A stretch of DNA of 64,000 nt from Hygrophila difformis. Its lineage: Eukaryota > Streptophyta > Magnoliopsida > Lamiales > Acanthaceae. The stretch spans positions 39,210,890 to 39,274,889 of the forward strand of contig JAOANR010000001.1 in assembly GCA_030278955.1 (NCBI GenBank). The letters run 5' to 3'. The notes beneath the pieces were generated by a model. That model worked only from the letters and a program-made list of their open reading frames with translations. It was not told the DNA's origin and made no database searches. Below, piece by piece: positions 1 to 64,000 of this stretch (position 1 is the first letter of the stretch; each line of letters starts with the position of its first letter). The position numbers and the translations under genes were made by a program.

Positions 1-1211
1 CATTATGTGTGATCTCACCCATTTCAGATTCAAAAGCTAAACTAAGCTCAAAATAACAAAACAGAATTTGAATCTAGCTAGAACATGCTTGAACATAAAA
101 GAAACAAAACAAACTTTAAACTTAAAAAAAACCTAATCTGAGCTTGATCACCCATAAGCATGCAACATTATCCCAAGAAAAAGTCACCAAGCAGTGACAT
201 TAAAATGCAAAATGAGGGTCAAATGACCCAAGGAAAACGAAAACAGTAAGATCCATGGGGTGTGAGACCCACTTCATGATTTTGGGACACAAATGGAGAA
301 TGTTTTCCCATATTATTAAACGGTGTTGTTCATACCCATGGTTTGGGTACCACAAACCCTTAAACAAAAGTTTAGAACAAGAAACAAGGTGTAAAACTGG
401 CTATCTAACCCAAGTGCAGTAAACTACTTCTAACTAGTGCATAAATTAAATAATACAAAAAAAATCTAACTAAACTACCCTAAACTAAACTAACTACTGA
501 ACTTCCCACTTGTCTTCAAGAGTGAGTATTTTTCTCTAAAATTCTTCCAACTTGTAGCTCAAAGGAAACACCTCATATTTATAGAGGGGAAACCCTAAGC
601 TCATGGGCCTTGATTTGAGCCCATTGTGTCTCAAGACATCACACACATCACAGCTTTGTCTCGGAGCACCAAGTTTGGTCGCGGAACACACTGCATGTGG
701 CAAAGCTTCTCGACTGGGTCTTGTGTCTCTAAAAATGTATCTTATCTTTGTCGCGGAATGGACCTTTGTCGCGGAACAGGGCATCGCGACAAAGGTATCG
801 CGACAGATGACTCTGGCTGGTCTCCTCTTCATCTGGGCCACTTGGTCGCGGAACCCCTCCTTTGTCGCGGAATACTGCATCGTGCCAAGGGGCTTCCGCG
901 ACAAAGGTCTTCCTGGGCCTGCTGGATTGGGCCAGATGGGCCGAAAATATTCTTTTTGTGGGCTTTTCTCTCTTTTTCCCATCTTTTTGTTTCCTTTTCT
1001 TTTTTCTCATGTTTTTGGATTTTTCTAACATAAATATGTAGTAAAATTACATATTTATGCCTTTTTCACACCAGCTTATTATTTTTACAATTATGCATAA
1101 ATTAGTCCAATTCGACTACTTTCTTACTTAATGTAAGACCGGAATGCGATCAAATGCCCGTTTAAGACACGGAAATGGATTGAAAATAATGGTCATTTCT
1201 GGCCATTATCA
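1..1211 (-). mobile_element. Family-1 large repeat unit, partial copy cut by the window edge
   Basis: Reverse-complement partner of 1637-3000. Shared blocks include the start near GTGATCTCACCC, a GGGTCATTTGACCC block near 220, a TATA box in reverse (about 576-584) and a purine-rich tract, here read as pyrimidines near 950-1025. The unit ends at 1211 in GGCCATTATCA, the same terminus as the complete units at 37192-43217 and 43505-49021. It holds no credible protein. Orientation is given by the TATA box. The far end lies outside the window, so a target duplication cannot be tested. Confidence 0.75.
640..910. repeat. GTCGCGG hairpin array (array 1) of the left family-1 unit
   Basis: Repeated GTCGCGGAA and its complement TTCCGCGAC, or CGCGACAAAGG, occur in paired order. 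One pair is CCTTTGTCGCG with CGCGACAAAGG around a short loop (about 767-796). A longer outer stem, GTCGCGGAACCCC with GGGGCTTCCGCGAC, encloses another hairpin at about 845-903. In unit orientation the array lies just upstream of the TATA box. Reading frames here are by-products of the repeats. Confidence 0.8.
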
Positions 1212-1636
1212 GCGAGTTGGTCTAATTGCAAGCTTATGGGATAATTTAATTAAAGTTGATTTTGAGCGTTCAATGATTAAACCCCATTTGAGAGTGAGTG
1301 AATTTTCCGATTCGCTTATATGTGAGGCTCTGGTTTATTAAATATGTCATGTCATACCTTAATTCTCACTCTTAATCTTTGCATCTCTCAAACATGATAT
1401 TCATGAAGGATTGATGATAATGTTTGATTTGTAGGCCCGATGTAGTGAGCAAGTATCATTTTATTAAACACTGCAATTAAGGGAATTTAACACTTGTAGT
1501 TTTTGATTGTCTTATCCCAATCCAAAACGAATGTGATTTATGAAGCCACGAAAATGAATTGAATATGCAGAGTCCGTGTTCTCTAGAACATTGACTCTGA
1601 CTGCTCGGGGACAATCAGTATTAAATGTGAGGATGT
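1212..1636. other. Unclassified spacer between two inverted family-1 units
   Basis: About 425 bp of sequence with no similarity I recognise and no long frame. It separates the left unit (ending CCATTATCA at 1211) from the right unit (starting TGATAATGG at 1637). Unlike the 43218-43504 spacer it does not encode hAT transposase. It could be host sequence or a remnant of an older element. Confidence 0.5.
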
Positions 1637-1979
1637 TGATAATGGCCAGAAATGACCATTATTTTCAATCCATTTCCGTGTCTGAAACGGGCATTTGATC
1701 GCGTTCCGGTCTTATATTAAATAAGAAAGCAGTTGAATTCGACTGATTTATGCATAATTGTAAAAATATTGAGCTGGTATGAAAAATGCATAAATATGTA
1801 ATCTTATTACACATTTATGTTAGAAAAATCCGAAAACATGAGAAAAAGAAAAGAAAAGAAAAAGGAATGAAAAAGATGGGCAAAAGAATAAAACAAGCCC
1901 ACAAAATACAAAAAGATGGAAAAAGAAAGAAAAACCCACAAAAATACATGTTCCGGCCCATCAGGCCCAATAAGGCGAA

Positions 1980-2345
1980 CCAGTCGCGAGACTGGCATCC
2001 TGGCGCTAAGCATGGCCCCGCGACTAGGGGCAGGCTAGCGACACAACAACCCAACTGAAGAGAAGGCCAGTCCTGGAACATCCTGTCGCTAGCCCCGTGG
2101 CGCGAACCATGGTCTAGCGACACAGGAGGGTTCCGCGCCACACCGGCATGATGAAGAAGAAACTGTCCCTAGACTCCTGTCGCTAGCCCCGTGGCGCGAT
2201 CCATGGTCTCGTGACAGGAGTATGGCTAGCGACACAGAATCAAGACCTGGTCCAGAGAGCCTCAAGACAGGGCGTGAAGTCTTGCAACATGCAACCTAGT
2301 TCCGCGCCACACCGCGTAATGCCGCGACATGCTTGTGATGTGTGT
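1980..2345. repeat. Hairpin array 1 of unit A (CTGTCGCTAG / GTGGCGCGA type)
   Basis: Several copies of CTGTCGCTAGCC pair with GGCTAGCGACA further on and enclose a second inverted pair built on GTGGCGCGA, CCATGG and TCTCGTGACAG or TCTAGCGACA. Sequences differ between copies, but the order arm, inner hairpin, complementary arm recurs. The array ends about 60 bp before the TATA box. Confidence 0.75.
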
Positions 2346-2403
2346 GAGCCTTGCGACAGACTTGGGCCTCAGATCAAGGCCCATGGGCCTAGGGTTTCAC
2401 CTC

Positions 2404-2410
2404 TATAAAT
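2404..2410 (+). promoter_or_regulatory. TATA box of family-1 unit A
   Basis: TATAAAT after a GC-rich array, followed by a conserved leader with GACATTTTCC about 40 bp downstream. An equivalent TATA box occurs in all family-1 units (reverse at about 576 and 41320, forward at 44367), between the two hairpin arrays. This fixes the likely transcription direction. Confidence 0.6.
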
Positions 2411-3055
2411 ATGTGGCGATCCCTATGTGCTTAAGAGTTAGACATTTTCCATTCTTGAAGACAGAATCAAGAATCTCTCTAGGTAGTTCTTAGTTTAGTG
2501 TTAGTTTTCTTTTTTGTATTATTTAATTTTTGCACTAGCTTAGCTTAGATTAGTTCTACTTTAATATTGTTTTTCCTTTAAATAGCTTAAGTAGCCACTG
2601 TTTACATGCTTTATTTTTGGTTATGGATTTTTGATTTAGGGTTTGTGATGGCCAAGTTAATGGGGATTAACAAACCCACCTAATAAATGGGAAGTTAAGC
2701 TGAAAATGTGTCCCAAAAACATGAAATGGGTGTTATTAACTCATGGATTTACTGCTTTCCTTTTCTTTTGGGTCATTTGACCCTTAGTTCTTGTTTAGCG
2801 CTTACTGTGTTCTTAGTTTTGGTTAATGGTGCATGTTTGTTTGTGATCAAACCCTAGATTAGGATTTTGCTTTATTTTAAATACTGTTCCAGTAGTTTAT
2901 TTATGTTCAAGCATGTTCTTGTAGATTTTAAATTGTGTTTGGTTATTTTAGCTCAGAACAGCTTTTTAAATCTGAAATAGGGTGAGATCACGCTGTTTGC
3001 ATGCCACTGTTCATTTCTGCTTTTACTGACTTGTGTCCTGAACCATCCCTGTCGC

Positions 3056-3565
3056 CAACTGCCTCCTGTCGCGAAACCACGTCTAGCGACAGGAAGGTTG
3101 TTTCGTGACAAGGGTGTCTAGGGACACCTGTCTTGATATTTTGAAACACTCGGTCGCGAGGCACTCCTGTCGCGGACCCACAGTCCGCGACACGACACCT
3201 GCTAAGCGACTAAGGACCAAACTCTTGCAAAATTTTCTGCATGGCCTCTGTCGCGGAACACTCCTGTCGCGGACCCACGGTTCGCGACACACTTTTATTC
3301 CGAGACAGAAAATTATTGCCTTGTCAATATTTTGAAAACCCAGTCGCTAGACACCTTGTCGCGAGGCCACGCCTCGCGACACAATTTCCGAACTAGCGAC
3401 TGGGAGCCAAATACTTTGAAAATTCTCAGAAAACCCTGTGTCGCTAAACTCCTGTCGCGAGGCCACGCCTCGCGACACACTTTTGCTTAGCGACACAAGG
3501 TGAAACTCTGCCAAATTTCTGAAAATCTGTCGAGGTAACCATGTCGTGGGTCTAGGCTCATGACA
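3056..3565. repeat. Nested double-hairpin array 2 of unit A
   Basis: The clearest array in the window. At 3437-3497 an outer stem TGTGTCGCTAA / TTAGCGACACA encloses an inner perfect stem GTCGCGAGGC / GCCTCGCGAC with a CAC loop (3454-3476). At 3341-3402 an outer stem CAGTCGCTAG / CTAGCGACTG encloses the same inner hairpin (3358-3380). At about 3151-3212 the inner stem is instead GTCGCGGAC / GTCCGCGAC. Changes in one arm are matched in the other. Confidence 0.85.
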
Positions 3566-5077
3566 CAATTTATGGTTTCTCGACAGAATCCTCTCTTCTA
3601 TTTAATCCCAAAAATTCTGATTTCTTATCCTCTATTACATTGCAAACACTCACATCTTAATCCCACGGATTAAGATGTAATATCCCAGAATTGCAATATA
3701 AGGCGTTATGCTGCCAAAATTTTGATTCTCCATTTCCATCACTTAAATAATTGAACCCTCTAGTCATTAATAATTAATGATTGTAATTAGCAATGATTAA
3801 ATCACTAATTGTGATGATTAAAGGATCTTTGTTCAATCGTCATTAAAATATTTTTCTATAAATAAAACCATGATGCCTTAAACAGATAATCCGGACTGTA
3901 ATTTATTATGGTAGGAGGGATTATTTAGGTCATCAACTATGGATTAGATTCATAATCTTGCATGAGAAACCAATGTCTCTCATACAAGGCCTTGTTTTTA
4001 TTTTATTTCCATCTTGTCTTTCCTGTATTGTGTGTAACAATTAGTGAAGAATACATCAGACTAATGTTGGCGGGTATTCCCTCACGGATAAACTAGCTCG
4101 TATTCTTGGTATTAGTTACTAAGTGTTATTTTGCATGGTCTGGATAGCAGTCAGTGGAAGCCTTGGCGGTTCGTCCATCCGGGATTATAATAGTTGCTCA
4201 GCTGACTCCTATTTGGATGCAGTTTTCTTTTCTTTATCTTAATTTCCAAACCCAAATTCTAATCTGTAGTGTGAATCAGTCAACATCTGTCAATGCTGAC
4301 TAATGATCATTACATAAAAGAAGCATGTAGGTTTTTATCTGAATTCACATACAGTGGAGGCCCAACTGGCATTGACACTGCCATTATAGGGTTTAAACTA
4401 TCGAAATTCGCTCCATCCGAGTAATTGGGAAATTGGACAGTAGATGTTTGCAGTCCACCCGATTATTCTGCCATTACTTTCGTCCTCTGACCACTTCTTG
4501 TTTGTGTTTCATCTTCTGTCTAGACCCGCCAGTATATTTTGGGTCAATTCATTTTGCACTTCATTATATCCGTATGCATACTACTATTATGTAATTAATG
4601 TGGTCTATAATATTTAGGGATCCTTCCCTTGGACAATAGAAGTCTAGATTTAAACAGATATTGCATATTAAATTTCCAACAAAAACTCCTTTATAAAATC
4701 CGGATCTTAGTAAGGGATAAATTCCTCAGTTATGACTAGCTCATATTCTGTCAAGGGTTGATTTTGGGAAATTAGAAGCAGAGTCAGCAATTAGGTCTCA
4801 TCTAGACTAAAAGGATCTGTGTTTTAATTGAGAGTCTAGTACCTGTTTAGGGAATGGTTTTCAGATTCATTCTTCTCCAAAATTGCTGTTTGTTGGGAAT
4901 CTGAGATTAATTATTACACCGAGATGGGGTCCACTTGGATTCAAATACAGTGTAGTAGATAATCATAGAGGAACAACATCCAGGCCTTGGTTATTTTCTA
5001 AGATAGGGTTGAGTTCCTTTCAACCACTGTCCTCTTCTGCCAAAGCCTACCTTTGAGTCCTGAGTGAGTACATCCGG

Positions 5078-5101
5078 AACGAACTAATTTATTAGTTCGT
5101 T
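5078..5101. repeat. Perfect 11-bp inverted repeat conserved in family-1 units
   Basis: AACGAACTAAT and ATTAGTTCGTT are separated by TT. The same hairpin is at about 38558-38582 in unit B. At the same place in unit C (about 47092-47116) the sequence differs but still forms a stem, GGAATAGATC with GGTCTGTTCC. It lies in the conserved 3' half of the unit. Confidence 0.7.
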
Positions 5102-6415
5102 TCATTAGTTTGTATCTCATAACCACTCGGAAGGAGGTGAACACTGCAAGCGGTTCACTGAGAGCCGAGAATTCTTGACCCACACCCGGTCACCATGACT
5201 GGGGGCTGTCTTTTACTACCAGGGTCAGACCTTCAAAACCTCCGAGTGATAGGATTTTAATTGCTTTCTTTATCGCTTTCTTTTAAACGCTTTTATTAGA
5301 GGTCACTCGGTTGTATTGAGAGTTGTGTAACTGCTACTAGGATTGATAGTTAAGGGATAGTTCAGGCTTGATTAGAATCTTTGGGTGTGACATGGGAGAG
5401 TGATAGTAGTACTTGGCACTTCAATAAATGATTTGTCAGGTGTTGCTTTTCCACCACAGATGAAGTAACATACCCAGGCCAGGGCAGTTACAAATCTGTG
5501 GTATCTTAGAGTCTGTGGTCTTAAGAACATGTAAACTCATGTTGTAAGTACCTGTCTATCAAAGGGAACTCAACACTGAGAGCATGAGAATTAGCTGTCT
5601 GACAGGATTATCCCAACCAAAGATCTGTGTATTAAAATGGAAGTTTAATTATGCCTTATCCCAATCTTGTCCAATTTTTATTCTTTTCTTCCTGTTCCTT
5701 CTGTCCACACTGTAAATCAGTTTCATAGCTAGCATAGTGTAAATTTTCATTGCTTCTACAGATAGTATTTACTGCATTCTTAGAATAACTTTATTTGCTT
5801 TCTAGTATAAATTCACCCGCTTTCTAGAATAGAATTCATATGCTTTGTAGAATAGATTTAAGTGCTTTTGTAATTTAGTTTAAATTCAGTTAGTAGATGA
5901 TTAATCACTTTTCAAACTAATTGGAGCAATACGAGTGGAAAATCTAGTAAAACGACGTGCGCCCTGCTTCTATCGCACATCCTCCAATGAACGATCCGGT
6001 CTTACTATAAATTACTGCAATTTTTGACACCGTGCGCTTTCGGGGGCACAGTTTCTTAATACGAGTAATAAAAACGTGACAACCTATAAATATATTCCTA
6101 ATCCCAACTCCGCCATCATAAATTGGTTCCATTAAATAAAATTGAAAACCAGGACTATGATTTTTCAGAAAATACTCATGTAGTGGGAACTTGTCAAAAG
6201 TTTCATGGCAAGGATCTTCAAGGCAGGAAATTGTCAAAAGTTTCATGCCGGGGAGGTCCACAGTGCCGTTTGAAATCAAAGTTTCTCACATGAGTAATAA
6301 AAAGTGAAATATATCCTTAAACCTCTTTCCCACAAATCATAACTCTTTTCATTTAATAAATTCAACTTGAGAAATTTTAGAAAAATACTCGTGTAGGAAA
6401 TTGTCAAAAGTTTCA

Positions 6416-6790
6416 GCTGCCAGCATCACAACTCAATGGGTTAAGAGAGCTCACTATTTTGAATTGTAAAATGATAAAAGAAATACTGGAAGTGGCTGAA
6501 GATGACATTGGAGGGCCAACATCTATGGTAGTGATCCCATTGCCCAATTTGAAGAATCTCTGTCTGAAATGCCTGCCTAAATTAGAGACCATCTGTAATA
6601 CGACATTAGCATGTAGGTCCATCGAGGGTATTAGCTTAAAGGAATGTCGAGCATTGAAGAAGTTGCCTTTGGTTTATGGACAATTATCAAATTGTGATTT
6701 CCCTCCACTCAAGCATCTCTCTAATACCACCCACCACTCTCTCCTACAACCCTTCACTCGTTATGAAACATGGTGATAAAAGGCGAGCAT
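6416..6790 (+). pseudogene. CC-NB-LRR resistance gene fragment (C-terminal LRRs)
   Basis: The frame from 6459 reads leucine-rich repeats of the RPS2-like type: LPNLKNLCLKCLPKLETIC, followed by SIEGISLKECRALKKLP. Such LRRs form the recognition surface of intracellular plant immune receptors. Only the last few repeats remain. No NB-ARC motif (P-loop, GLPL, MHD) is present, and the 5' side is cut by unit A ending at 6415. The frame runs past 6700 into unrelated sequence and stops at 6776. Probably a dead remnant displaced by the insertion. Confidence 0.75.
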
Positions 6791-6824
6791 TATAGAGATG
6801 TGAAAGTGTAGTCAAATGGGGTCT

Positions 6825-6867
6825 CTTTTTTTTTTTTGGGGGGTTGGGGGGGGGGGGGGGGGGGGGG
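6825..6867. repeat. Homopolymer block: poly-T then poly-G
   Basis: About 13 T, 6 G, TT, then about 22 G. The run could form a G-quadruplex on the plus strand. Length is likely to vary between assemblies. Confidence 0.9.
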
Positions 6868-7237
6868 AATGAGGTGCGTGGCTTTGCATCTAACATTCGC
6901 TGGGCCTTTAACACATCCCAATATGTTGCGACCCAGCGTTATAGTATTGGTGGAGGTTATACTGGAATCATTCAGTATCAAACATGGTAATATGAGCAAG
7001 CAAACCGATATGAAAGTTGAGGGGAATATGTTACAGTATCATTCAGTATCACTCATCTAGTTTAATTTTTGGATGTTATAATTAGAATGCTCATATTTTT
7101 TTAAATTCAGTGATAGAACGTCCTTCCCCCGTACAATAGACTATTGGCCCTCAATCAGGCCTTCATTCAGCATCATTCAGTGCCTTTAGAGCTTTATTAA
7201 TAGATAAGCAGAAAAGAGTATGAATACCAGCTCTAGT
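6868..7237. other. Intergenic stretch before solo LTR
   Basis: AT-rich sequence with short repeats of CATTCAGTATCA near 6970 and 7030. No frame or RNA gene is recognisable. The last five bases (7233-7237, CTAGT) are the target duplication of the next element. Confidence 0.5.
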
Positions 7238-7797
7238 TGTAATACCCGGGAATTTTGCAACATAAAATAAATAAATAAATAAATAAACAAATAATAAATA
7301 AATATAATAAATAAATAAACATGATAAATAGATAAAGAATCATAAGAGATGAGAAATGGAATTTAAATTAAAAAGGAATTAAAATTCCGAGAACCCGGGA
7401 AGCCGAAGACAATTTAATCAAATAAATGGTTACACGGAAACCCAACACCGATGGACTCCATAACTCGAGTCCAAATGTAAATTTAGATCCGAATAAAATT
7501 AAGATATGAAATCGGAGCCCGGAAATATCCCGGAAATCCGAATCCGAGAACATAGAGGGATAGAAGTCCGGAAGAGAGGAGGAAATGCCTGACGAATCGC
7601 ACGACCCGCCCGGACCGAAGTCCAAGCGTGGGCCGCGCAGTGATTGGCTATTGGGCGCGCCGAGACCGCGCCACTCGCCAGATTCGCCGGTTGCGAGATT
7701 CACTTGCCCGAATCCGGATTTTTCGACTTCGGTTGCACACCATGCGACTCAAGACATCCTAGGGCTGCCTTTGGACGTCCTTTAGGTCCTTTACATC

Positions 7798-7805
7798 TAT
7801 AAATA
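7798..7805 (+). promoter_or_regulatory. LTR promoter TATA box
   Basis: TATAAATA about 560 bp into the LTR, preceded by GC-rich sequence. It fits the U3/R junction, so the hairpin array about 1.2 kb downstream would be transcribed. Confidence 0.55.
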
Positions 7806-8996
7806 ACCATCCTAATCAGCCCCAAAAACTTTTCAAAACCCTACGGAAATCTCTATACGTATCAAACCCTAATCCCGGAATCGTCGGAGGCACGAAGGCA
7901 AGAGAGGAGACTGAGTTGGACGAAAATCCAAGACTCCCATCGTCGTGGTAAGATCTTGTCCATTCTTTTCCATTCAAGATTCGAAAATGAATCCTAATTA
8001 AACCTCTTTTCGATTCTAAACCCCAATCCGGACGCGTTGAGGGAAAACGAAGGATCTCGGAGGGAGAACGAAGGACTGGAAGTCACGCCTCCGAATCGAC
8101 GAGCCGGAACGACCATAAATCTGTAAGTTAATGCTTACATGGTTTGGGAAAATTTCAAATACTTTCGATCTAAGGATTTAACTAAGGATTTAAAAATCTG
8201 TCAACATGAAATCTTTAACGGCGCAACGTTTTTGCACGAATTTTTAGAACCCTTAAAACTGATCAAATGGAAAACCTAAAACACGAAAAACGTTTCTAAG
8301 ACGTAGATCTAGCTACTGTAAAACTTTCATAATTTTTCATCGTGTTTTGTTATCCGAAAACGACCGCAAACAAACCTGCCTTCGATTTAGATCTTGAAAC
8401 GGTGATAGGTTCTTTATCTGAACTTGAGGTTGATTTTTACCTTAGATCTAGACCGATTTAGGATTGGTGCTAAACATAAGAGTTGTAGATCTATACGCTC
8501 CGTAAAGTTTTGGAATTTTTCGTTGAGGTTTGATATCAGAACTCGACTCCAAACCTAACTGTTCTAAATCTAGATCTTGAAATCTTGACAGATTCTTGGC
8601 CCGAACTTGTTGGCGTTTTTGACAATAGATATAGGGTTCTTTTGTTGAACATGAAACTTGTAGATATATGTCTTAAGAATTCCCCTGTAAAATTTCATCA
8701 ATTTTGGAATTGGTTTGCTATGGTAGATCTCGAAATTTAGGAACTGTTGTCGTAAAGATTCGGACAGATTTGTAACCTGTTAGAAATCGACGTTTTTGAC
8801 TAACTTCCGTACCTCGGATCGAAAAACTTAAAACATGAAACTTGTTCATCTCTGTGTTTTCGAGTCACCGGTATAATTTTAGAGTTTTTGAATTTAAACT
8901 CGATTTTTAATGAATTTTGAAGTAAACTGTGGTTTTGACCAAGTCAAATATTGAAATCTTGTTGAAACTTGTGAAATTGTGAAACTTGTTCTTACC

Positions 8997-9290
8997 TTGC
9001 GGGTTCGATTCCCCAAGGCGTCTGTGTCCCTGCTGGTTCTATTCCCCAGGATGTCTGTGTCAAACCTTGCGGGTTCGATTCCCCAGGGTGTGTTATCCTG
9101 CGGGTTCGATTCCCCAGGATATGTGTTGATTCCTATGGGTTCAATTCCCTAGGATGTACGGGTTCGATTCCCCAAGGGCGATTGTCTGTCTTCCTGCGGG
9201 TTCGATTCCCCAGGACGTTTGTTGATTCATACGGGTTCGATTCCCTATGATGCGTTTAAATTCTTGCGGGTTCGATTCCCCAAGAACAAA
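8997..9290 (+). repeat. Array of nine T-arm/B-box-like hairpins in the family-2 LTR
   Basis: Nine units share the core GGGTTCGATTCCC with minor variants. GGTTCGATTCC matches the Pol III B-box consensus (GGTTCGANTCC) exactly and folds like a tRNA T arm. The flanking bases extend the stem and covary between units: CCTTG/CAAGG, CCTG/CAGG, CCTA/TAGG, CATA/TATG and TTCTTG/CAAGAA. Spacing is irregular, 25-40 bp, with fillers such as GTCTGTGTC. There is no A box or acceptor stem, so these are not tRNA genes. Confidence 0.9.
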
Positions 9291-9978
9291 TTATACTAGA
9301 CCATATTGAACAAAAGTGGAAGAATGAAATCCCGAAATACTTGAATATTTTCCTTATTTAAATCATGCCTTTAAATTATGTCTTGCGATTATTTTACTAT
9401 GTGTGTTGAATTATGATCTTGTGGAAATCCTTGTCTTTTAAATTATGCAATTAAATTATTATTAGATGAATGAAATTAAATCATGTCTTATATGCACATG
9501 TTTTCCTTAAAATTAACTAAAGGCTTTGAAACCCCATAATCATGTATGTGTTAACTTACTCAGCAAGTTTTTGCTGACCAAACCATATTGTTTCCCTTTT
9601 TCTTTCAGAGCTGAAGAATATGCATCATCATATGCATTCATGGGAATTTTGGGAGAATACTTTATTTTTAAATGTTGCGTTAGACTAGAAATTGCATGAA
9701 CGGGCCTGTTTAACCCGTATTTTGGCCATGTTGGCCCTATATTTAAATTCCGCTGCATTATATATGTAAATATTATTTTCCGCTGCAACTGTAATGATAA
9801 TATTTTCGAGCTATATTACAATGGGCTGTTTGAATGTTTTAAATTCTGAAAAACCATAGCCTTGCATCTCTTTAGCAAGCTCGGAGAAACCGTGTCTTGC
9901 TAGGGAGGTGTGGCGGTGACATCCCGACCTGGGTTACCAAAAACCGGGGTGTTACACTAGTACTAATACCAATACCAG

Positions 9979-10905
9979 CAGTAGAGGTGTTGAAACGGGC
10001 CCCGGGGCGAAACGGCCTGGCCCGCGCGGGCTGCGGATTTGCACGGGGCGGGCTCAAATTACCTAGGCCCAACAAGCCCCGCACGCGGGCTGCGGATTAT
10101 GCAGGCCGGCCTGAGGGCTTTATATTTAATGAATATTATTTTTTTATTTATAAAAAAATAAAATTTGGATATACTATTTTTTTAATGAATACAATAAAAA
10201 TAAAATAAAGAAATATATTTAAGAATATAAATAATTAAGTGTCTTTTCTTTTTGGCACAGTTATACTTTAATGTGGGTTTGTTGAATAATTTTTCCAAAG
10301 AATTTACTACGGAGTATTATTCTATTTTTTATTACTAAATGAGTATATATCTTTTTTTTCTAAAACTATAGTATTGTGTATGACAAAATTTTTATAATTA
10401 ATGATTAGACTGATAAAAATTTTAGATCTCGCAGATGAAGTCTTTGCGAGAGTTGTATTAGGTAAGACTATCTGGCATAATTCATTAATTTTATATTTTA
10501 AAAATAAGACAATTGACGATAAAAAATAAAATTTTATTTGCACAAATAATTTTTAATAAATAGAATACTAAGGCGTTTTAAACTTAAAAACTTGATACCA
10601 TAAAATTAATGAATTTGAAAATATTAGAAGAAACAAACAATTTGTATTAAGATTTGCAATTCATGTGCAATATAATCAATTTAATAATTCAAATGTTTGA
10701 TGAATTTATGCTAAACATTCATACCAAAAAATATTAAATTCAATCGATGCAAGACGTAAGAAAAAAACCCCACCCCGCCGCGGGTTGGGCCTGTATAGGC
10801 CCGCATCTAAACGGGCCTCTAAAAATTAAGCCCGTCCCACATTTTTACCTTGCGGGTCGGGCGGGTCCAACGGGCCAGGCCCGTTTTGACAGGTCATTGC
10901 ATTCA
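9979..10905. mobile_element. Non-autonomous hAT-like element
   Basis: The ends are imperfect inverted repeats: TAGAGGTGTTGAAACGGGC on the left and GCCCGTTTTGACAGGTCA on the right. Subterminal regions at both ends are rich in GGCCCG and CGGGCC motifs, and the interior is AT-rich. This layout is common in plant hAT MITEs. I could not confirm the expected 8-bp duplication. Confidence 0.6.
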
Positions 10906-12360
10906 GTAAACAAACTACTCTTCCTTGTGGAGAGAGAGAGGTCTTCGAGCCTGTCTGAAAGAGTTATTAGAAGAAGTTGCTGCTCTCCCGTCGTCCAGCC
11001 ATCTAATTGACGTAGTAGACCTCTCGCATGGTTGTTGCAATGTTATCTTCAATCAAGACAAGAAAGATACGTCGTAAAAAGATCGGGTTCAATTATTGGA
11101 AAGTAAAGTTCTGTGAAGGAAGATCAAGAAAGAGGATCAGACTTGAGCGGTTCAGGCTATGTGAGTCGTCTATCTTCATCTTCAGAGCTGGAAATGCGCA
11201 AAAAGGGCATTGCTTCTCTTATATAGATAGGCTATCATTCTAATGTGGAAATGCTCTAAACAATGAGATAAATTAAATTCATTCAAAAATATTGTGTCCT
11301 AACTTTCTATAGGGATAACGTTCTTTGTTTTTCTATGTATTAGCTGAGCTTGTTCTAACTTTATGCATAATCCATGACTGTCTTTTCCTTTCCATTCCCG
11401 ATTGTCGAATGACAACGAATCTCAAGTCTACTCTATTATTGCTGGTTAGTCGTTTTATTTTTATTCTGACCCACTTATATTTCAGTCGTTCGCAACTTTC
11501 CATGTGACTACCTATTTTATTTGCATATTTATCTTCATATCTGTCTCCATTGTTTCTCTTAGTCTTTATTTACATTTTCAGTAATCATTGCCGCCTTCTT
11601 ATCTCCTTAGTATGTCTTTGTCTTTAAGTATTCTTATTGTTAGTATGTCTTTGTCTTTAAGTATTCTTATTGTTGTATCGCTATTGCTTGATTTGAGAAG
11701 TTGAATACTTACCTTTTTAATACTCATAGCCTAGTTTCCGTGAATCATTTTAATTAGTTAGAATGCTTTAGGCGGTGATGTCCTTTAAAACATTAGATTA
11801 TTGATACAAATTTTTAGGTGGCAGAGTGCCATTACATGGATTAAGGTTTATTTAACATATGTAATTAAATTACGTAACATAATTGTGATACTATCACTGA
11901 ATGGTGAGCGGTACAAGAGAACCGTATCTCGTATAACTCACGAGTCACGAGTCAATGGTACATGATTCAATGATTGATATACAGAATTCGTGATAAATAA
12001 ACCATGTCCCATGGAAGAAAAGAAAATAGTTGCCTTAAGATTTACTTGAGTGGAATTTTCAATTTAGCCACTTCAAAATTTTGTTGTTTCCAATTTCCAC
12101 CCGTTTCGTGTATCAATGGCAGAAAATAAAATACTGACCGTATAAGCTAATGGAATTTTGTCTAAAATATCGTTTAAGCTAATGGATTCGTTATCAGAGG
12201 TAACATGAGCATACTGCACGATAGAGCATCTCGCATCGATGAGGAAACTAAGATACGCTGGGAAACTAAGAACACTGAGCCAAGCAACAGGAAAAATAAA
12301 AAATAATAATAATAAAGCAAGTTGAAGAATGGTTCGGAAACGGAAAATATTAACATCGAT
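10906..12360. other. Intergenic region with a 33-bp exact duplication
   Basis: No credible gene. 11609-11641 and 11642-11674 are an exact tandem copy of a 33-bp AT-rich unit. A forward frame at about 10930-11090 is open for roughly 50 codons but is not recognised. Confidence 0.5.
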
Positions 12361-12459
12361 GGGGGTGTATCATTAAGATTTTTTTGGACTTTTAAAGTTT
12401 GAGTGTATTTAATTTGGATTATAAAAAGTATTTAAAAATCTACATTTTCAAGAGTAAAT
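12361..12459. mobile_element. Left half of a MITE split by the viral insertion
   Basis: Starts GGGGGTGTAT and contains two imperfect copies of a roughly 40-bp repeat (TTTGAGTGTATTTAATTTGG and relatives). The intact relative at 21937-22283 shows the same start and tandem repeats. The partner half is 21281-21522. The junction near 12459 is an estimate. Confidence 0.65.
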
Positions 12460-12693
12460 GTAAGAAAACTCCCTCTTTTAAAAAATACTTATAACTTTAC
12501 TCCCCTATACTAAAATACTTACAACCTAACTCCCTAACTACCAAAAATACCCCTTACTTTTCAAACCAACTACAAATAAAATACTAATAAACCCCCAATC
12601 AACCAATTATAACTTACAAATCAAACACCTAATATACCATACATCTAAAAATAAAACTTTCAAGCAAACAATTAAAACTTACTCAATAAAGAA

Positions 12694-12960
12694 ATGGATC
12701 AAGAAGTAATAAATTCATTAATATATGAATATGGAATATATTTACAAACTATGGAAGAAAAAATTGAAAATTGGAATGATATTGTTTATACTATGCTAAT
12801 ATTTTTAACTGAATATAATCAAAAAGTATATCCCTATTCAGAAGAAAAATGTTTTTGGGACAGAATAATTCTCCTTAGAATTGGTTCAGAAAGTGAAAAC
12901 TATGATGACGACTATCCAGGAAATTTAAGTAATTGCGGTGAATATGATTTCTCTGATTAA
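12694..12960 (+). CDS. Small ORF upstream of the viral primer site, unknown function
   Basis: 88 residues, intact, acidic C-terminus rich in D, E, Y and S. It lies between the left junction and the PBS, that is, in what would be the 3' part of the pregenomic leader. I do not recognise it. Its AT-rich codon use matches the viral genes. It may be a leader ORF or chance. Confidence 0.4.
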   Translation: MDQEVINSLIYEYGIYLQTMEEKIENWNDIVYTMLIFLTEYNQKVYPYSEEKCFWDRIILLRIGSESENYDDDYPGNLSNCGEYDFSD

Positions 12961-13047
12961 GTATAAAATTGGAAACTCATACTACATACTACAAGCATCA
13001 CCAATTTTTATAAAAAAGCAAATAAACATTTTACCCTCAAAACAATT

Positions 13048-13059
13048 TGGTATCAGAGC
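13048..13059 (+). promoter_or_regulatory. Primer binding site for initiator tRNA-Met
   Basis: TGGTATCAGAGC is complementary to the 3' end of plant initiator tRNA-Met and is the site used by caulimovirids to start minus-strand DNA synthesis. It lies 20 bp before the first ORF of the main coding block. Confidence 0.85.
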
Positions 13060-13079
13060 ACAGAACGATTAATCTGGAC

Positions 13080-14140
13080 ATGAGTAACCATAATCATAAT
13101 GATCATATATTAAACTATCATATGTCAAGATTAAGATTAAATACTTCAGAACAACCCAGAATATATTCCAACAGCAAGATATCCTTTAGATGAAAATCAA
13201 GAAATAGATTATCCACTAAGTACGATTAATCCACTCGATACTGAAAACTATATAATAAATAGAAATGATGAATATGCACAAAATAACACCAAGAGCTTGA
13301 TGATACAAGCAAGAATTGAAAGAGCATTTCTAAATAGAATAAGAGGATTAGAACCACAAATAAGACCACTTACAGACATAAACCAACTATAATCGTAGAT
13401 TTTTAACACCCACATTTAATCCTGATCATGAAATAAGTCAAAGAGAAATAGAAAATATGGATCAACAAATAGAAGAAAGAAAAACATACATAGACAGAAG
13501 AAGAGAAGAAGATTAAATAGATTGCAAAACGATGAAGAATTTGGAATAAGACTTGGAAATGGAGGAAAAAGATTACTTTGAATAGGAAACTATATAATTG
13601 AAACGGAAGAATATAATGGTAATTTAATACAAATTATATCAAAAAGAGATGAAGAACAAGAGTTAGTAGCACAAGTCAAATTATCTATAATCAACAATGA
13701 AATCACAACTTACAGAATGTTTCCAGGATATATAATACACAACACCATGTTTACTAGAGCACCTTCACCCGAATTTTCAGATCAAGAATCAAATTATAGT
13801 GAAGACTAATAAGCTGCCAGGAATAAAGTTAGAAAATGAAACAATAGAAAAACTGACTAATAAAATTCATTAAATAGAAAGTCAACCACAAGATATAAGT
13901 ACCATAATAATGAAACAAAAACTATTAAGAATAAAATTCAAGATTTCTAAAATGATAGATGAAAGAGAAGCATATGTAATTATACAAAAACACATAGATC
14001 CAGAAAAAGAAGAATCGGAGTTAATAAAAGAATGGTATTTAAATGAATTAGAAATAATAGAAATAGAAGAATTAGAAAAGGAAACTGAAATAGATGAAGT
14101 AAACGACTTCATTAGAAACATAAGAAATATTAGAAGATGA
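13080..14140 (+). pseudogene. Viral ORF1, function unknown, broken
   Basis: Starts at ATG 13080, 20 bp after the PBS, and ends at TGA 14138-14140. Reading is broken by frameshifts and stops, including a TGA at 13579-13581 in a context that suggests a former Trp codon. The last open part (13910-14140) is rich in E, K and I, with helical potential. It overlaps the next ORF by ATGA. I cannot assign a role. Confidence 0.6.
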
Positions 14141-14490
14141 GTTATCTAGAAGATTTAGAAACAATAAAAGATGGAATTGAACTAATAAAAGAATTAATGA
14201 TAAGTCTAGATACAAGACTCTACAATATCGAAAGATACATAGACAAAACAACAATTAAAACTCCACAAAAGCAAGTAGAATTAGAAAAGTCACTCCCACT
14301 ACCGAAATGGGAGAAGACACCAGAACCAGGAAGTCTCGATCATAGAGTAATGATGAAAGAAATAGAAAAATTAAACAAACAAAATAAAATTAGAATCCTG
14401 ATAGAAAAAGTAGAAAAATTAAAAAAGATAAACGAAGAACTAAAGGAAGATAAATTAGAAAGTAGAGAAGATAAAGAAGAAACAGAATGA
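14137..14490 (+). CDS. Viral coiled-coil ORF (virion-associated protein-like)
   Basis: 117 residues, open. The C-terminal half is a charged heptad-like helix (repeats of EKLKK and EELKE type). Size, coiled coil and position just before the capsid resemble the virion-associated protein of caulimoviruses, but that is inferred from position and composition. It starts in the ATGA overlap with ORF1 (14137) and ends in another ATGA overlap with the capsid ORF (14487-14490). Confidence 0.55.
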   Translation: MSYLEDLETIKDGIELIKELMISLDTRLYNIERYIDKTTIKTPQKQVELEKSLPLPKWEKTPEPGSLDHRVMMKEIEKLNKQNKIRILIEKVEKLKKINEELKEDKLESREDKEETE

Positions 14491-15937
14491 ATACAAGTAT
14501 AGAAGACTTAATAAATGAATTAAGTAGTGATTTAGAACGACTAAATTTAGAACCAATATATACAGGAACATTTTCAGAAACAGAATTAGAAACTAATGAA
14601 AGCGATTTGGAAGAACAACATAAAGTCTTTATGAACAATCATAGATTATATTTACCATCATCAGAAGTAGTCGGAGAAAGTAGCACTACCTTGCCAAGAG
14701 AAGGTGTAACAGGAACTATACCAATGGAAGTAGATCAAACCACAAATTGATAAAATGTAGACAATTATCAAAGTAGATTACAAAATTTACCTTCAAGAAA
14801 TTTTCCAATAAGAAAAACCTCTAAAAAAACAAATTTGAAAATACAATGAAGATTTTGAGCTAAAAGAAACAAGAATAGGAAATGTGAGACCAGAAGATGC
14901 AATATTCCTAAACCTGGATTGTCTTAAACAGCCAAGTCTAGAACTAGAAAAATGGAAACAGATAATAAGAATACATTTAATGTTAGAAGAAAGTACGTCA
15001 AGAGCAAAAACATTAAAAATATGGAATTTAGTCCAAGGAAATGTGGCACAATTCCTTGCAGGAATTTCCTCAAATACAAAACAAACTTATATGAATACAA
15101 TTACTCAAGGATTTGGACAAGATGTAAACACAGGAATAGAAGAATTTATCAATATCATACAAGAAAAATTCCTAGGAGTACAGAGCTTAGATAATAATGC
15201 TATAATAGAAGAACGAGATCAAGCGTTACTAAGATTAAATAAAATAAGACTAAGAGATTTATGCTTTTTTGATCAATTCTCTGAACAATTTAAAAGTTAC
15301 TATTATACAGCTTATACAAACTCACAAAATAATGAACACACCATGAACTCTATATTTTCAAAACTACCATCACCATGGGATGAATATATGTGGAAAACAT
15401 GGATTCAAAATAAAAATGACTATCCGAATAATTTAGGAAGCCGAATAAGATTAATAAGACAGGTAATAACTGAGTTATGTTACCAAAGAAAAATATTAGA
15501 CCACACTAAAATATACAATAAAGCTGCTGATTTATGCTGTCAAGAAAATGCAGAAAATTTTGAATGGGGAAAAAATAAATCATATAGAAAAATAAGAGAT
15601 TTAAAAAATTTAAACCAATTAAAAGAAAATTTAAGAAAGGAAAAAGATTTAAAATCTTTAATAAGAAAAAATTCTTTAAGCAAAATTTGGAAGAAAATAT
15701 TATAAAAGAAGAAATGATAAAAGACAAAATAAAAAGAATCCAACCACATGTAAATGTTATAACTGTGGAGAAATAGGACACTTTGCAAGTGATTGTACAA
15801 AACCAAAGAAAAAACAAGTAAGATTTATGGAATATGATATTATAGATGAACAAATATTCAAAGAAATACAATCAGATCTAGAAAGTATAAGTGAACCGGA
15901 ATCAGGAGATGAGATATATGAAGTAAAATTCTCTTAA
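14487..15937 (+). pseudogene. Viral capsid protein with CCHC zinc knuckle, broken
   Basis: Acidic N-terminal part 14487-14750, then a disrupted stretch 14751-14883. The capsid core (14884-15705) has the FFDQFSEQFKSYYYTAYT-type segment usual in caulimovirid capsids. A basic region is followed by the zinc knuckle CYNCGEIGHFASDC at 15755-15796. The acidic tail ends at TAA 15935-15937. At least three frame breaks separate these parts (about 14750, 14860 and 15700). The family role is packaging pregenomic RNA/DNA. Confidence 0.85.
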
Positions 15938-15944
15938 ATAGAAA

Positions 15945-17321
15945 ATGAATAAAGATAAAGAAATAATCACAGAAGAACAAGAGGAAACAAAAGAAATAGA
16001 ATATGTAGAACAATATGAAGGACAAAGAGGATATGCAATAAAAGCTATCTTAAGTCCAGAACAAATTAATAAAATACAAGGATTAGATCTAAAACATGGA
16101 TTCAAGCATACAAATTTTAATATACTATCAAGAACATTCTCAAGAAATAATATAGTAATTCATGAATATCATGAACTAGAAAAAACAGTAGATGTATGTA
16201 ACACTAATACTACTCTAAAACTGCACCATTTAACAAAAGATATAATAAATAAAGGGCTAGAAAAATTAAGTAGAAAGAAAACAGAGAAAATACAATACGT
16301 ACATTTAGCAGGAGTAAAGATTCTAATAAAATCTTTATTTAGAAGTGGAATAGACTTACCAGTAACAATAAGCCTACATGATTCAAGATTATTAAATCCA
16401 CAAGACTCACACTTAGGAACTATTAATGGAAACCTAATTTACCAAAAACTACTATTTACATGTTACCCAAACTATTGTGTATCTTTACAAGATCAAAATA
16501 TAGACGAAACATTAACCCTATACATAAAAGTACATAGGAATGATGTAATGAAAAATGAAAGTAAAATATTTACAGTACATTATAATGCTTTTTATAGCTA
16601 CCTAAATAGCAATAGACTAAAACCTTATGATGATAAAAAGACAATAGAAATACACGAAGCATGTAGAGACACAATAGCAGATCTAATATTACCAGAATTG
16701 AATAATCCAACGTTACAAGATGATTGGATAATTGATCTTGCATACAAGAAAAATACAATAGAAATTGGAAAACCATTAGAAAACAGGAGACCACAATTAT
16801 CCTATATAGGAAGAACAATGAGTAGCAGAAAAAGTATAGATTATAGCCCAAGAACAAATCTAATATTTGATCAACCAAGACATAGTATTGATATTCCATA
16901 TGAAAAGAGTAAACAAAAAGCCCAAACATGGAGAATTAATATATAATATTATAATGGCACAAACTGGATAAAAGGACCAAATATATTAGTAGACACTGGA
17001 GCTGGTAAGAATCATATAGGAAAAACTTGTATAAACGGATTAACAAAGCATATAGGAACAGAATATAGATATACTACTTTTGAAAGAGAAGTAAAAAGAG
17101 TAAATGAAATAGTAATAGTACCAATAAAACTAGGTACAGACTTAATAGAAGAAGTAAAATGTTATGTAGCAGAAGAAGAAGGAACATCTAGTAGCACTTA
17201 TCATGTCTTGTTAGGCAATGAGTTTTTAGACTCATTAAATAAATATACGATAACACGAGAAATTTTTAGTGGAAAAACAAAAAATGGAAAAGCTTTCGTA
17301 ATAGGAAAAGCATATATATGA
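15945..17321 (+). pseudogene. Viral movement protein followed by a retropepsin-like domain
   Basis: 15945-16946 is open for 333 residues. Around residues 130-190 it has the 30K-superfamily pattern, with LHDSRLLNPQ and a following hydrophobic stretch. Such proteins widen plasmodesmata for cell-to-cell movement. Beyond a frame break near 16946, the continuation to TGA 17319-17321 has LVDTGAG (Asp codon at 16992) and HVLLGNEFLD, the two signature parts of an aspartic protease. A protease-like domain here, in addition to the one in the polymerase ORF, is unexpected. Confidence 0.8.
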
Positions 17322-19227
17322 AAGAAATTAGATTTCCAACAACAGTATACCTAGAGTTAACTATACTACAAACAAATATAACATGTGCTATACGAGATAC
17401 AGGAGCAGAAATCACATTAATACAAGAACATTTAATAAAAGAATGGGAACTAAATAAAAGACCAATAGAAGTACATTGAGCTACTGGACATAGTCTAATT
17501 ATTAATAAAATAGCTAAAGATGTTCAAATAATTTTAGGTAATAAAATATTTACAATACAAGAAGTATATGTTAGCCCAGTAAAAACAATTGATGTATTAT
17601 TAGGGACAGATTTTACAAGTTTATTTCAAAGCTTTAGAGTAGATAGATATAATATTCAACTTAGATCAGCATGTAACCATTATATTACTATTCCGAGAAT
17701 AAGGAAACCATACAGAGTGCTTCAGAAACGTGGTGAAAAAGGAGAAATTATAAAACAGCCAATTACTTATTATATAAAATTTAAAATTCACAAAATTAAA
17801 AAACAAGTGCTAATTCAAAAACCAGAAGATTTTGATAAATATGAACTTCATGAGACAATAAAATACATCTCTGAGAACTACGGAGAAAATCCAATTGAAA
17901 AATGGAATCTTAATAAAATATATGCAGAATTAAAAATGAAAAACGACGATATAATAATAAGAACTCAACCTATGATGCATAATCAAGAAGATATTGAAGA
18001 ACTTCGAAAACAAATAAATGAATTGTTAGACTTAGATCTTATTCAAGAATCTATAGCAGAACATAATAGTCAGACTTTCTTGGTTAGAAATCGTAGTGAA
18101 CAAATAAGAAAGAAACCAAGATTAGTAATAAATTACAAAGAACTAAACAAAAACATGATATTTGACGGATACTTTCTACCTAACAAAGAAAATCTAATAG
18201 GATTAGCTAGAGGAAGAACTATCTATTCAAAATTTGATTGTAAAAATGGATTTTGGCAAATTAAAATGCATCCAGATAGCATAAAATATACAGCCTTTAG
18301 TACACCACAAGGACACTATGAATGGAAAGTTATGCCGTTCGGACTAAAAAATGGACCACAAATATTTCAAAGAAAAATGGATAAAACATTTAAAAAATTT
18401 AGTAACTTTATATTTGTATACGTAGATGATATACTAATAGCCTCAAACACTATAGAAGAACATAAAAAACATTTAGATATATTTGCAAAACTTTGTAAAG
18501 ATCATGGATTAATTTTATCAGAAAAGAAATATTCAAAGATGAAATAGAATTTTTGGGTCTAATATTAAACAAACTTGGAATTAAAATGCAACCACACATA
18601 AGTACAAAACTTGTTAAAATGCCTGATGAACTTAGGAATAAATTAAACATACAAAGATTTCTTGGAATTCTAAATTATGCAGAAGGATTTATATCAAATA
18701 TAGCAAAAAAGACAAATGACCTAAGAAAATTGATCAGAAAAAATAATAAGATAGGATGGAATGATCAACATACTGAAATTGTAAAACAATTAAAAGAAGA
18801 ATGCTCTAAATTACCACCGTTAAGATTACCTGACGAAAAGATAATTTAATAGTACAAACCGATAGCTCAGACTACCATTGGGCAGGATTATTAAAAACCG
18901 ATACAGGTGAAATTTGTAGATATACATCAGGAACATTACAAGGAGCAGCCATAAACTATAGTACAAATGAAAAAGAATTACTTGCAGTGATTAAATCAAT
19001 AGATAAATTTTTATTTTGGTTATTAAGTAGAAAGTGTAAAGTATTAACTGACAATACACAAGTAAAACCTTTAATTTATAATAAAGTTCCAAATAAACCC
19101 CAATATAGAATAATAATAAGATATCAGACTTTTTTTGTCAATGTACGACTTTACTGTTGAATATATTAAAGGGACTGAAAATTATCTAGCTGATTTTTTG
19201 AGCAGGAACCCTTATGGAGAACAATGA
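17318..19227 (+). pseudogene. Viral polymerase: protease, reverse transcriptase, RNase H, broken
   Basis: ATG 17318 overlaps the previous stop by ATGA. The protease has RDTGAE (Asp codon at 17396) and VLLGTDF. A TGA at 17477-17479 interrupts it in a likely Trp context. RT (about 17717-18547) carries KMHPDSIKYTAFSTPQGHYEW and the catalytic YVDD. A frameshift near 18545 moves the connection domain to the frame at 18553-18849. RNase H follows another break, with QTDSS, NEKELLAV and LTDNTQ, ending DFLSRNPYG. The order PR-RT-RH without integrase is diagnostic of pararetroviruses. Confidence 0.92.
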
Positions 19228-20280
19228 ACAATGGGATGATGCTGGTCTGACTGACCACAATTACAATGAAATAGATCGACTACAAAAACTACTCCAGTCG
19301 ACTATGGACAGACAACTAAAAATACAACAATTGATTGTTGGGAGCTTTATGGACGAACATAAGACTATCAACGACGATATATATGAATGTAACAAATGTT
19401 TGCAGGGATTACTAACTACTATGGAAGAATACTTTTATACCTCTGAAGAACTAAATACTGGTGTTTCAAACCAGGAAGGGAAAGCTAATCCTGTTCCAAA
19501 AGAGGACAAACAAGCAAAACAATCTGGGGATGCAAGACCTTCGACCTCGTCGAAAAACATTGCAGAAACTAAGAAGTATTTTTGTGACAATATTCCTCAA
19601 CCAACACCCATTAGCCCTGAAACAAGAAACTTTTCAGCTACATATACTCTTTACCCAGACAAGAAACATCATTCTACACAGAATTCACCAAATCCCTACA
19701 TCCACAAGTAACTATTTTACCAGGCTGCGACCCAAACTTTGTTTCGAACTGTTTCAAATTCGGCTTTATCAGAACTATTTTCCTTTCCCCTTTCCGAACC
19801 GAAATATCCAAATTACCTGTATTAATTGAAGCCCTAAACATAAGACCAAAAACCCAGAAACTGAAAATATTTTCTATTAGTCCAGAAGTCAAACACTCTT
19901 CCTACCATCTTGCTATTGCAGAAGAAATCACTAAACCAGAAAGTTATCCTCAAGACTATGGAACCCCCAAAACAGAAATCTTCAATGACAAATACATACA
20001 CTTCAAAAGAGCAATGGGAATACGTGTTGTCCATGAACAGATGAAAATTTTATACAACCAATGAGCAGGAATCTTTTTTGGAAATGAAGAAATCGTAATG
20101 ATTGAACAATTGAACACTCCAGGATTCAGATCCGGAAACTTAGCAGGACTAATTCAGAAATTTGACACATACAATTTTGAATGCTCAGAAGAAGTCAAGA
20201 ATATCTGGAAGAAAGCTGTAGAAAAATCCACCACAAGTCTGAAGACAAGAACATTTCTTCGGAAAGAGACAACGAAGTGA
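19214..20280 (+). pseudogene. Viral last ORF, transactivator/inclusion-body protein-like, broken
   Basis: ATG 19214 overlaps the end of the polymerase ORF by 14 bp. 165 residues are open to 19711, then a frame break. The continuation (about 19715-20280) has a TGA at 20062-20064 in a likely Trp context. Position after the polymerase and before the promoter fits the transactivator that permits translation of downstream ORFs on polycistronic viral RNA. I see no decisive motif, so the role rests on position. Confidence 0.65.
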
Positions 20281-20572
20281 AGTAAGCAGTGACGACAAAG
20301 AGGACCAATGTAGCACTAAGAAGAGAATAATACAGCAAGACGTATGCCATGACGAAAGTACACAAGCAAACAAAGAAGAAAAACAATAAACAAGTGAATT
20401 ATTGAAGACAATAATGCATAGACACCGGATGAATTATTACAAGAAGACAGCTCAAAGTGCATGATTAAAGAAGAAAATGACAGCCACCGAACATCAATAA
20501 TGGAGAAGAAAAGAAGGGAGAAGATGATGCCACGTATCTCAATTCAGGACCATTAAATCTTCAGAACTCCAT

Positions 20573-20580
20573 CTATAAAA
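20573..20580 (+). promoter_or_regulatory. Viral pregenomic RNA promoter TATA box
   Basis: CTATAAAAGGAGGC lies about 290 bp after the last viral ORF. TGACG motifs (about 20291 and 20350) upstream resemble as-1-type activator sites of caulimovirid promoters. Position and sequence fit the full-length transcript promoter. Its activity in this decayed copy is unknown. Confidence 0.7.
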
Positions 20581-20705
20581 GGAGGCAATGGTTATGAAGA
20601 AGGCAGAAGTGAAGATACCCACCAGAATACTCTTTCTTTTGCATTTCTTTGTAATCTTTAGTTCTCTCTTTTGAATGTAAAACTATGAGTGATTTTGAAG
20701 CTTTC

Positions 20706-20711
20706 AATAAA
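20706..20711 (+). terminator. Viral poly(A) signal
   Basis: AATAAA about 130 bp downstream of the TATA box, the usual short-distance arrangement that gives terminally redundant pregenomic RNA in caulimovirids. The stretch 20712-21280 shows no frame and would be leader. Confidence 0.65.
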
Positions 20712-21280
20712 AAGATGATCGGCTAAGTACAATAGCCTAATCATTCCAGTAATATCTTCGAGTATATTTTTCTAAAAGTCTACCAAAATTCTAAATATAT
20801 GTGAGTGAGTGAAACATATTGTGAGAGTCATGTCATCGATACAGTGCTTTCCGAGAGGTCGTGCATACCGAAGTAAGGCAGGAGGCCTGAAAGAAGGATA
20901 GCAGACGAGGAAAGAATGTTACTCGTTGAAGGACTCGATCAGAAGTTTCAACCACAAAGCTTATACTACGGAAGCGAGGTAGACCCAGAAACTTTACTTT
21001 GAATGATAAATATTATGAATGATCATGGCATATATTTCAAATAATCACATCCTCTAAGATCATAATTATAATCATAATATTCTGAAAACCGTAAAAAAAC
21101 ACCACAATTATTTTAGAAAACACCTGTCTTTGACTGATCGCACACCAGAATGTACACTCTGCAGAATTACTATATGAAGGATAAAACTGTCATTAAGAAA
21201 ATACTATGGAGCAAACAAGGATAACTTTTAAGCTAGGGAGGAATCTTGAACAAAGATTGGTCAAGGGGATTAAACTTACA

Positions 21281-21522
21281 TTATCCCTTTATTCAACCGT
21301 TTATGGAATTTTATTTTTGATAAAGTTTAATGAATTCTCTTAAAAAAAATATAACTATGCAAAATATCTCCAAACAGTCAAAGATTTCTACGGATTTTAT
21401 ACAAGTCTGCCAAATTCAAATAAACCCCCGACTATACAAAATCAACCAACTCCGCAGGAGTCCATAAACTTTCTAAATCCACCGACTATTTAAACTCTAA
21501 AAGTCTGAATCGAATACACCCC
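21281..21522. mobile_element. Right half of the MITE split by the viral insertion
   Basis: Aligns by eye with the second half of 21937-22283 (shared CAAAATCAACCAACTC and CCATA-GACTTTCTAAAT type blocks) and ends in AATACACCCC, the inverse of the left GGGGGTGTAT. With 12361-12459 it makes one MITE of about 340 bp. No clear target duplication. Confidence 0.7.
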
Positions 21523-21936
21523 GAATTTAGTAAGTTGGAAAATGGCCTAAACACAGAAGGAAGTTGATTGACATTGAATTTAGTAGTTGGATTTACACAA
21601 AACAGGCAAAATTTTGTTTACCAATTAAATTTGGGAATGAAAACCTTGGAATTCTTCTTGGATCATTTAAGCCGAACGCAAAAATTTAATTGAAGGATTG
21701 GGAGCCCAACCCAACAATAAAAGGGCTACTCTATGGCCCAACTGATAAGGCCCAACACGACGGCCCTTCCGTTCTTGATCTCGAACTTGCACCACCAGAT
21801 TTCTATGTAGCGTTTCGACATAACCATTCTCTAGTGCGACGAACAACCTTCTTCCTCACACCACGATTAACTATTTTAATCATAAATTTGATTCATTTTA
21901 CGCCTAACTTAATATATTTTTGGAGTTTGAAAGTCT
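21523..21936. other. Intergenic, nothing recognised
   Basis: Unique-looking AT-rich sequence between two related MITEs. A frame at 21690-21953 is short and unrecognised. Confidence 0.4.
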
Positions 21937-22283
21937 GGGTCTATTCAATTTAGATTTTGAAAAGTCCTTAAAAATCTAGAGGTATTCAATACAGATTTTA
22001 AAAAGTCTTTAAAAATCTAGATGTATGCAATACAGATTTTAAAAAGTTTTTAAAACTTTTGAAGTATTCAACAGTATATGAATTTTAATTCTTCATAGAC
22101 TTTAATGGATTCTTTTAAAAATTATAACTATGCAAAATCTCTTCAAATTTCTATGTATTTTGTCAAGTCAATCAAACTCTACATAGAGTCTGTACAAAAT
22201 CAACCAACTCTACGTGGAATCCATAGACTTTCTAAATAACGAACTTTTTAAAATGCATAAAAATCTGAGACCAATACATCCCC
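21937..22283. mobile_element. MITE, intact relative of the split copy
   Basis: Begins with three imperfect tandem repeats of about 42 bp (ATTCAATTTAGATTTTGAAA type). It ends in CCAATACATCCCC, inverse to the GGGGTGTAT start of the other copy. About 350 bp and non-coding. It shows what the split MITE looked like before the virus entered. Confidence 0.65.
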
Positions 22284-22539
22284 TAAATGAACTTAAAGAA
22301 AAGGCAGAAAGGATTTATATAATTGCCTCAAAAAGTATTTCTCGCCGAAAAAGTATATTAGCTACTGAACATACATAATAAAAGTATGGATTGGGTACTA
22401 GGAAAGAGGAAATATAACACATTTGGTCATTTTCCTTTTAATTTTAATTTATTCAATTCCATCTAAAATTTCAACTTTCTCATTCGCTCCTTTAACTTGT
22501 ACTGTTTTTTTGTCAAATTAGTCGTAATTCACTATAATT

Positions 22540-22893
22540 CTATAGGAAAAGAAAAATATAATAATCCCATAATTTTATTTGTTTTCCCAAACCATCTCAC
22601 AAACAAATGAATTTACCCAATCCATCGTGTAACTATGTCAATCTTAGCCCAATGCATCCCACACACCCTCTAATGACAACTAACGCTGACGTGAGAATGG
22701 ATGGTAATGTCACGTCAACGACATTAGACACACTAATCCGCTGCCACGTCACGTTAATCGTCATTAGGAGATGAGTAGGGTAGATCATGCTAATATTAGA
22801 TAGCTATCGGATGAATTGAATTAATTAATTTTTTATGAGATGGTTTGGGAACATAAATAAAATTATTGGACTATTATGATTTTTTCTCTCCTA
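22540..22893. mobile_element. Foldback MITE with about 60-bp arms
   Basis: The left arm contains TTCCCAAACCATCTCA (ending about 22600). The right arm contains TGAGATGGTTTGGGAA (starting about 22835). Similarity extends outward through CATAATTTTATTTG and its complement. The centre holds GTCACGT palindromic fragments. Family not determined. Confidence 0.55.
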
Positions 22894-23692
22894 ATCTTAT
22901 AAATTTAAATAATCAAAATTGTGGGACCTAATTCACCCAAAAAAAAAATCATGGGACCCACCAGACAGAAAAAAAAACCCATAATCCCATAATTTTAACA
23001 AATTTCTCAAACAGACCCATAAGATTTGAATTAACTTCAACCTTCCAATAATTAAGTTAATCATCGCCAAAATGATCCCAACCCTCATTAATTATCTTGG
23101 AATCTGTTGTGGCAGTGAATTAGTGAGGTTAATAATGGTCCTTACGACACATGCTTACGTGGAATATGGGAGGTGTGTTGTGGAGCTCCGAAACACCTAA
23201 TTATGAAGTTGTTTTTCATGTTTTTAATCTCTCTCCCAATTCACCATTTTTTACTTCCAGCAGCTCCATCATCACATTATTGAGACATGTTTTAACGATG
23301 CTCAAAACTGGTGATTGAACCTCATCTATGAACCACACTGTTGTATCTTATCGGAGTACAGGTTGGATGAAGGTTGAAGATGCTCGTGCCCTTTGACCAA
23401 CCCTAATGGCTCTTTGCAGAATCTGGGGGAATTTCTTAATGATATTTCCATGCAGGTTACACCTTCCTGATGTGGCAAAGAGCCCACAAGACAAGAAGAT
23501 CACTGAAATAAAGGGTTAGTTTCCTTACCTGGAAAGCTGCTAGACCTACTTAAATAGAGATTTCTACATTCTTCCACCGAGAATTTAGAGACGAGTAATT
23601 CTACTAATATTATCCAGAGCTTTTGCGTGAAAAGAGATCAAATCTGCAACTTCTTGAATCATATTATTGATGCAGATCGGAGTTCAGTGCCA
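22894..23692. other. Intergenic, partial MITE repeats only
   Basis: A second copy of the arm CCCATAATTTTA occurs near 22982. The remainder to about 23690 has no recognisable gene, although ACTTAAATAGAGATT near 23550 could be a weak TATA box of the copia LTR downstream. Confidence 0.4.
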
Positions 23693-23999
23693 TTGTTGGT
23701 ATCGAGCCTTGGGTAAATCAAGATTGGGTTTTGTGTTCGAGAACCTTTGAGTGGAGTTGGTGATAACTCTCACAGGCATTGTCCAAGGCATTCACTGTGG
23801 TTACCCACGCGTAATTTGATTATATCATTTGGAGGGGTTGCTTCACAGATTTCGACAAGGAAAACTCAAAGTATGATAGCTTAAGGGAATTGGAGTGGGT
23901 GGGAGAAAGCCTATACCTAGACGGGTTCTTGGTTGACAATTATGTGCTTGGTAATTGGAGTCAAGGCAGACTTAAGTTTTTACTGATGTGTGTGGTTGT
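23693..23999 (+). mobile_element. Copia LTR, left part, interrupted by the gypsy element
   Basis: The gypsy element at 24000-34002 is flanked by GTTGT, so 23999 and 34008 were once adjacent. The right side (34008-34241) ends in CCCCAACA directly before a PBS, marking an LTR end. TGTTGG at about 23693 could be the LTR start, giving an LTR of roughly 540 bp. That start is uncertain. Confidence 0.4.
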
Positions 24000-25550
24000 T
24001 GCCATGGATCCTTATGGATGATCGCAAAACAACAACAAAATCGAATCACACGAAATCCTAAGCGGAGAAGAGATTGGAGAAGAAGAGTTGTGATCCGATG
24101 GATTTAACGAAAAACAATGCGGAATTGAAAAAGGATAGTGGACTTAGTCTCATGACAACGATCTCGATGGAAGCAACCAACGCGCCTTCTACGTGGCCTC
24201 ATCCACTCCAAACCAAGCAATCGACTGAGGGAACCCGAGGACGTCCATTCCTCGTCTCCACGAACAAAGCTACTCCAAGCTTCACCCGATTTCACGCCCT
24301 CACGTAGGCTAAACGTCTCTCATTTTCTCACCCTTCACAAGTGACGAAAATCGAAAGAAAAGAAGAAGGAATATTTCATTCCAAATGAGAAAAAATCTCA
24401 AAGTTTACAAAAGATTCAAAGATACAAATGAATTCAAGTAAACTCCTATTTATAGATGGAGGGAGGATAGGAGTGACCTATGATTACAAGTAAAGATGAC
24501 CTTCTAAAGTGGTAAACAAGTCATCTTGGAAGTTAAGCTCATACACTTAATGCCTTAAAAGTCAACAAAAGAAGTTACATATGACCTCCTCAAGAGGTAA
24601 CAAGTTTCCCCCTTCTTTAGTTGTGACCTTCTCAACAAGTTGCAAGTGAAGTAACTTCCACTTCAAAGCTTCCTTCCCGCCATGTACTGAACTTCCCACG
24701 CGATGTGATGAAATATTCACGCTTTGTCCAGAAATTCGCTCGTGATATACTGATCTCTTTCTCGCGATATACTGAACCTCGCATGGCTTGTGACGGAATC
24801 CTCTCGCACTGTCCAGACTTTCTTCCTCGCTATATCACTTTGTTTCTCGCGATGTGATGAACTTTTCTGAAATACGTTGCAAGCTTCCGAAGTCACTTTT
24901 ATGCTTCTACTCGCCATATACCTATAAAATATAAGAAAAGTCATAAGAACAAAGCACTTTCAAAGACATAGCATAGGAACAAAGCAAGGGAAAAGATATA
25001 TCAAAAGACTAAGGCATGAAAGTGTTCTTCGGTTGTCCTTAACACCTTCAAACCAAGATTAGAAGTCACTAAGAGATGTTTAGTACTTAATCAAGTTCAT
25101 AATCATGATTATAAAAGTATGAGAAATCATCCAAAACTAGTTTAAGGTTGTTTAAACTTGACTAGGTTTGTTTAAGGAAGATGTAATAGAAATCATGGTT
25201 TCTTGTCTCCCTTTCATGACCCCTTTATTTAGCGAATGTTAAGGATTCGATTCCCGGAGTTCTAGAACTCCGATTGAGGCGATTCAAAAGCCCACGCGAT
25301 CCTTAGAACGTCGCCTTTCCAACCAAGCTTTGAAATCGCATTTGCGGAAATGTTGAAATACGATGACGCGGCCGAACAGCCTGCTGCCACGTGTGCTTCT
25401 TCTTGTTCTTCCTCAATTAGACTTCCTTGCTTCATATAATTCTCCAAGGCATGAATGAACTTGTTGATTCGAGCTCTCGACTTTGGTCCTTCACCGAAAT
25501 ATGGGATTGCAATGTTGACCGTCGCGTTGACCGTCGGGGCATCCATGTCA
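24000..25550 (-). repeat. 3' LTR of the CRM-like element
   Basis: Direct repeat of 32451-34002. Inside are several imperfect copies of CTCGCGATATACTGA (about 24690-24870). The edge joined to the internal region encodes the C-terminus of integrase on the minus strand (stop at 25262). Confidence 0.9.
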
Positions 25551-28500
25551 TCCCCTCCCCCTTGCGAAGGTTGAGCCATCAACCGTTCTTGCTCTTCGTC
25601 AGCCCTATCGAAAAGAGAAAGATCAGCAACATTAAATGTAGCATTGATATTATAATCACCGGGCAACTCCAACTTCTTGGCGTTGTTGTTGATTCGTTCA
25701 AGCACTTTGAAAGGTCCGTCTCCTCTTGGAGATAACTTGTTGCGTCTTTGCATCGGAAACCTTTCTTTCCTCATATGTACCCATACCCAATCACCGGGGT
25801 TTAAGACCAATTCTTTCTTCCCTCGATTAGCATATTTAGCATAAGTAGTAGCTGATTTTTCAAGGCTCTCCTTGACATTCTTATGCATCTCCTTAATAGC
25901 TCTAGCACGGTCTCTGCCATTAATATTCATATGCTCATTGCGTGGCAATGGCAACAAATCAGTAGGAGTAAGAGGGTTAAAGCCATAAACGACTTCAAAA
26001 GGTGACATATGAGTTGCACTATGTATATGGCGATTATAAGCAAACTCTATGTATGGTAGACATTCGTCCCAACTCTTACTATTGCTATGCACAATTATGC
26101 GAAGCAAATTACCTAAAGCCCGATTGACTGATTCTGTCTGACCATCGGTTTGTGGGTGGTAAGAAGAAGAAAATAACAGTTTGGTACCAATCTCATACCA
26201 TAATGACTTCCAAAAGTAACTTACAAATTTAGCGTCGCGGTCTGAGACAATCGATTTCGGTACTCCATGTAAACGTACCACCTCTTTAAAGAAAATCTTA
26301 GCCACATGGTGAGCGTCGTTGGTCTTGGCGCACGGGATAAAGTGAGCCATTTTGGAAAACCTGTCAACCACAACAAATATAGAATCTTTAGCGCGTGCTG
26401 TTCTAGGTAAACCAAGTACAAAATCCATACTAATATCTAGCCAAGGCCCTTCAGGTGGCGGCAATGGCTTATATAGCCAATGCGGTTTAAGCGTAGATTT
26501 GGCCTTGAGACATGTGATACATTTAGAAATGTATGCAGCAACATCTTTCTTCATGCTCGGCCAATAAAATTTCTCACCAAGTATTTCCATAGTATTGTTG
26601 ACACCAAAGTGTCCCATTACACTTCCTCCGTGTACTTCTTGAATAAGAAGTTCTCTTAAAGAACATTTAGGAATACAAAGCTTATTCCCCTGATAGAGGT
26701 ATCCTTCGAACCTGTAGAAATCCTCAAAACCATGTATTTCACATTTAAGCCAAATATCTCCAAAACTTGATCATTAGCATATAATTCCTTAATATGATCA
26801 AACCCAAGTAAATGCGTAGTAGCGTAAGAAATTAAAGCAAACCTTCTCGATAGTGCGTCGGCCACTACGTTTTCCTTACCCTTTTTATACTTTATGATGT
26901 AGGGAAAAGTATCAATAAATCCAATCCATCTTGCATGCCGTTTACTCACTTGCCCTTGGCTCTTCAAGTGTTTGAGAGTTTCATGATCCGTGTGAATAAT
27001 GAATTCTCTTCCCATGAGATAGTGTTGCCAAGTCCGTAAGGCTCGCACAATAGCATAGAGCTCTTTATCATAAGTAGGATAATTGAGAGCAGCTCCGCCC
27101 CATTTCTCACTATGATATGCTACAGCTCTTCCATCTTGAAGTAGCACGGCTCCCATTCCTTTACCTGAAGCGTCACACTCAAGTTCAAAAGGAATATCAA
27201 AATTAGGCAATGCAAGTATTGGTGCACTAATCAATTTAGACTTTAATAGCTCAAATGCTTCCTGATGATGCGGTTTCCATATGTACGCGATGTCCTTCTT
27301 CAGAAGTGAAGTAAGAGGCGCTGCAATGATGCTAAAATTAGGCACAAAGCATCTAAAGAAACCACACATGCCAAGAAATCTCCGAATTTCTCCAACATTA
27401 GTAGGCGCGGTCCATTCTTGAATGGCCTTTACCTTTTCATTATCAACTTTCAAACCATCCTTGCTTACTACAAAACCAAGGAAAACAACCTCATTAGTAT
27501 GAAAGCTACATTTCTTAAAATTAGCATAGAGTTGAGCTTCGCGAAGCTTTCCAAAAACTTTTCGCACATGCTCAACATGCTCTTCTTCAGATCTAGAATA
27601 TATCAGAATATCATCAAAGTAAACAACCACAAATTTACCAATATATTCTCTTAAAGTATGATTCATTAATCGCATGAAGGTAGAATGAGCATTAGTAAGG
27701 CCGAATGGCATTACCAACCATTCATACAAACCAAGTTTTGTTTTGAATGCGGTTTTCCACTCATCACCTGGTTCCATGCGAATTTGGTGGTAGCCACTCC
27801 GTAGATCAATCTTGGAAAAGATGACCGGTCCATTGATTTCATCCAACATGTCGTCTAAACGTGGTATAGGGTGTCGGTATTTAATGGTTATAGCATTTAC
27901 CGCCCTACAATCAACACACATTCTCCATGAGCCATCCTTTTTAGGAACAAGTAACACGGGCACCGCACAAGGTGACATCGACTCTCGAACCCATCCTTTA
28001 TCCAAAAGCTCTTGAACTTGCTTTTGTACTTCCTTTGTCTCTTCCGGATTCATCCTATAGGCTGGCCTATTTGGAATTGAAGATCCTGGTGTAAAATCAA
28101 TCTTATGTTCAATGCCTCTAATAGGTGGTAATCCCGCAGGTAGCTCTTCGGGATAGACATCTCGACTTTCCTCAAGCATTCTAGCAAAAGAAATAAGAAA
28201 ATTAGACAAAGAAGTATCATGCTCGTTAGAAGTAACGACATCTTTACAAACCATAAGAAAAATACTTCCCTGTGGAGTATGTGATAGCTCATGCTTCAAT
28301 TCTTTAATCGACGTAAGCATAGGTGATGATGAACTTTCGCCCTTTGCTTTAGCTTTCGCTTTAGTTTTGGCTTTGATCTTAGCCTTAAGTTTCTCTTGAT
28401 CCGCCCTCACTTGCTTTAATGACAATGATGAAATCTCGATCCTCTTTCCTTTGTGCATGAATCGGATGGTATTGAGCTTGCCATCATAGATGACTCCATG

Positions 28501-29112
28501 ATCCGATTGCCAAGGTCGCCCAAGAAGTATATGACATGCGGTCATAGGAATGATATCAAAAAGCACGTCTTCTTCATAGGAACTTATGCATATAGGAACA
28601 AGTGCTTGCTTGGTGACTTTCATTTCTCCACCTTGATTCATCCATTGCAAGTGATACGGTTTCGGATGTGGACTCGATTTAATTCCACATTTATCAATGA
28701 CGTCCCAAGACACGGCATTTGTACAACTCCCATTGTCAACTATAACCGCGGCCATGTATCCCATGATTTTGCACTTCGCATGAAATAGATTTTCCCTTTG
28801 ATCCTTAATACGATCCCCATCAACATTTTCCTTTAATGCACTTAAGGATCTCATAGCAACAATAGAAAGTTCTTCTTCTATTTCTCCGACGTGATCAACT
28901 TCTTGTGTAGGATCATCATCTTCATATTCACAATCATACTCATTCTCACCTTCCTCGTTTTCCTCTTTCTCGGTCTCACTATCCGAAAGGAAGGTCATAC
29001 CTCCGTCTTGCAAAATCACAATATTTCTCATGACGCCATTCTTTTTATCAAAAACTTTGCGCTTATTAGGGCACTCATTAGCATAGTGTCCCTTCCTTTG
29101 ACACTTAAAGCA
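25262..29112 (-). pseudogene. CRM-like pol: protease, RT, RNase H, integrase, one frameshift
   Basis: Frame 29031-26656 has a protease (VDNGSCTN, about residues 98-105), an RT with [12 protein letters not shown], and an RNase H with [12 protein letters not shown] and [11 protein letters not shown] one-base shift near 26755 moves reading to 26617-25262. That frame holds the integrase zinc region, the D, D, E core (MDFVLG, VSDRDAKF, TDGQTESVNR) and a long C-terminus. The last 95 residues lie in the 3' LTR and include GPKSRARINKF, which recalls the CR motif of CRM integrases. Confidence 0.9.
25551..25563 (-). promoter_or_regulatory. Polypurine tract of the CRM-like element
   Basis: Minus strand AAGGGGGAGGGGA directly abuts the 3' LTR. 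This is the usual plus-strand primer for reverse transcription. It is also inside the integrase reading frame, coding the glycine-rich QGGGDD stretch. Confidence 0.85.
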
Positions 29113-30160
29113 ACATCCTTTGCTTTATTGAATGTCTTCGGCTTATCCTCTTTAGGAAACTCTTTAGGAAACTCCTTCGATTTATCGAACGGCTTTTGTA
29201 CAGCCCCCTTTTGGGCTCCATTATTCCATGATTTCGACCCCCATGAATTGGTAGTCTTACTATTCGTGTTGCTCTTGAAGTTTGAGGGATGTCTCTTCTT
29301 GACATTGCGTTCGGTTTTGGTAGCTAAGTTAACTCTTCGATGGTCTCGTGAGGATACAAATCCACGATTTCCATGATCTCTTTTCTCAAACCTTCCATGA
29401 AGCGTGCCATGGTTCTTTCTTCATCTTCATTGATTTGAGCTCGTAACATCAAGGTCTCCATCTCTTTGTAATACTCATCAACACTTTTAGACCCTTGTGT
29501 TAAAGATTCCAACTTCCGAAGCAATTGTCTCTTATACGTAGGAGGCACGAATCGATGCTCCATCGTCCTAATCAAACTTCCCCAAGTATTAATTGGTTCT
29601 AATCCCAACTTAACACAATCCTTTTGCATTTTCTCCCACCACGTAAGAGCATACTCTTTAAATTCCACAATAGCTAATTGAAGCTTCTTGCGTTCGGTGT
29701 AATTGTGACAAGCAAAAATAAATTCCATACGACTCCTCCATTCAAGAAATTCGTTGGGATCATTAGTACCTTTGAATGAGGGAATAGAGAATTTAATTCC
29801 TTTAACCTCTTCATCTTGTCGCGTGACATTCCGAACAGCTCTTCTATTGTTATGACGTGGTGACTCTTCATCATGTGAAACTCTAGGTGAGTCTTCATCA
29901 CTTTCCAAGTCAATTCCTTTACCCGGTCTTTGCCTTATGGGAGAATATTTACTAGTGGTTCCCATAGCTTCTCGAATTTGTGCTTGCGCGGCATCTTCTA
30001 TATTTCGAAGATGTGCATTCATCCTTTTCTCCAAATTCGATTGATAACGCAACATATCTCCTTTGACTTGGCCAATTTCATTTTGCAATTCTCCTTTTTG
30101 CGAATCCATCTTTACACCCAAAGATGTAATGGCGTTCATTAAATCCTCCATGGATGCCAT
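29071..30160 (-). pseudogene. CRM-like gag with zinc knuckle, frame broken
   Basis: 29324-30160 encodes 278 residues. A coiled-coil N-terminus (about residues 1-70) is followed by the capsid-like retrotrans_gag region with FLEWRSRMEFIFACHNYTE and SVDEYYKEMETLMLRA. Reading breaks just after that. The zinc knuckle [14 protein letters not shown] lies in another frame at 29071-29112, with a stop codon immediately upstream of it. Gag would form the cytoplasmic particle for reverse transcription. Confidence 0.85.
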
Positions 30161-32420
30161 TATGCACCTACAAAAGAATGTAAAAATATGCTATATGTAT
30201 AGAGTGTTAGAAATAAAATGAATCTCACTCAAATGATAAGGTTTCGCTCGTGTATTTTGGTATGATCACTCAAAACACTCTTCGGCATCCGCTAGGAGTA
30301 GTAAGTTCAAGCGGCGACTTCGAATATCAATCCCCAAGCCCTCTTTTGGAATGGTGAGTGCTTGATATACGTACGCACTATGATATGAATCTTATATCAA
30401 AGTTCGACTCAATCAAAAATTAAGCGTGGAAGTGATACAAGCATGCAAATTTCAATCAAATTAACAAGTGAAAGAGAACAATGCACACAAGTATTCAAAA
30501 TCAATGCAATGTACTAGGGATGGCAAAAAAAACCATACCCGATGGTGAAAACCGAAAACCGAATTTTCGGTACGGTTTTGGGGAGAAGATTAATGGGGAT
30601 GGGCCGGGGATCGGGGATTTTCTCGGGGATTTTTTCGGGGACGGGGACGGGGACGGGGGAAGTAGTCCCCGCCCCGGCCCATCCCCAATATGTTTTATAT
30701 GTTATATTTTATAAATTATATATATTATATTTAATATTTTGTATATTATATTTATTGATTAGTCCATTATTTAAAAAAAACCTAAATTCTAATATAACCT
30801 CCACTGGTAATAAATCAAATTATGTATTTATAATTTGCTTTGTTTTTTGTTTTGAGGAAAATATGAAAGTAAATGTTGTAGATTTATTTTTTATTATTAT
30901 ATTGCATGAATTATCGAACTTTATATGTAAAATTAAGTATTTAGGATTCAAAATTTAGTTTGATAGCTTGATTATATATTGGAAACAATTATGAACATTT
31001 GATGTGGATTATATTTTATTATTAAATAATTTGTATGTGTTTTAATATTAAAATTTTAAAAAATTAATTTGTAAAATGAATCCCCGATGGGTCCCCAATG
31101 GGGATTGGGGAAATTATAATACCCGATGGGGATCCCCGATAAAATCCCCGACGGGGATTGGGCCGGTTTTGGGGATTAAAGATGCTATTGGGGATGGGGA
31201 TGGGGATACTACTCCCCGTCCCGAAACCGGCCCATTGCCATTCCTACAATGTACGTTGATCCGATGAATGAACAGTAACTCCGGCGAATGAACAGTAACT
31301 TCCGGCGAGGAATAGTAACTCCGGCGGTGAAAGTAACCTTCAACCAAAATACAACAAAAGAACAAATGTATACAATGCTTACAAAGCTTACTAGGCCACC
31401 CGCTTTATAATTTTTTTTTCAAACTCTCGGCTTTTTAACAATGAGAGTGTCTTTTTCAACAACTCGGCTTTTGCTATAGATGTTGTTGAGTGTTGCCTTT
31501 TCAAGTATTTTTTTTTTTTTTGATATAGCCTTTTTACTTGGCCTAGTAGTTACAATTTGACAATAGTAACAACTTACAACCAAACAAAATGAGGCGTGAA
31601 AGAAAGTACAACAAATCAAAAAAGTACGAGAACAAAGCGAGGAGCGTGTAGCGATAACAAGGCGAGACGCGTAAAGCGAGGCTCGCGGTAACAAAGCGAG
31701 GAACGAAACTCGCGGCTTCGAAAAGATCAAGTCTTGATGCTCGCGATATTTAACAAAGCGAGGCTTGTGAATACATCGCGAGGAACGAGGCTTCCGAGTT
31801 TGACTAAGTGTAGGTTCAAACCTTCGGCGTCACAACAACGCGTTAAACGTTTGTACAAGGAACAAAGCGAGAAGCTTGTCCAAGTAACAAAGCGTTAAGC
31901 TAGTTGTTTTTAAGTGTGAATTGGATTGTCAAAGCGTGAGCTTGAGTCCAAAACAATACAAGTGTGAATTCCCGACTCGATATGTCGATCTCCAACTTGA
32001 TGTGCCAATTTCCAATGTGACCACTTCGTCTCAAGCATACAATTGCATATCAATTTTCAACAAGTGATACATATGATCTACTTTCAACAATGTCAATCAC
32101 TCAAAATATTGCAATTGAATACAAGGAAATAACTTGTAACACTTAGAGGTCAAGCAACAAAATCGCACAAAATTGACAAGATGGCAGAATTTTCAAATCG
32201 ACGATATCTCAAGCAATACGTAACCAAAACAAGTCATTCAAGTGCCTAAATTGAAGTTCACGATCTGAATTTGAAGATAGGCACAAAAAACACCAGATTT
32301 GAACAAGAAACGATGTGGAAAAACAGCAAAACAGTAGCAGATTTTCAAGCAAACGGAAATGACGAAATTTTTGGTATTTTTATGATATCTAAACGAAAAT
32401 AAAACGAATGATCAATCCAT
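30161..32420 (-). other. Gag leader of the CRM-like element
   Basis: A long untranslated leader between PBS and gag, enlarged by the nested hAT MITE (30515-31246). It contains many AACAAAGCGAGG-type short repeats (about 31620-31900) and repeats of GAATGAACAGTAACTCCGGCG near 31265-31325. No gene is seen. Confidence 0.6.
30515..31246. mobile_element. Non-autonomous hAT element nested in the CRM leader, 732 bp
   Basis: Ends TAGGGATGGCAAA and TTGCCATTCCTA are inverted repeats. The flanks are a perfect 8-bp duplication CAATGTAC (30507-30514 and 31247-31254). Subterminal regions are full of GGGGATGGGG and CCCCGATGGGG motifs on both sides, typical hAT transposase-binding clusters. Because it lies inside a young retrotransposon, this is the youngest hAT event here. 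Confidence 0.92.
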
Positions 32421-32437
32421 ACCATGCTCTGATACCA
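32421..32437 (-). promoter_or_regulatory. PBS (tRNA-Met) of the CRM-like element
   Basis: Minus strand TGGTATCAGAGCATGGT, 13 bp inside the 5' LTR edge at 32451. Confidence 0.88.
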
Positions 32438-32450
32438 AATTTAAAACTAA

Positions 32451-34002
32451 TGCCATGGATCCTTATGGATGATCGCAAAACAACAACAAAATCGAATCAC
32501 GCGAAATCCTAAGCGGAGAAGAGATTGGAGAAGAAGAGTTGTGATCCGATGGATTTAACGAAAAACAATGCGGAATTGAAAAAGGATAGTGGACTTAGTC
32601 TCATGACAACGATCTCGATGGAAGCAACCAACGCGCCTTCTACGTGGCCTCATCCACTCCAAACCGAGCAATCGACCGAGGGAACCCGAGGACGTCCATT
32701 CCTCGTCTCCACGAACAAAGCTACTCCAAGCTTCACCCGATTTCACGCCCTCACGTAGGCTAAACGTCTCTCATTTTCTCACCCTTCACAAGTGACGAAA
32801 ATCGAAAGAAAAGAAGAAGGAATATTTCATTCCAAATGAGAAAAAATCTCAAAGTTTACAAAAGATTCAAAGATACAAATGAATTCAAGTAAACTCCTAT
32901 TTATAGATGAAGGGAGGATAGGAGTGACCTATGATTACAAGTAAAGATGACCTTCTAAAGTGGTAAACAAGTCATCTTGGAAGTTAAGCTCATACACTTA
33001 ATGCCTTAAAAGTCAACAAAAGAAGTTACATATGACCTCCTCAAGAGGTAACAAGTTTCCCCCTTCTTTAGTTGTGACCTTCTCAACAAGTTGCAAGTGA
33101 AGTAACTTCCACTTCAAAGCTTCCTTCCCGCCATGTACTGAACTTCCGACGCGATGTGATGAAATGTTCACGCTTTGTCCAGAAATCCGCTCGCGATATA
33201 CTGATCTCTTTCTCGCGATATACTGAACCTCGCATGGCTTGTAACGGAATCCTCTCGCACTGTCCAGACTTTCCTCCTCGCTATATCACTTTGCTTCTCG
33301 CGATGTGATGAACTTTTCTGAAATACGTTGCAAGCTTCCAAAGTCACTTTTTATGCTTCTACTCGCCATATACCTATAAAATATAAGAAAAGTCATAAGA
33401 ACAAAGCACTTTCAAAGACATAGCATAGGAACAAAGCAAGGGAAAAGATATATCAAAAGACTAAGGCATGAAAGTATTCTTCGGTTGTCCTTAACACCTT
33501 CAAACTAAGATTAGAAGTCATTAAGACATGTTTAGTACTTAATCAAGTTCATAATCATGATTATAAAAGTATGAGAAATCATCCAAAACTAGTTGAAGGT
33601 TGTTTAAACTTGACTAGGTTTGTTTAAGGAAGATGTAATAGAAATCATGGTTTCTTGTCTCCCTTTCATGACCCCTTTATTTAGCGAATGTTAAGGATTC
33701 GATTCCCGGAGTTCTAGAACTCCGATTGAGGCGATTCAAAAGCCCACGCGATCCTTAGAACACCTCCTTTCCAACCAAGCTTTGAAATCGCTTTTGCGGA
33801 AATGTTGAAATACGACGACGCGGCCGAACAGCCTGCTGCCACGTGTGCTTCTTCTTGTTCTTCCTCAATTAGACTTCCTTGCTTCATATAATTCTCCAAG
33901 GCATGAATGAACTTGTTGATTCGAGCTCTCGACTTTGGTCCTTCACCGAAATATGGGATTGCAATGTTGACCGTCGCGTTGACCGTCGGGGCATCCATGT
34001 CA
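32451..34002 (-). repeat. 5' LTR of the CRM-like element
   Basis: 1552 bp, matching 24000-25550 with scattered substitutions (for example CACGCG against CACACG near the start). Followed by the GTTGT duplication and the resumed copia sequence. Confidence 0.9.
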
Positions 34003-34007
34003 GTTGT

Positions 34008-35460
34008 ATACCATTGTTCGAAAATATAGTGAAACATCCCTTAGATTGGTATCCCAAGACGTAAGCGTTGGATAGAACTAGGTCGACTCCTCCTTGTATT
34101 ATTTGTTCTTTATGTTTGTTTATATTTCCGTTTGCATGATTAATGGTGCGTTTAATATGTTTGTTCATTGTGTGTGATAGATCTCATAAACCAAACCAAT
34201 TGCATTAAGAATAGATACTTGCTAGATCTGCGACCCCAACAATTGGTATCAGAACTATGCTCTTCTGAGAGAGATCTATCTAGCAAGACGAATCAATGAT
34301 GGTCTATCACCAGACCCCCAATGTTGGATGGAACTAATTTTGTGCTTCAAAATAACTATAGATAGATTGATTTTCCATATGGGATTGAGCCTTTCAGGCA
34401 TGGAACCTTCGCACTCAAAGCATTATTGCATGTGAAATACTGGTAAATTTCCATAAAGGTTCGGATTCTGTTAGGACTTACAAAATTCTTTCTATTGAAG
34501 TGCAATTTCATAAACTTATCCGGGATTAAAATGAATCTAACAATTGTTATTTTGGTTGTAGTCGTGATCTAAACTCACGCCCATCAGTTTTGTAAAATAT
34601 ACTCCTCCTAGAAGATAGTGAGAGAAATTGTAGGTACCCTGAAAGGTTCAATCCCAAGATTGCTGCTCTGAACTGCAAAAAGATTATGCTACCAATTAAG
34701 TGGATGAACTCATGAGAATCCTATAATCATAGATAATAGATCACTACAAGAACTTCACGGATAAAAATTTGGCGTTCATACCAGAGTCCAAACCACATAT
34801 GTAACCTGATGATGAAACAAGTCTAGATGAGGATGTTGAGGAACTGGTCATGATGTCAGAGAATTGCCCAGATTCTCAAGAACAAAAGGTCTAAGCAATA
34901 TGAGAATAAACAAGAAGGGTCATCGAAGACATCAAATGACAACAGAATGAATGACGATGGTAAGAAGGAACAATCAAAAGGTACATCTGATTCTTGTGGT
35001 TCCATGTGCTTCGAATGTGGAGGGCGTGGCCATTTCAAAGCCGATTGTGTCAAACTTAAAAATAAGTAAGAAGCATCCAGAAAGACCTAATGTTCTACTT
35101 TAAGCAATACATATGGTTATATATCTAGTGATTATGAAGATGGGAACAATGTTTCCCTTGTAGCTCACCAGACTTGGGATTCAGACTCGAGTTCAGACAC
35201 CAAGTCTAACATCGATAACCTTCCTAACCTTGTAAATCCGATTACTTTTCATGAAGGTGTTTCTTCTTCTGACAAGAAAGGAAAGCGGAGTATTGAGGCC
35301 CTTAGTGATCGTTATGAGAAGAGGTATGAAAAACTAGAAGATTCTGAAGAAGAAAATGGCATGCTCAAGGCAGAACTTGAGGATCTCAAGAGTAAATATT
35401 TTTCTATGAGGGAAGACCATATTGATGCATGCAATGAACATGTTGGACTACCTTGTTAGC
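34008..35460 (+). mobile_element. Ty1/copia remnant: LTR end, PBS and gag
   Basis: The LTR end CCCCAACA is followed by a PBS TGGTATCAGAACTATGC (34244-34260). Gag fragments follow: PMLDGTNF near 34320, then the zinc knuckle CFECGGRGHFKADC at 35007-35048, then an acidic coiled-coil tail (KLEDSEEENG, ELEDLKSKY) to about 35460. The long gag with coiled coil resembles the SIRE/Maximus clade. Frames are broken throughout, and protease, integrase and RT are absent, lost at about 35460. Confidence 0.8.
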
Positions 35461-35630
35461 ACTCCCGTATGGTGAAGATTATTTTCATCCGCACCATAAC
35501 AACTACCAAGAATATTAATTGTGGTAACAAATTTATGGATTTTATTACCTTCAAAATTTCTATTACCTTAATTATCTAGCACTATCTTTTGAAAAATAAA
35601 CTTAAATTAACTAATAATATCTATCTATTA
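35461..35630. other. Intergenic, nothing recognised
   Basis: AT-rich sequence between the copia break and a Stowaway MITE. Confidence 0.4.
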
Positions 35631-35814
35631 CTCTCTCCGTCCCACTCCAAGTGTCTTGTTACGGTTGGGCACGGGAATTAAGGTAGAGTTGGTTTGTGAG
35701 TATATGGTGGGATCCACATAGTTGTTGGAGAGGAAAATTATTTCTATTTATAGAAAGAAGACATTTGTAATGGGACATCCAGTAAGTAGGACATTTGGAA
35801 TGGGACGGAGGGAG
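35631..35814. mobile_element. Stowaway-type MITE, 184 bp
   Basis: Ends CTCTCTCCGTCCCACTCC and GGAATGGGACGGAGGGAG are inverted repeats flanked by TA on both sides (35629-35630 and 35815-35816), the Tc1/mariner target. Confidence 0.88.
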
Positions 35815-36366
35815 TAATTTTACTAAACATAATACTAAACAAATTAAAGCTCTTGTCGGGAAGCTTAGTTTTGTATACAAAAAGTTGATCAATAATGGAA
35901 AAGAAAGAGTTTTGAGACTCTTCTAACCAACCCCTTCGCTACTCATTGTGCCTCGTCGTACTACCACGCAAGTCACAACTACAAGTAAGGTGTCCCAATC
36001 TCAATTATAAATCATTATATATTTCAATTTAATGTGAATGTGTATAACTAGTGAATAGTGAGTGTCTGCAATTAATTTTCATTGTTTATTTTATATGGAA
36101 TAATGTTTGTGTTTGGTTTTATACATTACTTTTGGATTTGGATGGCTTTGGAGTAAATCGTATGTAGAATTGTTTGTTTATTTGAAAATTTATTATTTTA
36201 AATTTTCTCTCTGAGATAATTTTTATATGATAGTTTAACAGCAATTTTCTCTTTGTCTCTACACACTATGTATTACAGTATTTAGCAGTAACTGAATTCT
36301 ACATAATTGCCTTTATTATTACTTGAGATTAAATCTTCAATTAACGCAATCTTTTAAACCAAACAG

Positions 36367-37191
36367 ATGAAGAAAGCTCAAAGCATTGATTCTTTCTTCA
36401 AAAGAAAAAATCCGGAGGAATCATCCTCTCAAATAAATTCATCTATTTCTAACAATCTCAAAAACTTTATACTGATAAAATATTTGATATTCAGTCGTTG
36501 GAGCGAGATCCGGGTTTGCGGTTTCCAATGTCTTAAGTTCCCTGTTAACAAGATTGATGAAATTAGGAGAGCTTATATCATGCTTGGACCTTATCAATGC
36601 CTACTTGACAAGTATCCGAAAACTAGAGATAAACACCCTCGTAGCATTGAAGCATCTTGATTAAATTATTCACTTCTTGGTTAGAATATTCTCCAACTAA
36701 AGATGCTATATTTTGTTTAAATTGTTATTTATTGCACAATATTTTGAAAAGTTTATATCTCAAGAAGTTGCTGAAAATAGACCTCTTGAGAACTTCAACT
36801 GAAGCAACTAGATGGCTTGCATTTCAGGGATGCTCGTTTAGAGAGCATGATAAGTCAATAACATCGATTAATCATGGAAATTTTTTTAGAGTTGATAAGC
36901 CTTATTGCATCTTATAATGATGGAGTGAAAAAAGTTATTAATAAAGCTCAAAGGAATGCATCATATACATCACCAACAGTACAAAAACAAATTTGCAAGT
37001 ATTGGCAACTATAGTCAAAAGTTCCATTAGAGAAAAAGTTGGCGAGGCAAAATTTTGTATCGTTGTTGATGAAGCCAAAGATGAATCAAAAAAGGAACAA
37101 ATGTCCATTGTTTTAAGATTTGTTAATAAACATGGCTTCATACAAGAGAGATTTTTTGGACTTGTTCATGTTAAGGACACTAGTGCATTGA
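36367..37191 (+). pseudogene. hAT (TTF/DUF4371-type) transposase, N-terminal part
   Basis: Starts with KKAQSIDSFFKRKNPEESSS, the usual N-terminus of this plant transposase family. Next come the zinc-finger-like segment LEYSPTKDAIFCLNCYLLHN in another frame, the part KEQMSIVLRFVNKHGFIQER, and FFGLVHVKDTSAL. Several frameshifts are present. Reading stops at the unit B insertion (ATTGA, 37187-37191). Confidence 0.85.
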
Positions 37192-39994
37192 TGAAACTTT
37201 TGACAAATTTCGTCACACGAGTATTTTCTAAAATATCCCAGGTTTGAATTTATTAAATGAAAAGAGTTATGATTCGTGGGAAAGGGGTTTAAGGATATCT
37301 TTCACTTTTTATCACTCATGAGGGGAAACTTTGAGTTCAAGCGGCGTTATGGACCTCCCCGGCATGAAACTTTTGACAATTTTCACGGTGCAGCCGGGAT
37401 AGATAATTCAATCTTGACCTTCAGTCTGTCACACTGAAGATCCCCGGCGTTTGGCATCATAAAACTTATCATAGTTTTATGTCATGAAGATCCTTGCCAT
37501 GAAATACATTCCCACTATATGAGTATTTTCTGAAAAATCATAATCCTGGTTTTAAATTTTATTTAATGAAACCAATTTATGAAGGCGGAGTTGCGATTAG
37601 GGATATATTTATAGGTTGTCACGTTTTTATTACTCGTGTTAAGAAACTGTGCCCCCGAAAGCGCACGGAGTCAAAAATTGCAGTATTTATAGTAAGTACC
37701 GGATCGTTCACTGGAGGATGTGCGATGGAAGCAGGGCCCACGTCGTTTACTGAGATTTTCCACTCGGTTACTCGATTCAAGTTTGTGTTTGATATCTAAC
37801 AACTACTTGACAGAATTTAATCTGAGCTTATGGAAGCAATTGAAATAAAGCAGATAAAATGATTCTAGAAAGCGAATTAAATTTAATCTAAAAAAGCAAT
37901 AAAATTATTCTAAGAAAGCGGTAAAATTATTCTAGGAAAGCGGTTAAAATATGACAGACGGGACAGGGAGAAAATAATAAAAATTGGACAAGATTCAGAT
38001 GAGACACAATTGAACTTCCATTTTAATACACAGATTCTTTGTTTGGGATAATCCTTTCAGTTAGCTAACTCTCATGCTCTCTATACCATGTTCCCTTTAA
38101 CAGACAGGTACTTACAGTAAGAGTTTACATGCCTTAAGACAACAAAATCCAAGATACCACAGATATACAACTGCCCCCGCGCAGAGGTATGTTATTTATC
38201 TGTGGTGGACAAGCAACACCTGACAAATCATTTATTGACGTGTCAAGTACCACTATCATTCCCCCATGTCACACCCAAAGATTCTAACCAAGCCCTGAAC
38301 TATCCCTTAACTCTCAGTCCTAGTAGCAGTTACACAACTCTCAATACAACCGAGTGACCTCTAACGAAAGCATTTAAAAGAAAGCGGTAAAGAAAGCATT
38401 TAAAATCCTATCACTCGGAGGTTTTTGAAAGTCTGACCCTGGTAGTAAAAGAAAGCCCCCAGTCAGAATGACCGGATGTGGATCAAGAATTCCCTAATCT
38501 CGGTGAACCGCTCGCAGTTCACTTCCCTTCGGGTGGTTATGAGATACAAACTAATGAAACGAACTAATAAATTAGTTCGTTCCGGATGCACTCATTCAGG
38601 ACTCGAAAATAGGCTTTGGCAGAAGAGGATAGCAGTTGAAAGGAACTCAACCCTATCTTAGAAAATAATCAAGGCCTTATGTATTGTTCCTCTAGAATTA
38701 TCTAACACACTGTATTTGAATCCAAGTGGACCCTATCTCGGTGTGATAGTTAAGACTAAATTCCCAATACACAGCAATTTTGGAAAATAAAAGATTTTGA
38801 AAATCATTCCCTAAACAGGTACTAGACTCTCAATTAAAACACAGATCCTTTTAGTCTAGGTGAGACCTAATCGCTGACTCTGCTTCTAATTTCCCAAAAT
38901 CAACCCCCAGTCGGATATGAATTAGTCATAACTGTGGAATTTATCCCTTACTTAGATCCGGATTTTATAAATGAATTTTTGTTGGAAATTTATTGCGAGA
39001 CATCTGATTAAAATCGAGACTCCTGTGTCCAAGGGAAGGATCCCAAAATAATATTGACCACAATATCTACATAATAATATCATGCATAAATTATAGAGAA
39101 GTGTAAAATAAAATGACCCAAAATATACGGCGGGTTTAGACAGAACTTGGAACACAAAGATGAAATAGCCGGAGATTAGAAGAATTTTGGCTAAAGAGAG
39201 TGCCAGAAATAACTGGTGTGATCTGGACTGCAAACATCTGCTATCCAGTTCCCAATTATTCCAGATGGAATGATTTTTAGACAGAAAAGGAATTTCCAAG
39301 TGACGGTGACCACCGTCATTCAGCTCCCTTTTGTCTGTGAATGGAAGAAAAACCCACATATTTTCTTGTTGTAATAATTCTCAAATAATGTTGGTCGACA
39401 TTATTTAATAATACTACAACTTGAATTCAGGTTTGAAATTAAAATAAAGAAAATAAAACTGTATCCGGATAGGAATCAGCTGAGCAGCTATTATAATCCC
39501 GGATGGACGAACCGCCAAGGCTTCCACCGACCACTATCCGGACCATGCAAAATAACATCTAGTAATTAATATACAGACCACGAGCTAGTTTGTCCGTGTG
39601 GGAATACCCGCCAACATTAGTCTGTTATATCTCTTACTAGTTGTTTCACACAACACGGAAAAGACAAAATAAATAAAAGAAAATATTTTTGGGTCATCTT
39701 GTATGAGAGACATTGGTTTCTCATGCAAGGTATGGAATTAAACCCATAATTACTCTTTATGTATAAATAATCACTCATTCCATAATTAATTAATTAATTA
39801 CAGTCGGATTATATACTTTGATCATTAGAGTTAAATTTTATAGAAAAGTCTTTTAATGGAAATTGAACAAAGTTCTTTATATCAATTTAATCATGGTTTG
39901 AGATCATTGGATTTCAACCTCAAAAATATTAATATAAAGGTCCAATTAATTAATGGAGTGAGATGGAGAATAAAAATTTGGCAAAAAGATGTCA

Positions 39995-40465
39995 AGTCTG
40001 TCGCGAGACAGAGTTTGTGTCGCGGACCGTGGGTCCGCGACAGGGGGATCACGACAGAGAGGTGGGAAATAAGAGAAATTGGATTTTTAGAAATTTAGGG
40101 TTCCGTGTCGCTAGACAAAAATTGTGTCGCGAGACGTGGTCTCGCGCCACGGGTCTGGCGACACGGGGGCTGGAAGTTAGAATTTTTGGAAGTTAAAAGA
40201 GATGAGGACCCAGTCGCGAGACCATAAATTGTGTCGCGAACCTAGGCTCGCGACATGGGTCTCGCGACAGGTGGAGTTTTAGAATTTTTGCTAAGTCATG
40301 GAGACCCAGTCGCTGGACTTGGATTGTGGCACGAGACATGGTCCCGCGACAGGAGTCTAGCGACTGGCATGGTCTAACAAAATATTCTAAGTATTTTGGG
40401 CTCCCAGTCGCGAGACCAAAAGTGTGTCGCGGACCATGGGTCCGCGACAGGGGTTTCGCGACAGA
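39995..40465. repeat. Nested double-hairpin array 2 of unit B
   Basis: Five successive units. Example: inner stem GTCGCGGACC / GGTCCGCGAC around ATG (40426-40448), enclosed by GTCGCGAGAC (40407-40416) and GTTTCGCGAC (40453-40462). Other units use GTCGCGAGAC / GTCTCGCGC and an outer CCAGTCGCTGGAC / GTCTAGCGACTGG. Between units lies AT-rich filler such as TTTTAGAATTTTTG. Confidence 0.85.
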
Positions 40466-41354
40466 AGGGTTTTAAAAATTTTATAAAATTTGGCAGCATA
40501 ACGCCTAATATTGCATTGCGGGGGAGTGCGTTGGGAAAATTACATTGCAACCCGTGGGGTTACAATGTGATGCAATACAATATAGGAAATGCAATTTTTA
40601 AATAAATATGCATGAACACTCAAATATCATCCAATTTAAGATCTAGTGTACTAAAATGAAAACTAAAGTAAATTAATAAAAATAAAACAAGACAGGACAC
40701 TCATCAAAACTAAACTACCTAACACCAAACAAAGCAGGACACTATACTAAAACTAGACAAGAACATGATACTAAATATAAATAATAAAAGAAACTAGCAA
40801 CAGTAACAACACCAAGTCCAACTATGCTAACAAACCAATCTAAAAAAATATAATAAAACCTACACTAGATCTATCAAAGGATAACATAAAGTGTTTATGC
40901 ATTTTTATTAAATCTAAATGAAGCATTAAACCTAACAAAAAAAAAAATAATAAAAATGGTCAAGTGACCAAAAATGCAAAAATAAAGCAATAAATATTAT
41001 GGAAATGATCCATAACAAATTTTTGGTGGAACATTTTCTCAAATAACATCAAAAACCAAAAATGGTTTAAACACACCCATTGATTAAGTGTTTCAAACCC
41101 AAAAGTACAAAAATATAAACTGGAAAAATAAAAAGTGAACACTAGCTACACTAATTTATTACAAAACAATAAATTAAAACTAAGCTAAAGTCTATTTCTA
41201 CATTGCATAAAATTAAACTATCTACCTACACTAATTTTTGGAGAGCACAGTGGTGCCTCCAAGAACAGTAAAAATAAACTAAGTGTAGCTAGGTTACTGT
41301 TCAAGGGGGTGGGAGGTTATATTTATAGACAAGGATTAAGCCCTAGGCCCATTT

Positions 41355-41850
41355 AAGGCCCGTGTCGCTAGACAGAATTGCTGTGTCCTGGAACAATTTG
41401 TGGCTAGGGACAAAAAATTTGATTGCATTTCACTTCAGGGCTGTGAGCATGAGGGGACGGGAGCTCGAGTCCAGCAGGATAGGACAAAATTTTCCTACCC
41501 AGCGGGACCTCAAGTCCTGGGAGCTCCTGGTTGTTTGAGCATGTGGGAAAATGTGGAATGGGAGAGGCACGTGAGTGTCACATGACCTGCTTTTGTTTTT
41601 CTCTCTCGTGGCGCGAGTCTACTTCTGTGGCGTGATATCGCGCCCTGTCGCGGAACCATGACTCGCGACAGGGTCTGTCTTGATATCCACTCTCAGTCTG
41701 TCCTTATGCACCCAGTCTTTAAGCAAATTCCCTGTCTCTAGGCTCCTGTCGCTAAGCGTGGCCTCGCGACAGGGATTTGTGTCTTGAGCCTCTCTCACAG
41801 TCGCTAGCCATTTTTCCAGTCGCGAGACCACGTCTAGCGCCACCGGGGTC
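41355..41850. repeat. Hairpin array 1 of unit B
   Basis: GTCGCTAGAC, GTGGCGCGAGTC, GTCGCGGAACCATGACTCGC and GTCGCTAAGCGTGGCC arms with their complements, on the upstream side of the reverse TATA box. It is less regular than array 2. Confidence 0.65.
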
Positions 41851-41865
41851 CGGAGGTCCGGATAA

Positions 41866-42650
41866 ATTTTATCTCTCTTTTATTTTTCCTTTCTCTTTCT
41901 TCTTCCTTTATTTTCTCTTACTCTCTTTCCTCCATTTTTGTTCTTTCACAGCTTCTTTCTCTCTGTTCGTTCTTTTTCTTCTTTCCTCCATAATTCCATT
42001 CTCTCATTTCCTCCTCCTCTCTTTTCATTTCCAGTTTTTCATCTCCTCCATTTCTTTCTTCTTCTTTCTTTCTCTAATTTTTCTTCTCTTTCCTGCTCCA
42101 TTTTTCTTGTTCCGGTTTTCCATTTTCTTTCCTTCTTCTTGCTTTCTCTGTTTCCTCTCTTCCTCGTTTCTTTTTCGTTTTCATTTTCTTCTTTATTTTT
42201 CTTTGTGTGCCTGGATGGATGGACGACGAAGAAGAAGGAGGTGGTGGCTGGATGAGCGGCGGCGAGAGGAGATGGTGTTGGTGATGGTGACTGGTAAGGT
42301 GGAGATGAGGTGGCTGTGGCGGAAGTTGAGGGATGGTGAGGCGTTGAGGGATGGCCGGAGGCGGAGCTCCGATGGTGCAGTTAAGATGGCCGGAGAAGAG
42401 GGGACTGTGGTGGTGGTCGGAGGACGAGATCGGAGAGGAAGGAGATGGATGGTGGTGGAAATGGAGGATGAGTTTGGCCGGAATAGGGTATGTGGAGGTG
42501 AAGGGCGGCAGGCGTTGAAAAGGGAGAGAGGTGGCGGCTTCGTCGTGGCTGTGGATTTGGAGGGGTGGCCGGAGGCGGCGGCCGGCGACGGCGGCGCAGG
42601 GCGGCTGCGGGAAATAGGGTTAGGGTTAGGGTAGGATTAGGGTTGGGCTT
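41866..42650. other. Extra block in unit B: pyrimidine tract plus GC-rich segment with telobox
   Basis: About 330 bp of nearly pure C/T, then about 430 bp of GC-rich sequence with many GGAGG and GGTGG triplets, ending GGGTTAGGGTTAGGGT (about 42617-42633). It is absent from units A and C at this place. Composition resembles a plant gene's 5' region or 5' UTR (read on the minus strand, a telobox then GC-rich sequence), so capture of host sequence is possible. The frame 41777-42634 is low-complexity and not convincing. Confidence 0.45.
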
Positions 42651-43217
42651 GGTTTGAATTGGGCTAGGGGTGGTTTTGTTGGGCTTGAATGGATTGAATT
42701 GAGCTGGACTAAATCAAATAAAAATGATTAATGGACTGTTGGACTGTTGAATTCTTGGACCCAATTAATTTACCTGCAATTAATTAAGATTAAAAGTGAT
42801 AAGTGGACCAATTATTTTAATTATAGCAGAAAAACAGAAATAAATAAAAAAAAACCATAAAAATTACAAATATACATCAAAGTATTAAGTAATATAAATA
42901 AGTATATTTATTTCCATTTGATTATTTAGCTTGTATTCCGTTTAATGGACCCAAGTTCCATCGATCAAACACTACAAACCATAATTATCAAATGTGGGAT
43001 TTTTAATATTTTTATCATGTTTTTGGGTTTTTAACACAAATATAATAAAAATAACAATATTTTTGTCTTTTTCAATACCAGCTTATTATTTATACAAACT
43101 TGCATAAATCTGTTAAATTCAACTGCTTTCTTATTTAAATAAGACCGGAATGCGATCAAATGTCCGTATTAGACACGGAAATAGATTGAAAATAATGGTT
43201 AATTTTGGCCATTATCA

Positions 43218-43504
43218 ATTGACATTGAAAGAAGGAATATTATCTATTTTATCTCATCATAATCTCGATGTTCAAAGTATTAGGGGACAAGGATATGATG
43301 GTGCAAGTAACACGCGTGGAGAATGGAACGGATTGAAAGCTTTAATCATGGATGAGTGCCCTTATGCCTACTATTTCACTGCTTTGCACATCGATTGCAG
43401 TTGGCATTAGTTGCCTTATCTAGAGATGTCATCTCTATTCATAAATTTTTCACAAATATGCAATTTATTAATAATGTTGTTGGAGCTTCTTGTAAACATA
43501 TTGA
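43218..43504 (+). pseudogene. hAT transposase, middle part, between units B and C
   Basis: Encodes LTLKEGILSILSHHNLDVQS, the catalytic-domain signature RGQGYDGASN, then the insertion-domain start FAHRLQLALVALSRD in a second frame. It picks up directly from DTSAL before unit B and leads into the part after unit C at 49022. Frameshift near 43380. Confidence 0.88.
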
Positions 43505-43829
43505 TGATAATGGCCAAAATTATCCATTATTTCCAATCCATTTCCGTGTCTGAGACGGACATTTTGATCGTATTCCCATCTTATTTCAATAAGAAAGCAG
43601 TTGAATTCGACAGATTAATGCAAGTTTGTAAGAAGAATAAGCTGGTAATGAAAGACACAAAAATATGCAATTTTAATTGTATTTGTGTTAGAAAAATCCA
43701 AAAACATGAAAAGGGAAAAGAAAAGAAAAAGGAATGAAAAGATGGGCAAAAGAATAAAATAGCCCACAAAAATAAAAAAGATGGGAAAAAGAATGAAAAT
43801 CCCACAACTTGAAATTTTGGCTAAGTATG

Positions 43830-44290
43830 GAAATCAATTCGGTCTATACGCAATTCGGTCTAAACCGAATTGCTCATTAGACCGAATTGCTGAAGAGAAG
43901 AAGAAGAAAAATGGACAAGTGTTGAAGAAGAGAAGCAGAGCAACCAATTCGGTCTGTGGCAATTCGGTCTAAACCGAATTGACCTTAGACCGAATTGCAC
44001 TATGGAAAGAAGAAGACCCTGAGCAGAAAAGAAAAGAAGGGATTCGATCTATACAATTCGGTCTAGGCTGAATTGCTTGCATAGACCGAATTGCCTCAAA
44101 GCAAGGAAGCCAAACAGGAGCCATTATCAATTCGAAAAGGCCAATTCGGTCTACACATAGACTGAATTGATGAATGAATACCACATTCCAGCTAAAGATC
44201 AAGAAGGAAGACCTCGTGCAGTTCGAATTGCACAAATTCGGTCTAAACCGAATTGCATGAGGAGACCGAATTACATTCAAATTGCATCCA
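43830..44290. repeat. Nested hairpin array 1 of unit C (CAATTCGGTCTA type)
   Basis: At 43835-43889, outer arms CAATTCGGTCTA and TAGACCGAATTG enclose an inner CAATTCGGT / ACCGAATTG hairpin with loop CTAA (43851-43872). Similar nested units lie near 43940-43997, 44040-44092 and 44217-44290. No GTCGCGA motif is present. Confidence 0.88.
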
Positions 44291-44366
44291 ATTGAAGTTG
44301 TGAAGCACGTGAGAAATGCATGACACTGTTGATGGGCCCTGATGGGCCTAGGGTTTCGAGAAGAAG

Positions 44367-44374
44367 TATAAAAG
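44367..44374 (+). promoter_or_regulatory. TATA box of family-1 unit C
   Basis: TATAAAAG between arrays 1 and 2, about 860 bp from the unit start. Equivalent to 2404 in unit A. Confidence 0.6.
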
Positions 44375-45229
44375 CTGACCTTCCTCAACACAAGAAACAT
44401 TCTATTCTGAACACTTTACAAGAGATTTGGTTGGGGGCAAAAAGAAGTGGCAGAAGGTGTTCTTCACCCCTTAAGGGTTAGGTAGGTAGTTTAGTTTAAT
44501 TAGTTTATTTTTCAAGCTTGTAGTTTAGTTTTAATGCTTTAATCTTAGTTTATTTTTGTATAAGCTTGTTACCACCTTTAGAGTAGCCATTTCCATACAC
44601 TTTACATGCTTTGTAGTTAGAATAAACCCTACCTTCAAGTTAATGATGGTTTTGGGTTATTTATTTGCTTTCAAGTGCCAATACAAGAAGAAATTCCAGA
44701 AATGGGTTTTATTTCATGTGTTCGACACCCCTTTAATGCTTTCCTTAGCAATAAATGTTAGAATGTTTGTTTGTTTCAACTAGGTTATATTTATTATGTC
44801 CTAGTTGACTTGCATTCTCAATAAATGCATGTTTAGTGGGTTTTGGTATGTTTTTATGCCTTAGAGCTTCAAATGAGTGTTCTTAGGTTTTAGATAATTT
44901 TAGGGTTGTTAGAATTTATTTTAATGTCTTATGTTGCTGTTCTTGTTCTCTTTATTTTAGTTTATTGTTGCCTTAGATAATGTAAGTGTTCTTATTTTTA
45001 TGCATGTAGTTCTTAGATCTTTAAGTGTTTTAGATTCTTTAATCTTTGATGTCTTGTTTGTAGAATTAGGGTTTGATTCATACCAATGTCTGCTGGACAC
45101 GTATTCTACTATGCTATTTTCCTTAAAATGCTCACTAGTGTGGCTGTGAGGTGACACTGATGTGAAATGAGGGATTTGGTAAATCTCATCCATCATAAAC
45201 CGCACAGTGTAAACCGAACCTGTACTTGT

Positions 45230-45815
45230 GAGCACAAAAATACACTTATGTGGAAAATGACATGCAATTCGATTTGAGGCATATCCATCATAAACCGAAT
45301 TGCCCATGAGAAAGGAAGTGCATGGCAAAAATGTTTGTTGAATGCCTTATATAAAAATCTATATGCAATTCGGTTTAGCCCATGAGACCGAATTGCATAG
45401 TAAAAACTCTTCTCATATGGTGCATAGGCAATTTGGTCTATGCAATTCGGTTTAGACCGAATTGCTCCATAGACCGAATTGACCTTGTACACCATATTGT
45501 ATGCATTCCATCCCCTCATGCCTTAGTTTATTTTCTTTCTTTCACCAATTCGAATTGCCCATTCGGTCTAGACCGAATTGACTTGGCAATTCGAATTACC
45601 CTCATTTTGGGGTAATTGCCTTGTTCAAATTTGAGTAAGGGAATGACTTCATCAATTCGAATTGTCAAATCGGTTTAGACCGAATTGCTTTGACAATTCG
45701 AATTGGATGATGTTTCAAATCTTTGCAAGGATTAATTGGGTAAGGTAGTACTTCATCCTTCATGCATCCTGAATTCGGTCTATTTTACACCTTACTCGGT
45801 AGACCGAATTGATTT
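45230..45815. repeat. Nested hairpin array 2 of unit C
   Basis: At 45654-45704 a perfect 16-bp outer stem AATTCGAATTGTCAAA / TTTGACAATTCGAATT encloses an inner CGGT-TTAG-ACCG hairpin. Near 45427-45483 an outer GCAATTTGGTCTAT / ATAGACCGAATTG encloses CAATTCGGT / ACCGAATTG. Same motif set as array 1 of this unit. Confidence 0.88.
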
Positions 45816-47517
45816 CTTCCTTCGATTTTAAAACGTCAAAAATATTTTATCTTCCTGAGTTGTGTAAGTTGCATGGGTGTATTGGGCTTAGGCCCATCAC
45901 GTCTAATTTTATCCATTACACATCTCAACCCATTAGTGTCTACATTATTGTGTGATTAACACTCACACAATACCAAAAATATTTTGTTAATTTCATCTTT
46001 TCTGTTTATTGTGTGTATGAATGGGTAATAAGGAACATCACAGATCAATGTTGGCGAAAAGGTCCCTTCACCGGGATAACGATTAGCTCGTCTTCTGTGT
46101 GTTAATTATTACTCGTTATTTTGCATGATCTGATTAGTGGTTGGTGGAAGCTACGGCGAAAAGGTCCCTTCACGGGGATAACGATTAGTCACTCAGCCAA
46201 CTCCTAATTAGATACAGTTTTCTTTTCTCTATCTTAATTTCAAACCCGAATTTCGAGTTACAGTACTGTTAGATAGTGTCGATCAACACTGTTATAGCAT
46301 TACTGTAGTAAGAAAACGTGTAGGTTTTTCCTCACTCATAGACAGTAGGACTCTCGATGATAGCGATCACTATCATTAAGGGACCCCTATTGTCTAAAAA
46401 TCATTCCATCTGGAATACTTGGGAACCGGATAGCAGATGTTTGTAGTCCGGATAACCCCAATTATTTCTGGCACTCTTTTTAGCCAAATTCTTCTTATCT
46501 CAGGCTAATCCATCTTTGTGTATCAAATTCTGTCTAAACCCACCATATATTTTGGGGTATTTTATTTACTTCTCATATACATGTATGCATGATATTATTA
46601 TGTAGATATTGTGGTCTATACTATTTTGGAGATCCTTCTCCTTGGACATAGAAGTCTTGATTTAAATCAGATACTGCATAATAAATTTCCACAAAAATCA
46701 CTTTATAAAAACCGGATCAGAGTAAGGGATAAATTCGACAGTTATGACTAATTCATATTCTACTGGGGGTTGATTTTGAGAACTTAGAAGCAGAGTCAGC
46801 GATTAGGTCTCACCTAGACTGAAAGGATCTGTGTTTTAATTGAGAGTTTAGTACCTGTTTAGGGAAAGATTTTCAAACATCTATTGTCTTCTCAAAATTA
46901 CTGTGTGTTGGAAATCTTTTATTAAGTATTGCATCGAATTAGTGTCCACTTGGATTCGGATAAGATGTGATAAATAATATTGGAGGAACAACATATAGGC
47001 CTTGGTTAATTTCTAAGGTAGGGTTGAGTATTCTTTCAACTACTGTCTTCTCCCGCCAAAGCCTAAAATTGAGTCTTGAGTGAGTACATTCGGAATAGAT
47101 CTTCACAGGTCTGTTCCACTCAGTTTGTATCTCATAACTAACCGGATGTTATAAGCCCTGTGGCTTACTGATATTTGGGAAGTTCTAAATCTGCATCTGG
47201 TCACCAAGATTACTGCTTTCTTTATCGCTCTCTTTAAAATGATTTCATAGAGGTCACTCGGAAGAATTAGAGGTTGGCCGCCGGTTGTAAGGTTTAAGTG
47301 TTATAGATTAGTTCGGGAATTAATTTGGACTTTGGGTGTGACAAGGGGGATGATAGGAGTACTTGGCATATCAACTAATGATGTGTTAGGTGTTGCTTAT
47401 CCACCATGAAGGAATAACATACCTCGGCAGGGGGAGTTATTAATCTGTGGTATCTTAGAGGTTGAGATCTTAAGAGCATGTAAATTCTGACTGTAAGTAC
47501 CTGTCTGTTAAAGGGAA

Positions 47518-48610
47518 CATAGTCTAGAAAGCATGAGGGTTAGTTAACTGTTGAATTATCTCAACCAAAGATCTGTGTAACAAAAATGGAAGTTTACTTG
47601 TGTCTCATCTGAAATCTTGTCCAATCTTTATTATTTCCTTCCTGTCCCTTCTGTCATATTTTAAATCTGCTTTCATAGAATAACTTTATCCGCTTTCTTA
47701 GCATAATTCTTATTGCTTTCTTAGAATAGATTTAATCGCTTTTTAGACTAAATTTACCATGCTTTGTAGAATAATCTTTAATTGTTTCCATTGTCTAGTT
47801 TAAATTATTGTCAAGTAGTAATTAGAAACCATTGCAAAACTTGAATCGAGTAACCGAGTGGAAAACCTTAGTAAACGACGTGGGCCCTGCTTCTATCACA
47901 CATTCTCCAGTGAACGATCCGGTCCACCTTGATCTGAGCTTACCTGGAAACAATTTCAGACGAGAATTATAAAGTAAAACCAATTGACCAACATAAAATT
48001 CCTTATGTTTAATTTTTGAATCATGAATTTTCTTGGTTTGATCTTTATAAATCTTGCTGCTTTCATAGGCTTCCAGTCTCATTTCTTCCAATTTTGACAG
48101 ATCAAATTTTCTCTTCTCTTGTCCCGATTGAGCATCCATGTTGAGCATCTTAATGGCCCAATATGCTCTGTGCTCTAATTCAACTGGAAGATGGCAAGCT
48201 TTAACATAGTCTAGAAAGCATGAGGGTTAGTTAACTGTTGAATTATCCCAACCAAAGATCTTTGTAACAAAATTGGAAGTTTACTTGTGTCTCATCTGAA
48301 ATCTTGTCCAATCTTTATTATTTCCTTCCTATCCCTTCTGTCATATTTTAAATCTGCTTTCATAGAATAACTTTATCCGCTTTCTTAGCATAATTCTTAT
48401 TGCTTTCTTAGAATAGATTTAATCGCTTTTTAGACTAAATTTACCATGCTTTGTAGAATAATCTTTAATTGTTTCCATAGTCTAGTTTAAATTATTGTCA
48501 AGTAGTAATTAGAAACCATTGCAAAACTTGACACGAGTAACCGAGTGGAAAACCTTAGTAAACGACCTGGGCCCTGCTTCTATCGCACATCCTCCAGTGA
48601 ACGATCCGGT
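47518..48610. repeat. Duplicated segment (about 410 bp) flanking an integrase fragment
   Basis: 47518-47933 and 48205-48610 are near-identical direct repeats (start CATAGTCTAGAAAGCATGAG, end GAACGATCCGGT). Units A and B have a single copy. The 271 bp between them is gypsy integrase sequence. This looks like a template switch or unequal exchange. Confidence 0.85.
47934..48204 (-). pseudogene. Ty3/gypsy integrase C-terminal fragment
   Basis: The minus strand encodes LEEMRLEAYESSKIYKDQTK and VGQLVLLYNSRLKLFPGKL, the typical end of the integrase of Tat/Athila-lineage gypsy elements, continuing into the conserved TGSFTGECVIEAGP frame of family 1. It hints that family 1 belongs to, or recombined with, a non-chromoviral gypsy lineage. 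Confidence 0.75.
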
Positions 48611-49021
48611 CTTACTATAAATTACTGCAATTTTTGACACCGTGCGCTTTCGGGGGCACAGTTTCTTAACACGAGTAACAAAAACGTGACAACCTATAAA
48701 CATATCCCTAATCCCAACTCCATCTTCAAAAATTAGTTTCATTAAATAAAATTAAACCAGGATTATTATTTTTCAGAAAATACTCATATAGTGGGAAATT
48801 GTCAAAAGTTTCATGGCGAGGATCTTCATGGTAGGACATTGTCAAAAGTTTCATGCCGGGGAGTTTCATGGCGCCATTTGAAATCAAAGTTTCTCACATG
48901 AGTAATAAAAAGTGAAATATATCCTTAAATCCCTTCCCATAAATCATAACTCTTTTCATTTAATAAATTCAAACTTGATATTTTATAAAATACTCGTGTG
49001 CGGAAATTGTCAAAAGTTTTA

Positions 49022-50117
49022 ATTGACTAATTGAAATCTTTTCATGCCTCAAACATTGCTTATTTGGTTAGTATTGATGAGCTTGACACTGGAAGGGGAC
49101 CTAACAAATTGGTTCGTTACAAAGACTAGGTGATACCCGTTGGAGTTCACATTTGAAATCTATATCTAGTTTGATGACCATGTTTAGTGCAACATATGAT
49201 GTTTTACTTGATATTGCTAAAGATGGAACTACATCTGCTCAACGTGGAGATGCCGATGCAGCTTATGAAACATTAACTTCTTTTGACTTCGTATTCATTA
49301 TACATCTTATGCGAAAGATTTTGGAGATTTCCAATATTATTTGTCAAGCATCGCAAGTTCAATCTCAAGATATATTGAATGCAATGCATCTTATGTCCTC
49401 CACTAAATCCCTTATTCAAAAATTGAGAGATGATGGATGGGATGAATTAGTTGCAAATGTGAAGTCTTTTTGTGTTTCTGTCAGTAGCATGTGTCAGCTT
49501 TTGATACTCAGTACATTGCAAGAACGGGAAGGGCTCGAAATCAACCAGATGAAGCAACAATTGGACATCATTATAGCATTGACATTTTTAATGCTGCAAT
49601 TGATTCACAACTCCGAGAGTTGAACAATAGATTTGATGAAAAAGCAATGGAATTATTAATTCTTAGATCATCACAAATGCACATATCATTCAAAATTGAT
49701 TATGTATGTAAGTTGGTTGAGAAATTCTACCCACATGATTTTGCAAATCATGAAATTTTAAAGTTGAGAATGCAATTTGAGCATTTTGATTATGTTCGGA
49801 CAATTCCTGATTTTAGCACATTGGAGAATCTTTCTGATTTATGTCAATGGTTGGTGAGAACTAGAAAATCAATCGTATATCCCCTTGTGTATAGATTGAT
49901 ATCTCTTATTCTCACACTTCCGATATCTACTGCTACTACAGAGCGATCGTTTTCTACAATGAACCTGGTCAAGACTACACTTCGTAACAAGATGGAAGAT
50001 CAATTTCTTACTGATTGTTTACTAGTGTATATTTGAAAGGAAATTGCAAAACAAGTTAGTATAGATTCAGTTGTAGATGGTTTTCGTGATATGCAAGAGA
50101 GGCGTGTAAATTTTTAA
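49022..50117 (+). pseudogene. hAT transposase, C-terminal part with dimerisation domain
   Basis: After unit C the gene resumes (VSIDELDTGRGPN, then LLDIAKDGTTSAQRGDADAA). A frameshift lies in 49500-49620. The C-terminal dimerisation domain includes TLPISTATTERSFSTMNLVK and RNKMEDQFLTDCLLVYI. It ends FRDMQERRVNF and TAA at 50115-50117. The domain mediates oligomerisation of hAT transposases. Confidence 0.9.
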
Positions 50118-50201
50118 TATTATTTGTTATGCATTTTTAATTATATTGTATTATTAATTTATTTTTTATTCAACTATAATTGCCCCTCCCCCCACATATC
50201 T

Positions 50202-50219
50202 TTTCTGGCTCCGCCCCTG
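50202..50219. repeat. 3' terminal inverted repeat of the hAT element
   Basis: TTTCTGGCTCCGCCCCTG, about 85 bp after the transposase stop. Its complement CAGGGGCGGAGCCAG is a common plant hAT terminus. Confidence 0.75.
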
Positions 50220-50255
50220 CGAAGAGGACAGTCAGAATAAAGACGGAACAGTGCT

Positions 50256-51249
50256 TGTAATACCCCCGCTCCCTCCCAAGGCATCGAAGCGGGAGCCGAA
50301 ATGCGGGAAGAGCGAGTGGGGATGCTACACGCCACGTATTTCAGGCGGTCTGGAATACACTATATATGTCTAAAACAAAGCACCAATCAATAGAGTTTGC
50401 CTTCTTAGTTCATAACACCGCAAAAACTGGGTCATACCAATTGGGCAAGACAATTGGGCCGGAGGAAGTAAGTATTTCAGGCTAAAGGAAAATTAAAAAT
50501 TTGACGGAGTCCAGAGTCCAGAAGCCAAATAAAAGGAGGTCGGTCAAAGCCAGCAAAAGCGAGTTCGGCCGAAAGAGAGGAGCGCTGGTCGGCTCAAGAG
50601 ACAGTTATAGAGTGGTTATTGAGCTCCGGCTATAAATAAGGGGTGCCGAGCAACGGAACAGGAGAGACCAATCCAATCCTAATTTTCTTTATGTCAATTT
50701 ACTTCCTTATATCTTTTATTGCTTTCATTTACCAGCTTTCCTAGATTTTAGCATAGCTTATAGCGGTTACTTTCTCGAGTTCGCCGTTGTTTTTTAACAA
50801 CAGGTAGAGTTCGACCTTGATTTCAGGATAATCAGCCGTTCTTTCTTAACAACAGGTAGATTTCTCCTCCTTTTTCTGTTTTGCCATTGTATTGGATTCA
50901 AGTTCAGTCAAGGTTGGACGCATTATTGAATTCTGGACCCGTAATCAGTTTGATCCTTTTACGTTAGCCTCCCTTGAGGAGAAAAAGGTCTCGTGGCACG
51001 AACCAGTGGCCAAACAATGTGATTTTGTTTAAGGACTGGTTTTTAAAGAGGCGTCAGTCAGTGACCTTCCAGTACTCTTTTATCTCTTCTGGGCATGCGA
51101 TTATGTATTTGTATGTCTGAATTATTTGGAGAATTACATAGAAGACGGTACTCCTTCGCCTTTGCATTTATTGATTTTACAAGCAATATGACGAGCTTAA
51201 CTAAAAGTGTTTCATCCCGAAATTTGGATTTTGAGAACCCGGGGTGTCA
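50256..51249 (+). mobile_element. Solo LTR-like unit, about 1 kb
   Basis: Starts TGTAATACCCCCGC and ends GAGAACCCGGGGTGTCA, resembling family-2 LTR ends. A TATA box (CTATAAATAAGG) is near 50629. Inside are two copies of TTTTAACAACAGGTAGA-like sequence (about 50790 and 50845). Flanking pentamers do not match, so integrity is unproven. Confidence 0.55.
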
Positions 51250-51996
51250 TGGTGATTCCACATGAACAAAAAAATGAGGCAAAGCCTAGGTGTTTAAAGT
51301 GTTTAGTCACATGAACAAAAAAATGGTGATTGCCTTACTCCACATACCATTCAATCGCAGCAGTGTTTTCTGCATTCCAATTGGCCACTCTAAACACATG
51401 TTGGACTCTAGTAAGAAAGAAATACTCCCTCAATCATTTAAGACCAAAAAAATAGTTGTCACATTTTAGATTTGTCTCATAAAAATTTCTAGAATATCAA
51501 ATTTTTATAATTTGTATTTTTATATAATTTGAGATATTAATCGTTAAATACATGTATTATTCAATTGTGTGAAATGCAGAAGTTGTCAATTTATTGAAAA
51601 AAAAAAAGATTATGTGTACAACTGTACATACATCAAATAAAATTGATCCATTTGAACTAATGTATATCGTCAAGCAAAAAAAGTTTATCTTAAGCTCTTA
51701 TTAAATTGGTCAAGCAAAAAAACTTTATTAAATTGTGGTATGTTCATCTTTAGTATCGTCATTTATTACAACCTAGGACTGCACTATAGAGATTGATGAT
51801 AATAATAAATAAAAAAATAAAAAAATGTGAAGAAACACGTACTCGCGCCGATCAAAGTGTCATACTTTGATTGGCATGGTGTAATTAAAGATTGAGATAA
51901 GATTTTAAGTATGAGTACGAGGGAGAATGTATTTGCTCTCAGTAATAAAGGTTTGTGGGATTAGTTTTCAAATAATAGGTCTGAGAGAATGTAGTA
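51250..51996. other. Intergenic with short duplications
   Basis: CACATGAACAAAAAAATG occurs twice (about 51260 and 51310). 51423-51600 looks like a decayed Stowaway MITE (ATACTCCCTCAATCATTTAAG). No gene is recognised. Confidence 0.4.
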
Positions 51997-53370
51997 TACT
52001 ACAAGAAAATTTCGGAAGACCGATCGGGATTACCGACCGTCACATTGCGGTCAGTAACACCGACTGCATCACAGACCACCATACTTGTCGGAAATTTTAC
52101 AGCCGTTATTGTGTAGGGCGAGTTAATGGCGACCAAAACACCAAGGCTCCTATTGCAGTCGGTGAGACCGAACTCATTACCGACCGCAGGTGCAGTCGGG
52201 AAACTAAGGCAGTACGTATAATTCTTCCCCAATTCGTTGTAACTGGCACTTACGCAAACAACAACAATTTACTCCATTTTACTCCCTCCCTCTTTCACCG
52301 AGACTCACCAACCACCAGCCCCATGACCACATCCGCCGACCACTGCCGCCTCCTTTGAGCACCAATCGTCCCCCGATTTAACTGATCCCGAGCCACAGAA
52401 TCGGTTACCACCTCCGCCATCCTCCTTACATTCGAGCACCAGCCCCGAAGGCCACCACACCGCCTACCAACGCCGCCTCCCTCGAGCCCGTCAGTCCCAC
52501 CGACGACCACTACCCCCCGTGATTTTGATACACCCCGGTCCCTTGCCCGTCAATCCCATAGAATTGCCAAACCACCTCCGCCATCATCCTTCCATGGGAG
52601 CACTCCATTCAGGTAGTCGTTTCAACTATTTCTACTGTTAAAAACCATTCGATTGTTCGCTTATTTTTGCTCATTCCACTGTGTTTTCGATTAGTTGCTC
52701 CACTTGGTCTTTGATTATTATTGCCGCTGCTCCTAACACCAAAAATTGAAGGACAAGTACTTTTAAAAACTAATACTCCCTCCGTTTCTCTAAAATTGAA
52801 AACAAATGAATAGTATTTACTATTCATTGGGGAATTTTGATTCAACTTTTTAACCCAGTTACATAAGATAAAATAGAGTCGAGTGAGATCTTGTTGGATT
52901 AGTCTAATCGCGTAGTTTTAGCATATCAAATTTTAATTTTATAATTTTTACTTTAACACAATTGAGATATTAAGCGTTAAAAATATATATTGGATTGCAT
53001 GATATATCTAAATGTTCCAATTATTTAAAAACGGAGGAAGTATATGATCTTTTTGTGTTCCTTAGCAAAATCCATAAAAAAAAGAAAAAATTTCGACAAA
53101 AAAACAAAAATGGCAGCATTCTGTTTTGGCATATTACGAAGTCAATATTTGAGGTCTTGAAAATCTGGGCAGAATTCTCTTGTCGAGTAGATGAATTTTC
53201 ATATACGATAGCTTAATTTGGAGTAGTGGTCGGCGCCGAATTCCTTACCAGCTAATTACCGACCGAAAATATGTGGTCGGTAAGTCGATCGATAATGGTC
53301 AAAATGACCCGTATCCATCACTTACCGACCGCATATTTCGGTCGGTAACTAGCTTTTTTTTTTTGTAGTG
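51997..53370. mobile_element. Non-autonomous CACTA (En/Spm) element, 1.37 kb
   Basis: Ends TACTACAAGAAAATTTCGG (first base changed from C) and TTTTTTTTGTAGTG, with a 3-bp duplication GTA (51994-51996 and 53371-53373). Subterminal arrays of ACCGACCG and CGGTCGGTAA in both orientations are the usual transposase-binding repeats. The interior 52260-52610 is C-rich (CACCACC, CCGCC) and may be captured host sequence. No transposase. Confidence 0.85.
52776..53040. mobile_element. Stowaway-type MITE nested in the CACTA element, 265 bp
   Basis: Starts CTCCCTCCGTTTCTC and ends AAAAACGGAGGAAG with TA at both flanks (52774-52775 and 53041-53042). Same family as 61305-61563. Confidence 0.85.
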
Positions 53371-53468
53371 GTAGGCTAATTACAATCCGGTTACTATTAA
53401 GATTTAGTATGTGTAGAGTAGGGGCGGCAAAACGCGGTATACAGAAATATTGATACCGTTACCATACC

Positions 53469-54749
53469 CAGTGGCGATTCCAGGATTTGAAGTGAGGGTG
53501 TGCAAATTTTTGAAAAAAAATCTACAGTCGCCTTGACATTTCGTGAAAAAAATTTATAACTTAGTCTACATCTATTTCATTAAATATTTTTTATTAAACA
53601 TAAAATAATAGTGAATCATTTAACATGTCTTCACCACTTAAAATAATTAAACTACCCATATATATAATTAGCTCCATGATAATCTTGTCCAATACTTAGA
53701 GAGGGAATAAGTCATGCTACCCGACATCACTTACAATCTAGGCTACTTCAGTGAAGCCAGGGCAAGCCTTTTCTATACAAAGGCTAGGCTCAAGTAATTT
53801 TGAAAATCTATCTAGCTAAATATGTTCAAACCAACCAACAGCAGTTGGCTTGAGTGGATGGGGGTTCTAGCCGCTTAAGCAAGGTCTCGGGTTCGAGCCT
53901 TGTGTATGCAAAAAACTGCTTTGGGAGAGGCGCCCTTAATTGCCCTTGCAGATCCTCGAGGGATTAGTCTTGGGTCCAATATGGCCTGGGGATACCCTGG
54001 TATTCACCTAAAATATGTTCAAACCAGACTTTATAAATGACAAATTAGTATGCTTATTGTAGAAGAATATTTCTATTATTATTATTATTATTTTATGTAG
54101 AAGAAACTATTAATTTGATCTTATATAAGTTTTTAAAATATTTATAAGCTTTTTCTAAATATGTAAATATGTTATATTGGGACATATATGTATGAAAAAA
54201 GAAAATTTTAACATGATTTACCTGTAAAAGATTTAAAGTGCAGTGCGGCATATTTATATAAATAGGTCAGCTTAGACCTATAATGTAGGCTTATCAAAAG
54301 TATAGACTAGACTCGGCCTTCCAAAATTGAAGTAGGCTTAGGTTTTTGAAAATCAAAGCTCGGCCTAGCCTATTTCCATCACTACTCATCACTACCCATA
54401 CTCGATATAAGCTCGAAACACTAACTATTTCAAGAAAATGTTCAATAATTTCCCCCTTATTTATACGGTAAAACAACTATCATTTGCTCTTAGCATTTAC
54501 TAATCATCATCACTAATATGCATTACTAAAAGTAAAATAATTTTAGTAGACTATTAAATTATGATAACGTTCAGACATATACTCCCAACCAAGCTAGTAC
54601 ATAGATTCTCTAACACAAATCAACAAAACAACTTAAATATTAACAAACTAATTTTATTTATATTTAAAAAAGAAAAAAAAAACTTTTTTTTTGAGAAATC
54701 AGGGTGGTCAGCTGACCACCTTGTACACCCCCCCCCCCCCCCCACACTG
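53469..54749. mobile_element. Nested hAT element, 1.28 kb
   Basis: Starts CAGTGGCGATTCCAG and ends CCACACTG, flanked by a perfect 8-bp duplication ACCATACC (53461-53468 and 54750-54757). The 3' end contains a run of about 17 C and the palindrome GGTGGTCAGCTGACCACC. No transposase frame. Confidence 0.85.
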
Positions 54750-55451
54750 ACCATACCATACCGAAATTTTTAGTATACCGATACCAAATATTTCGGTATA
54801 CCGAAAATTTCGGTATCTTTTAATATATACCATTACCAAAGAGAAAATTATACCGTACCGGATTTTCGGTTTTTACCGATAATGCCGAAAATTTTACATA
54901 CCGAAAATCATTACATATTGTTCCAATTCAACATACCGAACCATACTGAAAAAAAAATAGTGTGAGTATACCGAAAAAATTACATAAATATTGAAAATAA
55001 AACATTCAATACTGCGACTCTAAAGTAATCTGGAAACGTACTACTCGCACTTCTCTCTACAAAGTTATACCTCAATAGCGTTAAAACATAAACTAAAATT
55101 TAAAATAAAAACAAAATAATAAAGTGCTAAACCTAAATTCTTGTTTCTAGATGCGTTTGCAAAATAATCAATACTTCATGATTTAAATTAAACCAAAAAC
55201 ACAACGCAGGATCCAACCAGAAAGAAACAAACCAAAGCCACAGACATAAACTAGTCCATCGGGCAATACAATTTAATCGAAAATAGGACAAATTCTGTGA
55301 GCTTAAAAGGCAAAACATTCGGGCCGAGCGAGAGCGAATTTCCGGTGACCATACCCGCAGAACGGCAAAGGAGCATGCGCGGAGGCGGAGGAGGCGACGG
55401 CGGTGAGGGAAGGGAAGTGGAAGGGGATAATAAAGGAGGTGAGAGCACATG

Positions 55452-57748
<2,297 letters not shown>

Positions 57749-58174
57749 ACATGAGGGAGGAAGAGTAAGGAAAACGAAAGGCACATAGAAAAAGCATTCG
57801 ACGGATTTGGAAGAATGGAGAATCGAAGTTATGGAAGAGGCAAACGAGGGCACGAAAGAAGTTAGGGCTGCAGAGAGCGAAGAGTGAATGAAGAGTGAAT
57901 GAGTGAGTGACTGTCGAACTAATGAATTGAAATTTGAGAGTGTTAAATGGAGACATGGGCTTGACTTTAAGAATTGGGCTTTTATGAGATGGGTTGATTA
58001 AAAATTTAAAATAATATTAAAAATAATATTTCGGTATAACGGTACACCAAAATGCTAAAAATCTCGTAAGTTCCATACGGTTACCGTACCGATTTTTTCG
58101 ATATACCTAAATTTCCATAATTTTTGATACGGTAAACTCGGTATACTGAGTTTTCAGTAACTTTTTCCACCCCT

Positions 58175-58823
58175 AATGTAAAGTGCCGAAATGCTACTAA
58201 TAAATAATAAATTGCCACTAAAAGAATATTAACTTATATTCCTAAAATCAGTTAGTTAAAATAGGAAATATTTATTTAACAGTTTTTAGAGTCAATTCAA
58301 CCATTATGCGTGACAATTCAGCACATTTATATATGCATAACCAATATAGTTAGATATTTGGGCTAATTATATCTTTTTATGAAAAATTTATTAATTTGAG
58401 TTGGACAAAGAAATATGCTAATTATAACATTTTGGGTGGGACAAAGAAAGTTATTAATTACACTACATAAATTTTCAGGTGACGAAAGGATTACGTATCC
58501 TTATTCCTCGCCTGATGCACGAGGCGACGCTCAAGCCAACGAAATTCGGTGAATTTTAGGTGACGACATTCACCGCTTTCCCGCAAATTTCTTGTGGTGT
58601 TAATTATTTAATCAAGAAGCTGCATTTAATTAGCAGTATCGTGCGCCACCTTGTTACATAAAAAATTGGATTCAGTTTGCAGCTAAATTAGCTCATGCTG
58701 AAGTACTGAAGGAGTGTTTTGTATGTATTAAGGGAGTCTTTGTAGGTGTTGAAGTGAGTTATGTATGTGCCGAAGGGAGTGTTTAATTTGTGCAGAGTGT
58801 TTTTATAAAACGCATACACCATA
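58175..58823. other. Intergenic, nothing recognised
   Basis: AT-rich sequence with GGTGACGA motifs near 58480 and 58560. No gene. Confidence 0.4.
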
Positions 58824-59002
58824 CTACATCCGTCTCATTATAATTGTTACGGACCCACCTGACATGTGTGCCAATACATATTTTTAACGGTTAATAACAT
58901 AAATTGTGTACAATAAAAAATTATAAAAATTTCATATTCTTAAACTACAAGATTAGACGAATCTAACAAGATCTCACTTGACTATGTTTTTTCTTACATA
59001 AC
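58824..59002. mobile_element. Stowaway-type MITE truncated by the LTR at 59003
   Basis: ACATCCGTCTCATTATAATTG start, then GATTAGACGAATCTAACAAG and GATCTCACTTGACTATG, the reverse of sequences in 61305-61563. The other end is missing because the chromovirus LTR begins at 59003. Confidence 0.7.
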
Positions 59003-59671
59003 TGTAACACCCCGAATTTTGGTCACACAGGTCGGATGTCACCGCCACACCTCCCTAGCAAGACACGGTTTCTCCGAGCTTGCTAAAGAGATGCAAGGCT
59101 ATGGTTTTTCAGAATTTAAAACATTCAAACAGCCCAATTATATATAATTTAAAAATAATGTATCAAAGTTGCAGCGGAAAATATTAATTACATATGTATA
59201 ATGCAGCGGAATTTAAATATAGGCCAACATGGCCAAAATACGGGTTAAATAGGCCCGTTCATGCAATTTCTAGTCTAACGCAACATTTAAAAATAATGTA
59301 TTTCCCAAAATCCCCATGTATGCATATGATGATGCATATTCTTCGGCTCTGAAAGAAAAGGGAAAAAAACATGGTTTGATCAACAAAAACTTGCTGAGTA
59401 AGTTAACACAGGCATGATTATGGAGTTTCAAAGCCATTAATTAGATTTAAAGAAAACATGTTCATACAAGACATGATTTAATTTTATCCATGTAATAATA
59501 ATTTAAATGCATAACTTAAAAGACAAGGATTTCCATAAGATCATAATTCAACAACATGATAAAATAATCGCAAGACATAATTTAAAGGCATAATTTAAAT
59601 AAGGAAAATATTCAAGTATTTCAGGATTCCATTCTTCCCCTTTTGTTCAATATGATCTAGTATAATTTGTT

Positions 59672-60043
59672 CTTGGGGAATCGAACCCGCAAGAAGTTAA
59701 ACGCATCCTAGGGAATCAAACCCGTAGGAATCAACACACGTCCTGGGGAATCGAACCCGCAGGAAGACAGACAATCGCCCTTGGGGAATTTAACCCGCAA
59801 GAACTCAAATACATCCTAGGGAATTGAACCCATAGGAATCAATACATATCCTGGGGAATCGAACCCGTAGGAAGACACACCCTGGGGAATCGAACCCGCA
59901 AGGTTTGACACGGACATCCTGGGGAATCGAACCCGCAGGAAAACATACACCCTGGGGAATCGAACCCGCAAGGCTTGACACAGACATCCTGGGGAATCGA
60001 ACCCGCAGGAACACAGACGCCCTTGGGGAATCGAACCCGCAAG
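59672..60043 (-). repeat. Array of eleven T-arm/B-box-like hairpins
   Basis: Plus strand shows GGGGAATCGAACCC and variants eleven times, that is GGGTTCGATTCCCC on the LTR strand. Stem flanks vary in pairs (CTTG/CAAG, CCTA/TAGG, CCTG/CAGG). Same position in the LTR as 8997-9290 but with two more units, so copy number changes. Confidence 0.9.
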
Positions 60044-61304
60044 GTCAAAACAAGTTTCGCAAATTTCACAAGTTTCAACAAGATTTCAAGATTTGACTCG
60101 GTCAACCACAGTTCACTTCAAAATTCATTAAAAATCGAGTTTAATTCCAAAAATTCTGAAATTTGACCAGTGACTCTAGAACACATGGATGAACAAGTTT
60201 CATGTTTTAGATTTTTCAATCCGAGATACGGAAGTAGGTGAAAAACGTCAATCTTTAACAGGATGATAATCTGTCCGAAAATTATGACACCAGTTTCAAG
60301 ATTTCAAGATCTACCATAGCAAACTAACTCCAAATTTGATGAAATTTTACAGAGAGATACCTAAGACATATATCTACAACTTTCATGTTCGGCTAAAGTT
60401 CCAAATCGGTCTCTAATGTCAAAAACGTCATCAAGTTCGAACCTAAGTTCTGTCCAGATTTCAAGATTCAAATTCAAAGCAGTTCGGTTTGAGAATGAAT
60501 TCACTATCAAATCATAACGAAAAATCCCAAACATTTACGGAGGTGTTCTTAACGTATAGATCTACAACTCTTATGTTTAGCACCAATCCTAGATCGGTCT
60601 AGATCTAAGGTAAAAATCACCAACAAGTTCGAATTAAAGTTCTGTCAAGAATTTCAAGATCCAGATTTAATGCAGTTCAGTTTTGGGTCGGTTTTAGGTA
60701 ACAAAACAATACAAAAAATTCCGAAATTTTTACAGAAGCTAGATCTAAGTCTTAGGAATGTTTTTCGTGTTTTAAGCTTTCTCGTTTGAATAGTTTTAAG
60801 GGTTCAAAAAATTCACGCAGAAACGCTGCGCCGTAGGGTTTTTCATTTAGACAGATTTTTAGTTCTTGATTAGATCTTTACGTTAGGTGTATTTTAATTC
60901 GCCCAAAACCATAGTAAGATTAACTTACTTGAGATTGGATTATCGGCCAGCCAAATTCGTAGGCGTGGCTTCCACGTCCTTCGTTCGTCCTCCGAGATCA
61001 TCCGTTCTCCCTCCTTCACCAACCTACGGCTGTGGAGTGTTGGATCTCGTCCAAGTGCCTTCTTCTCCGTCGAAGTCGTTCAACGATCTAATCTCTCTAT
61101 TTTTTTTTGCTATTCTCTTCGTTCTTCTCTTTTTTTTTGTATGTATAAATCTTTTTTTTTTAGCAACCAGATATGAAGATGGGAATTTGGTTTAAAAAGG
61201 GGTGAAGGGTCGGCAGAATTAGAAGTTAAATCTTCCCAAGATTTACTCCAACTATCTTCTTGTTGTCTTCTAGATATCCTACACATATTTTAAATATATA
61301 ATAC

Positions 61305-61563
61305 TTCCTCCGTTTTGTTTTGTTAGCTACATTGCAAATTTTGCTACTGTTCATTGAATTGCTTTGATTTCAATTTTTCTCATAGTTATACAAGTTAAAA
61401 TATAGCCAAGTGAGATCTTGTTAGATTCGTCTCGTCTTATAGTTTTTAAATATGAGACTTTTAGAATTTTTACTTGTACCAAACTTGAGTTATTAACGGT
61501 TTAAAATATGCATTGGACTGCGTGCATTGTGGGTCCGTAGCAAACAAATAAAAACGGAGGAAG
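61305..61563. mobile_element. Stowaway-type MITE nested in the LTR, 259 bp
   Basis: Ends CTTCCTCCGTTTTG and AAAAACGGAGGAAG with TA flanks (61303-61304 and 61564-61565). Close relative of 52776-53040. Confidence 0.9.
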
Positions 61564-61880
61564 TATATATTTCATATCATCTTAAAGATATGCTCATTAA
61601 ATATATAATATATATTGTTCTAGTTATTTATTAATTCCTTCTATTTTACTTTTTGTGTACATAGAATTGATTTGAATAGCACAATAGATGAAGAAGATTA
61701 AATTTTGAATGGAGTACTGGGCGTTAGATTTAGGGATTTAGAATCAAAGATTTATTCCAAATCTTTTCCTATCATATTGGATTTGACGATATACTAAAAA
61801 TAGAGTGAATCTTGTCATATTAATAAATATAGGCTAAATATATGTTTCCAATTATTTTGCTATGTATATATATAGATTGT

Positions 61881-61888
<8 letters not shown>

Positions 61889-61938
<50 letters not shown>
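61889..61938. repeat. ATT microsatellite
   Basis: About 16 ATT repeats inside the LTR. Confidence 0.95.
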
Positions 61939-61940
<2 letters not shown>

Positions 61941-62328
61941 ATAAAATAATGTTTAATTAATAATTATGCGTATAGTAATTACACACGTAATAAAATGACT
62001 TTAATTTATAAATAAATGGATTAATCTAAAATATATTTAGAATAATGTAGGGTATTACAAAACTCCTATCTTAATTTTATTTGGATCTCAATTTAATTTA
62101 AAATTCGAAATATTGAGTCAATCTATATTTGGTTCCCGTGCAATAATTTATTTAATTAAATTATTTTCGACTTCACGGGTTCTTGGAATTTTGATTCCTT
62201 TTTAAATTAAATTACATTTCTCATTTTCTTATGATTCTTTATCCATGTATTATATTTATTTAAGTATTGTATTTATTTATTATCTATTTATTTATTTATT
62301 TTATGTTGCAACATTCTCGGGTATTACA

Positions 62329-62367
62329 GTCTACCCTCCTTAAGAATCAACTTCGTCCTCGAAATTG
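62329..62367 (-). other. Polypurine tract and 3' internal end of the chromovirus
   Basis: Minus strand reads TTTCGAGGACGAAG, then CTTAAGGAGGGTAGAC directly before the LTR start. This pairing is the standard 3' end of Tekay-type plant chromoviruses. No pol sequence follows, so the internal region is deleted or displaced. Confidence 0.8.
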
Positions 62368-62788
62368 TGTTTCGGCTTTTCTCGTGCAAAGGTCTTTTTG
62401 TTTGTTTTATTAATTTGTGACTGAACTTAGAATTAAAAATTCTAAGCTGCCTACGTACCCTGTGAAGGGATCAAGCCATAACGTAGTTCAAAACAATTTG
62501 AAGTTGTTTATTATATATATATATATATTTATTCAGGATACATCTTATCGACTTGAACTCCAAAAATAAATTATTACGGGGTATCACATCCTCTCCCCCT
62601 TAGGGTTTCAGTTATGTTCCCATGACTGCCTATTCATTATTCTCAAGAAGGTTCGGGTCAAGGTTTTAATGAGCAGTGCGTTTGAAATGGATTTGTTGTT
62701 TGGGAATCCAACAAATTTTTTTGGAATAGAGATGTTTTAATAAAAACTTGTTTTTTATTGTCTCCACATAAGGAAATTTTCCAATTCG
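62368..62788 (-). other. Retrotransposon non-coding remnant
   Basis: Minus strand contains CTAAGGGGGAGAGGATGTG followed by TGATACCCCG near 62600, which looks like a second polypurine tract and LTR start, and GGGTACGTAGGCAGC near 62450, a motif seen in gypsy untranslated regions. No gene. Confidence 0.45.
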
Positions 62789-64000
62789 TACTAGCGGGGT
62801 GACCGCTACGTCTCGGACATCACCCGTGCGGCACCTCGGGTTCCCTCGATACTCTTCGGACACCCGAGGTTCAGCCTTTCTCATCTCCGATGCTTCACTG
62901 GTTTCGGCCTCCCGTGGCCTCATCAGGGGAACGGGATCAGCTCCCAACCAGTGCGAAACCCGACGGTGCGCCTATCCTCTCGATAGACTACCGCCGTGGT
63001 CCAAGCACAACTCATTAATGCTGATCCCTTCCGACATGTTCGCGCAACCAGTAAGCATCTCGCTCGTGCCGGACCGGCGCCGGCTCACATTCTCCTCCAG
63101 CTAAATCGATGCACGTCCTCGTGCATGCTGGGGAGTACCCGTCTCTTCATCCCTCTCTCTTCGAGGGTTGTGTGCAATTCCCGTAGCCTCCCACACAACG
63201 TAGCATGCCTCCGCCTTAGTCGCAGTCCGAGCATCAATGGCCTCCTGCCTGGCCCCCTCTGCATAACTATACGGACTTCTTCCGGCATTCCACCCACTTG
63301 TGTCGGGCGCATGGCGAACTTTCACTGTTGCCTGCTTTTGCCCTTCTATGAGCGCTTGGAAAGCTTCCCGCTTGGCCCACTGCTAACTCCGATCATCCCA
63401 TACTGATTGAAGGTTTCAATAGGCTTTCACGTAAGCTTCCTGCCTACTCATCTCATGCTCACGAGCGCTTGGCCACCCGTCTCGATCTCATACTCATTGG
63501 GTGCCTGCCTACTCTCCAATGGCACAAACGCTTGCCTCCTCGATTGATACGGCTTCCTGCCTACTCTATTCGCCTCTGCGATGCGAGCGCTTGGCAAGCC
63601 TTTCGCCCTTCGGCATACAAGCGCTTGGCCCTCATTCGAATCTGCGTGGCAAGAGCAAACCCATAGCTAGCACACATCTGGCTCTGATACCAACTGTCAG
63701 TGGGTGACCGCTCCGTCTCGGACATCACCCGTGCGGCACCTCGGGTTCCCTCGATACTCTTCGGACACCCGAGGTTCAGCCTTTCTCATCTCCGATGCTT
63801 CACTGGTTTCGCGAACATGTCGGAAGGGATCAGCATTAATGAGTTGTGCTTGGACCACGGCGGTAGTCTATCGAGAGGATAGGCGCACCGTCGGGTTTCA
63901 CACTGGTTGGGAGCTGATCCCGTTCCCCTGATGAGGCCACGGGAGGCCGAAACCAGTGAAGCATCGGAGATGAGAAAGGCTGAACCTCGGGTGTCCGAAG
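62789..64000 (-). mobile_element. Small LTR (TRIM-like) retroelement, partial and rearranged
   Basis: 62798-62907 and 63702-63812 are near-identical direct repeats (GGTGACCGCT start). Next to the second, on the minus strand, is a PBS TGGTATCAGAGC (63681-63692), so 63695 onward is a 5' LTR and 62789 onward the 3' LTR. The internal part (about 63050-63680) has repeats of GCGCTTGG and GCCTGCCTACTC but no recognised gene. The 5' LTR is rearranged (63813-64000 inverted) and runs off the window. Confidence 0.6.
63681..63692 (-). promoter_or_regulatory. PBS (tRNA-Met) of the TRIM-like element
   Basis: GCTCTGATACCA on the plus strand is the reverse of the initiator tRNA-Met site, 2 bp from TGTCAGTGGG, the putative LTR edge. 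Confidence 0.75.

Follow-up and report, generated by a model that had tools for sequence, protein, structure and literature searches.

En/Spm (CACTA) transposons carry subterminal TNPA-binding repeats, a motif of ~12 bp that recurs in both orientations near the element ends, and VANDAL transposons belong to the MULE class. The locus described here resembles En/Spm in having a repeated motif of ~12 bp in both orientations and differs from that DNA transposon in that its motifs lie in LTRs with a 5-bp target site duplication (TSD), belonging to an element with a stretch like a primer-binding site (PBS), a polypurine-like tract, gag, and reverse transcriptase (RT). In the available parts of the work on Arabidopsis, the regulatory motifs of VANDAL elements turn over rapidly and in concert, matched by their VANC regulator proteins, and the VANC target arrays, like those below, consist of short motifs that are arrayed in non-coding regions, diverge together, and differ between related families (PMC5735166, PMC10398659). 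VANC21, as presented in those parts, has motifs in one orientation and a known binding protein, whereas the arrays below are nested inverted repeats with both orientations, reside in an LTR retrotransposon, and have a putative reader. The LTRs of Del likewise hold a fast-changing, CpG-rich stretch in their 5′ part, a plastic CpG island for which the authors suggested an escape from silencing; the available excerpts of that account mention neither inverted repeats, palindromes, hairpins, or tandem repeats nor a lineage-specific motif (PMC4029996). In crapaud of Podospora, the U3 ahead of the TATA box also differs sharply among subfamilies while the 3′ half is conserved, within LTRs of only 339-443 bp and with the term 'inverted repeat' absent from the text available in part (PMC10787394). 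The accessible portion of the account of Athila/OTA Ty3/gypsy elements reports no nested hairpin arrays with lineage-specific motifs (PMC6317226), and a limited literature search found no titles on nested inverted-repeat arrays in plant LTRs, from which we do not claim absence from print.

The window, a stretch of 64,000 nucleotides (G000:C1:39210890-39274889) from the 915,113,747-base genome of Hygrophila difformis, contains four copies of an LTR. Units A, B, and C, each ~4.8-6 kb long, are LTRs that belong to a single family of giant Ty3/gypsy retrotransposons. The first-pass annotation had placed C at 43830-45815, which we corrected to 43505-49021; its statement that A, B, and C share termini, a TATA box, and the 3′ half was borne out, with 5′ ends that are 79-87% identical and 3′ halves that can be aligned. 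The features are as follows.

1..1211, minus strand (read from 1211 to 1): unit A2, an LTR truncated by the window start, with a GTCGC array 1 (hairpins 902-845 and 804-750)
1603..1636, plus strand: polypurine-tract-like stretch ahead of A; a near-identical stretch precedes the 3′ LTR of a full-length C relative
1637..6415, plus strand: unit A, an LTR with GTCGC arrays (array 1 ~1983-2233, array 2 3051-3584)
37192..43217, minus strand: unit B, a solo LTR with GTCGC arrays (array 2 40462-40000, array 1 ~41847-41577) and the TSD ATTGA on both sides (37187-37191 and 43218-43222)
43500..43504, unstranded: TSD ATTGA, left of C
43505..49021, plus strand: unit C, a solo LTR from 5′ TGATAATGG to 3′ GTTTTA, homologous to A and B, with ATTGA at either side
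43835..44273, plus strand: C array 1, upstream of the TATA box (hairpins 43835-43889, 43945-43997, and 44040-44093, plus partial ones)
44343..44374, plus strand: C core promoter, TGGGCCTAGGGTTT ... TATAAAAG, homologous in A, A2, and B
45265..45811, plus strand: C array 2, downstream of the promoter (hairpins 45429-45481, 45546-45598, and 45653-45705, plus single ones)
46259..46395 (limits approximate), plus strand: two covarying hairpins, nested, in the 3′ half of C, with counterparts at ~4180-4450 in A and ~39480-39220 in B
49022..49026, unstranded: TSD ATTGA, right of C

The target duplication of C measures 5 bp, array 2 of A2 falls outside the window, and A is probably a 3′ LTR, given the polypurine-like stretch that precedes it. 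At G000:C4 there is a full-length relative of C whose two same-strand LTRs begin at 38048707 and 38065015; it has GGATG at either side, a PBS-like TGGCGCCGTTGCCGGGGA after the 5′ LTR, and a polypurine-like GCTCGGGGACGATCAGTATTAAATGTGAGGATGT before the 3′ LTR. Its interior matched gag (PF03732) and RT, RNase H, and integrase domains (PF00078, PF17917, PF17919, PF17921), and the order RT-RNase H-integrase within one open reading frame (ORF) indicates a Ty3 rather than a Ty1 type. By resemblance, the family may belong to the Athila clade. Between pol and the 3′ LTR of this element lies a 231-aa ORF with F-box (PF00646) and TPR_27 matches (L027:96-791); it was the one internal F-box ORF found when an element-encoded regulator was sought, and nothing ties it to the arrays.

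B and C face each other head to head across 287 bp (43218-43504, a span that includes the target copies). Both sit in a single degraded hAT-like gene with PF05699 downstream, and its reading runs on across the joined flanks of B and also across those of C, there with a stop at the C site. Both of these LTRs carry the target duplication ATTGA, and A and A2 are head to head as well, 425 bp apart. Inverted within C is a fragment like the C-terminal part of a plant integrase (47925-48202, minus strand; 1993 protein matches, the best-scoring 67% identical), which lies between 409-bp LTR copies that are 97.6% identical (47516-47924 and 48203-48611). The U3 of B has, between the 5′ terminus and array 1, a stretch of ~1.16 kb (41850-43010, minus strand) that is missing in A and C and consists of a CCACC-rich and a purine-rich part; a stretch of similar appearance, judged by eye and unaligned, is present in L076. 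Elsewhere in the window, pararetrovirus-like ORFs occupy 14839-20064 (RVT_1 and a sub-threshold Peptidase_A3 match at 17480-18544), and another Ty3/gypsy-like element, with 1552-bp end repeats that are 98.5% identical and an RT at 26659-29124, spans 24000-34002.

That C carries nested hairpins built on a different motif from those of A and B, as had been annotated, was confirmed by motif counts, by a sequence-blind detector, and by a common geometry. The half-site is CAATTCGGTCTA in C and GTCGC in A and B. With up to 2 mismatches allowed, CAATTCGGTCTA occurred at 39 sites in the window against 5.2 expected, a count equaled in 0 of 100 shuffles, and 29 of these sites sit in 43835-45811, in two arrays and on both strands. 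GTCGCGA was found at 21 sites (8 in A, 11 in B, 2 in A2; 1.6 expected). The blind detector returned 22 nested hairpins in the 64 kb versus a mean of 0.6 and a maximum of 4 in 20 dinucleotide shuffles; half of these 22 lie inside arrays (A 3, B 4, C 4), and the weak array 1 of B contributes 0. No viral contigs carrying the C palindrome were found.

The geometry was read from 22 hairpins placed by hand on motif matches (17 + 5), which are not independent cases, since hairpins within an array are partly tandem copies. The shared plan is an outer arm of 11-12, a left gap, an inner palindrome of 22-23, and a longer right gap, for a total of 53-60, and in LTR sense the left gap was the shorter one in 21 of the 22 hairpins, the exception being 1983-2042 in A. 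A typical array unit is a nested inverted repeat of ~55 bp made up of four half-sites, each 11-12 bp long, whose order is fixed and whose spacing is similar, and it recurs about every 100 bp along the arrays; in C, only six hairpins of the hand-placed list are cleanly nested, the rest being single or decayed. The arrays flank the conserved LTR promoter, upstream and downstream, at the same placement in four LTRs (for A2, array 1 only in the window). Arms were more alike within a hairpin than between hairpins for the outer arms of A and B (p = 0.00015), the inner arms of A and B (0 of 20000), and the outer arms of C (0.013), and not so for the inner arms of C (0.92).

Homology was scored as z values of local alignments against dinucleotide shuffles. 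Array 1 of C was at noise level against A, A2, and B (z 1.1, 1.0, and −1.0), as was its array 2 against A and B (0.3 and −0.9), and across ten comparisons of C arrays with arrays of A, B, and A2, z ranged from −1.2 to 1.2. Within one LTR, array 1 matched array 2 at z 23.9 in C, 22.4 in A, and 10.5 in B. The core promoter of C is homologous to those of A, A2, and B (z 5.9, 4.6, and 5.0), as is the DNA between the arrays to A (6.8), A2 (3.6), and, weakly, B (2.5); the stretch directly after array 2 scored 2.7 against A and 2.7 against B. The first-pass annotation had named two findings that would overturn its view, namely non-array parts of C without homology to A and B and C arrays derived from an unrelated insertion. 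The 3′ halves, promoter, and mid region of C all align with A and B, and C-type arrays recur across the genome, so the arrays are not a private insertion and a foreign array inserted into C is ruled out.

The C array segment as a query gave 4136 first-look candidates, of which 40 were scored; C-type hairpins were read in 20 loci (C included), where each of the six cleanly nested hairpins reappears, bearing private changes. Queries with the 3′ halves of A, B, and C gave 7570, 7533, and 7008 first-look candidates, with 40 scored for each, the query's own copy included. Among the A loci, 28 of 30 (A included) have GTCGC arrays, and two (L046, L051) have unrelated sequence at the array place; a new motif in these two was considered and rejected, as the sequence lacks hairpin arrays and is taken to represent other insertions. 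CAATTCGG was present in all 11 C relatives examined, which were picked from two of the match lists (L058-L062, L079-L084; L081, which is mostly N, has 2 sites), with no further motif type among them. The search for further motif types that had been proposed succeeded among the relatives of B: of 13 typed, picked from 39 listed besides B, nine carry a third motif, ACGRCGCTATCC, and four carry GTCGC. The genome thus holds at least three half-site types.

The third type, with ACGRCGCTATCC and outer arms that resemble TACGRCGCTA, keeps the geometry of the other types; the left gap is shorter in 31 of 33 array hairpins (right gap capped at 11). Its arrays align in register with those of B (z 15.1 and 18.0) and score 5.9 and 4.9 against A and 2.0 and 0.2 against C. 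Array 1 held third-type cores in both third-type copies examined (8 and 6 sites, with GTCGC at 1 and 1) and GTCGC in one GTCGC-type copy (7 sites). In an alignment of 14 array sequences, with the hairpins of B serving as the frame, both-sided changes affected 123 cells, 99 of which were Watson-Crick paired, against 16-31 of 68-89 when one arm was slid by 1-3 columns as a control, and a third-type copy as frame gave 50 of 97 against 7-31 of 57-76, where the frames come from two of the aligned sequences, which favors them, and cells count sequences rather than events. Comparison of the nine third-type copies with one another yields few both-sided changes (4 or 6 paired, 2 unpaired). Between B and the third type, structure was demonstrably kept while sequence was replaced. 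The annotated claim that structure and not sequence is conserved is supported in part: it agrees with this pair, aligned in register with pairing retained, but within a lineage sequence is not free.

The flank downstream of array 2 is 95.2% identical between GTCGC and third types and 94.7 and 96.4% within them; the arrays are 74.1% identical between types and 82.9 and 94.3% within, and the upstream flank 78.9% between and 84.9 and 91.3% within. Because the downstream flank is similar across types and the array and upstream flank are not, the LTRs appear to be mosaic, with a boundary close to where array 2 ends, and, judged from these identities, part of the motif distribution reflects mosaic LTRs. 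The suggested plot of motif against phylogeny was made for 21 rows and 350 columns of the downstream flank and is poorly resolved: three CAATTCGG rows group with full support, 14 of 18 inner branches are unsupported, and the number of changes between GTCGC and the third type is not settled by this tree. Seven same-strand pairs among the B relatives are spaced at 8.2-8.5 kb, compared with 15-16 kb for several A and C pairs; these short pairs (e.g., G000:C4:25488213, C12:57641061, C3:13830942, and C14:13237518, with partners ~8.3 kb away) are probably non-autonomous short forms.

A further array lies inside the element. Behind pol, the full-length C-type element has 23 CAATTCGGTCTA half-sites (≤ 2 mismatches; 38060359-38060957) in nested hairpins of the same form, with CAATTCGG as the motif. 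For the A type, two elements were deduced from LTR pairs on the same strand (spaced at 15.0 and 15.4 kb) and read at the corresponding distance; they have 17 and 16 GTCGC matches there (two of the 16 isolated) and no CAATTCGG. These A-type internal arrays are poorly nested: the detector gives a nested hairpin, a single one, for only one of the two. In one of these elements (L086), the internal array comes after a conserved hairpin that the C-type element also has ahead of its array, and in the other (L085) the detector lists no such hairpin. Two short elements, a B relative and a third-type element (LTR-to-LTR distance ~8.3 kb), had no internal array in the one stretch read from each, with the limits of both stretches taken from coordinates only and the array type read for the third-type element. 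A nested hairpin conserved in four elements (L022:3453-3509, L086:1541-1599, L087:104-162, L088:70-128) holds a near-copy of the polypurine-like AAATGTGAGGATGTTGAT and is perhaps a second polypurine tract.

Evidence for constraint on the arms is mixed, being present in C-type copies and absent in A-type copies. In 20 C-type copies, chosen as best matches to the array itself, arms vary less than other array sites (0.041 vs 0.071; circular shift, 0 of 526), and the difference from the mid region (0.061) is not significant (p = 0.065); the arms of 28 A-type copies show no extra conservation relative to the remaining array sites (0.048 vs 0.044). CpG sites are less variable in the arms than in the 3′ half in C-type copies (0.056 vs 0.155) and more variable in A-type copies (0.064 vs 0.047). 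The observed/expected CpG ratio is 0.74-1.24 in the arrays and 0.11-0.21 between them in all four LTRs.

Selection on the array hairpins as RNA strands found no support, as mismatches, fold energies, and one-sided changes show no consistent bias: G.T and A.C mismatches are balanced in the LTR arrays (24 and 22, in 22 hairpins), the sense strand has the lower fold energy in 8 of 22 hairpins, and one-sided changes comprise 47 G.T versus 34 A.C in the 20 C-type copies and 39 versus 73 in the 28 A-type copies. Of the 32 pairs in the nested 3′-half hairpins of A, B, and C, 15 show both-sided changes; 92.6% of the cells pair, compared with 26.9-54.9% after sliding, and the sense strand has the lower consensus fold z in 36 of 45 overlapping windows. 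From its sequence, this segment is probably a sense-strand leader RNA structure, and with sense-strand preference and covariation in the 3′ half and no such signal in the arrays, the leader is probably RNA-structured while the arrays behave as DNA elements. Rfam searches of C and A gave no known RNA family above the gathering score, C having sub-threshold matches resembling miRNA precursors only and 1900-3700 of A having no match up to E 2.

The rule that emerges from the arrays examined is one motif per lineage within a fixed geometry, as the core recurs in both LTR arrays and in the internal array and C-type arms vary less than spacers. By analogy with VANC, we tentatively read the arrays as platforms for sequence-specific DNA recognition, which this giant Ty3/gypsy element carries in its non-coding parts and which a co-evolving reader would recognize. 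In favor of this reading are the single motif across separated arrays, the lack of RNA-strand bias, the geometry retained across motif types, the low variability of arms in C-type copies, and a CpG ratio that is higher in the arrays than between them. The distribution of motifs may have another main cause, compatible with this and the other readings, which we regard as possible but doubtful: the block from array 1 to array 2 would have been swapped between lineages, with no switch in place. The identities on the two sides of array 2 favor such exchange, and crapaud, in the part of its account available, offers a parallel in U3 variants ahead of the TATA box together with recombinants (PMC10787394). 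Swapping accounts for distribution and not for origin, however, and the hairpins of B and of the third type are in-register homologs whose arms have changed; the internal array, moreover, lies outside the LTR block and yet has the matching motif, and LTR exchange alone does not bring it into line with that of the LTR. It is improbable that the arrays are structures of the genomic RNA serving dimerization, packaging, or translation, in which self-complementary hairpins would be free in sequence as long as they pair. The same LTRs do hold a covarying, sense-favored structure in their 3′ half, and palindromes start dimerization in retroviruses (PMC5874298) and have been proposed to take part in that of Ty1 (PMC5454406), as far as the available parts of these sources go; the arrays themselves, however, have no clear G.U excess by the counts above, and structure alone does not need a uniform hairpin spelling.

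Arrays without function seem unlikely, though several observations suit them: template switching during replication or reverse transcription would make and repair inverted repeats, tandem duplication would multiply them, conversion would homogenize them, and the spelling would come to differ between lineages by drift. Arms pair within hairpins without strand bias, both-sided changes keep pairing, and A-type arms show no extra constraint; according to the portion of the source available, template switching can make and maintain stems with compensatory changes (PMC8794818). Such an origin needs extra assumptions for the asymmetric geometry in 21 of 22 hairpins, for array positions relative to the promoter that agree among four LTRs, and for one motif common to LTR and internal arrays, and it is at odds with C-type arms that vary less than spacers. 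The likeness of arms within hairpins counts in turn against a recognition code, as binding to half-sites alone does not need it. The A-type copies with arms no better conserved than their surroundings, the poor nesting of the A-type internal arrays, and the array-free stretches of the two short elements count against it as well. Under the recognition-platform reading, the half-sites would be read by a dimeric DNA-binding protein that either the element or its host encodes; this protein would control LTR expression, e.g., through activation of the element or protection from methylation. Motif and protein would change together, which would make each lineage its own regulatory group, and tandem duplication with hairpin-templated or inter-array conversion may spread a new half-site through the arrays.

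If this reading is true, it would suggest that recognition codes with a matching regulator arise in copy-and-paste elements too, beyond VANDAL. The passage from B to the third type, in register, also provides a natural series for how a multi-copy, two-sided site is respelled without losing its pairing.
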